A DNA stretch of 48,444 nucleotides. It comes from an uncultured Treponema sp. Its GTDB lineage: Bacteria; Spirochaetota; Spirochaetia; Treponematales; Treponemataceae. Location: NCBI GenBank assembly GCA_946407195.1, contig CAMJNC010000003.1:1-48444 (forward strand), read 5' to 3'. The translations under genes and the position numbers were made by a program. Shown here in pieces: positions 1 through 48,444 of this stretch (positions within the stretch are counted from its first letter, which is position 1; each line of letters opens with the position of its first letter). The notes under the pieces were generated by a model. It had not been told where the DNA came from and made no database searches. It worked only from the letters and a program-made list of their open reading frames with translations.

Positions 1-248
1 CAAGAAATTCAGTTTACGAATACGAGAATCTCGAAGGCTTTATGCAGGAAGCTTCTTTGTATGATGATGTTGTAGAATGGGCAAGCCGTAATTCTGCCTG
101 GAAGAGCTTTAATATTCTTGCTTCTTATTCTACTGAATCTGGCTATACAAACTTTTCACAGGCTCTGCTTAGAGTAATTGCCAGATACACACCTGAAGTT
201 TACTGGCAGAGAGATGCTGTACTTCAACTGGAAAATATGACTTATTAG
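1..248 (+). CDS. C-terminal end of an unrecognised protein (5' partial)
   Basis: The reading frame is open from base 3 of the window to a TAG stop at 246-248, so this is the last 81 or so codons of a gene that begins upstream. An internal ATG at 42 has no Shine-Dalgarno sequence and is probably not the start. The visible part is soluble and rich in Tyr, Trp, Glu and Ser, with a helical look (a stretch reading LYDDVVEWASRNSAW) and no membrane segment or signal peptide. I do not recognise a family and give no function. It ends 4 bp from the stop of the convergent Omp85-like gene, with no terminator hairpin between them. Confidence 0.6.
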   Translation, partial: RNSVYEYENLEGFMQEASLYDDVVEWASRNSAWKSFNILASYSTESGYTNFSQALLRVIARYTPEVYWQRDAVLQLENMTY

Positions 249-252
249 GAAG

Positions 253-1806
253 TTAGTAGTGGAGTCCTAACCCAATACTGATTTCCTTGTTATGCAATAA
301 ACCTTTTATAGCGTTATTTTCTGCAATTGCACCCTTAAGATCAAATCCAATACTTCCGCGAATTGTAAAGCTTGACCATTTTTTAGGATATACAAGTACT
401 TCCATACCGGCACATAATGCTGAATCTGTTTTTAATGGTAATGCTCTGTTTTTGAAAATTGCAATATCCATAAAAGGGGAGAATTGCATATCAAAGTTAA
501 TTATATCATGCTTAAAATGAGTGTTGATAATATTAACAGGGAAGTCAAAGTTCATAACAATTGCAGTAGAGGTTGTATCTGAATCAAGGTTTCCAAAAAA
601 TGAATCGTCTGGTATACCACGTAATCTGCTTCCAATTTTTTCACCATAACCTGAATAATCGTGATCATAATACTGTCCAGGTATATCAAAATATGTAAAT
701 ACATAAATATCAGTTGCAATACCAACCTGGTCTAAATAATCACGGTCTTCCAGCTTAATAGAAGTAAAGCCTTGTGCTTCAAAGGAAATAGAAGGACTCC
801 AGTCTTTTCGCTGGAAATTATATGTATATGAATTACTTAAAGAAAGTGAATAACCTTTACGGAAATTATTATGCCAGTTAATTTTTGAATTTGAAAGTGA
901 ATGACTTAAAGTGATTGTTGGACTGGTAAGGTCTTTGTTTTCAATATTTATTCCATCCTTATCCCAGATATAATTAAAATCCACTGAAGGAGTATAGGTA
1001 AGATAAGAAAAGTTTTTAAATTCATATAACTTTAATGGAGTTGAGAATTTAACTTCTTCCTTGAAATATCTTGCTTCATCATATTTATCATATTCAAAAT
1101 TATTAATGTAATACTGATAGCCTTCAAGAACTAAAGATATGTGATCAAATGGAAGTACAAATTTTACACCTGTCTTTAAATCCCATTCAGGATATTTATG
1201 ACTTGAATTATAATTAATAGAATAATCATTAATCCAGGTTATATCAAATGGACCTGCAGAGAAGGGATAGTCATAGGAAATACTAAATCCAGGTTTGAAA
1301 ATTAAGTCACTATCTTCTTTTTTCATTTCCAAATTCAACTCAGCAGAAAGCGGATTCATTGTTCCAAGAAAGTTTGAATCCTTTGCCTTAAGTTTTAAAA
1401 TAATCTCTGTCTCTTCTTTATCTGTTTTGAATTTTGGATATGGAACCAATAGAAAATGATTAGAATCTACAACAGAAATATTTAATTTTACTTTTGTTAA
1501 AGGTCTTGAAGGTGTTTCTGTAGTTTGAGTTTCTTCAATGACTTCATAATCAACATTGATTTCTTCGAATAAACGGGAATTTGTTAGTTCCTGCTTGTAA
1601 TTTGAAATATAGGAATTAAATTCCGCTTTTGTAAAAATTGTTTTTTTATCAATAGGATAATTAAGCAATATTGCATAAGGCTTTGTTGTTGCAAGTTTAA
1701 ATTTTCCAGATGTGTTGATTTCGTAATCGTCTATTTTATAGTTTTGTGCATTTGCACAGAAGAATAACACAAAGAAAGCAGAGAATAAAACTAGAACTTT
1801 TTTCAT
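253..1806 (-). CDS. Omp85/BamA-like outer-membrane beta-barrel protein
   Basis: A 517-residue secreted protein. Residues 1-20 form a signal peptide ending at a CANA-Q type cleavage site. Residues ~25-115 look like a single POTRA-type module, with a charged helix followed by a strand ending in LTKVKLNISVV. The rest is alternating beta-strand sequence typical of a 16-strand barrel, ending in an aromatic terminal strand (GLGLHY). The LRG within GSRLRGIPDD near residue 405 resembles the (V/I)RG(F/Y) lid-loop motif of Omp85 proteins. BamA has five POTRAs and TamA three; one is short, so this is unlikely to be the main BamA. Its ATG follows the stop of the WbaP-type gene directly, so the two are co-transcribed, which suggests a role in surface glycan export or barrel assembly. 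The family call is from motif and architecture only. Confidence 0.6.
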   Translation of the reverse strand: MKKVLVLFSAFFVLFFCANAQNYKIDDYEINTSGKFKLATTKPYAILLNYPIDKKTIFTKAEFNSYISNYKQELTNSRLFEEINVDYEVIEETQTTETPSRPLTKVKLNISVVDSNHFLLVPYPKFKTDKEETEIILKLKAKDSNFLGTMNPLSAELNLEMKKEDSDLIFKPGFSISYDYPFSAGPFDITWINDYSINYNSSHKYPEWDLKTGVKFVLPFDHISLVLEGYQYYINNFEYDKYDEARYFKEEVKFSTPLKLYEFKNFSYLTYTPSVDFNYIWDKDGINIENKDLTSPTITLSHSLSNSKINWHNNFRKGYSLSLSNSYTYNFQRKDWSPSISFEAQGFTSIKLEDRDYLDQVGIATDIYVFTYFDIPGQYYDHDYSGYGEKIGSRLRGIPDDSFFGNLDSDTTSTAIVMNFDFPVNIINTHFKHDIINFDMQFSPFMDIAIFKNRALPLKTDSALCAGMEVLVYPKKWSSFTIRGSIGFDLKGAIAENNAIKGLLHNKEISIGLGLHY

Positions 1807-3258
1807 TTAGTATGCACCTTTTCCTTTAAGAACAACCCAGACAGTTTTTATAAGAATCCAGATATCGAGCCAGATAGACCAGTTCTGAATATAGTAGGTG
1901 TCGAAGGAGATTCGCTCTTCGTAACCTGTATCAGAACGTCCGGAAACCTGCCACATACCGGTAAGTCCTGGAGAAACAGAAAGAACATAGTCTTTATATT
2001 CCCCATATTTTACAAGCTCCGGTTCTGTAACAGGTCTTGGTCCAACAAGACTCATTTGTCCAATAAAGATATTTATAAGCTGTGGGAGTTCATCTAAGCT
2101 GGTTTTACGAAGGAATTTGCCGAATTTTGTTACACGAGGGTCATCAAGGAACTTTCTGTCCTTTTCCCATTCGGCACGGCGTACAGGATCTGTTGCGAGA
2201 ATGTGTTCAAGTATTTCCTGAGAGTTAATACACATTGAACGGAATTTCCAGCATTTAATTTCTTTACCGTTTTTACCAACACGTTTATGACCATAGAATA
2301 CAGGTCCCTTAGAAGTAATCTTAGTAAGGAACCCGAGGATAATCATGATTGGAAATACAATAGGGAAGGCAAGAATAATAGCAATAATATCAATACATCT
2401 TTTAATAAAGAGGTTTCGTTTAAAGGTGAGGTTATGGATTGAAGAAAATCCGATAATACCACCAATGTCTTTAAGCTGCTGTGTATTTGTAAAGAAAGTC
2501 TGATTTTTTGAAACAGTAGTTGTATATCTGTAAGAGGACATAACATAAGACATATCTCCTCTGTAGTCACAGATAATTGCCTGTTTAATATTATGTGCTT
2601 TTATCTGCTGATGAATATCATCTGAAGGAGGATATACCGGGATTCCATTATAATCAGAAGTTTCTTTTGCACTTGAATCAATAATCAGGGCAGGATGATA
2701 TCCCAGATATTTAAGCTTAAATAATTTATCAATAATAAACTGGCCACTTGTTTTATCTGTATAAATTACAACAGGAACTCCCCACCATTTGAACTTACAG
2801 AAATAATGCTTTGCTACCTCACGTATTGCAGGAAGTGCAACTGTACAGATAGGAAGAGCGATTGTAAATGCAAGCGAAATTGCTCGACCAGAACTGTCTT
2901 CGATAATGTGTTCAAGGAAGGTATATTCATTAATGTTTGCAAGGTAAACAGTAAGAATAATTGCAAGAAAACTGAAGAAGGTACAGCCAAAATAATGCTT
3001 GATATCTTCAGTAGGAGAATTCATTATTCCAGGATAAAGACCATTTGCTGAAAAAAGAATAAGAATAAAAGGTATATAAACTGAATAATTAATGAAGGAT
3101 TTAAAGTTGATATTAGAAGTATCAAATAGATTTACAATAAAGAAACCTGCTCCTATACATAAAAACAGTACAAGTGCATCCACTAAGAAAAGTGAAAAAC
3201 CTGAAGCAAACGAACTGGTGTGTGGATAATGCTTTTTGAAATATTCATTAATATTCAT
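1807..3258 (-). CDS. WbaP-type undecaprenyl-phosphate sugar-1-phosphate transferase
   Basis: Initiating enzyme for a lipid-linked polysaccharide: it moves a hexose-1-phosphate from a UDP-sugar to undecaprenyl phosphate at the inner membrane. Start chosen at the ATG at 3258 (MNINEYFKKHYP, 483 residues). A longer frame exists but runs back into the upstream glycosyltransferase. Four N-terminal membrane helices, a central Rossmann-like region and a C-terminal catalytic domain give the large WbaP/WcaJ layout. Catalytic signatures are visible: KRCIDI at the re-entrant helix, GPVFYGHKRVGKNGKEI, WKFRSM, KTSLDELPQL and LVGPRP, then SPGLTGMWQVSGRS. The sugar cannot be told from sequence; galactose or glucose are usual. 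A promoter lies inside the 3' end of the preceding glycosyltransferase gene. The Omp85-like gene follows with no gap. Confidence 0.88.
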   Translation of the reverse strand: MNINEYFKKHYPHTSSFASGFSLFLVDALVLFLCIGAGFFIVNLFDTSNINFKSFINYSVYIPFILILFSANGLYPGIMNSPTEDIKHYFGCTFFSFLAIILTVYLANINEYTFLEHIIEDSSGRAISLAFTIALPICTVALPAIREVAKHYFCKFKWWGVPVVIYTDKTSGQFIIDKLFKLKYLGYHPALIIDSSAKETSDYNGIPVYPPSDDIHQQIKAHNIKQAIICDYRGDMSYVMSSYRYTTTVSKNQTFFTNTQQLKDIGGIIGFSSIHNLTFKRNLFIKRCIDIIAIILAFPIVFPIMIILGFLTKITSKGPVFYGHKRVGKNGKEIKCWKFRSMCINSQEILEHILATDPVRRAEWEKDRKFLDDPRVTKFGKFLRKTSLDELPQLINIFIGQMSLVGPRPVTEPELVKYGEYKDYVLSVSPGLTGMWQVSGRSDTGYEERISFDTYYIQNWSIWLDIWILIKTVWVVLKGKGAY

Positions 3259-3267
3259 AATTAATCT

Positions 3268-3295
3268 ATTATAACATAGATTTTTTTTCTTGTAA
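3268..3295 (-). promoter_or_regulatory. Promoter for the WbaP-type gene, near-leaderless
   Basis: On the minus strand TTACAA (3295-3290) is followed by a 16-bp spacer holding eight consecutive A residues and then TATAAT (3273-3268). The -10 box overlaps the TAA stop of the upstream glycosyltransferase. Transcription would begin about 3261, two or three bases from the ATG at 3258, so the mRNA would have almost no leader. Confidence 0.5.
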
Positions 3296-4366
3296 AATAG
3301 AGTTAATTCCCTTAATGAATTCTTCTTCTGAGAACTGCTGAACATGGTCTTTATAAGGCTTTCTGTTGCTGAAAGCAGCCTCATTCTGTTCAAAATCATC
3401 TATACATTTAATAAGTGAATCTACAGTCTGTTCTTCAAAGAAAAGGCCTGTAACATTTTCCTTAACAGAGTCTAAAGCTCCACCTTTTTTATAGGCAAGA
3501 ACAGGACAGCCGGCAGCATTTGCTTCTACAGGAATGATTCCAAAGTCTTCAATTCCAGGGAATAAGAGAGCCTTTGCCTTTGAAAGATAGTCTGCAATTG
3601 CTTCGTCGCTAACACGACCGGTAAAGGTTACCAGGCCGGATTTTGTATATTCAGCAGCTTTTTTAGATTTACCGTCTCCAATTACAACAATTTTTCGGCC
3701 GGATTTTATACAGGCTTCAATTGCAATATCTGCTCGTTTATAGCCGACAAGCTGACCAAAGAAGATATAAAAATCCTGAGGATTTCTAGGATTATCAAGG
3801 TATTTTTCAATTGCACATGGCGGATAAATGATTTTTGCATCTCTCTGGTAATATCTTTTAATACGTGCTGCAACATAGTGTGAGTTTGCAACAAAGCAGT
3901 CTACGAGATTGCTCGAAGTAACATCCCAAAGGCGAAGAGATGGAATCATCTTTTTCATAAAAAAGCGCACTACAGGATTAGATTTACTGAAATATTCATG
4001 ATACATATCCCATAAATAACGCATTGGGGTATGGCAGTAGCAAATATGGAAAGCATCTGGTGCAGGGCATACTCCCTTTGCAGGTCCTGATTCGCTGGAA
4101 ATTATTAAATCGTAACCGGTAAGATCCAGATCCATAAGGGCTTTAGGCATAAATGGCATATACTTCTGGTAAAGCTTTTTTGCAAACGGATATTTATTTA
4201 CTTTTGTTGTATATACTTTGTGGCTTTTTATGATGTCTGAAACTGCATCTGGATTATAAACATTCGTGTAAATATCAGCCTGCGGGAACATTTTACAAAG
4301 AGATTCAAGAACCTTTTCACCGCCGCGCATTGTAACGAGCCAGTAATGTACTAAAGCAACTTTCAT
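3269..4366 (-). CDS. GT4-family glycosyltransferase
   Basis: A 365-residue retaining glycosyltransferase with a GT-B fold, acting in the cytoplasm on a lipid-linked glycan. The N-terminus (MKVALVHYWLVTMRGGEKVLE) is the acceptor-domain start typical of the WbaZ/MtfB-like mannosyltransferase group, and HICYCHTPMRYLWDMY is another hallmark of that group. The C-terminal half has the donor-domain pattern YIFFGQLVGYKRADIAIEA, then LLFPGIEDFGIIPVEANAAG, the GT4 E-x7-E-type motif. No signal peptide or membrane helix. The ATG is 2 bp after the stop of the preceding GT4 gene, and the Shine-Dalgarno AGGAG lies within that gene's last codons, so the two are translationally coupled. Donor and acceptor are unknown. 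Confidence 0.85.
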   Translation of the reverse strand: MKVALVHYWLVTMRGGEKVLESLCKMFPQADIYTNVYNPDAVSDIIKSHKVYTTKVNKYPFAKKLYQKYMPFMPKALMDLDLTGYDLIISSESGPAKGVCPAPDAFHICYCHTPMRYLWDMYHEYFSKSNPVVRFFMKKMIPSLRLWDVTSSNLVDCFVANSHYVAARIKRYYQRDAKIIYPPCAIEKYLDNPRNPQDFYIFFGQLVGYKRADIAIEACIKSGRKIVVIGDGKSKKAAEYTKSGLVTFTGRVSDEAIADYLSKAKALLFPGIEDFGIIPVEANAAGCPVLAYKKGGALDSVKENVTGLFFEEQTVDSLIKCIDDFEQNEAAFSNRKPYKDHVQQFSEEEFIKGINSILQEKKSML

Positions 4367-4368
4367 TT

Positions 4369-5418
4369 TTAACTCCTAAGGCTATTTATGATGATTTCTG
4401 ATGTATTTTTAAAGGAATACTTTTCTGGAATATTATGTGGGGATGGCAGATTAAAAGCCTGCATAATCTTTTCTGCAAGATCTTTACTGTCTGCAGTTTT
4501 GAAAAAAGTAACCGGGAAGTCATTGTATATTTCCTTGAAAACCGGAATATCTGAAATTACAACATTTGTTCCCAGGGAAAGTGCTTCCATTGGCGGCATA
4601 CCAAAACCTTCGTATAAAGAAGGCTGTACAAGAAGTCTTGCTTTATGATAGTAATTCTGCAAATCTGAATCAGAAATTCTTCCGGTAAATTGAATATCAG
4701 CTTCATTTGCAGTAGAAAGACGTTTTGCAATTTCTGTATCTCCGGAACGGAAATTATCTGCGTTACCTACAATTACAAGCTTGCAGTTTAAGCCCTGATT
4801 TTTGCAGATTTCGAAGGCCTCCAGAAGGTAAGAAAGTCCTTTATGCTTTTTGATGTTGCCTACATAAATAATTGAGTTATCTTTCTGTGCTTCGTCCTGG
4901 GAATCAGCTGAAAAATGTCCTGGAACGGCATTGTATGTAACAATGAGAGGCTTGTTTTTAAGCTTAAGCTTTTCTTTTATTCTCTGTGCAGAAAATTCTG
5001 AAACTGTAAAAATAGCTTTTGAATGATTTATTGCCCTTTGATAAAAGAATTTGCGGATTAAAGTACCTGCTTTGGAAGAAAGGTCTGCAATATCGAGAAA
5101 AACAATGTCATGAATTGTAGTATAAATTGGAATCTTGATTCCGCCTGGAATGTTGCAATATGGACTGTAAAAAATGTCGCAGGAATTAATGAATTTTTTT
5201 AGAGCTGCTGGAAAGCAGAACATTTCTTTAAGGGAAAAGGTTTTTATATCTGTTTCGATTATTTGTGTATTGGAAACAGTGTCTGGCAGGCTTTCTTTTT
5301 GTTTTTTAAAAATGAGTAAAGTGCAGTCAAAGGCTTTTGTAAAATAGGGAAGTAAGGATTCGAGATAGGTTCCAATACCTCCGCTGTTCAGCATGCGGCA
5401 ATCTATAAAAACTTTCAT
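4369..5418 (-). CDS. GT4-family glycosyltransferase
   Basis: A 349-residue GT-B glycosyltransferase, first gene of the minus-strand glycan unit. It opens MKVFIDCRMLNSGGIGTYLES, with the Gly-rich GIGTY loop of GT4 acceptor domains. It continues with IFYSPYCNIPG, TIHDIVFLD and FTVSEFSAQRIKE, then the donor-side signatures YVGNIKKHKGLSYLLEA, QFTGRISDSDLQNYYHKA and LVQPSLYEGFGMPPMEALS, which contains the EGFGMPPMEA glutamate pair. This layout is common in rhamnosyl- and mannosyltransferases of O-antigen loci. The actual sugar cannot be assigned. The ATG at 5418 lies 7 bp after a well-formed -10 box and has no Shine-Dalgarno site, so translation is probably leaderless. Confidence 0.85.
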   Translation of the reverse strand: MKVFIDCRMLNSGGIGTYLESLLPYFTKAFDCTLLIFKKQKESLPDTVSNTQIIETDIKTFSLKEMFCFPAALKKFINSCDIFYSPYCNIPGGIKIPIYTTIHDIVFLDIADLSSKAGTLIRKFFYQRAINHSKAIFTVSEFSAQRIKEKLKLKNKPLIVTYNAVPGHFSADSQDEAQKDNSIIYVGNIKKHKGLSYLLEAFEICKNQGLNCKLVIVGNADNFRSGDTEIAKRLSTANEADIQFTGRISDSDLQNYYHKARLLVQPSLYEGFGMPPMEALSLGTNVVISDIPVFKEIYNDFPVTFFKTADSKDLAEKIMQAFNLPSPHNIPEKYSFKNTSEIIINSLRS

Positions 5419-5425
5419 TATATAA

Positions 5426-5454
5426 AGTATAAAACTTAATCGGCTTTATAACAA
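5426..5454 (-). promoter_or_regulatory. Promoter of the GT4/WbaP unit (leaderless type)
   Basis: Minus strand: TTGTTA (5454-5449), a 17-bp spacer and TATACT (5431-5426), then 7 bases to the ATG at 5418. It is back-to-back with the plus-strand promoter at 5458-5486; the two -35 boxes are only 3 bp apart. Confidence 0.55.
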
Positions 5455-5457
5455 CTA

Positions 5458-5486
5458 TTGTTTTAAGGTTAAAAAAGTGTTATTTT
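5458..5486 (+). promoter_or_regulatory. Promoter of the Wzi-like pair (leaderless type)
   Basis: TTGTTT (5458-5463), a 17-bp spacer and TATTTT (5481-5486), then 7 bases to the ATG at 5494. No Shine-Dalgarno sequence lies before the ATG, consistent with transcription starting at or next to the start codon. Confidence 0.5.
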
Positions 5487-5493
5487 CTATATT

Positions 5494-7164
5494 ATGAAGA
5501 AAAATTTATTTATTATAGTTTTTTCGCTTCTTGCATTTAATATGTTTGCAAAATCAGGAAACAGTACTCAAATAATTAAATCTGGTCACTGGGTATATGA
5601 CGATTTAGAAGCCTTAAGTATGGAATGCAAGACAGAATTTTTCTTTGACACTCAGCCAATGACTATAGGCGAAATGCTTTTTTACCTGAACAGAATTCCT
5701 TACGAGCAGCTTTCTGCTAATGGTCAAAAAACTTATGAAAAGGTAAAAGCATTTCTTACGAAAAACGAAGATTTTTTCCCTGACCAGGAGCTCAGACTTT
5801 TTGGAAATCTTAAGGTGAATCCTGAGGTTTATTATAAGTCTAATTCAGATATTGCCTGGAGCTTTGATTATTACCTAAAAGATTTTTTTATTACAATGCC
5901 AGTAATTTTCGGGTTCTCAGATTATGTAACAATTGAACCTGATTTTATGATTGGAAAAAATCAGCCTTCTATACAAGATCCTCATAACTTTACTAACCTT
6001 GTATATAAAGGTGAACACTTTGAATTCCATTTTCCACGTTTTGCGTATGGTTGTGCCGGCCATGCCTTTGATAAATGGGGTGTAAACTTTTATGCTGCTA
6101 AAGAGGGCCTGCAGATTTATAATACACAGCTTGGAAGTATTCTTTACAACAGAACTTTTGAAACTGATTTTTACTGTTCTTTAAACCTTTACACAGAATG
6201 GCTTAAATATTCCATGCACGTAGCAGAAGTAGATAATCAGAAATTCCTTTATTTACATCAGCTGAATATGAGACCTTTTAAATGGCTTAAGGTTGGAGTG
6301 CTTGAAGGCTCCCTTTTAAATGCGCCGTTTGAAATCAGATATTTGAATCCGTTTATGCTTATGCATCAGTTTGGTTCCTGGGAACAATATGAACATCTGC
6401 TTTCTTCAACTGAATGGGAGTACTATGGTGAAGGCCGTTTTTGTGCATATTTTGGAATTATGTTTGAGCTTCTTCCGTTCCAGAATTTTAAGATTTACGG
6501 AATGTATGCACAAAATGAAATACTTGACCTTGGTGGCTCCAGAGATGATAAAGCTCTTTCGGTTCCAGACAGCTTAGGCGGACAGCTGGGAATTCAGTAT
6601 AATATTAACTTAGAGGATAAGGGGATAATAAGGACTTATCTTGAAGGGATTTATACCTCGCCGTATTTATATGTAAAACAAAGCCCGGAATGGTCTTTGT
6701 TCCGTTCGAGAGAAAACATGCAGACCAGCGGCAACACTAATACCTGGATTGGATCTCCGTTTGGTCCGGACTGTTTTGCGGTAACTTTGAAGGCGGAATA
6801 CGACAGTCAGGAAAAGTGGAAGGCCGGCGTGGCGTATACGTTCTCGGTGCATGGAGAGAACTCGGCTGAGAGTATGTTCTCGCAATATGACGACAGTATG
6901 GGCATTTACAAATATTATCCGTACACAAAATATAAACTGTCAGAAAATGATGAAGATAGGGAAAAGGCAAGAGACGAAGGCCGCAATATGTGGATGACTG
7001 GAATCTGTCTTTATAAGCATCAGATTAAACTCAGCGGCTCTTATAATTTCTTAGAAAACCTTTGTGTATATGCACAGGGAGTTTATACAATTCAGCTTTA
7101 TAACAGCAGCATAAGTAATGGAATTGAACTGGCTTGTGGTGTAGAATATAAATTGTTTAATTAA
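5494..7164 (+). CDS. Wzi-like capsule-assembly outer-membrane protein
   Basis: A 556-residue secreted protein. Residues 1-19 form a signal peptide (MKKNLFIIVFSLLAFNMFA-K). Residues ~28-95 are a short helical periplasmic segment (SGHWVYDDLEAL ... LNRIPYEQLS). The remainder is alternating amphipathic strands rich in Tyr, Phe and Trp, ending in an aromatic strand (GVEYKLFN). This matches the Wzi capsule-assembly family, in which a barrel with a helical plug binds exported polysaccharide at the outer membrane. It is co-directional with, and 21 bp from, a second protein of the same general design. The family call rests on architecture and locus context, not on a diagnostic active-site motif; another outer-membrane barrel family is possible. 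Confidence 0.6.
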   Translation: MKKNLFIIVFSLLAFNMFAKSGNSTQIIKSGHWVYDDLEALSMECKTEFFFDTQPMTIGEMLFYLNRIPYEQLSANGQKTYEKVKAFLTKNEDFFPDQELRLFGNLKVNPEVYYKSNSDIAWSFDYYLKDFFITMPVIFGFSDYVTIEPDFMIGKNQPSIQDPHNFTNLVYKGEHFEFHFPRFAYGCAGHAFDKWGVNFYAAKEGLQIYNTQLGSILYNRTFETDFYCSLNLYTEWLKYSMHVAEVDNQKFLYLHQLNMRPFKWLKVGVLEGSLLNAPFEIRYLNPFMLMHQFGSWEQYEHLLSSTEWEYYGEGRFCAYFGIMFELLPFQNFKIYGMYAQNEILDLGGSRDDKALSVPDSLGGQLGIQYNINLEDKGIIRTYLEGIYTSPYLYVKQSPEWSLFRSRENMQTSGNTNTWIGSPFGPDCFAVTLKAEYDSQEKWKAGVAYTFSVHGENSAESMFSQYDDSMGIYKYYPYTKYKLSENDEDREKARDEGRNMWMTGICLYKHQIKLSGSYNFLENLCVYAQGVYTIQLYNSSISNGIELACGVEYKLFN

Positions 7165-7185
7165 AAAGGCATAAAGAGGAATAAT

Positions 7186-9153
7186 ATGAAAAAAACTTTA
7201 TTACTGATTTCTGGACTGATTTTTTTCAGTTTTGTTGTTTCTGCGCAGATGAATGTTTCGGTTTCTCTGAATGATGAAATATATGAATTTCTTGATGTTG
7301 CAAATAAAAAAGGCTTATGCTCTCCATTAAACAGTTATAAGCCATATACACGCTCTCAAATTCTTCAAAGTCTTAGAGAAATATATGACAATTCAGAAAA
7401 AATGACTGAAAATGAAATTGAAATGGTTGAACAATATCTTGCCGAATATGAGCCTAACGAAGAAGAAAAGAAAAACACCTTTTATAAGGCAAGCTTTAAA
7501 AATCATAATGAAAACTTCCCGATTTCCTTTAATTATAAGAGTGAATTAGAATTTGTTTATTCTGGCGGCCTTTATACAGACTCAGATTATAACAGTTTTG
7601 GTATGGATAATATGTACATCATTAATTTTGATGGTGACATTGGTAAAGGTCTTTCTTACCGTCTTAAGGGTGTACTGGATTTTTCATGGATGCCGTTGAT
7701 GGAAATAGGAGATTACTTGATTGGATATCCATGGTTTGAAGATGGGCTTGATGATTTTGCTGATGGAAAGTTTGCAGAAGACAGCGTAGAATATGCAAAA
7801 ATAAAAAATACACAGAGAAGAATCCGCAGATATCTGAATAATTCATATCTGCCTTATTCATACAAAAAGCCCTGGAGCGGACAGTTCTATTTTTCAAAGA
7901 ACATGAATGCATCTGGTCTTGAAGGCTGGGCAACAAGCTTTGGACTTGGCTTTTCTATCGATGGTGAAATCAGAGGCTCTATTCTTGATAATCATATTAT
8001 TCTTGGTGCAGGCCGTTTTGACCGCGAGGTTGCCGCAATGGATACAGGAAGTTCTCTTGTATTAAATGCTCAGGCTTATCCGTTTATGGCGGTTGATGCT
8101 CAATTTAAGTTATTTAATTTTTTGAAATTCTACAGTCTCACCGGTATTCTTGAATATCCTAATCAGGATTATATAAACAATGATGAATTGAAGCTGCTTG
8201 GATGTCCAGACGGAGTTGATGATTCATATTTCTATCAAAATGCCTTTTCTTTGAACATGATAGAGCTTGATTTTAAGAGACTCCATTTTGATTTTGGTTC
8301 TTCTGTAGTATGGCCAAAGCGTTTTGATATTGGGTATATGTTCCCGCTTGCAAACTATGTTGAATATCAGAATCATATTGGAGACTGCGACAACCTTGCC
8401 TTATTTGGAGATGTTAAATTTTCAATTGAAGGCATTGGTTCTATCTGGGCTTCTTTCTATCTTGATGAAATCAACGGCTTAAATAATAATCCGTTTAAGC
8501 ATACACGCGCAATGTTTGCATATCAGGGTGGTGTAAAATATGTATTACCAAAGCTGCCGTTTGCTACAATCAGCTTCCGTTATACAAAAATTGAACCATA
8601 TTGTTATACACACCATTCTATAAATTATGCACCATGGTATGATCATTATATCTGCGAGAATTATTCAAATAACGGAGAATCTCTTGGTTACTATCTGCCT
8701 CCTAACTCAGATGAATTCCTGCTTCAGTTTAAAATTCAGCCGAAGAAAGGAATTACAGCAGGAGCTTCATATCAGCTGATTCGTCATGGAGCAGATTACG
8801 GTAGCCAGCAGGTACCGGGAAGTAATATTTATTCAGAGTTAAGTAATCAGAATCGTGATGAACTTGAAAAATACTTCTTGCACGATGGAGCTTATAACTG
8901 GATTCATATTGTAAGTGCAGGAAGTAAGTTTGCATTAAATACAAAAATTCCTGTTTCCTTCTATGGAAATCTTGGACTTATGTTCAGCTACTTTACTGTA
9001 ATTGATTCAGAAAACTATGACCGTGATGTAAATGGAAATAACGGCAACTGTAAGGATGCAGATTTTTCAACACCATTTGATATTGCAAATACAGAAGAGT
9101 ATCCGAATATTTTTGGAGCTGTACTTACACTTGGAGTCAGTATAAACTTCTGA
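7186..9153 (+). CDS. Wzi-like outer-membrane beta-barrel protein
   Basis: A 655-residue secreted protein with a clear signal peptide (cleavage near VVSAQ, residue 20). An N-terminal SLH-like helical segment follows (YEFLDVANKKGLCSPLNSYKPYTRSQI), a start often seen in large spirochaetal Wzi-type proteins. The remaining ~560 residues are beta-barrel in character, with many Tyr/Phe-ended strands, and the last residues (VLTLGVSINF) end in Phe, as expected for a Bam substrate. AGAGGAA lies 8 bp before the ATG. It probably shares the promoter at 5458-5486 with the upstream barrel gene. A role in surface polysaccharide display is inferred from the neighbours. Confidence 0.6.
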   Translation: MKKTLLLISGLIFFSFVVSAQMNVSVSLNDEIYEFLDVANKKGLCSPLNSYKPYTRSQILQSLREIYDNSEKMTENEIEMVEQYLAEYEPNEEEKKNTFYKASFKNHNENFPISFNYKSELEFVYSGGLYTDSDYNSFGMDNMYIINFDGDIGKGLSYRLKGVLDFSWMPLMEIGDYLIGYPWFEDGLDDFADGKFAEDSVEYAKIKNTQRRIRRYLNNSYLPYSYKKPWSGQFYFSKNMNASGLEGWATSFGLGFSIDGEIRGSILDNHIILGAGRFDREVAAMDTGSSLVLNAQAYPFMAVDAQFKLFNFLKFYSLTGILEYPNQDYINNDELKLLGCPDGVDDSYFYQNAFSLNMIELDFKRLHFDFGSSVVWPKRFDIGYMFPLANYVEYQNHIGDCDNLALFGDVKFSIEGIGSIWASFYLDEINGLNNNPFKHTRAMFAYQGGVKYVLPKLPFATISFRYTKIEPYCYTHHSINYAPWYDHYICENYSNNGESLGYYLPPNSDEFLLQFKIQPKKGITAGASYQLIRHGADYGSQQVPGSNIYSELSNQNRDELEKYFLHDGAYNWIHIVSAGSKFALNTKIPVSFYGNLGLMFSYFTVIDSENYDRDVNGNNGNCKDADFSTPFDIANTEEYPNIFGAVLTLGVSINF

Positions 9154-9170
9154 TAATTATCTGGTTTCTC

Positions 9171-9208
9171 TTGTTCAAAATTAGTTAAATATGATATAAT
9201 TTTGAACA
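9171..9208 (+). promoter_or_regulatory. Promoter with embedded perfect 12-bp inverted repeat (putative operator)
   Basis: TTGTTC (9171-9176), an 18-bp spacer and TATAAT (9195-9200) form the promoter. TGTTCAAAATTA (9172-9183) and its exact reverse complement TAATTTTGAACA (9197-9208) flank a 13-bp spacer, so the left arm covers the -35 box and the right arm covers most of the -10 box. The GTG start of the HTH-nucleotidyltransferase is at 9212, leaving a leader of about five bases. The layout fits a dimeric repressor binding both arms, most simply the HTH domain of the gene it precedes. Confidence 0.65.
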
Positions 9209-9211
9209 TCT

Positions 9212-10096
9212 GTGACAGAAAAAGAATTTGATATTTTAACTATTTTAGAGTCTCACAAAGAAAAACTTTCGCAGCGTGAACTTGCGAAAGATATAGGCGT
9301 TTCAGTAGGTACAATAAATTCTAATCTTGTAGTACTTGAAGAAGCTGGCTTCGTAGAAGGCGGGATTATTACACAAAAGGGAATTGCTGCTCTTGAACCC
9401 TACAGAGTAAAAAGAGCAGTGTTTATTGCAGCAGGCTTTGGTTCGAGACTTGTTCCTATTACACTTAATACTCCAAAATCGCTAATAAGAGTAAAAGGCG
9501 AAAGAATTATAGATTCAATGCTGGATGCAGTTATTAAGGCAGGCATAGAAGAAATAATTATTGTACGCGGTTACCTTTCTGAGCAGTTTGATCAGCTGTT
9601 GTATAAATATCCAAACATTAAGTTTATTGAAAATCCGGCTTATAACGAAACCAATAATATATCTTCTGCTATGTGTGCAAGATTTAATCTTTCAAATGCA
9701 TATATTCTTGAAGCTGATATTCTTTTGCGCAACCCGGATCTGATTAAAAAATATCAGTACTGTTCAAATTATTGTGGGGTAAAATGCGATTCAACAGATG
9801 ACTGGTGTCTTTCTGCAAATAAAGGACGCGTTACTGGAGTTTCTGTTGGTGGCGTAAACGGCTACAGAATGGTTGGTATTTCTTACTGGACAGAAAAAGA
9901 TGGTAAGCATCTTTCTGAATGTATTGAAAAAGTTTATAAAATGCCTGGTGGAAAAGAACGATATTGGGACAATGTTCCGCTTACATATTTTATAGACGAT
10001 TTTGATATTCATATCCGCGAATGTTCATTTGATGATTTTGCTGAAATTGATACTTATAACGAATTAAAAGCACTGGACAGTGTTTACAGAATATAG
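9212..10096 (+). CDS. HTH domain fused to a LicC/PntC-like nucleotidyltransferase
   Basis: A 294-residue two-domain protein. Residues 1-60 are a winged-helix DNA-binding domain (ILTILESHKEKLSQRELAKD then VSVGTINSNLVVLEEAGFV). Residues ~67-290 are a MobA/LicC-type nucleotidyltransferase: VFIAAGFGSRLVPITLNTPK is the nucleotide-binding loop, followed by VKGERIIDSML, IIIVRGYLSEQF and LEADILL with its metal-binding Asp. Relatives activate phosphocholine or 2-aminoethylphosphonate with CTP. Next to an importer and opposite a CMP-AEP operon, a cytidylyltransferase for an imported phosphonate or amino-alcohol phosphate is the best guess. The GTG start is dictated by the HTH beginning at once and by the promoter position; there is no Shine-Dalgarno site. 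The fused HTH may make the enzyme a sensor-regulator of its own operon. Confidence 0.75.
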   Translation: MTEKEFDILTILESHKEKLSQRELAKDIGVSVGTINSNLVVLEEAGFVEGGIITQKGIAALEPYRVKRAVFIAAGFGSRLVPITLNTPKSLIRVKGERIIDSMLDAVIKAGIEEIIIVRGYLSEQFDQLLYKYPNIKFIENPAYNETNNISSAMCARFNLSNAYILEADILLRNPDLIKKYQYCSNYCGVKCDSTDDWCLSANKGRVTGVSVGGVNGYRMVGISYWTEKDGKHLSECIEKVYKMPGGKERYWDNVPLTYFIDDFDIHIRECSFDDFAEIDTYNELKALDSVYRI

Positions 10097-10113
10097 ACGA
10101 AAAGGAGTAATGA

Positions 10114-10863
10114 GTGTTAGAGCTTAAGAACATTGTAAAATCGTTTGGTAATACAAAAATACTGGATGATATTTCCATTTCAATTCAGAATTCAGAAATT
10201 GTTTCTATACTTGGTGCTTCGGGAAGCGGTAAGACAACTCTGCTTAATCTCATTCTTGGTATTTATAAAACTGATTCGGGAAGTATAGTTTTTGATGATA
10301 ATGATATAACAAATACTCCAATGCAGGAACGTGGCTTTAATATTGTTTTTCAGGATTACGCTTTGTTCCCAAATTTAAGTGCCTATAAAAACATTACCTA
10401 TGGACTAAGAAACTTTAAGGACCGTTCAACAAAAGAAGAGGTAGACTCACTTATTGAACTTTTGGACTTAAAGGAACATCTTGATAAAAAAATTGATATG
10501 CTCTCTGGCGGACAAAAGCAGCGTGTAGCACTTGCAAGAACAATGGTTATGAAGCCAAAAATTCTTTTACTGGATGAACCTCTTTCTGCACTCGACGGAG
10601 TAATTAAGGAATCAATTAAAGAAAAGATTGTTACAATTGCAAAGGATTATAAGCTTACCACAATCATTGTAACACATGATCCGGAAGAAGCTCTTACAAT
10701 CAGCGACAAGGTTCTTATTATTAACAAGGGTAAGATTGAACAGTTTGCTACACCAGAAACTATAATTAATGAACCTGCAAGTGACTTTGTAGAAAGTTTT
10801 ATTCTGCAGCAGCTTAAAATCAAAAAAGATAATATTTATAAGCTTTTTAAGACGGGGAAATAA
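10114..10863 (+). CDS. ABC importer ATPase (FbpC/PhnT-like)
   Basis: A 249-residue ATP-binding subunit. Walker A is GASGSGKTT (near residue 35), the Q-loop lies in VFQDYALFPNLS, the signature is LSGGQKQRVALARTM, Walker B is ILLLDEPLSALD and the H-loop is IIVTHDPEEAL. The sequence resembles ATPases of the iron/thiamine/2-aminoethylphosphonate importer group, but lacks the long C-terminal regulatory domain of some members. The start is GTG at 10114, preceded by AAGGAG at a good distance; an ATG at 10110 is out of frame. It is 17 bp from the HTH-nucleotidyltransferase, and its stop overlaps or abuts the permease start, so all are one operon. Confidence 0.85.
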   Translation: MLELKNIVKSFGNTKILDDISISIQNSEIVSILGASGSGKTTLLNLILGIYKTDSGSIVFDDNDITNTPMQERGFNIVFQDYALFPNLSAYKNITYGLRNFKDRSTKEEVDSLIELLDLKEHLDKKIDMLSGGQKQRVALARTMVMKPKILLLDEPLSALDGVIKESIKEKIVTIAKDYKLTTIIVTHDPEEALTISDKVLIINKGKIEQFATPETIINEPASDFVESFILQQLKIKKDNIYKLFKTGK

Positions 10864-12470
10864 TGAAAAATAAACAGATTAATACAGTATTTACCGTAGT
10901 ACTCCTGTTTTTTGCCGTTTTCATTGTTATACCTGTTTTTGTAATGGTAAAAAACTCGCTTACTGCAGGCGGTCATTTTTCCTTCATCAATTTTTATAAT
11001 GTATTTACTCAAGGTAAGCTTGCCAGTGCCTTCTGGAACAGTACTAAGGTTTCTTTTATAAGTGCAATAATTACAACAATTCTTGCGTTTGTACTTGCTT
11101 ATACAGAAAGCTTTACAAATATTCCTCTTGGACTGAAAAAAACTCTAAGAACACTGGCAGTATTTCCAATGCTGCTTCCTACAATTACATATGGTTTTGC
11201 AATTATTTATTCCTTTGGTAAAACCGGTCTTTTAACAAGACTTATAGGAAAACAGCTTTTTGATTTTTACGGCTTCAGGGGACTGATTTTCTGTTATGTA
11301 ATTTATACTCTGCCAATTTCCTTTACCTTGCTGCGAAATACAATGCAGTACATTGATAAACGATATATCATTGTCTGTAAGGTAATGGGCGATAACAGCC
11401 TGAAATGCTTTTTCACTGCAGTATTCCAGCCGCTGTTGAGCACAATTGCAGTTTCTGTAATTCAGAGCTTTTTCCTTTCGTTTACAGATTTTGGTATTCC
11501 GGCTTCTATAGGCGGACGCTACGTTGTTGTAGCAGAGCTTTTGTATAACACAATGCTCGGAAGCTTACCAGATTTTCATCAGGGAGCTGTAATTGCAATT
11601 GTAATGCTCCTGCCTTCAATTGTAAGTATATTGCTTTTGAATTATCTTCAAAAATTTAATGTTCGTTACAATAAAATATCTAAAACTGATTTCAGCAAAA
11701 ATTATGTAAGGGATGTAATCTGGACTTTACTTTCTATCCTTATCATCATTTGTATGCTTTCAATTTTTGTTGTAGTATTCGTTGCTCCTTTTGTAACAGA
11801 ATGGCCGTATAATATGGGCTTTACCTTAAAGAATGTAAAATCTGTATTTGGTGATAATGCGCTTATGCGTGTATTCCGTAATTCTCTTACAGTCAGCTTC
11901 CTTACAGCTCTTTTTGGAACAGGCTTTGTTTATATTGCAGCCCTTGCAGCAGCAAGAAGTAAGATTCATCCGCGTGGAACAAAAATAATCGAATCTATGG
12001 CCCAGGTTTCAAATACACTTCCTGGAATGGTACTTGGTATAGCTTTTCTGCTTACCTTCAGAAAGACACCTTTGCATAACACAATTATAATTCTTGTTTG
12101 CTGTAATCTTGTTCACTTTTTTGCAACACCATTTTTGATGATGAAGGGCACTTTGGATAAGATGAATGATTCCTGGGAAACTACAGCTTTATTACTTGGC
12201 GACAACTGGATTAAAACAGTAGTCAGAATTATTACCCCAAATGCTATATCTACACTTCTTGAAATATTTGTATACCTCTTTATAAACGGTATGGTAACTG
12301 TAAGTGCAGTTGTATTCCTTGCGGGTGCAAGAACGATGGTAATTACTACAAAAATTCAGGAACTCCAGCATTTTGCGAAGTTTAATGAAATATTTATTCT
12401 TTCAATATTAATACTTATAACAAATCTTATTATGAAAACCATTAAGGGAGTTTTTAATAAGAATAAATAA
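10863..12470 (+). CDS. ABC importer permease with two fused membrane domains
   Basis: A 535-residue integral membrane protein of about 12 helices. It carries two copies of the binding-protein-dependent permease domain in tandem (residues ~1-260 and ~280-535), as in ThiP and FbpB-type permeases. EAA-loop-like stretches lie in each half (near YIIVCKVMGDNSLKCFFTAV and WETTALLLGDNWIKTVVRI). In the classical PhnSTUV aminoethylphosphonate importer the two halves are separate genes, so this fused form leaves the substrate open: an aminophosphonate is favoured by context, with thiamine or ferric ion as family alternatives. It starts at the stop of the ATPase gene with a GGGGA Shine-Dalgarno inside that gene's end. 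Confidence 0.85.
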   Translation: MKNKQINTVFTVVLLFFAVFIVIPVFVMVKNSLTAGGHFSFINFYNVFTQGKLASAFWNSTKVSFISAIITTILAFVLAYTESFTNIPLGLKKTLRTLAVFPMLLPTITYGFAIIYSFGKTGLLTRLIGKQLFDFYGFRGLIFCYVIYTLPISFTLLRNTMQYIDKRYIIVCKVMGDNSLKCFFTAVFQPLLSTIAVSVIQSFFLSFTDFGIPASIGGRYVVVAELLYNTMLGSLPDFHQGAVIAIVMLLPSIVSILLLNYLQKFNVRYNKISKTDFSKNYVRDVIWTLLSILIIICMLSIFVVVFVAPFVTEWPYNMGFTLKNVKSVFGDNALMRVFRNSLTVSFLTALFGTGFVYIAALAAARSKIHPRGTKIIESMAQVSNTLPGMVLGIAFLLTFRKTPLHNTIIILVCCNLVHFFATPFLMMKGTLDKMNDSWETTALLLGDNWIKTVVRIITPNAISTLLEIFVYLFINGMVTVSAVVFLAGARTMVITTKIQELQHFAKFNEIFILSILILITNLIMKTIKGVFNKNK

Positions 12471-12474
12471 ATTA

Positions 12475-12492
12475 TGCAAATGAATATTTGCA
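12475..12492 (+). other. mRNA hairpin between permease and binding-protein genes
   Basis: TGCAAAT (12475-12481), a four-base loop and ATTTGCA (12486-12492) form a perfect 7-bp stem just before the AGGAG of the binding-protein gene. No T-run follows, so it is not a terminator. Such intercistronic stems often stabilise the mRNA segment for the more abundant binding protein; that role is inferred. Confidence 0.45.
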
Positions 12493-12504
12493 CAGGAGAT
12501 TATA

Positions 12505-13479
12505 ATGAAAAAGATTTTTGCAGCAGCACTTGCAGTAAGCATGATTACATTGTTTGCAGGCTGTTCAAAACAGGACAATGCAGAAAGAAAGGTTATTATC
12601 TATTCTAATGCAGATGACGAAGCAGTAGTTTCTGTAAAAAAGGCTCTGGATTCAAATGGTTATGAAGGAAAATACATTTTCCAGTCATTCGGAACAAGCG
12701 AGCTTGGTGGAAAACTTTTTGCAGAGGGTAATGATATTGAAGCTGACCTTATTACAATGAGTTCTTTCTATATTGAAAGTACACAGGCTCAGAATAATAT
12801 GTATAAGCCTCTTGAATTTGAAGCTAAAAAGGTTATTAATACTCCAAATTATTATACACCTCTGCTTGCAATTCAGGGAGCTGTAATTGTTAATACAAAG
12901 CTTCTTGAAGAAAAGGGGCTTCCATATCCAAAGAGCATTAAGGATATGGGAAATGAAATGTATAAGGATTTAGTAAGCGTCGTTGATCCAATGGGAAGTA
13001 CAACTGCATGGCTTATGGTTCAGGCTCTTATTGCTTCTTATGGAGAAGATGGAACAAAGGCTGCACTTAAGGGTATCTATAATAATGCAGGACCTCATCT
13101 TGAACTTTCAGGTTCTGGTCCTATTAAAAAGATTCGTGCTGGTGAAGTTGCTGTAGGCTTTGGTCTAAGACATCAGGCAGTAAGAGATAAGAAAAACGGA
13201 CTTCCAATTGATTTTGTAGATCCAGTTGAAGGAAACTTTGCTCTTACAGAATCTGTAGCTGTAATCAATAAGAAGAAGTATAACCCACTAGCTATGAAAA
13301 TGGCAGAATGCATTATTAAGAATGCACGTGCTGATATTATCAAAGATTATCCTGTAGTTATTTACGAAGGTGAAACTGTAGATGCTGAAAATCAGGCTTC
13401 TAACAGCAAGGTATTTGATCAGCCGCTTACAACTCAGCTTTTGAAGGCTCATCAGGAATTGAGCGAAAGCTGTAAATAA
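12505..13479 (+). CDS. ABC importer substrate-binding lipoprotein (AEP/iron-type)
   Basis: A 324-residue periplasmic binding protein anchored as a lipoprotein: the signal peptide ends in the lipobox LFAG-C, with Cys at residue 20. The mature part is a type-II periplasmic binding fold of the family-1 group that includes FbpA, ThiB and PhnS-like proteins (KVIIYSNADDEAVV at the start of the fold, LGGKLFAEGNDIEADLI, SGSGPIKKIRAGEVAVGFG, PVEGNFALTESVAVI). I do not see the C-terminal double tyrosine that marks ferric-binding members. With the nucleotidyltransferase upstream, 2-aminoethylphosphonate or a similar small phosphonate is the most economical ligand, but this is inference. It is the last gene before a bidirectional terminator. 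Confidence 0.75.
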   Translation: MKKIFAAALAVSMITLFAGCSKQDNAERKVIIYSNADDEAVVSVKKALDSNGYEGKYIFQSFGTSELGGKLFAEGNDIEADLITMSSFYIESTQAQNNMYKPLEFEAKKVINTPNYYTPLLAIQGAVIVNTKLLEEKGLPYPKSIKDMGNEMYKDLVSVVDPMGSTTAWLMVQALIASYGEDGTKAALKGIYNNAGPHLELSGSGPIKKIRAGEVAVGFGLRHQAVRDKKNGLPIDFVDPVEGNFALTESVAVINKKKYNPLAMKMAECIIKNARADIIKDYPVVIYEGETVDAENQASNSKVFDQPLTTQLLKAHQELSESCK

Positions 13480-13502
13480 TTAATAAGGAATAAACAATAA
13501 AA

Positions 13503-13532
13503 AAGGCTGTGTGGAGTTTACCGCACAGCCTT
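13503..13532. terminator. Bidirectional rho-independent terminator
   Basis: A 12-bp stem (13503-13514 with 13521-13532, one T-G pair) with loop AGTTTA separates the convergent importer and phosphonate operons. T-rich sequence follows on the plus strand, and a run of six A residues precedes it, which reads as a U-tract on the minus strand. It should stop transcription from both sides. Confidence 0.85.
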
Positions 13533-13554
13533 ATTTATGACTCTTTATGTTTTA

Positions 13555-16544
<2,990 letters not shown>

Positions 16545-16570
16545 AATAGTTTCTCCAATCTATAAGAATC

Positions 16571-16660
16571 GCAGGCATAGCCTGCTCTGAGCCGTTTTTT
16601 CGATAATCCTAAAACGACCCGCTGCCGCAGCTCGTTTTTTAACGGATTTTCGATTTTAGG
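16571..16660. repeat. Intergenic palindromes between pepM and ppd
   Basis: GCAGGC-ATA-GCCTGC (16571-16585) is a tight 6-bp hairpin. CCTAAAACGA (16608-16617) pairs partly with TCGTTTT (16632-16638) around a CTGC/GCAG core, and TTTTAGG recurs at 16654-16660. The stretch is more GC-rich than its surroundings and could be an mRNA processing or attenuation structure inside the operon, or a short interspersed palindromic element. No U-tract in the operon direction makes it a clear terminator. Confidence 0.5.
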
Positions 16661-16661
16661 C

Positions 16662-17963
16662 TTACTTTGTCCCCGGAATTAATTCCAAAATTTCTTTTAT
16701 TGGCATACAGATATCGTTTACTTCTAAGCTGCGTTCAGCTTCGAGAATTGTTTCTGCACATTTTTTCATAGCAGGGTAACTTGCTCTAAGCATATGGTTT
16801 GCATAAATAATAATGTTTGCTCCCCATTCAGCAAGCTCTTTTTCTGTAAACTGATTATAGGTAGTCGGAACAAGAACAATAGGAATATTTGCATATTCTT
16901 TACGGAAGCGTCCGCAGAACTCTTTGATGTCTTCGCCGCTCTTGTCTTTTGAATGAATCATAATTCCATCAGCTCCAGCTTTAACTGCGGCAAAGGCTTT
17001 GGTGAGCGCTTCGTCCACGCTATAGCCTGCAATGATTTCTTCAATACGGGCAATAATCATAAAGTCTTTAGTAATCTGTGCACGCTTTCCTGCTGCAATC
17101 TTTTCACAGAATTCTTCTTCAGTAGCAAGTACCTGTTTAGCATCTGTTCCGAAAAGAGAGTTTTTCTTAAGACCTTTTTTGTCTTCAATAATTACTGCAC
17201 TAACACCATTACGTTCAAGTGTTCGTACTGTAAATACAAAGTGCTCTGGAATGTCTCCTGTATCACCATCATAAATAATTGGCTTTGTTGTACACTCAAG
17301 GATGTCTGTAAGAGACTGCATACGGGTAGTGAGGTCTACAGCTTCAATATCAGGCTTACCTTTGCTTGTAGAATCAGTGAGAGAAGAAGACCACATTCCA
17401 TCAAAGGTATGAAGGCCATCGTCTTTCATTACTTCTGCATGTTCTACAATAAGTCCGCTTAAACCGCTGTGAGCTTCCATAATGCGTACGATTGACTTTG
17501 CTGCAATTAGACGGCGGAGGGTAGCACGGCGAACATCCGGGGTAGTTCCTATTGTATTTGCATTTTCAACAAGAGCTGTAGAATTAATTCCCTTTGTGTA
17601 TGGAATCTCAACAATCTGACCGTTCCATTCCTTCATTACTTCAAAGCATTCTTCACGGATTTTGCTAAGATAATTTGTTTTCCAGTCGTCGCCGTGAATC
17701 ATAAAATCAGGTTTAAGGCGTTTAAGATTAGGAACATAGCTCCAGTCTTCCTGTGGAATAACCTTTGCTACACCCTTAATGTTTTCTACAACCTGACGGC
17801 GCTGCTCAAAGGTAAGGTAGGGAAGACGCTTATGAGACACAATTGCTGAATCTGTGAGAAGACCAACAACAAGCTCTCCGAGCTTTGCACCCTCATTTAT
17901 AATATTGATAATTCCAGGGTGGATAATATCACCAGTAAGTCCAAGATAAACAGTTTTAGGCAT
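16662..17963 (-). CDS. pepM: Phosphoenolpyruvate mutase with N-terminal cytidylyltransferase-like domain
   Basis: A 433-residue two-domain protein that starts phosphonate synthesis by making phosphonopyruvate from PEP. Residues ~140-433 are the isocitrate-lyase-like PEP mutase domain with the diagnostic EDK-x5-NS motif at 260-269 and IYDGDTG upstream. Residues 1-~130 are a TagD-like cytidylyltransferase fold (VYLGLTGDIIHPG, HGDDW, YTKGINSTAL). The HxGH catalytic motif reads HPGI at 15-18, so the second histidine is missing and this domain may no longer catalyse. The domain pair itself is common in bacterial PEP mutases. The ATG follows GGGGG by 7 bp. It is first of the operon pepM-ppd-pntC and 96 bp downstream of the TagF-like gene on the same strand. 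Confidence 0.92.
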   Translation of the reverse strand: MPKTVYLGLTGDIIHPGIINIINEGAKLGELVVGLLTDSAIVSHKRLPYLTFEQRRQVVENIKGVAKVIPQEDWSYVPNLKRLKPDFMIHGDDWKTNYLSKIREECFEVMKEWNGQIVEIPYTKGINSTALVENANTIGTTPDVRRATLRRLIAAKSIVRIMEAHSGLSGLIVEHAEVMKDDGLHTFDGMWSSSLTDSTSKGKPDIEAVDLTTRMQSLTDILECTTKPIIYDGDTGDIPEHFVFTVRTLERNGVSAVIIEDKKGLKKNSLFGTDAKQVLATEEEFCEKIAAGKRAQITKDFMIIARIEEIIAGYSVDEALTKAFAAVKAGADGIMIHSKDKSGEDIKEFCGRFRKEYANIPIVLVPTTYNQFTEKELAEWGANIIIYANHMLRASYPAMKKCAETILEAERSLEVNDICMPIKEILELIPGTK

Positions 17964-17981
17964 TAAAAAACCCCCGTATTT

Positions 17982-18017
17982 TGTTCAAAAGAATAACTCT
18001 TTTTATATAAATTACAA
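17982..18017 (-). promoter_or_regulatory. Putative promoter of the phosphonate operon with a TTTTGAACA half-site
   Basis: Minus strand: TTGTAA (18017-18012), a 16-bp spacer and TATTCT (17995-17990), overlapped by TTTTGAACA (17990-17982). The same nine bases overlap the -10 box of the HTH-nucleotidyltransferase promoter in the same way. A related copy, ATTGAACAA, lies at 18052-18044. Expected start of transcription is about 17983, giving a leader of roughly 20 bases that holds the GGGGG ribosome site. Confidence 0.4.
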
Positions 18018-18059
18018 AAAAACAGGGGTTTTATCAAGTATAATTGTTCAATTTAAATG

Positions 18060-19307
18060 TTATTTATTCATATTTTGAACAGTTTGAATCATAAAGTCTG
18101 CAATATTTTTACCAGCTTCACCTTCATACATCCAGGCTTCTGCTTTAGCCTGAGCACGAGCTGCAGCAAGTTCTTTACTGTCACTCATATTCTGAATTAC
18201 TTCTTTTATATTTGCAAAATCCTTTTCGTTAAGCTGTTTGCCAAACTTTTCAAGGCTTGCATACTGCCAGAGCTTTTTATCTCCAAGGTCATAAGCATCG
18301 TAAGGACGTAAATCCATTCCGGCATTTACATACATAACTGGTTTATCACAAAGGAAGGTGTAGTCAAAAATAATACCGGAAAAATCTGAAATCATAATAT
18401 CAGCTTTTTTCAAACTGAATATATTCTGACGTTCATAATCCCATTCAATATTCTTGTTATTCTTGTAACGCTCTTCAAGACGTGCTAGCATATCTGCTTC
18501 AGATTTTTTTGACTGAGGGTGAGGGCGAACAATAATACGCCAGCCTGTTGCGGCAAGCGGATCCAGAAGCTTTTCACCGTACTTTTTAAGAATACCAACA
18601 TCACCCCAGCTTGGAGAAACAAGAACTGTAAAAGGGTGATTTTCTTCAGCTGGAATTTTAGCAATGTTTTCTTTGTAAACATCGAGGTAAGGGCAACCAA
18701 CAGTTACAAGCTGCTTTTGTGTAATTCCACGCTGCTGCTCAAGTGTGCGGATATCCTCTTTCTGATAATCACCTGTAAGAAGAACAGAATCAAAATAATC
18801 AAGACCAAACAAACGATAGGTAGTTGCATCGTTAGGCATATGAAGAACATGACTGTAATGCTTTACACGTTTACTTCTTTTAAGCTGATATACCTGAAGA
18901 CCTGGTGTGGTCATAAGAACAAAGCCTGCACTAAGCATATTAAGCTTTACAAAAGCCATGTTGCCTTCTCCAATAAATTCAGGCTTTACAAATTTATAAC
19001 CCATTTCAAAGCATGGATCTTTTTCTGCAGAAGTATAGTAAGTAAGCTCAATCTGTCTTTTTTCAAATTCATCACAAACCGGTTTAAAGGTATTCCAGTA
19101 TTGCATTCCTTCGTTATAAATTACGTATTGCTTAAAGTTAGTATCCTGAGAAACTGGAACTCCATTTTTCTTTGCTGTAAAAAGAAGCTTAATTTTAATC
19201 CATGCTGCTTTTCCTAAAAAGAAGAGTGTAGCGGCCGCACCAACTACAATAGAAAAAAGCATAGACCCCGTACCCGGGTCAATATAAAGAAGTAGAGAAT
19301 TAGTCAC
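18060..19307 (-). CDS. TagF/TagB-like CDP-glycerol glycerophosphotransferase family protein
   Basis: A 415-residue membrane-associated transferase. The start is GTG at 19307, with AGGAGG six bases upstream and an 8-base overlap with the end of the YidC-LtaS fusion gene; a longer frame to 19340 is less likely. The N-terminus has a membrane helix after YIDPGTGSML. The rest is the glycerophosphotransferase fold, with IIVRPHPQSKKSEADML and SDFSGIIFDYTFLCDKPVMYV, the family's most conserved blocks. Family members use CDP-glycerol (or CDP-ribitol) to build or prime teichoic-acid-like polymers. CMP-AEP is a close chemical analogue made by the next operon, so transfer of AEP to a surface glycan is an attractive but untested role. 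Translational coupling to the fusion protein implies a joint function. Confidence 0.8.
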   Translation of the reverse strand: MTNSLLLYIDPGTGSMLFSIVVGAAATLFFLGKAAWIKIKLLFTAKKNGVPVSQDTNFKQYVIYNEGMQYWNTFKPVCDEFEKRQIELTYYTSAEKDPCFEMGYKFVKPEFIGEGNMAFVKLNMLSAGFVLMTTPGLQVYQLKRSKRVKHYSHVLHMPNDATTYRLFGLDYFDSVLLTGDYQKEDIRTLEQQRGITQKQLVTVGCPYLDVYKENIAKIPAEENHPFTVLVSPSWGDVGILKKYGEKLLDPLAATGWRIIVRPHPQSKKSEADMLARLEERYKNNKNIEWDYERQNIFSLKKADIMISDFSGIIFDYTFLCDKPVMYVNAGMDLRPYDAYDLGDKKLWQYASLEKFGKQLNEKDFANIKEVIQNMSDSKELAAARAQAKAEAWMYEGEAGKNIADFMIQTVQNMNK

Positions 19308-22035
19308 GTGGAGCCTCCTGAGTCCAGTTTTTTGATTCAAATATATTTTCTTTTACATGCCACCATTCATTATCTTTTATAGAGAACTTATAGGTATCAT
19401 TATAAAGCGGTTGATGAGCATCACTAGAAGTAATATAGATTCCATCTTTTTTGTAAGAACTTGTATCAAGTGGAATTGATTTTCCGGTAAATGGATTTGT
19501 AAAATTATTTCCCAGGCCTTTAAGCAAAAGACTTGGAGTATCAACATTGGTCATAAAGGTATTGTCTGTTTTTAGACTGCCGCTTCTGTTAAAATCCTTG
19601 TACATTAAAAGACAGTGATAATGACCGCGGCCACTATATTTGTTGCCTGCAATTTTTCTGTCCAGTTCTGGATTTTCATCAAATTCTTTTTCAGTACTTA
19701 CACAACCATGGTCAGAAACAATTACAATTCTTGTATTGTCATATACATTATTTGCTTTAAGATAATCAAACCAGTCTGCAAGTTTTTTGAAGGTAGCCAT
19801 TTGAGTATGATAGGCATCATCGTGTGAATATTTTGAACTTCCAAAATCAGTTACTTCTTTTACCGGAATATAATCGGGTGCCTGGAAGAAAAATCTTTCG
19901 TGTGTTAATTCATTTGTAATGCTTGTATAAGTTCCATTTGAGGTTTCTTTTATGGAAGTAAGTTCTGGTAAGAAAGTTAATGGTGCATAATAATCAATTA
20001 ATGAAGACATGTCGTTAAGATTTTCATCAGATGACCAGTAAGTTCCTTTGTAATAAATAAATTCACGCATACAGATTGGAACTTCTCTAAAGAAAGCAAA
20101 ATAAAGCATGTTTCGTTTTATAAGCTTTTCAGTATTAGCAGCAAAGTCAGAGTCAGGATTAGCTTTATACCATAAAGCACTGTAAGGACCTTCTGTTTTA
20201 TATGCATTAATTTCAGGATAATTATCTGCGATGGAAGTATCGATAAAGGTATTATAATTAGCCCAGGAAGGATCTGTAATAATAGAGGAATATCCAAGCT
20301 GTTCATTGAAAATACGAGGAAGTAAAAGTAAAGCTTCATTATTTTTATCTACAAGTTTTTCAGAGTCCCGTTTATTCATTTCTGAGGGAATGTATTCATA
20401 GCCTCCGAACATTCCAGGCGCACCCATAATCGTATGCCCGTTAAAAGAAAGAACCTGAGGATAATTTACAAAACCGGAAAAGCTTTCATTAAAAGAAGAA
20501 TCTTCCTTAAACATTTCATCAATATAACGAGCCTGAGCTCTGTCTAGGAAAATGAGCATTACATTTTCTTTATTTTTTGAAAGATTAAATATAGGCTTTA
20601 CATCAGAAAGTTTTTTATGATCAGCATTTGCAATATAGTTTTTTGTTTCTTTATTGATGTAATTAAAGCTTGGAATTGATGTTACAATCAGAGCAACTGA
20701 AAGAAGTCCTGTAAGATAGATAGCAGGTTTGCCATCTTTAATTGCAGAAAATCCACATAAAATAGCAAACAAAAGAAGTGTAAATCCCAGATTCAAAAGA
20801 GATTTAAGCCCAAAGCTTGCAAAATTAGTAACATTCAGGAAGTTTAAGGTTTGAGAAATGTCTCCATAATTTCCCTGGAAAATAAATACATTTGCTACAG
20901 CACTTAAGGCCATAAAGGTCATAAAAAAAGAAATTAGAGTCTGAATACGTTTTCCAAAAAGGAAATATATACAGCATGTCCAGAAAATAAAAATACCAAA
21001 AGCCTGCACAAAAATATTTTTGAAAATAAAGTACGGAGTAAGGTTATTGCCTATTCCACAGAATTCAGCAGGTGAAGAACCAATAAGTGCAGACGGGATA
21101 GAAATTGAAGTAATTACAAGAAGCAATATACATGAAGAAAAGAAAAGTGAAGTTCTTGCTTTTGAATAATTTACAAAGAAAGAAAGTCTTGTGTTTAATA
21201 ATTTAGCAAAACCTTTTACATATAAAGGAATAGCAAAAATCAGGATAAAGAAAGCCATTGCAATAATTTTATTTGCCAGCTTTGTTTGATATATAAAAAG
21301 TATAAAGATAGAACCTGCAGCACAGCAAGCTGCGGCACATAAATACAAGGTTTTAGCAGGATTTTTTAATTTATAGAATACATTTTTAACAAGACTAAAT
21401 ACATTATTCATTGTCCAGTAAAGAACAAGACCAGCAGGACTTGTATAAAGAAGAACAAGAAAGATTAAAGCCATGCCATAAATCTGGATTTTTTCTTTGA
21501 TTGGAAAACCCTTTGTATAAATAGCTCCGGCAATGATATTTATAATAGTCATCGCAATTGGCAAAATGTTTATTGGAAAAGAACCAATTTTGAAAATGGC
21601 ATCCTGCTGTCCCATGTCGCGGATAAAAAGAAAAGACTGTCCCTGAAGAGCAGGAAGCTTAGAAAGGCAAGAGTAAGCCGCCATAAAAAATGGAATTTGA
21701 ATTAAAAGACCAAAGCTGGAACGTAATGCCATCATAGGGTGATAATGATTCTGTCTGTAAAAGGTAGAAAGAATCATATACTGCTCATCGCCTTTAAAGG
21801 TTTGTTTAATGCGGTCTACGCCAGGCTTAAGCTTTTTCTGTGTATCACGTTCAATCTGCTGCCATTTTTCTGCAACAATATAGAGAGGAAGACAGAAGAG
21901 AGTAACAGTAAGACTTACTCCAATAACGGAGATTCCTGTATTATCAAAAATTTTATCAAATAATTTAAATGAAATTTCTATTATCTGAACTAAGGGATAC
22001 AAAATAACAGTGTATAAAATATTTGCAAAAGACAT
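19300..22035 (-). CDS. Fusion of a YidC/Oxa1-like domain with an LtaS/sulfatase-type transferase domain (copy 1)
   Basis: A 911-residue membrane protein. Residues ~1-225 are clearly YidC/Oxa1-like: five helices and an intact cytoplasmic hairpin (KLKPGVDRIKQTFKGDEQY, LLIQIPFFMAAYS, SPAGLVLYWTMNNVFSL). About seven more helices follow to residue ~475. Residues ~490-870 are an alkaline-phosphatase-superfamily domain facing the periplasm: metal or catalytic candidates D498 (FLDRA), T535 (GHTIMGAPGMFGGY), H712 (ELTHE) and D775-H776 (VSDHG), the pattern of LtaS and phosphoethanolamine transferases. The hydrophilic-groove arginine of YidC insertases is Thr45 here. The start follows AGGAG, which overlaps the stop of the upstream GT4 gene. 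A head-group transferase on a lipid-linked or surface glycan is inferred; a hydrolase is possible. Confidence 0.85.
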   Translation of the reverse strand: MSFANILYTVILYPLVQIIEISFKLFDKIFDNTGISVIGVSLTVTLFCLPLYIVAEKWQQIERDTQKKLKPGVDRIKQTFKGDEQYMILSTFYRQNHYHPMMALRSSFGLLIQIPFFMAAYSCLSKLPALQGQSFLFIRDMGQQDAIFKIGSFPINILPIAMTIINIIAGAIYTKGFPIKEKIQIYGMALIFLVLLYTSPAGLVLYWTMNNVFSLVKNVFYKLKNPAKTLYLCAAACCAAGSIFILFIYQTKLANKIIAMAFFILIFAIPLYVKGFAKLLNTRLSFFVNYSKARTSLFFSSCILLLVITSISIPSALIGSSPAEFCGIGNNLTPYFIFKNIFVQAFGIFIFWTCCIYFLFGKRIQTLISFFMTFMALSAVANVFIFQGNYGDISQTLNFLNVTNFASFGLKSLLNLGFTLLLFAILCGFSAIKDGKPAIYLTGLLSVALIVTSIPSFNYINKETKNYIANADHKKLSDVKPIFNLSKNKENVMLIFLDRAQARYIDEMFKEDSSFNESFSGFVNYPQVLSFNGHTIMGAPGMFGGYEYIPSEMNKRDSEKLVDKNNEALLLLPRIFNEQLGYSSIITDPSWANYNTFIDTSIADNYPEINAYKTEGPYSALWYKANPDSDFAANTEKLIKRNMLYFAFFREVPICMREFIYYKGTYWSSDENLNDMSSLIDYYAPLTFLPELTSIKETSNGTYTSITNELTHERFFFQAPDYIPVKEVTDFGSSKYSHDDAYHTQMATFKKLADWFDYLKANNVYDNTRIVIVSDHGCVSTEKEFDENPELDRKIAGNKYSGRGHYHCLLMYKDFNRSGSLKTDNTFMTNVDTPSLLLKGLGNNFTNPFTGKSIPLDTSSYKKDGIYITSSDAHQPLYNDTYKFSIKDNEWWHVKENIFESKNWTQEAPRD

Positions 22036-22051
22036 ATTTATTTATTTGCTC

Positions 22052-23125
22052 CTAGTACTGTTGTTTAAGAATATTATATAACTTTTGAGCTGCTTTGTCA
22101 TAAGTATATTCTTTTAACACAGATTCTGCAGTCTGGTTACAATTTGCAGGCAGGGTAGAAAGCAGTTGATTTAAGTCACAATCTGTATTATATGGATCAA
22201 TATAAGCTGCTGAACTCTTATAAATTTCAGGCAGACTTGCAGATTTTCCAACAATAATTTTAGCTCCAACGCTAAGTGCTTCAAGAGGCGGAATACCAAA
22301 GCCTTCATAATAACTTGGAAAAACAAAGGCCTTACAGTTTTTCATAAGCCATTTTACCTGAGAGTCAGTTACATAGCCTAGCAATTTGACATTTGGAAGA
22401 GTTTGTAAGGTTGCAATATCATTACTTACAAAACCAGAAATAACTTTACCACTTATTGCAAACTTTTCTTCAGGGTGGGCAGCTGCATATTTTGCAATCC
22501 AGCCAAGATTCTTTCTTTTTTGAAGGGAACCAAGAGTGAAATAAAAAGTACCTGGAGTTAGAAAATCTGTGTCTGCTTCGACAGGCTCCAAGCTTATATC
22601 AGTAAAATGCTCCCAGCCGTTTGGAATTACTTCTATGCGCTTGTCTGGGACTTTATAGACTTTCTTAATCTGCTCGCGAGAAAAGTCGGATACGGTAAGT
22701 ACTTTTATTGCATGACGGGTAATATTTCTGTAATTAAAGCAGCTGTATAAACGTACAAGTTTTTCTTTTTTAGAAATAAAATCCTGAGGATATTGCTTTG
22801 CATAAATATCGTGAATAAAACTGATTCCACAAGAACGTCCAAGCGGTGCAGTGTTACTAAAGTTAATTGCCCTTGCTCCAAGGCGTCTGCACCAGAAAGC
22901 AAACTGAAATAAATCCCAAAGAGGAAAGCTTTTTAGTGGCTTATCACTATAAATCAATTTGATGTTTTTATATTCTGGTATAGTCTTCGCGTTTGAAGGA
23001 ATAATTATTCTTACATCATCTTCAGTCTGTAAAAGCAGATCCAGCCGCTTACAGGTTTCAAAAGCAAAGCGTTCAATTCCAGTGAGGTTGCGGCATAGAA
23101 AGTTGGGGTTAATCAGGTAAGTCAT
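22052..23125 (-). CDS. GT4-family glycosyltransferase
   Basis: A 357-residue GT-B glycosyltransferase. MTYLINPNFLCRNLTGIERFAFE contains the Gly-rich acceptor loop. FIHDIYAK and VLTVSDFSREQIKKVY are typical of GT4 enzymes of O-antigen clusters. The donor domain shows FYFTLGSLQKRKNLGWIAKY, VKLLGYVTDSQVKWLMKN and VFPSYYEGFGIPPLEALSVG, including the EGFGIPPLEA glutamates. No membrane helix. It heads the minus-strand unit GT4 / YidC-LtaS / TagF-like and may include pepM onward by read-through. The ATG is 7 bases after a TATAAT at 23138-23133, with no Shine-Dalgarno, another leaderless candidate; the -35 (TTTCAA) is weak. The donor sugar is not assignable. Confidence 0.83.
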   Translation of the reverse strand: MTYLINPNFLCRNLTGIERFAFETCKRLDLLLQTEDDVRIIIPSNAKTIPEYKNIKLIYSDKPLKSFPLWDLFQFAFWCRRLGARAINFSNTAPLGRSCGISFIHDIYAKQYPQDFISKKEKLVRLYSCFNYRNITRHAIKVLTVSDFSREQIKKVYKVPDKRIEVIPNGWEHFTDISLEPVEADTDFLTPGTFYFTLGSLQKRKNLGWIAKYAAAHPEEKFAISGKVISGFVSNDIATLQTLPNVKLLGYVTDSQVKWLMKNCKAFVFPSYYEGFGIPPLEALSVGAKIIVGKSASLPEIYKSSAAYIDPYNTDCDLNQLLSTLPANCNQTAESVLKEYTYDKAAQKLYNILKQQY

Positions 23126-23132
23126 TAAAACA

Positions 23133-23177
23133 ATTATAATTAATTAACTTGAAAATTGAAATGTATTTTGTTAGTAT
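23133..23177. promoter_or_regulatory. Divergent promoters between the GT4 gene and YidC-LtaS copy 2
   Basis: Minus strand: TATAAT at 23138-23133, 7 bases from the GT4 start codon. Plus strand: TTGAAA (23149-23154), 17 bp, TAGTAT (23172-23177), then an 18-base gap including eight T residues, AAGG and the ATG at 23196. The plus-strand mRNA would have a leader of about 12 bases. Confidence 0.4.
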
Positions 23178-23195
23178 TTTTTTTAAGGTATAAAA

Positions 23196-25874
23196 ATGAA
23201 TATAGGCTCTGTTTTTTATAATATTTTTATAAATCCAATTGTAAATATTTTAGAAGTTTGTTTTAAAATAATCCAGGAAATCACAGATAGTAATGGAATT
23301 GCTATTATTGGTTTAAGTTTAGTTGTTTCAATCTGCTGTTTACCATTGTATATGGTTGCAGAAGCTTTGCAGGAAGAAGAAAGAAATATCCAGAAAAAAC
23401 TTAAAAATGGTGTAGATAGAATTAAGCAGACATTTAAAGGTGATGAACAGTATATGATTCTTACCACTTACTACAAACAGAATCATTATCACCCCTTAAT
23501 GGCCTTACGTTCTTCATATAGTCTGTTAATCCAGATACCATTTTTCATTGCAGCTTATACTTTTCTTTCTCACTTAAAGCCACTGAATGAATCTTCTTTT
23601 CTATTCATACAAAATCTTGGAGCTCCAGATCATTTATTTAAAATCAAAAGTTTTTACATAAATATATTACCTGTAACAATGACCTTAATTAATTGTGTTT
23701 CAGGAATAATATATTCAAAAGGTCATAATAAAAGTGAGAAAATTCAGATATTTGTTTCTGCTTTGTTATTTCTTGTACTTCTTTATAATTCACCGGCAGG
23801 ATTAGTTGTTTACTGGACAATGAATAATGTTTTCAGTCTTGTAAAAAATGTTTTTTATAAAATTAAAAATCCTAAAAAAGTAATTAATATTTTATTATTA
23901 ATAATCGGTAGTTGTGCTATTCTTTTGGGATTTATTATTGATACTAAAACCATTTATAAATTATTCATTATTCTTATTGGACTTTTCCTAATCTTGTCTA
24001 AATATATTTTAATTCTTGGAAATAATATTTCTAATAAGTTTATACAGGGAATAGGTATTGATAAGAAAAACAGATTCAGACTATTTATTATTTCTTCTGC
24101 AATACTAACAATTATCTGCGGCTTATTTATTCCTTCTAATCTTATTGAATCTGAAGTTGAACTATATTGTTACATAGATAAATATTCCTCTCCCTTTCCA
24201 TTCATTATAATTACTTTCTTAAAAGCCCTTGGATATTTTGGAGTATGGTTTGGATTGTTTTATTCTTTATGCTCAGAACGTGGAAAAAATAATTTTACAT
24301 TCCTTATGTTCTTATTATGCATTATTTCAATAGTTAATGTATTTTTCTTTTCGGGAAGTTATGGTCCTATACATCCATATTTAGTATTTATGCAGTCTCC
24401 AGATTTTATGGATGCAAAGAAATTCTTACTGATGTCTACAATAACAGTATTTGTTATTTCAATTATTATTCTTTTACTATTTACAAAAGTTAAAAAATAT
24501 TTATTTCCAGTATGTGGAATCATTGTAGTATCTCTAAGTGTAATCACAATAAAAAATCTTGCAATTATAAAGAGTTCTTCAGATAAAATCCCGGCTCCAG
24601 AAGTTACAGATAATATTGAACCTGTATATCATTTATCAAAAACAGGTAAAAATGTAATTGTTGTTATGCAGGATAGAGCAATACCTTCATATTTCCAGGA
24701 ATTTCTGGAAGAACGCCCTGATTTATATGAAGCCTATAAAGGATTTAAATTCTATCCTAACTGTGTTTCTTTTGGTAACTGTACAATGATTGGTACACCG
24801 GGTATTTTTGGAGGATATGACTATACTCCTTATGAAACAAATTTGATGGTTGATAAAACTATTAGAGAAAAAAGAAATGAAGCTATATTAACCATGCCGG
24901 TTTTATTTATGAATGAGGGCTATGACGTAACTGTTAGTGACATACCTTATGAAAACTTTTTGACATATCCGATAACTGATATGTATAAAGATTATCCTGA
25001 AATTCATAGAGAAAATGTAATAGGAAAATATACCAGCCTATGGTATAAAAATCATAATATTGAAAAGCTGGATATTTTAAGTTCAAGAATATCAAGAAAT
25101 TTCATATTTTTTAGTTTCTTTAAAATTTTACCACCAGTTTTACGACCTGTAATTTATCATAGAGAGTATTGGGTTAGTGATGAAAATTTTGATAACTTTG
25201 AATCATTTATCAACAGTTATTCTATCATTGATTATTTAGATAAAATTGTAAAAATCAATAATAATAAAAACGGAAGTTTCATATTAGCAAATAACGAAGC
25301 CGTACATGAACCAATCTTATTGCAGTATCCTCAATATGTTCCGCAAAAGAATGTTACTGATATTGGTAATTCTAAAAGAAATGAAGATGGTGAATATCAT
25401 GTAATGGCAGGTTGCTTCCTTAAATATTTAGATTTCTTTGATTACCTTAAAAAAGAAGGTGTATGGGATAATACAAAGATTATATTTGTATCAGATCATG
25501 GTTTTACTCATGAAACTGGAAATTATGATAATTCTAATCTTCCATTTTTAATTGATGATTATACTGCATTCTTAATGGTAAAAGATTTTAATGCTGATGA
25601 TGAACCTTTACAAATTGATTATACCTTTATGACAAATGCAGATACGCCATATCTTGCTTTGAAAAATATTATTGATAATCCAAAAAATCCATTTACTGGA
25701 AATTTATTAAAGGTAGAAGACAAAGCACCATTAATGAAATTAGATATGGGCCCTGCTGTAAGTACAAGAATCAGAAACGATACAAAGTATCCTGTTAAAG
25801 ATAATGAGTGGTGGGGCGTAAAAGAAAATATCTTTGAAAACAAAAACTGGTATCAATGGAAATTTGAAAAATAA
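23196..25874 (+). CDS. Fusion of a YidC/Oxa1-like domain with an LtaS/sulfatase-type transferase domain (copy 2)
   Basis: An 892-residue paralogue of the fusion encoded at 19300-22035, transcribed away from it. Residues ~1-225 are YidC-like and very close to copy 1 (VDRIKQTFKGDEQYMIL is shared without change; LLIQIPFF and SPAGLVVYWTMNNVFSL follow). About seven further helices lie at ~225-470. The catalytic domain keeps the same spacing of key residues: D493 (MQDRA), T530 (CTMIGTPGIFGGY), H704 (AVHEP), D767-H768 (VSDHG). The YidC groove arginine is Ser45. The middle membrane region and catalytic domain diverge from copy 1 much more than the YidC part. The gene is visibly richer in A+T than copy 1, suggesting separate acquisition. 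It ends at a strong terminator. Confidence 0.85.
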   Translation: MNIGSVFYNIFINPIVNILEVCFKIIQEITDSNGIAIIGLSLVVSICCLPLYMVAEALQEEERNIQKKLKNGVDRIKQTFKGDEQYMILTTYYKQNHYHPLMALRSSYSLLIQIPFFIAAYTFLSHLKPLNESSFLFIQNLGAPDHLFKIKSFYINILPVTMTLINCVSGIIYSKGHNKSEKIQIFVSALLFLVLLYNSPAGLVVYWTMNNVFSLVKNVFYKIKNPKKVINILLLIIGSCAILLGFIIDTKTIYKLFIILIGLFLILSKYILILGNNISNKFIQGIGIDKKNRFRLFIISSAILTIICGLFIPSNLIESEVELYCYIDKYSSPFPFIIITFLKALGYFGVWFGLFYSLCSERGKNNFTFLMFLLCIISIVNVFFFSGSYGPIHPYLVFMQSPDFMDAKKFLLMSTITVFVISIIILLLFTKVKKYLFPVCGIIVVSLSVITIKNLAIIKSSSDKIPAPEVTDNIEPVYHLSKTGKNVIVVMQDRAIPSYFQEFLEERPDLYEAYKGFKFYPNCVSFGNCTMIGTPGIFGGYDYTPYETNLMVDKTIREKRNEAILTMPVLFMNEGYDVTVSDIPYENFLTYPITDMYKDYPEIHRENVIGKYTSLWYKNHNIEKLDILSSRISRNFIFFSFFKILPPVLRPVIYHREYWVSDENFDNFESFINSYSIIDYLDKIVKINNNKNGSFILANNEAVHEPILLQYPQYVPQKNVTDIGNSKRNEDGEYHVMAGCFLKYLDFFDYLKKEGVWDNTKIIFVSDHGFTHETGNYDNSNLPFLIDDYTAFLMVKDFNADDEPLQIDYTFMTNADTPYLALKNIIDNPKNPFTGNLLKVEDKAPLMKLDMGPAVSTRIRNDTKYPVKDNEWWGVKENIFENKNWYQWKFEK

Positions 25875-25880
25875 TTTATA

Positions 25881-25905
25881 AAGCGGAATCAAATTGATTC
25901 CGCTT
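25881..25905. terminator. Rho-independent terminator after YidC-LtaS copy 2
   Basis: AAGCGGAATCAA (25881-25892) and its exact reverse complement (25894-25905) form a long stem followed by CATTTTTTTT on the plus strand. It sits 6 bp after the stop of the fusion gene and 7 bp before the stop of the convergent membrane-protein gene, so it may serve both; the minus-strand tail (ATAAATTAT) is poorer. Confidence 0.85.
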
Positions 25906-25912
25906 CATTTTT

Positions 25913-27733
25913 TTAGAATGATTCTTTGAAGGCTTTGTGAGACGGATAATCATAAACTATATAGTATTCATCACTATAAACTTTTTTGCCTTTTTGAATT
26001 ATTGTTTTAGTTTCATTATTATTTAACTGTTCTTGAGAAACAAGAAGGAAGATATGTTCATTGTCATAATCGGACTTGTAATATCTTTCTGGGGTAAGCC
26101 ATTTATCATATTTATATTCATCGGTAAAAAATTCTTTACCATTTTCTTTTGTTCGATAAAGATTTCCAACTTCAACATTACCATTTGTAAGATATGAAAT
26201 AATATTTGCATTCCAGAAAGAAGAATAACCAAATTTGTAATTTTTCTCAAGATAATTGCAGACTTTATATAAAGATTCATTCTCATCTGTTATGAAATAG
26301 TGCTGCACTGTGGCAAAGGAAGATGTGAAAATAAGAATTGCCATTACAGTTCCAAATCCATATCTTTTTAAATTGGAAATATTTGTATTAGAAAGAATTA
26401 CAGCAAAGCAAGGGAAAATCATAATAAGAATAGGGTAGTAATATCTTTCAATAAGTTCTGTATGCAAATAAACAAAAGTATTAAAAAGGAAGCTTGAAAT
26501 AAAGAAAAGAAAAAGAATTCTCTGTGATTGGCAAAGCTTGATTTTTAAGGAAGAAATTAAAAGAAGAACAAAGCTTGTTATTATTATATAAGCCAGAATA
26601 TTTAGAGCTCCATTAGGAGTAAGAACTGCAATATTATCCTGATAGCCAAAGAAAGCAAGTAAAGAATGGAGAATATCTCTTAAAGAAATGTCTCCAAGTG
26701 TACAGAAACTAATTGTATTCCATTGTGAAAACTGAAATAAAGGCTGTAATACTATGTTATTACATACATAACCAGCACCAGATAAAAGAAGACCAATCAT
26801 ACTCAGTTTTATTGTATTTGTTTTGAGCCAGAATTCAGTAAAATTATTAATTTTACAATTTTCTTCTTTTTTAAGGCATTTGTCTGTTATCATTACAAGT
26901 GCTAGAGGAAATGTAAAAACCATTATATATCGGATTGATGAAAGTCCAGATAAGAAAGCCCAGACATAAAAGAGAATTGTATAAAATTTTTTATGCGAAA
27001 TCTTTTCGTCAGAAATCAGCTTTATAAAAGTTCCAACATAAATCAGATTGAATATTGTATGAGGAATATAATAAGTACCCCAGGCGCCAACATACCAGGA
27101 AATTACAGAGAATGGTAAAACTGAAAGAATTGAGATTAAATACTTAATCCAGAATTCCTGAATATTGATTTGATGTAAAACAAAATAAACAGCAAAGAAA
27201 AGAAAAATAAGTGAAATAATTGAAGTCCAGAGTTTTGCAGTATTCCAGCTTTTGGTAAATAAAAAGGCAGGTGCAGTAACCAGTTGAGTATTAAATAAAC
27301 GGATTTCTGTTGAATAATTCCAGTTACGAGGCCAAAATGTTTTGTTTAATACACATTCCTTTGCAAGAAGAATTTCAGATGCTAAATCTGAATCAACATG
27401 ATTTACACTTCTGGTAGCAATACAATAAAAGGTAATAAATAAAACAGAAAAAAAGAAAACAGAGAGAATTATTATTTTATTACGATTCTCAAATTTATAA
27501 AAAAACAATGCTGTTACAACTATAGACAAAAAAGAAGGAATTATAAAAAAAGATTCAATTGTAGGAAGCCATTTTGTTAAATCAAATGAACGATGAAAAA
27601 CTTTTTCTGATAAAATACTGTAAAAAAGATTTATGAAATCATGAGAAAAACAAATTAGAAGAGTTCCAATTAATAGACATAAAAATGAAAGGCTCATAAA
27701 AATATAGCTTTGCTTTTTTGTAAAATAATTCAT
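25913..27733 (-). CDS. GT-C-like polytopic membrane glycosyltransferase
   Basis: A 606-residue membrane protein with about 11-12 predicted helices and a C-terminal soluble tail of ~110 residues. The first large extracytoplasmic loop holds NHVDSDLASEILLAK, an acidic pair in the position typical of GT-C enzymes, followed by WPRNWNYSTEIRLFNTQL. GT-C proteins use polyprenyl-phosphate sugars as donors on the outer face of the membrane. The operon supplies exactly such a donor route: a DPM/GtrB-like GT2 and a two-gene EamA flippase. The ATG follows AAGGAG by 5 bp. The substrate is unknown. It is the last gene of the eight-gene minus-strand operon. Confidence 0.65.
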   Translation of the reverse strand: MNYFTKKQSYIFMSLSFLCLLIGTLLICFSHDFINLFYSILSEKVFHRSFDLTKWLPTIESFFIIPSFLSIVVTALFFYKFENRNKIIILSVFFFSVLFITFYCIATRSVNHVDSDLASEILLAKECVLNKTFWPRNWNYSTEIRLFNTQLVTAPAFLFTKSWNTAKLWTSIISLIFLFFAVYFVLHQINIQEFWIKYLISILSVLPFSVISWYVGAWGTYYIPHTIFNLIYVGTFIKLISDEKISHKKFYTILFYVWAFLSGLSSIRYIMVFTFPLALVMITDKCLKKEENCKINNFTEFWLKTNTIKLSMIGLLLSGAGYVCNNIVLQPLFQFSQWNTISFCTLGDISLRDILHSLLAFFGYQDNIAVLTPNGALNILAYIIITSFVLLLISSLKIKLCQSQRILFLFFISSFLFNTFVYLHTELIERYYYPILIMIFPCFAVILSNTNISNLKRYGFGTVMAILIFTSSFATVQHYFITDENESLYKVCNYLEKNYKFGYSSFWNANIISYLTNGNVEVGNLYRTKENGKEFFTDEYKYDKWLTPERYYKSDYDNEHIFLLVSQEQLNNNETKTIIQKGKKVYSDEYYIVYDYPSHKAFKESF

Positions 27734-27752
27734 AAAGGCTCCTTAAAATGTA

Positions 27753-28094
27753 TTATATTATATATATCAGAATTCCTGAAAGAATTAAAACAATAGATAG
27801 ATATTGTTTTAACGAAATTTTTTCTTTAAATATAATTCTGCTGAATACTATAACAAAAATATAGCTTGAAGTTTCAATTACCGGAACAAATGACAAAGGT
27901 ACAAATTTAAGAGCAATTAAATCTATTAGAACAGCGCAGAAAAATAAAAAATATGCACTAATAACTTTAATGTTTAAATATTCTCTAATCCAGCTTGTAT
28001 GTCTTTCTAAAGCAGATTTCTTTAATAATATTTGTGAAACAGCAGAGATAAATACTGAAAATAAAAGTAGGAGAACATATATCTTATTGTTCAT
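27753..28094 (-). CDS. Small EamA/SMR-type membrane protein (flippase subunit-like, ArnE/ArnF family)
   Basis: A 113-residue protein of four membrane helices, the size and hydropathy of ArnE/ArnF and small multidrug resistance proteins. It starts LLLFSVFISAVSQILLKKSAL, the conserved first helix with the Q-x-x-LK pattern of this family, and ends with two helices after FKEKISLKQYLSIVLILSGILI. The ATG overlaps the last 11 bases of the second small membrane gene, so the two are translationally coupled and probably form a heterodimer. Flipping of an undecaprenyl-phosphate amino sugar is inferred from the GT2 upstream and GT-C downstream. Confidence 0.7.
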   Translation of the reverse strand: MNNKIYVLLLLFSVFISAVSQILLKKSALERHTSWIREYLNIKVISAYFLFFCAVLIDLIALKFVPLSFVPVIETSSYIFVIVFSRIIFKEKISLKQYLSIVLILSGILIYII

Positions 28095-28455
28095 TTTTTT
28101 GATCCTCAGTATTAGTGGCAGATGAAAGAAGAATAATACCAGTAATTATTATTACAGCTCCGACTATTTTTTTTAATGTAATATCTTCCTGAAAAAATAG
28201 AAAACTCCAGAACATTCCCCAGACAATTGTTGAAGCTTTGTTAGCTGTAGCAAATGAAAGTGGAATTACTTTTAAAACCTGCTGCCATACTATTGCATAA
28301 ATAAACAGAATAAGTATGAGAATACAATAAAAAATGCAGAATTGAAGAGAAAGAAAATCATATTTTGCAGCAATCTTTCCAAGAACAGTGTAAAAACTGT
28401 AAATAAGAAAGCCTGCATGCATCAGCAAAAAAGAAGCAAGATTATTCTTTTTCAT
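28084..28455 (-). CDS. Small EamA/SMR-type membrane protein (partner of the adjacent gene)
   Basis: A 123-residue protein of four helices. FATANKASTIVWGMFWSFLFFQEDITLKKIVGAVIIITGIILL is the typical C-terminal half of EamA/DMT half-transporters, including the loop with the conserved acidic FQED. The start overlaps the end of the GtrB-like GT2 gene by 14 bases. Half-size transporters encoded as overlapping pairs are the ArnE/ArnF layout; a single-substrate lipid-linked sugar flippase is therefore favoured over a drug efflux pump. Confidence 0.7.
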   Translation of the reverse strand: MKKNNLASFLLMHAGFLIYSFYTVLGKIAAKYDFLSLQFCIFYCILILILFIYAIVWQQVLKVIPLSFATANKASTIVWGMFWSFLFFQEDITLKKIVGAVIIITGIILLSSATNTEDQKNEQ

Positions 28456-29392
28456 TTGTAGTATTTAATGTTTCCTTAATAATATATTTTGGCTGATTGT
28501 TTACAGTAAGGTAAACCTGGCCAAGGTAACGTCCAATAATTCCAAGTGAAACAAGAATTCCGCCACCTAAAACTAAAATAAGAATAACAAGGGTTGTCCA
28601 TCCAGTTACATCAGCATTACCCATGAAATATTCAACTGCATATATGATTGCAAGAATTAATCCTACAAAAGCAGTAATAAAACCTGTATAGGATGCAATA
28701 TTGAGAGGCATAGTAGAAAACCCAAAAAGCATTCTTAAAAATACTTTTATAGATTTTGCAAGATTATAATTACTTTTGCCAAGTTGGCGTTTGTGGTGTT
28801 CAATAGGAATTTGAGTAATATTTCTTGTCACTTGGAAAATAAGACCGTCAATATAAGGGAAAAGATTATTAAACTTAGTCATTTCCTGAACTACACCGCG
28901 GCATAAAATCTTAAAAGGGCTTAAATAAACTTCCTTCGGTTTTTGTAGAGCTATTTCACTAATTTTACCATTAAACCAGCTTCCAAGATTTTTCCAGAGC
29001 TTTTGTTTTTTTGTATCAAAATCAGCATAAACAACATCGTAGCCTTTCTGAGCTTCTTCATATAATTTTGGAATATCATATGGAGAATGCTGAAGGTCAT
29101 CATCCATTATTATTACCCAGTTTCCGCGGGTATAATTTAAGCCCGTAAGAATAGCACTATCCTGGCCACCGTTTTTTCTAAGATTAATTCCAATTACATT
29201 TTTATTTTGAATACATACTTTTTTAATTTCGTCCCAGCTTGAATCACGGCTGCAGTCATTTACCATAATCTGTTCATAAGAAAAATCTTTTAATGCATCA
29301 GCAATCTGTCGACTTATTTCTGCAACACATTCATGGCTGTTGTAAACGGGAATTACAATTGAAATTTCAGGGCTTGTATCTGTACTTTTCAT
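28442..29392 (-). CDS. GtrB/DPM-like polyprenyl-phosphate glycosyltransferase (GT2)
   Basis: A GT2 enzyme of about 316 residues. The catalytic domain begins ISIVIPVYNSHECVAEISRQ and continues with MVNDCSRDSSWDEIK and VIIMDDDLQHSPYDIPKL, which carries the DxD-type metal site. HHKRQLGKSNYNLAKSIKVF is the acceptor-side block of DPM synthases. Two C-terminal helices (SYTGFITAFVGLILAI and TLVILILVLGGGILVS) anchor it, as in GtrB and ArnC. It would move a sugar from a nucleotide donor to undecaprenyl phosphate. The start is uncertain: ATG at 29392 is 11 bases from GGAG, and an in-frame ATG at 29401 is only 2; both overlap or abut the wecE stop. Confidence 0.85.
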   Translation of the reverse strand: MKSTDTSPEISIVIPVYNSHECVAEISRQIADALKDFSYEQIMVNDCSRDSSWDEIKKVCIQNKNVIGINLRKNGGQDSAILTGLNYTRGNWVIIMDDDLQHSPYDIPKLYEEAQKGYDVVYADFDTKKQKLWKNLGSWFNGKISEIALQKPKEVYLSPFKILCRGVVQEMTKFNNLFPYIDGLIFQVTRNITQIPIEHHKRQLGKSNYNLAKSIKVFLRMLFGFSTMPLNIASYTGFITAFVGLILAIIYAVEYFMGNADVTGWTTLVILILVLGGGILVSLGIIGRYLGQVYLTVNNQPKYIIKETLNTTNEKE

Positions 29393-29394
29393 TT

Positions 29395-30531
29395 TTAGCA
29401 TTTCTCCAGAAATGTTTTTATACAATTAATTACTTTATCCAGGTCTATAGGGGCCATATTGAAATAAAGTGGTAATCTTACAAGGCGTTCGCTTTCCTTG
29501 GTTGTGAATTCATCATTTCCATCGAAACGTCCGTATTTAATTCCAGCAGGGGCAGAGTGTAAAGGAATATAATGGAAAACAGTAAGAATATCATTTTCTT
29601 TCATGTATGAAATAAAGGCAGAACGTTCTTTAATATCCTTAAATTTGATATAGAACATATGGGCATTATGAACACAATCAGATGGAATAATAGGTAAAGA
29701 AATCAATCCTTTATCTTCATAAGGCTTAAAGGCTTTATAATATGCATTCCAGATATCCATTCTTTCATTCTGAATTTTATCTGATTCTTCAAACTGAGCC
29801 CAAAGATATGCTGCATTTAGGTCACTTGGAAGATAGCTTGAACCATAATCTCGCCAGGTATATTTATCAATCTGCCCACGAATAAACTTACTGCGGTCAG
29901 TTCCTTTTTCTCGGATAATTTCTGCCCGTTCAAAATCTTCTGTATTAGTATTGATAATGATGGCTCCGCCTTCACCCATACTAAAATTTTTTGTTTCATG
30001 AAAAGAAAGACAACCAAAGTCACCAATAGTTCCCAGTTGTTTGCCTTTATAAGTAGAGCAAATTGCTTGTGCAGCATCTTCAACAACTTTAAGGTTATGT
30101 CGATGAGCAATATCTATAATTGTATCCATTTCGCATGCAATACCTGCATAATGAACTGGAACAATTACTTTTGTTTTATCTGTGATTGCAGCTTCAATTT
30201 TTTTCTCGTCTATGTTCATTGTATCAGGACGGATATCAACAAATACAAGTGTTGCACCGCGCTGAACAAAAGCATCAGCTGTAGAACAAAATGTATATGA
30301 GGGGAGAATAATTTCATCACCTGGTTTTATATCGCAAAGTACAGCTGCCATTTCAAGTGCAGAGGTACATGATGTAGTTAATAATACTTTATGACCATCA
30401 AGATGCTTTTCGAGCCATTCATTACAATTTTTTGTGAATTGCCCATCTCCGCAAATTTTATGAGAATCAATAGCCTGTTGAATATAAGTAATTTCTTTTC
30501 CTGTTACTGGTGGTACGTTAAAATGAATCAT
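29395..30531 (-). CDS. wecE: dTDP-4-amino-4,6-dideoxygalactose transaminase
   Basis: A 378-residue DegT/DnrJ/EryC1 aminotransferase strongly resembling enterobacterial WecE (RffA) along its whole length. MIHFNVPPVTGKEITYIQQA, DGQFTKNCNEWLE, LPSYTFCSTADAFV, FVDIRPDTMNIDE, VPVHYAGIACEMDTI and DKYTWRDYGSSYL are the family blocks. The PLP lysine is K181 in FHETKNF. WecE converts dTDP-4-keto-6-deoxyglucose to dTDP-Fuc4N with glutamate as amino donor. The dTDP precursor pathway is partly represented in the window by RmlD; RmlA and RmlB must lie elsewhere. AAAGGTGA precedes the ATG. It sits between ugd and the GtrB-like GT2, which may use its product. Confidence 0.9.
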   Translation of the reverse strand: MIHFNVPPVTGKEITYIQQAIDSHKICGDGQFTKNCNEWLEKHLDGHKVLLTTSCTSALEMAAVLCDIKPGDEIILPSYTFCSTADAFVQRGATLVFVDIRPDTMNIDEKKIEAAITDKTKVIVPVHYAGIACEMDTIIDIAHRHNLKVVEDAAQAICSTYKGKQLGTIGDFGCLSFHETKNFSMGEGGAIIINTNTEDFERAEIIREKGTDRSKFIRGQIDKYTWRDYGSSYLPSDLNAAYLWAQFEESDKIQNERMDIWNAYYKAFKPYEDKGLISLPIIPSDCVHNAHMFYIKFKDIKERSAFISYMKENDILTVFHYIPLHSAPAGIKYGRFDGNDEFTTKESERLVRLPLYFNMAPIDLDKVINCIKTFLEKC

Positions 30532-30558
30532 ATAAAATCACCTTTATATATTAATTTA

Positions 30559-31743
30559 TTAGTCTCTTGTAAACAAATCCCTAGTATAAACTATATCTTT
30601 ACAATCCTGCAGGTCATCAGCCATGCGGTTTGCGAGAATTACGTCGCTGTTTGCTTTAAAGGCTTCCAGACTGTGTTCAACACGGAAATGTTCAAAATCA
30701 TCAGCTGAAAGAGTCGGCTCATAAATTACAACTTCGACACCTTCTCCGCGGAGAATCTTCATAATATCCTGAATTGAACTCTGGCGGAAGTTATCGCTGT
30801 TAGCCTTCATTGTAAGTCGGTAAATACCAACTGTTTTTGGCTTTTTAGAAAGTATCTGATTTGCGATAAATTCTTTACGTGTACGGTTTGAATCAACAAT
30901 TGCCTGAATAAGATTTTGTGGAACAGAATTGAAATTGGCAAGCAGCTGTTTTGTATCTTTAGGAAGACAGTAGCCGCCGTAACCAAAACTTGGGTTATTG
31001 TAAAAATCACCAATGCGAGGATCAAGGCTGATTCCCTGAATAATCTGTTTTGTGTTAAGGCCACGAACTTCTGCATAAGTATCAAGCTCATTAAAATATG
31101 CAACGCGTAGGGCAAGATAAGTGTTTGCAAAAAGTTTGATGGCTTCTGCTTCTGTACAGTTTGGTGTGAGAACCTCAACATCTTTTTTGATTGCACCCTG
31201 ATGGAGTAGTTCTGCGAACTCAGAAGCTTTAGAAGAAAGCTCTGGTTTATCTTTAGGATAACTTACTACAATGCGGCTAGGGTAGAGATTGTCATAAAGA
31301 GCGAGTCCTTCGCGTAAAAATTCAGGGCTAAAAAGTATGTTCTTTATATTAAACTTTTGAATGATACTTTCTGTGTATCCAACTGGAATTGTTGATTTGA
31401 TTACGACAGTTGTATCAGGACACTTTTCTTCTACAATCTTCAAAACAGCTTCAATAGATGATGTATCAAAAAAGTTCTTTTCAGAATCATAATTTGTAGG
31501 AGTTGCAATAACAACATAATCTGGAGAATCGTAAGCAAGGTTTGTATCACAAGTAGCCTTAAGATTAAGTGGCTTTGTTGCAAGGTATTCTGAAATCTCC
31601 TTATCTACAATTGGAGACTTTTTATTGTTGATTAAATCAACCTTGTTCTGCATGATATCGCAGGCAATAACATCATTATGCTGCGCCAAAAGAATAGAAA
31701 TTGAAAGGCCTACGTAGCCTGTTCCTGCAACTGTAATTTTCAT
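30559..31743 (-). CDS. ugd: UDP-glucose 6-dehydrogenase
   Basis: A 394-residue NAD-dependent enzyme oxidising UDP-glucose to UDP-glucuronate. The N-terminal Rossmann domain opens [14 protein letters not shown]; the family blocks [11 protein letters not shown] and [15 protein letters not shown] follow. The catalytic cysteine is C259 in [15 protein letters not shown], and the C-terminal UDP-binding domain ends near residue 390. Length matches short bacterial Ugd. It lies 9 bp downstream of a GumK-like transferase that could use UDP-glucuronate, and 27 bp upstream of wecE. No good Shine-Dalgarno is visible before the ATG, suggesting coupling to the upstream gene. Confidence 0.93.
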
Positions 31744-31752
31744 AATTTCATT

Positions 31753-32928
31753 TTAACGCTTTTGTTCTGTTTTTTCTACTAATTCAATAAATTGATTAGT
31801 GATGTTTTCCCATTCGCGATTTTTAAGATCAAAGGTATAATCCTTCGAACCGGATTTGACAGCTTCGCGAACAGCAGAAATAAAATCATCATAAGTATAG
31901 GTGACTACGGCGCCTGCTTCAGTAAGTTTAGGTGTGTCGCAGTAGGCAACAATTGGCTTGCGGGTAGCCATAGCCTGATAGTATTTTGCTGTAATTCCAA
32001 GGGGGCGATCCTTATAGAAATCAGTTACATAAGGAACCATAACAACAGAACAATTTGTAATCCAGGCTGGGACTTCTGCGGGCTTTATGCCAGGAACATA
32101 AAAGAGATTTGAATATGATGTTACTTTATTCTGGATTTCTTGAGGCGGATAGTTAGGGCAAACTACAATATAATTAAAATCAGGATTTTCATCTGCGGCC
32201 TTAAAGAGAAGCGGCCATTCAACTTCCCAAGCCCCAACATAAAGAATTGTATTTTCCTTCTGAAGAAGCTCTGGCACAGGGTATGATTTTTTATACGAGT
32301 TGATATCAATTCCATTAGAGAGGATTGTGTACTTAACTCGACTCTCAAAATCAGGTACAGACTTTCTATAAGCTTCAAGTCCTTCCTTATTAACAAGAAT
32401 ATTGAGATCTGCAGAATAAAGCATGTGTTGTTCAAGTTTCTTTACACGTTCAGGAATAGAGGCATAAACCATAGGATCACTAGGGCGGTAAATCATCTTA
32501 GCAGCAGGAAAAAGTTTTCTGAGTTTATCGATATAAGCAACACCTTCGCAGGATTCAAAAACAAAACAGTCAGTGACGGAAAGGAACTTCTTGCAGAAAT
32601 GCTTAAAGCTTCGTAAGGAATGAGTGAGCATAAAGTTCATAAAGCCGGCCGGTAAAAAACGGCCGGCAGAATCAGGCAGGCGCAGAGTAGGGAAAGTAAC
32701 ATTAAGAATATCGTGTCCGCAAAAATCATAATGCTTGCCTTTTTTGAGCATGTTGATTACAGACTTATTCAACTGTTCGCGTTTCATAAAAAGCCCGTAG
32801 TATGGACGTGGAAAAGAAAAAAATACAGTTTCAATTCCGGCCGCCGCAGTAGCTTCTGCAAACTTATGAAAGCCGCCTTGTCGTTTTGTGTCCCAGTTAT
32901 GGGTGGTTATGAAAGTTATTTTGTGCAT
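31753..32928 (-). CDS. GumK-like (GT70) glycosyltransferase, possible glucuronosyltransferase
   Basis: A 391-residue GT-B enzyme. The N-terminus (ITFITTHNWDTKRQGGFHKFAEA) and the block CFVFESCEGVAYIDKLRK followed by PAAKMIYRPSDPM match my recollection of Xanthomonas GumK, the glucuronosyltransferase of xanthan synthesis (FES, then PAAKLVYRASD). The donor domain shows ILYVGAWEVEWPLLFKA and GITAKYYQAMATRKPIVAY. UDP-glucuronate could come from ugd, the next gene. It is the first gene of the eight-gene operon. AGGAT lies 12 bases from the ATG. The specific sugar is an inference; a generic GT4-like transferase is the alternative. Confidence 0.7.
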   Translation of the reverse strand: MHKITFITTHNWDTKRQGGFHKFAEATAAAGIETVFFSFPRPYYGLFMKREQLNKSVINMLKKGKHYDFCGHDILNVTFPTLRLPDSAGRFLPAGFMNFMLTHSLRSFKHFCKKFLSVTDCFVFESCEGVAYIDKLRKLFPAAKMIYRPSDPMVYASIPERVKKLEQHMLYSADLNILVNKEGLEAYRKSVPDFESRVKYTILSNGIDINSYKKSYPVPELLQKENTILYVGAWEVEWPLLFKAADENPDFNYIVVCPNYPPQEIQNKVTSYSNLFYVPGIKPAEVPAWITNCSVVMVPYVTDFYKDRPLGITAKYYQAMATRKPIVAYCDTPKLTEAGAVVTYTYDDFISAVREAVKSGSKDYTFDLKNREWENITNQFIELVEKTEQKR

Positions 32929-33270
32929 TATTTACTTAGATCCTGGGTATTCAAATTATTGAATTTATAATATTCGTTCGATTGCCTGTTTATAATAATT
33001 TTTTGAAATTATATCATAAAATATTTAAAAATTAAATCTCATTTTTTATTTAAAGTTTATAAAAAACATGTGTTAAAAGTGAGTTAATATTTTATTATTC
33101 GCTTTTCTCTCACTTGAAAATGATTTAAGAGTAGAAAATAAATGATTTTAGTTTTATTGCACAATAATTATTCTTAATTTAGATAGATTAAACAATAAAA
33201 CTTCTTATTTATAATATAGCAAAAAATTTATTTAATATGTTATATTAGATAATAATGGAGTTATACAAAT
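32929..33270. other. AT-rich divergent intergenic region
   Basis: 342 bp between the GumK-like gene and the CapA-like gene, with no ORF or RNA gene visible. A plausible plus-strand promoter is TTAAAC (33188-33193), 16 bp, TATAAT (33210-33215), giving a leader of about 50 bases with GGAG (33257-33260) 10 bases before the ATG at 33271. A second -10-like TATATT lies at 33241-33246. I see no convincing minus-strand promoter. The change in base composition begins here and continues to about 39650. Confidence 0.5.
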
Positions 33271-34428
33271 ATGTCAGAATTAATTGACTTTATAATAGGA
33301 GCTGATCTTTTTCCAAATGAAGAAAATGAATTCATTTTTGATGAAGGTATTATTAATAAATTAGTTGGAGACAAACTTGCTTCCAGACTCTGCGCATCAG
33401 ATTTCCGCATATATAATCTAGAAGGTGCTTTGACAGATGAAAAATCTCCAATCCAAAAATCGGGACCTATTATATCTGCTTCGGAAAATACAATTAAAGG
33501 AATAAAAGCTCTTATGCCAGACTTACTTGTGCTTTCTAACAATCATATTCTTGATGAAGGACAGGTAGGAATTGAACATACTGTTTCTGCATTAAAGAAA
33601 AATAATATTTCCTATATAGGAGTAGGAAAAAATGAATTAGAACGCCGTATGCCTTTTATATTTGAAAAAAATGGCATAAAAGTTGGAATTTATAATTGTT
33701 GTGAACATGAATTTTCTGTAGTAGAAGAAGGCAAATGGGGAGCTAATCCTTATGATCCACTTTATGTTTTTGATGATGTATCAAATCTTAAAAAGAAATG
33801 TAAGTTTGTAATAGTACTTTATCATGGCGGAAAAGAATACTTTCGTTATCCATCGCCTCTTATTATGAAGGTTTTTCATAAATTTGCTGAATGTGGTGCA
33901 GATGCAGTGTTAGCGCAACATACTCACTGTATTGGAACTTTTGAGAAGTATAATAACAGCCTTCTCGTATATGGACAAGGAAACTTTTTATTTGATACTG
34001 AAGTTTCGGATTTCGTTAATACAGGATTATTAATACAATTATTATTCTCCTCTGATAATACGATGAAATATGAATTTATACCAGTTTGTAAAGATAAAAA
34101 TGTTACTAGAATTGCAACAGAAGATGAAAAATCAGAAATCTTAAAAGCTATGGAAAATCGTTCTAAAGTTTTGAGTAATAACACATTTATTGCGAATGAA
34201 TATAAAAAAAAGTCTCAAGAATATTTACGTGGTTATTTGCTTAATATGCATGTTGGAACAAAAATTGACACAATATTTATTCGTTTATTTTTGAAATTTC
34301 CAAAAAAAATCAGAGGCAAATTTTTCAAAAAGACTGTGAATAAACTTCTTGCAACCAGAAATTATTTTGATTGTGAAGCTCATAGAGAATTGATGCTTGC
34401 AGGATTAAATAATCTTCTTGAAATATGA
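33271..34428 (+). CDS. CapA-like metallophosphatase-family protein
   Basis: A 385-residue protein of the CapA/PgsA (poly-gamma-glutamate capsule) calcineurin-like phosphoesterase family. Metal-site blocks appear in order: GADLF (usually GD), FRIYNLEGAL, LLVLSNNHILDEG, VLYHGGKEY, and LAQHTHCIG followed by YGQGNFLFD. It has no signal peptide or membrane anchor, unlike CapA of Bacillus, so it should be cytoplasmic; such soluble forms occur in polysaccharide loci. The substituent it handles is unknown. The C-terminal ~100 residues are basic and lie outside the fold. A GT2 gene follows after 37 bp with its own promoter. Confidence 0.78.
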   Translation: MSELIDFIIGADLFPNEENEFIFDEGIINKLVGDKLASRLCASDFRIYNLEGALTDEKSPIQKSGPIISASENTIKGIKALMPDLLVLSNNHILDEGQVGIEHTVSALKKNNISYIGVGKNELERRMPFIFEKNGIKVGIYNCCEHEFSVVEEGKWGANPYDPLYVFDDVSNLKKKCKFVIVLYHGGKEYFRYPSPLIMKVFHKFAECGADAVLAQHTHCIGTFEKYNNSLLVYGQGNFLFDTEVSDFVNTGLLIQLLFSSDNTMKYEFIPVCKDKNVTRIATEDEKSEILKAMENRSKVLSNNTFIANEYKKKSQEYLRGYLLNMHVGTKIDTIFIRLFLKFPKKIRGKFFKKTVNKLLATRNYFDCEAHRELMLAGLNNLLEI

Positions 34429-34430
34429 TG

Positions 34431-34459
34431 TTGTTTTTTTCTTTGTGATTTGGTAAATA
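34431..34459 (+). promoter_or_regulatory. Promoter of the GT2 gene (leaderless type)
   Basis: TTGTTT (34431-34436), a 17-bp spacer and TAAATA (34454-34459), then 6 bases to the ATG at 34466. No Shine-Dalgarno sequence precedes the ATG. The sequence is very AT-rich, so chance matches are more likely here than at other sites. Confidence 0.35.
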
Positions 34460-34465
34460 TTATAT

Positions 34466-35347
34466 ATGTCTGAATTATTTTCCGTTTTAATCGCTAACCA
34501 TAATCGTGGTCCTTTTATAAAAGAATGTCTTGAGAGCGTTATAAAACAATCATACACAAATTGGGAAATTATTTTTGTCGACGATTGTTCAACAGACAAT
34601 TCTGTAGAAGTCTTCAATTCAATTGCTAAATCAGATTCACGTTTTAAGTTATTTAAGAATAAAGAGAATAGTGGATGTGGATTTACTAAAAAAAGATGTA
34701 TAGACCTTGCTTCTGGTTCTGTTTGTGGTTTTCTAGATTCTGATGATGTTATTACTACTGATGCAATTGAGTTAATGATGAATGTTCATATTGAACATCC
34801 TGAAGTAAGCTTAATAGGTTCAAGAAGAATATATTGTGATGAAAATTTAAAAATATATGATGTAGAACCTCCTATAGGAGAGGCAGCAAAACATTTTAAA
34901 TCACAACTTGATAATCCTTTTTTTATAAATCATTTTGTTACATTTAAAAAAGCTGCTTATGAAAAATCACCAGGTCAAGATCCATTCCTAAAAAAAGCAG
35001 TTGATCAAGATTTGTATTACAAGCTTGAAGAACAGGGAAAAGTTGCTTTTATTGATAAACCTTTGTATTACTATAGGCATAGTTCTGCAAGTATTTCTCT
35101 TTTCGCTAATAATTATAAAGCTGAAGCTTGGCATTTAATTGTAATATTTGAAACATGTAAACGCAGAGGATTAAATTTTGATGACTATTGCGGTCTAATG
35201 AAAAAGACAAAATCACGAAAAGAGAAACTTATAAATTTGATTTTTACTCCATATCAGAAGACAAAAGAATCAATAAAAGCATTGCGGAACAGACGCAGAT
35301 TTAATAAAGAAAAAAATGAACTCTCTCCTGAAGTTATATTCCCTTAA
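34466..35347 (+). CDS. GT2-family glycosyltransferase
   Basis: A 293-residue inverting glycosyltransferase with a GT-A fold. FSVLIANHNRGPFIKECLES opens the nucleotide-binding half, WEIIFVDDCSTDNSVEVF supplies the first acidic pair and GFLDSDDVITTDAIELM the DxD metal site. KKAVDQDLYYKLEEQGKVAF is the usual acceptor-proximal block with the catalytic acidic residue. The C-terminal ~50 residues are strongly basic and may bind the membrane surface. It overlaps the convergent DXD-sugar transferase gene by 14 bp, with no terminator between. The donor is not assignable. Confidence 0.85.
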   Translation: MSELFSVLIANHNRGPFIKECLESVIKQSYTNWEIIFVDDCSTDNSVEVFNSIAKSDSRFKLFKNKENSGCGFTKKRCIDLASGSVCGFLDSDDVITTDAIELMMNVHIEHPEVSLIGSRRIYCDENLKIYDVEPPIGEAAKHFKSQLDNPFFINHFVTFKKAAYEKSPGQDPFLKKAVDQDLYYKLEEQGKVAFIDKPLYYYRHSSASISLFANNYKAEAWHLIVIFETCKRRGLNFDDYCGLMKKTKSRKEKLINLIFTPYQKTKESIKALRNRRRFNKEKNELSPEVIFP

Positions 35348-36242
35348 AGAGAAAATGATATGTAGAGTTTTCTGGTAACATCGAATAATCCTCTTTCCAG
35401 GAAAGCTTAAATATACTTGTAGTTTTATATAAATTATTTATTATTTCAGGATTATATTTCTCTAATAATTGTTTTTGTAAATCTGAAACACCAGGATTAT
35501 TAACAGGAATATCATCTAAAATACTATGGATTTTAGGATCATATTTATACAAAAAGGCGATGATATGGTCAATTAAAAAATAATCGATAAGGAAATTATT
35601 CTCTTTCCAATATTCACAGAAAAATTGAAATACTTTTTGTGCAAAATAACTATTTTTTTTACAAATCCAAAAATATGCTGTCCATCTTCTATTGGAAATA
35701 TTATATTTATTACCATTATTGTTTTTTATAGAATATACTTCCATATCAAATAATTCCTCAGATAGAGGTTTCGTTAACCAAATTGTTGAATCTATCCATG
35801 CGCCTCCATGTTGACTTAATAAAGCAAATCGAAGAATATCAGAAAAGTTTTGCTTTGTAATTATTCCATTTTTATATTTTGTTATTATATATTCCGGTAT
35901 TTTTGCGTAAGTCAACATGTTGTTTTCATCAAGAATAATTAATTTATGGTTTTCTGATTGTTTTTTTAAGTTATTAATACAGTTTTTTACTAATTCGGGG
36001 GCACTATCATATCCTTGAAACCAGCATACCCACATATAATTAGAACAATTAATATCATTTGTAAAATGGTATTGATCTAATGATTTAGTAATTAGAAATT
36101 TATAATGTTTTTTTAAATAGTACTGTATCGACTGTAAATACATGTGATTGAAAAATATTGAAAGAGTTCTTAAAAAAAATATTGAAGAAATTTTTGTTGA
36201 TATTCTTTCTAAAATCTTAAATATTTTTGAAATATTGTTCAT
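35334..36242 (-). CDS. Capsular polysaccharide synthesis protein (DXD sugar-binding / OCH1-like glycosyltransferase)
   Basis: A 302-residue protein of the Caps_synth / Gly_transf_sug type. NYMWVCWFQGYDSAPELVKN is the conserved N-terminal strand, followed by LIILDENNMLTYAKIPEYII and ITKQNFSDILRFALLSQHGG, then AWIDSTIWLTKPL, the DxD-like metal site (here IDS). A membrane-proximal hydrophobic N-terminal stretch (~residues 15-45) may attach it to the inner membrane. The start follows AAGGGA. It is the last gene of a minus-strand set with a flippase and a small GT2-like protein, and is clearly AT-rich. Confidence 0.75.
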   Translation of the reverse strand: MNNISKIFKILERISTKISSIFFLRTLSIFFNHMYLQSIQYYLKKHYKFLITKSLDQYHFTNDINCSNYMWVCWFQGYDSAPELVKNCINNLKKQSENHKLIILDENNMLTYAKIPEYIITKYKNGIITKQNFSDILRFALLSQHGGAWIDSTIWLTKPLSEELFDMEVYSIKNNNGNKYNISNRRWTAYFWICKKNSYFAQKVFQFFCEYWKENNFLIDYFLIDHIIAFLYKYDPKIHSILDDIPVNNPGVSDLQKQLLEKYNPEIINNLYKTTSIFKLSWKEDYSMLPENSTYHFLFKGI

Positions 36243-36246
36243 GGTT

Positions 36247-37686
36247 TTATTTTTCCCTTAGTTTAAATTTTATTTTTTTATAACATATAATAAAAGTTTC
36301 ATTTTTTGTAATTAAACTTAATATAAAATATACAAAAATACCAACAATAAAACCAATTATAATTTGTAATAATTCTGATTTTATAAATCTTATAGTTATA
36401 AAAATACTAATAACCATAATGATTGTATATATAACAGATGGAAGTACAGCTTTTAATTGTTTAAGAAAAGAAATTTTCACGTAATAATGAGTCATAATTG
36501 ATGAAAATAAAAAAGAAAAGAACATAAAAATTGCTCTAGTAATACACATTATTTTTAATCCAAATGGAATTGATGCAAATAAAGTTATAATTGCAATTGG
36601 TTTTGTTATAATCTCTATTTTTAAAGCTGCACCGGTTAATCCTTTTGAAAAAAGAAAATTATTATTAACATCTATTAGAGGAAGCCATAATGCACCAAAA
36701 CAAAGAACTTGTAAGATAGGAATACAATCAAACCATTTCTCTTTAAGGAGAAGTAAAATAAGTGGTTTTGAGAGAATTGCCATTCCTCCTAGTAAAGGTG
36801 TCAAGAAATATGCTTCAAAGGAAATAATTTTTAAAAATATTTGACTAGACTTATCTTCATTCGATTGAATTTCAGATAGTAATGGATAGGCAACTTTCAT
36901 AAGGATTTGAGAAATTACTGTTGGGGGCATTTCAGAGAAATTCTTTCCCCTATTATAAATCCCTACATCATAAGGAGTGAGTTTTTTCCCAATTACTAAA
37001 GTGTACATGTTATTATAAATTGTATTTACAATATTTGATAATAATATTTTATATCCAAAAGAAAAAATATGATGAAATGAAGCTTTTGAAAATTTTGAAT
37101 GAGGAATCCAGTGTTCATAACATATATAAAGAAGAGATGATAGTGCACTTTCAATTAATCCATAAAAAACAAGAGCCCATACACCAAATCCTATCTTTGC
37201 AAAATAAATACTTATTATACCTGTTACTAAAAGTGAAATAATTGAAATAATAGCCTGTGCTTTAAAGTTAAATGATATTGTTAAACGTGTTCGTTGAACC
37301 ATTGAAAATGAGTTGATTATTAACGTAAGTGAATAAACTCTTGTAATCTTTTTTAATAATGGTATTTTATAAAATTCTGAAATAAAAGGTGCAGTAAAAA
37401 ATAGAATTATATAAAGAATAAATCCAGTAAAAATATTTATATAAAAAGCTGTTGAAAAATCTTCTTCAGTACGATCTTGTTTTTGAATTAATGCATAACC
37501 TATACCAGCACTTAATATCATAGATGATAATTCCATAAAAATGCCAAGCATTCCTATAATGCCATAATCATTTGGAACAAGAAGACGTGCAATAATAATT
37601 CCTAAAATAAATTGAAGAGACTGTTTTCCAATTTTCTCTATTGTTGCCCAAATGATACTTTGGGTTGTGTTTATTACTTTTTCCAT
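36247..37686 (-). CDS. Wzx-type polysaccharide flippase
   Basis: A ~479-residue membrane protein of 12-14 helices in the MOP exporter / polysaccharide transport superfamily. IWATIEKIGKQSLQFILGIIIARLL followed by PNDYGIIGML is the hallmark N-terminus, and GVWALVFYGLIESALSSLL and IYNRGKNFSEMPPTVISQIL are the central blocks of the WzxC-like branch. It would flip undecaprenyl-pyrophosphate repeat units. The start is taken as the ATG at 37686, four bases after the upstream stop; a TTG at 37705-37707 in the same frame is unlikely. No Shine-Dalgarno is visible, so translation may be coupled. I see no Wzy polymerase in the window. Confidence 0.85.
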   Translation of the reverse strand: MEKVINTTQSIIWATIEKIGKQSLQFILGIIIARLLVPNDYGIIGMLGIFMELSSMILSAGIGYALIQKQDRTEEDFSTAFYINIFTGFILYIILFFTAPFISEFYKIPLLKKITRVYSLTLIINSFSMVQRTRLTISFNFKAQAIISIISLLVTGIISIYFAKIGFGVWALVFYGLIESALSSLLYICYEHWIPHSKFSKASFHHIFSFGYKILLSNIVNTIYNNMYTLVIGKKLTPYDVGIYNRGKNFSEMPPTVISQILMKVAYPLLSEIQSNEDKSSQIFLKIISFEAYFLTPLLGGMAILSKPLILLLLKEKWFDCIPILQVLCFGALWLPLIDVNNNFLFSKGLTGAALKIEIITKPIAIITLFASIPFGLKIMCITRAIFMFFSFLFSSIMTHYYVKISFLKQLKAVLPSVIYTIIMVISIFITIRFIKSELLQIIIGFIVGIFVYFILSLITKNETFIICYKKIKFKLREK

Positions 37687-37690
37687 TTTA

Positions 37691-38524
37691 TTATATATAA
37701 TCTGCAATATTAATATTTAATTGATTTTGAATCGCTTTTATACTAATATCATTTTGATTGCCATTATCAATATTTAAATGCATTAATGCAGTATTTTGTG
37801 TCTTTCGAACAGTTAAATCCTCATCTAAATTTGATTCTACAAATACAACTTTTGTCTTATTTAAAATTTCCATGTACTTTAACCAAATATCATCTGTTCT
37901 TAGACAGGTATTTATAATTATTTGTTTATCGAAAGCTGTATTAGATAAAGATTTTGGAGGATATAAAACTCCACCAACACCAATAGCCATTAATGAATGC
38001 GATGGAGTTGAAAGTTTTTTATATTCAAAAATAAAATCATTATATGAATTTAATTCATTATTATCTTTTTTTGTTATTAGAGTAACTCTTCTAGCTGAAA
38101 CAGCATCTGGAAATTTTTTATAAGAGTTATATAAATCTTCAATCATATGTTTTTCATAAATTGTATCATCATCAATTGTTATAATGATTTTATCAGAGAA
38201 TTCTTGCATCGCATAAAAATACTTTTTATGAGGTTTTAAATCTTCATTGCTAGTTCTTATGACTAATCGGGATTTTGTATATTTTAATAATTTGTTAGGA
38301 ATAATATTAGGATCTGTATCATTTCCTAACCACAATATAATTTTTTCTGGTAGAAGTGTTTGATGTAATATTGAACGAATAACTAAATTTACTCTTAGCA
38401 ATCTCGCTGGATACGTGGTTAATGAAACAATAAGATTTGGAATTGTTTTTCTTTTTTTAATACAAGGAATATACAGTCTTAATTCTGTTTTTAATCTCTT
38501 TAAAATTCTATTTAATAAATTCAC
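37691..38524 (-). CDS. GT-A-type glycosyltransferase-like protein
   Basis: A 277-residue cytoplasmic protein. IPNLIVSLTTYPARLLRVNLVI is the first strand and helix of a GT2-like fold, LPEKIILWLGNDTDP the second, and DKIIITIDDDTIYEKHMIEDL carries a DDD metal site. LRTDDIWLKYMEI is the likely acceptor-side acidic block. This family is common in O-antigen and capsule loci but has few characterised members, so no sugar is proposed. The start is GTG at 38524 with AGAGG five bases upstream; no ATG is close. Confidence 0.75.
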   Translation of the reverse strand: MNLLNRILKRLKTELRLYIPCIKKRKTIPNLIVSLTTYPARLLRVNLVIRSILHQTLLPEKIILWLGNDTDPNIIPNKLLKYTKSRLVIRTSNEDLKPHKKYFYAMQEFSDKIIITIDDDTIYEKHMIEDLYNSYKKFPDAVSARRVTLITKKDNNELNSYNDFIFEYKKLSTPSHSLMAIGVGGVLYPPKSLSNTAFDKQIIINTCLRTDDIWLKYMEILNKTKVVFVESNLDEDLTVRKTQNTALMHLNIDNGNQNDISIKAIQNQLNINIADYI

Positions 38525-38626
38525 TTAGACCTCTAAAAAATATTTTATTCCAATATGTTTAATTTTATAACAGATGCAAAAAAAAATAAATATTAAACTT
38601 CTAGTTTATAGAATTACTCTTTAGAT

Positions 38627-38655
38627 TTTACAAATAATATATACTGTGATATATT
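38627..38655 (+). promoter_or_regulatory. Promoter of the ATP-grasp gene (leaderless type)
   Basis: TTTACA (38627-38632), a 17-bp spacer and TATATT (38650-38655), then 6 bases to the ATG at 38662, with no Shine-Dalgarno site. Confidence 0.45.
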
Positions 38656-38661
38656 TCTTTT

Positions 38662-39651
38662 ATGAATATTATTAATAAAACTTTAAGATTATTAAAACAA
38701 TCTGGTGTAAAATATACATTTTTTTATATACTAAAAAAGGGTGGTATAATTGAAGAAGTACCAATTAAACTTTTATTGGAGCGACAAAATTTCTATAAAA
38801 ACTTATCCTTTGAAGAACAAAAAGAAGAATTAGCTTTTTCTTACAAAAATTCATTAAAAAAAGAAATAAATTTAATAACCCCACAAACATTTAGTGAAAA
38901 GATTCAATGGCTTAAATTATATGATTCAACAAAAATAAAAGCTGATTTATCTGATAAATATTTGGCACCTAAATTAATAAAAAAACAGTTTGAAAATCGT
39001 ATAAATATTATTCCACAATTGGGAGTTTGGAATAATGCTGAAGAAATTGATTTTGATAAATTACCAGAAAAATTTGTATTAAAATGCAATCATGGTTCTG
39101 CCATGAATATAATAGTTAAAAATAAACAGAATTTAAATATTCCTAAAACACGTAAAAAATTAAATAATTGGTTAAAAATAGATTATGCATATGTAAATGG
39201 TATGTATGAGAATCATTATACTTTTATAGACAGAAAAATAATTGCAGAACAATTCATAGAAGAGATGGATGGAAATCTTCATGATTATAAATTTCATTGT
39301 TTTAATGGAGTCCCTAAATATATCGAATTTATTGGGGATAGAATTTCAAATACTCATACTATTCATTCTTCAATTTATACAACTGATTGGATAAGAACAG
39401 ATATATGTTTTAATTCAGATACACCATACTTAAATGATTACGAAAAACCTGAAAAACTTAATGATATGATTGAACTTGCAAAAGAAATGTCAAAACCTTT
39501 TACATATGTTCGAGTTGATTTCTATTATATTAATAATAAAATATATTTTGGTGAAATTACTTTTACCCCTGATTCTGGATTTATAAAATTCAATAATGAT
39601 AAAATTGATAAACAGTGGGGAGAATGGATTATAATTTCACAAAAAAATTAA
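38662..39651 (+). CDS. TupA-like ATP-grasp protein
   Basis: A 329-residue protein of the ATPgrasp_TupA family, named after TupA of teichuronopeptide synthesis in alkaliphilic Bacillus. Family blocks: TFSEKIQWLKLYD, DLSDKYLAPKLI, PEKFVLKCNHGSAMNII, IIAEQFIEEMDGNLHDYKF and YVRVDFYYINNKIYFGEITF, with the acidic metal ligands in the last. ATP-grasp enzymes join a carboxylate to an amine, so an amide-linked amino acid on a uronic acid or on an amino sugar is a reasonable role; Ugd and WecE in the window could supply such groups. The stop overlaps the convergent Wzi-like gene by 3 bp. It is AT-rich like its neighbours. Confidence 0.8.
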   Translation: MNIINKTLRLLKQSGVKYTFFYILKKGGIIEEVPIKLLLERQNFYKNLSFEEQKEELAFSYKNSLKKEINLITPQTFSEKIQWLKLYDSTKIKADLSDKYLAPKLIKKQFENRINIIPQLGVWNNAEEIDFDKLPEKFVLKCNHGSAMNIIVKNKQNLNIPKTRKKLNNWLKIDYAYVNGMYENHYTFIDRKIIAEQFIEEMDGNLHDYKFHCFNGVPKYIEFIGDRISNTHTIHSSIYTTDWIRTDICFNSDTPYLNDYEKPEKLNDMIELAKEMSKPFTYVRVDFYYINNKIYFGEITFTPDSGFIKFNNDKIDKQWGEWIIISQKN

Positions 39652-41366
39652 AAGTTATATTTTAATGCGGCATTGAATTTAAAACCATGTGTTGGGTCAT
39701 TGTTTTCAAAATCATTATATTGTAATTTCATAAATGCAATTCCAAAATTTCCAGAAAAGTTTTCCATAAAGAATAATTCCTGTTCTAATGCAATAAACAA
39801 ATATGTTTTTAATGATTGTGTATGTCTATTTTCATCGGTTACTGCTGCACCCACAGCCTGAGAGAATAAATAATTATTATCAGGACAAGATCTATGAAAA
39901 TATAGGAATGTAGAACCTTTAGGATAATATATTTTTATACCTACAAATTGACTATTTCCTGCATATCCAGTACCTGCTCCAAGAATTTGTCCTTTATTTG
40001 TGTATCCATGAATAATTCCACCGTGTGAATAAAAACCACCATAGGGCCATTGAAATTGAAAATCTTGAGACATTTCAAAATTATTAAATTCTAAAAACAA
40101 TTCACCTCGTATTTTTCTAGAAGTACTTATTGGCAGAATTTGTTTCATGCCTATTGTAAAAATTGCTGTATGAAATAAATCTACAGAATAACGAGTAGGA
40201 AAATCATCGATTCCATATTCACCGTATACTTCAAAACCTATTTTATTAAATTTCCAGTCAATAAAAAGGGTAACCTTTCCGTCTTCACCATCACCAACCC
40301 AATCATTAGCTTTGGACATTGTTATAAATCTTGCTAAATACTTTAAATTTTTAGTTTTCCAAGTCGTAACGTATATCCTGTTCATTCCAATTGTAATGTT
40401 AGGTATAAATGAAGGGGCAAAGGAAGCTGACATGGCCGTCAACATTCTTCTATCGTTTGTTGAATTATTATCAAAATAACTTGATTCTTCTAACATACCT
40501 ACCCAGATTCTTCCTTCGATATCTCCAATGTAATAGTTTATAAAAGGAAGGGTAATTTGAGTACGTCTTAAACCAATATCAAGTTTTGGATAAGAAGGTG
40601 CGTTATTGCTTCCAAGCATAGGATTCAACCATGCAGGTCCTAACCATGGATTTTGAGTTCCAAATCCAATAGTAAAAGATTTCCAGTTCCAACGAATTTC
40701 GGAATCACCCCAATCATATGTCCAAAAGGAAGAATCTCCATATCTTTGAACTAAATCAATATTTGATCTCCAGAAATAACTATGACTATCTTCATATGCA
40801 CCTGGTAAATAATCATAATCTTTATTCTGCATCCAACTAACCTGCGGCTTAAAAGTCAACTCAAATCCATACCCCTCAAGCCTTACTCCTGCAGTCAGCG
40901 CTGTATTATAGCCACGGCCCTGCCACAATGCTCCATCGTTTTGCCCATAAGGTGCTGCTGTATTATAACTATTAAACCATTCCGGGCCATAGACTCGTGC
41001 AACTAACCCCTGATTTATGCCTCTCATAAACCAGGGGTCTACCGGATTTGAAGCCTGCCACAGTGTATATCTTGTTCCAAGATTGATTTTTTTCCAGATA
41101 TTTGCGTCGCTTTCTGCGCCGTCTGCACGAACTTTGGTAAAAGTGCCATCTTCATTTTCTTCGAAGTTTTCTACTTCCTTAAAGTTCCATACGCTGTCGC
41201 TCAAAGTGCGGTAACCAAGGGTAGGGCGTTCTACGACTCCGTTTAGCGAAAGAAAGTCGTAGTATTCTTCTTCCACACTTTTTAGGGCTTCCTGAGCTGT
41301 AAGCGTAAGGGGAAAGAGGCAGAAAATCAAAACTGATATAAAAATCTTAAGTGCTGATTTTTTCAT
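39648..41366 (-). CDS. Wzi-family capsule-assembly outer-membrane protein
   Basis: A 572-residue secreted beta-barrel. The signal peptide ends near LTLTAQ (residue ~25). A helical N-terminal segment (VEEEYYDFLSLNGVVERPTLGYRTL) precedes a barrel rich in Trp and Tyr. Blocks such as GRGYNTALTAGVRLEGYGFELTFKP, FGTQNPWLGPAWLNPM, and IDFDWKFNKI-like strands resemble Wzi proteins, which bind exported capsule. The last residues, FNAALKYNF, are a typical C-terminal barrel strand. Of the three barrels in the window this is the most confident Wzi. It follows rmlD with AGAGAGA before the ATG. The 5' part of the gene (near 41000-41366) is less AT-rich than its 3' part. Confidence 0.78.
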   Translation of the reverse strand: MKKSALKIFISVLIFCLFPLTLTAQEALKSVEEEYYDFLSLNGVVERPTLGYRTLSDSVWNFKEVENFEENEDGTFTKVRADGAESDANIWKKINLGTRYTLWQASNPVDPWFMRGINQGLVARVYGPEWFNSYNTAAPYGQNDGALWQGRGYNTALTAGVRLEGYGFELTFKPQVSWMQNKDYDYLPGAYEDSHSYFWRSNIDLVQRYGDSSFWTYDWGDSEIRWNWKSFTIGFGTQNPWLGPAWLNPMLGSNNAPSYPKLDIGLRRTQITLPFINYYIGDIEGRIWVGMLEESSYFDNNSTNDRRMLTAMSASFAPSFIPNITIGMNRIYVTTWKTKNLKYLARFITMSKANDWVGDGEDGKVTLFIDWKFNKIGFEVYGEYGIDDFPTRYSVDLFHTAIFTIGMKQILPISTSRKIRGELFLEFNNFEMSQDFQFQWPYGGFYSHGGIIHGYTNKGQILGAGTGYAGNSQFVGIKIYYPKGSTFLYFHRSCPDNNYLFSQAVGAAVTDENRHTQSLKTYLFIALEQELFFMENFSGNFGIAFMKLQYNDFENNDPTHGFKFNAALKYNF

Positions 41367-41379
41367 AAATCTCTCTTGA

Positions 41380-42330
41380 TTATAGCGGATTAAAACGCTC
41401 GCTTTTCATAAACTTTTCAAGACTGCTTTTCCATTCTGGAATTTTGAGTTTAAGAGCCTTTGAGATTTTTTCCTTGCTGAGAACAGAATATGCAGGACGC
41501 TGAACTGCAGCTCCGTATTCTTCTGTTGTACAAGGCATTACCTGGCAGTCCTGAGTAATTCTTCCGGTTTTATGTCCAAGTCGGTAAATCTCTGAAGCAA
41601 ACTCGTACCAGTTGGTTTGTCCTTCATTAGTAAAATGATAGATTCCGTAAGCAGGTGCGCTGTTCTTTCCAAAGAAGGATTTTGCATTATCATTTTTGTC
41701 TATAAAGCGGAGGATTGCAGCAGCCAGGTCTGGTGCATAAGTTGGTGTTCCAAATTGGTCGTTTACCACGCGGATCTGGTCATGGCTGTTCATAAGCTTT
41801 GTCATTGTGTATACAAAATTGCGTCCATCAAAGCCATAGAGCCATGCAGTGCGAATAATGTAGTAAGTATTCATCTCCTTCATTATCGCATCTTCGCCAG
41901 CTGCTTTAGTTTTTCCGTATACTCCAAGCGGAGCTTTAGGCATATCCTCGGTATATGGAGAGCTTCCGTTGCCGCCAAATACATAATCAGTTGAAATATG
42001 AATAAGCTTGGCGCCAATAGAGCGGGCAACACGTGCAATATTAAGAGGGCCGTCTGCATTAAGCTTTTCAGCAAGCTCAGTATCTTCTTCTGCCTTGTCT
42101 ACATTTGTGTAGGCAGAGCAGTTAATAATCCATTTGATTTTGCGGTCGCCCTTAGGGAGATCTGAAGGGAAATAAGCGGCAGTTTCAATCTTGTTTGTAA
42201 AATCAAGAAGTGCCTGAGGATCTGTTATATCAACTTCCTTGTCTGTACCAACCCAAGGTAATTTTTTTTCATCAAGCTGCTTTGCAACCTCACTTCCAAG
42301 CATACCTTTGCAACCGATTAACCAGATCAT
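41380..42330 (-). CDS. rmlD: dTDP-4-dehydrorhamnose reductase
   Basis: A 316-residue short-chain dehydrogenase that makes dTDP-L-rhamnose, the last step of the pathway. MIWLIGCKGMLGSEVAKQL is the nucleotide-binding Gly motif, INCSAYTNVDKAEED the conserved block after it, and HISTDYVFGG with YGKTKAAGE supplies the S/T-Y-K catalytic set (YxxxK). RTAWLYG and VVNDQFGTPTYAPDLA complete the RmlD signature. The insert reading TAAYFPSDLPKGDRKIK near residue 55 is longer than in E. coli RmlD. RmlA, B and C are not in the window. AAGGGGA precedes the ATG; it is the middle gene of a three-gene unit. Confidence 0.92.
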   Translation of the reverse strand: MIWLIGCKGMLGSEVAKQLDEKKLPWVGTDKEVDITDPQALLDFTNKIETAAYFPSDLPKGDRKIKWIINCSAYTNVDKAEEDTELAEKLNADGPLNIARVARSIGAKLIHISTDYVFGGNGSSPYTEDMPKAPLGVYGKTKAAGEDAIMKEMNTYYIIRTAWLYGFDGRNFVYTMTKLMNSHDQIRVVNDQFGTPTYAPDLAAAILRFIDKNDNAKSFFGKNSAPAYGIYHFTNEGQTNWYEFASEIYRLGHKTGRITQDCQVMPCTTEEYGAAVQRPAYSVLSKEKISKALKLKIPEWKSSLEKFMKSERFNPL

Positions 42331-42340
42331 TTTCTTCCCC

Positions 42341-43063
42341 TTAAAATTTCTTAAAAATAAATGAACAGAATGTATTGATTCTGTTTATAAATGATGTTTG
42401 AATTCGCTCTGTAAAGAACGGAACTCTAGGTGCATTTACACCACCAATGCCATAAAGTACCCAGTTATCTCCGTCTCTGAATAAGAGAATACAGATTTTC
42501 ATTTTACGTGGCCATACACAGTCAAATTTGTCCAGATAGCGAAGCTTGTTTGTGTTAACTGCTGTATAAAGAATAGAATCACTTGCTCTTGTAAGTTCAA
42601 TATCTTCTTTTACAAGGTCAAAAGGCTCCATAATAAGGTCTGCCTTAATGCTTTTTCCATCTGCACGTTCAACTGTTTCAACAATTTCTGCTGAATCATA
42701 AAGATTATACCAGGCTTCTGCACGAACAGAATAATAAGGAATACCGGCATATTCAGGTACGTTGTTCAAAAGCTTTTCAAGACGCTGAGGAAGGTCTTCG
42801 TTACCCTTATATGGCTTAATCTGAATAACTTCTGCAAGATATTTAGGATTTAAATTATGAATTTCTGCAAGAAGACTGTCGCCAAGAGTAGTTTCACCCT
42901 TTTTAAGGCTGATAAATTTTTCATAATTGATGTTTTTAATGAGGATTTCACCTGTGCTAAGCTGATTTCTTTCATCAACGGTGAGTTTACTGTTAAAAGG
43001 ATCGGCAATGGCTGTAGAAAGAAGAGAAATTAAAACAAAAGCGGTACAAAGAATCTTTTTCAT
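42341..43063 (-). CDS. Secreted protein of a spirochaete-type family (DUF6675-like)
   Basis: A 240-residue protein with a signal peptide (cleavage after STAIA, residue ~20). The mature part starts DPFNSKLTVDERNQLSTGEIL and contains a mixed alpha/beta region with a run of conserved-looking aromatic residues (YAGIPYYSVRAEAWYNLYDS). It ends in a hydrophobic amphipathic tail (FCSFIFKKF). It resembles the DUF6675 group seen in treponemes, from memory only. No catalytic motif is evident and no function is proposed. It heads the unit with rmlD and the Wzi-like gene. AGGAGG lies 4 bases before the ATG. Confidence 0.65.
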   Translation of the reverse strand: MKKILCTAFVLISLLSTAIADPFNSKLTVDERNQLSTGEILIKNINYEKFISLKKGETTLGDSLLAEIHNLNPKYLAEVIQIKPYKGNEDLPQRLEKLLNNVPEYAGIPYYSVRAEAWYNLYDSAEIVETVERADGKSIKADLIMEPFDLVKEDIELTRASDSILYTAVNTNKLRYLDKFDCVWPRKMKICILLFRDGDNWVLYGIGGVNAPRVPFFTERIQTSFINRINTFCSFIFKKF

Positions 43064-43074
43064 ATTGTCCTCCT

Positions 43075-43103
43075 ATTATATTCTAAAACACCCAAACATT
43101 CAA
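43075..43103 (-). promoter_or_regulatory. Promoter of the DUF6675-like / rmlD / Wzi unit
   Basis: Minus strand: TTGAAT (43103-43098), 17 bp, TATAAT (43080-43075), then 11 bases to the ATG at 43063. The predicted transcription start falls within or just after the AGGAGG, so the true start, or the promoter used, needs mapping. Confidence 0.5.
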
Positions 43104-43129
43104 TTAATTACACTGCGTGGCAATCTATT

Positions 43130-43158
43130 TTGCAAGTAAATCAAACATGTGCTATAAT
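43130..43158 (+). promoter_or_regulatory. Promoter of the aminotransferase / glgA pair (leaderless type)
   Basis: TTGCAA (43130-43135), 17 bp, TATAAT (43153-43158), then 8 bases to the ATG at 43167. The -10 box is a perfect consensus and no Shine-Dalgarno sequence lies between it and the ATG, making this the clearest leaderless candidate in the window. Confidence 0.6.
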
Positions 43159-43166
43159 AATTTATT

Positions 43167-44354
43167 ATGATTTCAAAGAAAGTTAAAGATATTGTTGAAA
43201 GTCCTTCTAACGGTGTAATCCGCAAGATGTTTGAAGAAGGCGCCATTCTTAAGCAGAAATACGGCGCAGATAAAGTATACGATTTTAGTATTGGTAATCC
43301 AGATCTGGATCCTCCTCAGAAGGTTGTAGATGCTGTTCGCGAAGTTGCAGCTGATACAACACATCTCCGTCATGGTTATATGCCAAACGCAGGCTATCCG
43401 GAAACTCGTGCTGCTATGGCTGCAAAAACAACTAAAGAACAGGGCGTTCCAGTTACTGCAGACTGTGTAGTTATGGAAGTAGGTGCGGGTGGTGCACTTA
43501 ATGTTATTCTTAAAGCACTCCTCAATGCCGGAGAAGAAATTGTTATTCCATGCCCATATTTTGCTGAATATAACAACTATGTTCATAATCACGATGGTGA
43601 AGTTGTTCCTGTAAAGACTAAAACTGATTTTTCCCTTGATATTGATGCTATAAAAGCTGCACTTGGTCCTAAAACTGCAGCTGTCCTCATCAATTCACCA
43701 AACAATCCAAGTGGCCGTATTTATGATGAAGCTGATATTCTTGCTCTTACAGCTGCTCTTAAAGAGTTTGGGGCAAAAACAGGCCGTTATCCTTACCTGA
43801 TTTGTGATGAACCTTACCGCGATATTACTTATGGCAAAAAGGTCGCTACAGTTTTCGATAAATACGAATATGCTGTAATTGCTACTTCTTTTGCTAAGAA
43901 CCTTAGTGTTCCTGGCGAGCGTGTCGGTTATGTCTGTATTAATCCGGCATGTCCGGAAAAAGCTGATTTTATGGCAGCCGCTATATTCTGTACCCGTGTT
44001 CTTGGTTATGTAAACTGCCCGGCCTTTTTCCAGAAGGTTATTGCAAAGAGCTGGGATGCTGAATGCGATTTTTCTACCTACGAAAAGCGCATGAAAGAAA
44101 TCTGCGAGGTTATGGACTATGCAGGTCTTCAGTATGCAAAACCGGAAGGAGCCTTCTACCTTTGGGTAAAATGCCCTGACAAGTGGAATGATGATGATAT
44201 GGCATTTACAAATCATCTTAAAAAATACAATATTCTCTGCGCACCAGGAAGCGGCTTTGCCGGTAAGGGCTGGTTCAGAATTGCTTACTGCTGCTCAGAA
44301 CAGTCAATAATCAACAGTAAAGAGGCCTTCTACAAGGCCGTTCATGAAGATTAG
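43167..44354 (+). CDS. PLP-dependent class I/II aminotransferase
   Basis: A 395-residue fold-type I aminotransferase related to aspartate aminotransferases. VYDFSIGNPDLDPPQKVVDAV opens the substrate-binding arm, GAGGALNVILKAL binds the cofactor phosphate, and LINSPNNPSGRIY is the conserved Asn-Pro-Asn loop. The PLP lysine is K244 in ATSFAKNLSVPGERVGY, and FRIAYCCSE near the C-terminus has the carboxylate-binding Arg. Amino acid specificity cannot be set from sequence. It is co-transcribed with glgA, 9 bp away, but no shared pathway is obvious. Confidence 0.88.
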   Translation: MISKKVKDIVESPSNGVIRKMFEEGAILKQKYGADKVYDFSIGNPDLDPPQKVVDAVREVAADTTHLRHGYMPNAGYPETRAAMAAKTTKEQGVPVTADCVVMEVGAGGALNVILKALLNAGEEIVIPCPYFAEYNNYVHNHDGEVVPVKTKTDFSLDIDAIKAALGPKTAAVLINSPNNPSGRIYDEADILALTAALKEFGAKTGRYPYLICDEPYRDITYGKKVATVFDKYEYAVIATSFAKNLSVPGERVGYVCINPACPEKADFMAAAIFCTRVLGYVNCPAFFQKVIAKSWDAECDFSTYEKRMKEICEVMDYAGLQYAKPEGAFYLWVKCPDKWNDDDMAFTNHLKKYNILCAPGSGFAGKGWFRIAYCCSEQSIINSKEAFYKAVHED

Positions 44355-44363
44355 GAGAAACTT

Positions 44364-45854
44364 ATGAAAATTTTAATGGTAACTTCGGAAACAGTTCCTT
44401 TTGCTAAAACCGGCGGACTCGCAGACGCAGTTTCTGCACTCGCTATTAATCTTAGAAAACAGGGGCACGATGTACGCATTGTAATGCCACGTTATTATAA
44501 AATTGACCGTAATAAGCTAAAGGCAATAGATGCTCCTCTTGCTGTTGCTGCTGGTACCATTGAAACCTGGGTAAAAATTTACGAAGCTCCGCTTCCCGGA
44601 ACTGATGTTCCTGTTTATTTTATTGACCACGAGCAGTGCTTTGGCCGCGATGGTATTTATGGTACTAAGGCTGAACCTGATTTTCATGATAACCCATACC
44701 GTTCGGCTGTATTATGCCACGGTGCCTTCCAGCTTTGCCGTATGCTCGGCTGGTATCCTGATATTATGCATGCTCACGACTGGTTCTGTTGTCTGGTCCC
44801 TGTGCTTTTGAAACATGTTTGCCGTAATGGATATTTTGCTCACACAGCAAGTGTTATGACAATTCATAACCTCGGCTATCAGGGCTGGTACAGTAAAGAT
44901 TCATTCCCGGCTCTAGGTGTAGACTGGAATCTTTACCATGGCGCAGGCTTTGAACGAAATGGCAGTATAAACCTTCTTCAGGCTGGAATTTCATGTGCAG
45001 ATATGATTACAACTGTTTCTCCAACTTATGCCGGTGAAATGCAGAGCGTAGAAGGCGGATTTGGTCTGGATGGTCTTTTAAGAGTTCGTTCAGACGTAGT
45101 TCGCGGTGTTCTCAACGGCTGCGACCTCGAAACCTGGAATCCTAAAACAGATAAGCTTCTTCCTGCAAACTTTGATTACAAAGATTTAAGTGGAAAAGCA
45201 AAGTGTAAGGAAGCACTCCAGAAACGCATGGGCCTCCCTGTAAAAAAGGATGTGCCAGTAATTGGTATTGTAACCCGCCTTGCAGATCAGAAAGGTATTG
45301 CTGAAGTATTTGCTCCATCTTATGGAAGCATTTACAGTATCTGTACAAATATGGATGTTCAATTTGCAATTCTCGGAAGTGGCGAAAAGTGGTGTGAAGA
45401 CGAAATTAATTCGCTCCAGGCAAAGCTTCCAAATCTTCGTGCATACATCGGTTATGACGAAAGCCTCAGCCACTTAATTGAAGCTGGCTCCGACTTTTTC
45501 TTAATGCCTTCACGTTATGAACCTTGTGGCTTAAACCAGATGTACTCAATGCTTTATGGAACTCTCCCAATCGTACGCCGCACTGGTGGTCTTGCAGATA
45601 CAGTAGAGCAGTATAATCAGGAAAATGGAGATGGAACAGGCTTCCTCTTTGACGCGCTCACTCCGGGTGCCGTATACGACACTACAGGCTGGGCAGTATG
45701 GGCATACTACAACAAAAAGGATCATATCAAAAAGATGCAGGTTCGCGGTATGCAGAAGAATTTCAGCTGGGATACCAGCGCTCAGAACTACGTTGGAATC
45801 TATTCCGACGCACTCTGGCGTGGCTGCGGCATAAATACCGCGGACTGGAAATAG
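44364..45854 (+). CDS. glgA: Glycogen synthase (ADP-glucose type)
   Basis: A 496-residue GT5 enzyme that extends alpha-1,4-glucan from ADP-glucose. MKILMVTSETVPFAKTGGLADAV contains the KTGGL donor-binding loop at residues 15-19. MHAHDWFCCLVP, TIHNLGYQGWY, LLQAGISCADMITTVSPTYA and NGCDLETWNP are the family blocks in the N-terminal half. GIVTRLADQKGI and MPSRYEPCGLNQMYSMLYGTLPIVRRTGGLADTV, which carries the catalytic E-x7-type pair, lie in the C-terminal half. Length is normal. Its stop lies 2 bp from that of the convergent beta-propeller gene, with no terminator visible. Confidence 0.95.
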   Translation: MKILMVTSETVPFAKTGGLADAVSALAINLRKQGHDVRIVMPRYYKIDRNKLKAIDAPLAVAAGTIETWVKIYEAPLPGTDVPVYFIDHEQCFGRDGIYGTKAEPDFHDNPYRSAVLCHGAFQLCRMLGWYPDIMHAHDWFCCLVPVLLKHVCRNGYFAHTASVMTIHNLGYQGWYSKDSFPALGVDWNLYHGAGFERNGSINLLQAGISCADMITTVSPTYAGEMQSVEGGFGLDGLLRVRSDVVRGVLNGCDLETWNPKTDKLLPANFDYKDLSGKAKCKEALQKRMGLPVKKDVPVIGIVTRLADQKGIAEVFAPSYGSIYSICTNMDVQFAILGSGEKWCEDEINSLQAKLPNLRAYIGYDESLSHLIEAGSDFFLMPSRYEPCGLNQMYSMLYGTLPIVRRTGGLADTVEQYNQENGDGTGFLFDALTPGAVYDTTGWAVWAYYNKKDHIKKMQVRGMQKNFSWDTSAQNYVGIYSDALWRGCGINTADWK

Positions 45855-45856
45855 AT

Positions 45857-47764
45857 TTAGAATTCGTACCACTGGTCATCTTTTGTAAGATACCAGTCGC
45901 CAAGCAGCTTTGAATCAATTGTACCGCACCACGAGATGCTTCCGTTTGAATTCAAAATAACCGCACGCTTTGAATTAACTCCAATTGTTTTTGGGATTGA
46001 AGCAGAGCGGTTATAAGCAAAGCGCTTTTTTGTAGAAAGATTATAGCAGTAAACCTTGTTACGTCCGATGTTTGTAAACAGGGTATTTCCATTCAAATAA
46101 GTAAATGCCTCTGCATCCTCTTCTGCAAACTTCAAAATATTTGTCATCTGCTTTGTATAAACATTGAATGAGAATACATAAGTGTTGCGTCCTGTATCAT
46201 CAGAAATAATATTCAAACCGTAAATTGTCTTTCCATCTGTACTAAAAGCGTAGGTTACATTTCCCTTAATGCTTAGTGGAACTGTTTCCATAGTTTCCGG
46301 ATTTACTGTAAGCAGTGGAGTCTGTGGATTTGTTGCAGCTGATTTTGCAATGTAAACCAGCTTATTGTTCATATAAACTGCATCCTGAATACCGGTTCCA
46401 GAATATATTTCTGTTAGTTTTCCGTCCTGAATATCATAAAGATTTACAACAGAATTACTTTCAATTTCAATAAGGTAATCTTTTCCTTCAACAGAACAGA
46501 GTCTTACCTTTTGAACTGTACTTTTAGGTGTAAATAAAACGGTAGAAGTTTTTCTATCAAGATTCAAAAGCTTAACAGGGTCTTTTTCAGACTGACTCCA
46601 GAGAATAACAGAGTTTCCATTATATGAAATGATGTTAGTTTCACCTTCTGTTGAAATCAGCTTTGAAATTACATCTGTGTCATAAGAGGTACTGTAAACT
46701 GCATTTGTAGTAAGGAAGTAGAAATCAGATTCAGCTGGAGCAACATCGTAAATCTTAGAGTAAGTGTTTTCTGTAAGCTCATACATTGTATTAGTTGTAA
46801 TTGTTGCTTCAACTTCACTCTTATAAACCGAACCGTTTTTACCGCCAAAGTAAATGTTTGCTGCATCCTTTCTTGCTGCAGTTATAATTCCAGAACCACG
46901 TGGGCCCTTAAGTGTTTTTACAAGGCGTGGATTCGAAACCTTATTTTCTTCAAGGCTTTCAATCATTTTGATTTCGTAATTACCACGGCCATCGGTTTCC
47001 ATATAATAAAGGTTATAATCAGCTTCTGTAGAAATGATTATAGGATTATTAGCAGGAATTGAAGTTATTGTTTTACCTGATGCTGTAATATAAATTGAAT
47101 TATCTCTTATACCTGCAAAGTAACGGTTTTCATCATACATTACTGTCTGAGAAAGTCCTTTCAAAATCTGCATCTTCTGCTTAAGCTTTCCTGTCATAAA
47201 ATCATAAAAAGAAAGTGTTCCGGAAGGAGAATAGAAAACACAGGTCTTTTCTGTTTTGCTGGTATGTATATAACTTACAATTCCAGTATTTGCCTTGATT
47301 TTATCTACAATCTGCCAGCCCTGAGTACGGATAAATACAGCACCGTCTACAGTTGCTGTTCCGGCAATAAGATATGTTCCTTTAGAAGAGTAGGCAAGTG
47401 AGGTAATTGAGTCAGAAAACTTTTTAAGGTATTTTCGTGTAAGGGTTTTCCAGTCCCATACTGTAATTCTGTTGATTGAACCACCGTCTGTTTCATACAG
47501 AGCAATTTCATTTCCATCCGGAGAAACTGCGATCAGCTTAATTGAAACATCTGAAAACTGATAGTGTTCACCCTGACCGTCAAAGGTCCATTTAATTACA
47601 AAGCCGTCATCAGAAGCTGTGTAATATGAACCATCTGTTCCTCTAATAGAAACAGGAGCAACCTGAGTTACCTGAGCCTGATGAGACTGAGTTGAAATAT
47701 GAGACTGTGCAGAAAGTGAAGCTGCAAAAAAAACTGCCACAAAAAGGCCAATGTACTTTTTCAT
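45857..47764 (-). CDS. Secreted WD40-like beta-propeller protein
   Basis: A ~635-residue protein with a signal peptide (cleavage after ASLSA). The remainder is a string of four-stranded blade-like repeats with recurring WD40-type ends (VIKWTF, ITVWDWKTL, YLIAGTATVDGAVFIR), suggesting one or two propellers facing the periplasm or surface. No catalytic motif is visible; a scaffold role is likely. The start is probably the second of two tandem ATGs (47764), which sits 6 bases after AGAGG; the first (47767) overlaps the rseP TGA. The overlap implies translational coupling with rseP. Confidence 0.7.
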   Translation of the reverse strand: MKKYIGLFVAVFFAASLSAQSHISTQSHQAQVTQVAPVSIRGTDGSYYTASDDGFVIKWTFDGQGEHYQFSDVSIKLIAVSPDGNEIALYETDGGSINRITVWDWKTLTRKYLKKFSDSITSLAYSSKGTYLIAGTATVDGAVFIRTQGWQIVDKIKANTGIVSYIHTSKTEKTCVFYSPSGTLSFYDFMTGKLKQKMQILKGLSQTVMYDENRYFAGIRDNSIYITASGKTITSIPANNPIIISTEADYNLYYMETDGRGNYEIKMIESLEENKVSNPRLVKTLKGPRGSGIITAARKDAANIYFGGKNGSVYKSEVEATITTNTMYELTENTYSKIYDVAPAESDFYFLTTNAVYSTSYDTDVISKLISTEGETNIISYNGNSVILWSQSEKDPVKLLNLDRKTSTVLFTPKSTVQKVRLCSVEGKDYLIEIESNSVVNLYDIQDGKLTEIYSGTGIQDAVYMNNKLVYIAKSAATNPQTPLLTVNPETMETVPLSIKGNVTYAFSTDGKTIYGLNIISDDTGRNTYVFSFNVYTKQMTNILKFAEEDAEAFTYLNGNTLFTNIGRNKVYCYNLSTKKRFAYNRSASIPKTIGVNSKRAVILNSNGSISWCGTIDSKLLGDWYLTKDDQWYEF

Positions 47765-48444
47765 CATTTACCTCTGTTTATAAAATAAAAAATATCACCC
47801 TTCAAGCCAATGATAAATATAAAAGCAATAAATGCCAAGCCAATAAACTGTACATAATACTGAAGCTTTGGATTTACACGACGTCTTATAATTATTTCTA
47901 TAAAAGCAATAAGAATAAGCCCGCCGTCAAGTACAGGTATTGGCAAAAGATTCATTATAAATAAAGAAACACTTATAATGGACATAAGGCTCATAAGGCT
48001 AACAAAGCCAACCTTAAACCCGGCGGAAAAGCCTTCTTTTACAGTGCTACCCAAAAGCTCTGTTACGCGTGCAGGGCCGGAAACAGCCTTGTCCATATCT
48101 ACACCCTTAAAAAGAATGCCAATGCTTTTAAGGGTAAGGGCAACAGTATTGCATGCATCTAAAAAGCCGTGTGCAATTGCACCAAAAAATCCATAACGTG
48201 GAGTTTCTTTTTCAAGTATTTCAGAAGTGTCTGCTGCAACGCCAAGCTTTCCGCTTCCAGTTTTTTTATCAAGATCTGTATGTACTAAAAACTTAAGCTG
48301 TTCTCCATTGCGGTCTACAGTAATAGTAACGTCCTCATCAGGTCGTATAGAAATCTGTTCAAGCAAATCAGAAAAATCAGTTATTTCCTTATCATTTATC
48401 CTGATGATTTTGTCACCGGAAATAATTCCTGCATCTTTTGCAAC
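47764..48444 (-). CDS. rseP: RseP-type site-2 membrane metalloprotease (C-terminal part, partial)
   Basis: The frame is open to the window edge (minus strand), so the N-terminus with the HExxH zinc site lies outside. The visible ~226 residues hold a PDZ end (KDAGIISGDKIIRINDKEITDF), a linker and the C-terminal M50 region: SGPARVTELLG, then LLPIPVLDGGLILIAFIEII, which carries the LDG motif providing the third zinc ligand, and a last helix. RseP cleaves membrane-spanning anti-sigma factors and signal-peptide remnants. A second PDZ-type segment precedes the visible one by inference from family size. It overlaps the beta-propeller gene by 1-4 bases. Confidence 0.9.
   Translation of the reverse strand, partial: VAKDAGIISGDKIIRINDKEITDFSDLLEQISIRPDEDVTITVDRNGEQLKFLVHTDLDKKTGSGKLGVAADTSEILEKETPRYGFFGAIAHGFLDACNTVALTLKSIGILFKGVDMDKAVSGPARVTELLGSTVKEGFSAGFKVGFVSLMSLMSIISVSLFIMNLLPIPVLDGGLILIAFIEIIIRRRVNPKLQYYVQFIGLAFIAFIFIIGLKGDIFYFINRGK

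Follow-up and report, generated by a model that had tools for sequence, protein, structure and literature searches.

LTA-like or novel outer-membrane lipids have been reported from oral treponemes that lack LPS. Enzymes of the PF04464 (TagF-like) family are known to use glycolipid acceptors and are not known to make simple lipid donors. A groove cation drives insertion in SpoIIIJ-type YidC, and lipid scrambling by insertases has so far been seen in vitro and in simulations. In vitro scrambling was described for YidC and for other Oxa1-family members (PMC10491306). The PntC-AepT of Treponema denticola (PDB 6PD1) makes CMP-AEP (PMC6697681). The window analysed here is the whole 48,444-nt stretch of DNA from an uncultured Treponema sp. 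It carries a CMP-AEP (Pnt) cassette, with PepM, Ppd and PntC-AepT encoded together (13555-17963 in plus-strand coordinates), and two genes that join a YidC-like module to an alkaline-phosphatase-superfamily domain (Table 1).

Table 1. Features of the window discussed in the text
Feature	Coordinates	Strand	Basis or remarks
PntC-AepT	13555..15390	-	66% identical to the T. denticola enzyme of PDB 6PD1
Ppd-like TPP enzyme (phosphonopyruvate decarboxylase), cassette member	15417..16544	-	Profile match, cluster neighbours
PepM fused to CTP_transf_like domain, phosphonate cassette	16662..17963	-	Profile match
TagF-like transferase	18060..19307	-	PF04464 37.1 bits; N-terminal membrane hairpin LYIDPGTGSMLFS invariant
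Fusion copy 1, 911 aa	19300..22035	-	YidC module + linker + alkaline-phosphatase-superfamily domain
Copy 1 alkaline-phosphatase-superfamily domain	19303-20595	-	
Copy 1 seven-TM linker	20596-21357	-	
Copy 1 YidC module	21358-22035	-	
GT4 glycosyltransferase between copies 1 and 2	22052..23125	-	
Fusion copy 2, 892 aa	23196..25874	+	YidC module + linker + catalytic domain
Copy 2 YidC module	23196-23873	+	
Copy 2 linker	23874-24620	+	
Copy 2 catalytic domain	24621-25871	+	
Module adjoining copy 2	25913..29425	-	606-aa membrane protein without Pfam match, two EamA-type half-transporters, ArnC/PgfS-like GT2

Both ORFs are intact and share 41% identity over the full length. Each runs from a YidC/Oxa1 module (residues 1-226) through a seven-helix linker to the alkaline-phosphatase-superfamily domain. 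The two-domain fusion that the first-pass annotation had read in both ORFs was borne out by the ORF calls, Pfam and 144 homologues. The extra helices it had placed between the domains were also found: the linker is helical, with about seven spans in the predicted model (AlphaFold pLDDT 90.1, pTM 0.83). The linker is the least conserved segment of the protein (29% mean pairwise identity, dN/dS 0.21). A search of the PDB with it gave no significant match and no recognisable relative.

A total of 144 distinct full-length fusions were aligned, and fusions are present in the closed genomes of T. ruminis (CP031518), Breznakiella (CP067089) and T. denticola. The last genome was assigned to T. denticola because its PntC is identical to PDB 6PD1 at 616/616 positions. 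These homologues and closed genomes rule out a chimera, and likewise a frameshift. The fusions are a spirochete-wide family and not a peculiarity of this locus. The family is apparently undescribed so far; our search of the open-access literature found no paper on a YidC–LtaS-type fusion, and the label of a new class is fair for the architecture. One Dysgonomonadaceae MAG contig holds both the fusion and the TagF-like gene and is probably mis-binned. An unfused ("Rosetta") arrangement outside the spirochetes was rejected, the fusion being found in 0/197 other Bacteroidota and the TagF-like gene in 0/295.

The catalytic domain has an alkaline-phosphatase-superfamily fold (VIA Z 17-20 over residues 487-911). 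Its structure matches include LtaS, LtaP, EptC and MCR, with VIA Z of 17.7-18.0 against LtaS, LtaP and EptC; the top Foldseek match, and the best over the whole length, is PbgA (6xlp, E 1e-8). Pfam Sulfatase scores copy 2 at 29.6 bits (cut-off 25) and copy 1 at 14.5 bits, below the cut-off, although copy 1 matches in fold and catalytic residues. The active-site residues proposed earlier (D498/T535/H712/D775-H776 in copy 1 and D493/T530/H704/D767-H768 in copy 2) are confirmed and occupy the same alignment columns in both copies. The catalytic D/T/R/H/D/H set is at least 99% invariant across the 144 aligned proteins, and the nucleophile position is Thr in every one. Around the nucleophile the sequence is HTIMGAP in copy 1 but CTMIGTP in copy 2. 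By profile alignment, T535 falls on the Thr within the GTAT segment of EptA and D775-H776 on the SDH of OpgB. A complete LtaS/EptA-type active site with a Thr nucleophile is supported, and fold superposition together with residue alignment suggests that the residues cluster. A formylglycine sulfatase was rejected: the C/S-x-P-x-R signature is absent, and Thr occupies the nucleophile position in 144/144.

Pfam 60KD_IMP (PF02096) matches residues 34-221 in both copies with 77 bits (cut-off 35), and TIGR03592 (yidC_oxa1_cterm) gives 85-89 bits (cut-off 84.3). Alignment of the module to E. coli YidC by hhalign has 97.9% probability (E 5e-13). Conservation within the fusion is highest in the YidC module, with 61.5% mean pairwise identity and dN/dS 0.05, compared to 40% and 0.07 for the catalytic domain. 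The cation of the hydrophilic groove (R73 in B. halodurans and R366 in E. coli YidC) is missing in 144/144 fusions (98 T, 39 S and 7 N). The same residue is Lys in the seven housekeeping YidCs of related genomes that were examined; fusion-bearing genomes retain a separate housekeeping YidC. The absence of the cation agrees with the earlier suggestion that the YidC part is something other than an ordinary insertase. Since E. coli YidC scrambles lipids with its Arg present, loss of the cation alone is no pointer to lipid transport.

The adjacency to TagF-like and CMP-AEP genes is conserved far beyond the window. The TagF-like gene probably starts at a GTG at 19307 behind AGGAGG and overlaps the copy 1 stop by 8 nt; the PF04464 score is 43.9 bits in T. 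denticola (cut-off 22.1). Fusion and TagF-like gene co-occur in 54 of 98 genomes and neither is present in 40 (p 1e-22), so the two genes are nearly obligate partners. Fourteen fusions of the family have a GT4 gene immediately upstream; the one between the two copies had gone unmentioned in the first-pass annotation. The module adjoining copy 2 resembles a system for side chains of periplasmic glycans.

We built paired trees from the same 27 operons, which carry three kinds of head-group-activation cassette, and compared cassette changes with 200 shuffles. In the TagF-like tree the cassettes separate perfectly (2 changes vs 12.7 shuffled; 0/200 shuffles), whereas the fusion tree does not follow them (12 changes vs 12.9; 77/200 shuffles). 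Fusions that are 76-79% identical occur in operons with different cassettes, and same-cassette fusions can share as little as 43-46% identity. Head-group specificity residing in one segment of the fusion was rejected, as the YidC, linker and catalytic trees need 16, 15 and 13 changes, respectively, vs about 14.6 shuffled. With other neighbours (heptose genes, GT4, GT8, CotH) the fusion tree shows at best loose clustering, and the TagF-like and fusion trees are discordant. A PntC-AepT match is found in 25 of 57 fusion-bearing genomes and none in the other 32. Conversely, the fusion is present in 25 of 26 pnt genomes, the lone exception being cut at a contig edge. The cassettes carry CobD- or HisC-like PLP domains, and their products all appear to be amino-alkyl phosph(on)ates. 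Because its tree tracks the cassette and that of the fusion does not, the strongest candidate for the head-group (CMP-AEP) transferase is the TagF-like protein. The fusion itself seems indifferent to the head group, and the partner appears to choose the surface group. If the true partner in tandem fusion-fusion-TagF operons is the distal copy, however, the independence of the fusion may have come out too strong.

Our preferred reading, held tentatively and at a little short of even confidence, sees in the fusions LtaS/EptA-type phospho-alcohol transferases that sit in the membrane and bring along their own lipid-handling (scramblase-like) module derived from YidC. We infer the topology, donor, acceptor, lipid-moving role and chemistry of the fusion as follows. 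In the cytosol the cassette would make the nucleotide-activated head group (CMP-AEP in the window). The TagF-like partner, with its IDPGTGS hairpin as membrane anchor, would add it to a lipid-linked surface glycan on the cytosolic side. The YidC module, through its neutral polar groove, may carry a phospholipid donor (or the spent lipid) across the inner membrane. The periplasmic catalytic domain, with D498, D775 and H776 as putative metal ligands, T535 as nucleophile and H712, would form a phospho-threonine intermediate and hand the phospho-alcohol of the lipid on to the glycolipid that the TagF-like protein also decorates. Ordinary phospholipids are assumed as donors by analogy with characterised relatives.

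The TagF-like protein might instead produce, within the inner leaflet, an X-phospho(no)lipid that the YidC module flips and from which the catalytic domain moves X, whatever it is, to a periplasmic glycan. The near-obligate pairing, the translational coupling and the 25 of 26 pnt genomes with a fusion fit this scheme, and one enzyme could accept every X since the cassette products are apparently all amino-alkyl phosph(on)ates. However, PF04464 enzymes are known for work on glycolipid acceptors rather than for making simple lipid donors, and a donor-specific enzyme should track the cassette to some degree, of which the fusion gives no sign; we consider the scheme doubtful. It is also unlikely that the YidC module remains an insertase or docking site for one particular membrane protein, in the first place the TagF-like hairpin, and so couples a cytosolic to a periplasmic step. 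Strict conservation of the module and of the partner hairpin (LYIDPGTGSMLFS) and the one-to-one pairing across genomes speak for such docking. Against it, the cation that drives SpoIIIJ-type insertion is never present, the genomes keep their housekeeping YidC, and discordant trees are unexpected for a tight protein interface.

The first-pass annotation proposed the fusion itself as a head-group-specific (AEP) transferase. The fusion does share an operon with CMP-AEP genes, and the proximity is kept in T. denticola and in deeper spirochete families. The 27-operon test, in which the head group goes with the TagF-like gene, speaks against this assignment, as do the 76-79% identical fusions beside different cassettes, the 43-46% identical ones beside the same, and the 32 fusion genomes lacking a PntC-AepT match. 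Activated CMP-AEP is moreover cytosolic, whereas the catalytic domain is predicted to be periplasmic; the reading is now improbable. A regulatory lipid sensor like LapC/PbgA (YejM), in which the fold binds lipid and signals without catalysis, is suggested by PbgA heading the Foldseek list. We regard it as the least probable, given that the metal and nucleophile set is complete and invariant in 144 proteins, and that genomes carry several divergent fusion copies adjoining glycosyltransferases.

The preferred transferase reading can be taken further. An Oxa1/YidC fold may have been captured as a dedicated lipid scramblase within a head-group transferase, one polypeptide moving and then consuming its lipid substrate, which would define an LTA-like spirochete surface-lipid pathway with the head group chosen by the cytosolic TagF-like partner. 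We put this forward as a possibility, with less confidence than the preferred reading. If the YidC part does move lipid, insertase scrambling would gain a physiological example with a gene dedicated to it. The genes are candidates for building the LTA-like or novel outer-membrane lipids of oral treponemes, and the enzymes for the fate of CMP-AEP after PntC in T. denticola, whose tailoring transferase is undescribed.

In the genome of the PDB 6PD1 PntC, the TagF-like and fusion genes lie about 20 kb downstream on the same strand, in one glycan cluster. The Pnt pathway paper (PMC6697681) leaves the transferase step undescribed; here it is the TagF-like gene, not the fusion, that follows the cassette. 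LtaS (2w5q/4uor) and LtaP (4uop), like the fusion, combine a polytopic membrane segment with an extracytoplasmic alkaline-phosphatase-superfamily domain and a Thr nucleophile. The structures match with a Z of about 18 across roughly 300 residues, but at 9-15% identity. Unlike them, the fusion has an N-terminal YidC module and sits in diderm spirochetes, and its linker has no detectable relation to the LtaS membrane domain. EptA, EptC, MCR-1 and OpgB have the catalytic fold and residues in common with the fusion but no YidC module, and their profile alignment to it is limited to short stretches; they are not known to have a substrate in common with it. LapC/PbgA lacks the catalytic metal DH pair, the segment reading AGRG, whereas the fusion keeps DH. 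With YidC/Oxa1 insertases the fusion module shares the PF02096 core with five TM helices and the LIQxPFF and YW...NN motifs. It differs from them in having no groove Arg/Lys, P1 periplasmic domain or long basic C-terminal tail, in carrying three inserted residues just ahead of the third core helix segment, and in being joined to a transferase.

The two open reading frames lie exactly where the first-pass annotation placed them (table below) and their products share 41% identity end to end. Residues 34-221 of both copies match Pfam 60KD_IMP (77 bits); the match of the C-terminal domain to Pfam Sulfatase passes the cut-off in copy 2 only, that of copy 1 scoring below it. The source MAG is 2.73 Mb and 75% complete. 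The closest relative of copy 2 (80% identity) is found in an uncultured Spirochaetaceae MAG, and the nearest relatives are from Treponema and Spirochaetaceae.

Features discussed in the text and their coordinates
Feature	Location	Strand	Size
Fusion copy 1	window 19300-22035	-	911 aa
Fusion copy 2	window 23196-25874	+	892 aa
TagF-like gene	window 18060-19307	-	
TagF-like N-terminal hairpin	window 19134-19307		
HTH-nucleotidyltransferase/ABC set	window 9212-13479		
EamA ORF pair	window 27753-28455		113 and 123 aa
Locus orthologous to the window	L034:3075-12673		
Dlt-like and 450-aa protein genes, examples	L041:3881-5506; L063:7061-8614; L048:2403-3755		

The fusion is a family and not a single-locus case. 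A genome-contig scan with copy 2 found 292 relatives, and 76 loci were retained; these and further genome-search loci yielded 144 distinct full-length fusions. Of the 98 Treponematales genomes examined, 57 carry the fusion, mostly as multiple copies, and full-length fusions also occur in further families of the phylum. T. denticola, whose PntC is identical to PDB 6PD1 (616/616), encodes an intact fusion of 937 aa; a stretch of about 28 kb there holds the CMP-AEP genes, glycosyltransferase genes, a Wzm/Wzt-type exporter, the TagF-like gene and the fusion, all on the same strand. A contig labelled Dysgonomonadaceae (L081, JAIRPX010000110) carries a TagF-like gene and two fusions. It is probably a mis-binned Treponema contig, since neither gene was found in any other Bacteroidota tested (fusion, 0/197). 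In another spirochete family (L121, genome G194) a 997-aa fusion is grouped with a TagF-like gene, Ppd, AEP transaminase, a nucleotidyltransferase and two PepM-like genes, so the association is either old or has spread across the phylum by transfer.

A TagF-like gene is found in 54 of 77 loci, 41 times directly downstream of a fusion. It co-occurs with the fusion across genomes: 54 of the 98 carry both, 40 neither, three the fusion alone and one (G011, gene cut at the contig start) the TagF-like gene alone (p 1e-22). The fusion is present in 25 of 26 genomes with PntC-AepT, but only 25 of 57 fusion genomes have a PntC-AepT hit. The most probable start of the window's TagF-like gene is GTG 19307, preceded by AGGAGG; the resulting 8-nt overlap with the fusion stop suggests that translation is probably coupled. 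Among about 60 TagF-like proteins, the N-terminal membrane hairpin, LYIDPGTGSMLFS, is conserved at essentially 100%, which would be unusual if it served only as an anchor.

The pair is flanked by head-group-activation cassettes of three types: PepM-Ppd-PntC/AepT, and two in which a nucleotidyltransferase is fused either to a CobD-like PLP domain or to a HisC/CobD-like domain. Trees of both proteins were built from the same 27 operons and compared with 200 shuffles. For the TagF-like tree two cassette changes sufficed, the lowest number possible (shuffled mean 12.7; 0/200 as low), whereas the fusion tree required 12 (shuffled 12.9; 77/200 as low). As a caveat, the fusion adjoining the TagF-like gene was taken as its partner in tandem operons. 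No single fusion segment was found to track the cassette. Physical linkage does not account for this contrast: the median gaps, where both were measurable, are -1 and +1 bp. Between loci L070 (AEP) and L088 (CobD type) the fusions are 76% and the TagF-like proteins 74% identical; between L070 and the window, both AEP, the values are 43% and 86%. The earlier proposal that the fusion is the head-group-defining transferase is thus not upheld: judged from these sequences, it is most likely the TagF-like protein that decides the head group, and the job of the fusion is most likely head-group-independent. In L034, the orthologous locus of a relative with 80% identity, a CobD-type cassette takes the place of the window's phosphonate cassette, amounting to a natural head-group swap.

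The YidC module is the most conserved part of the fusion (mean pairwise identity 61.5%; catalytic domain 40.3%, linker 29.3%). Rough dN/dS values for copy 2 against its 80%-identical orthologue, with dS near saturation, are 0.05, 0.07 and 0.21 for YidC, catalytic domain and linker. The module is therefore not vestigial. The groove cation position (E. coli R366, fusion T45 by hhalign) is T, S or N in 144/144 fusions; seven housekeeping YidCs from related genomes have Lys. The genomes keep a separate housekeeping YidC as well. Polar groove-region residues S41, Q113, N166 and N210 are retained. Lipid scrambling in vitro has been published for YidC and other Oxa1-family insertases, with simulations locating the path within the insertion groove (PMC10491306), which makes a lipid-moving role a reasonable proposal. 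In the simplest synthesis, the TagF-like protein would attach a group (X) to a lipid-linked glycan in the cytosol, the fusion would move a phospho-alcohol from a phospholipid to that decorated glycolipid in the periplasm, and the YidC module would supply donor lipid or clear spent lipid across the membrane.

DltA-like, DltB-like and GDP-heptose genes and glycosyltransferases are close to many fusion copies, which fits a surface glycolipid resembling LTA or LOS; for treponemes, LTA-like and novel outer-membrane lipids are described in references cited in a published paper. At about 10 loci DltA-like and DltB-like (MBOAT) genes, called at scores below the curated cut-offs, and a 450-aa protein without Pfam match adjoin fusions; D-alanylation of the same polymer is possible. 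Divergent from the pnt operon, the window has an HTH and nucleotidyltransferase gene followed by ABC ATPase, permease and solute-binding protein genes. This set recurs near fusions in three loci (L076, L108 and L130) and may serve to import and activate a precursor of the head group. Two overlapping half-size EamA ORFs adjoin an ArnC/PgfS-like GT2 and are predicted to be an ArnE/ArnF-like split flippase pair.

An AlphaFold2 model from a 70-sequence alignment (pLDDT 90.1, pTM 0.83) superposes residues 487-911 on LtaS, LtaP, EptC, choline sulfatase and phosphonate monoester hydrolase (Z 17-20). The catalytic residues among the 83 near-invariant alignment columns are D498, T535, R657, H712, D775 and H776, and they include every candidate active-site residue named for copy 1 in the first-pass annotation. 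The linker (225-478), modelled separately (pLDDT 91.8), has no significant relative in the PDB. Because seven linker helices follow a YidC-like core with a cytosolic end, we infer that the catalytic domain is periplasmic. The open-access literature searched contained no description of the fusion. Its parts are of known kinds; what is new is how they are combined, that the YidC module lacks the cation, and that the pairing with the TagF-like gene is near-obligate. Characterised membrane relatives with this catalytic domain (LtaS, EptA, OpgB) take phospho-alcohols from PG or PE and transfer them to glycans at the outer face. The Thr in the GTAT segment of EptA aligns with T535 and the SDH of OpgB with D775-H776, yet LapC/PbgA, the top Foldseek hit, lacks the D-H pair of the fusion.
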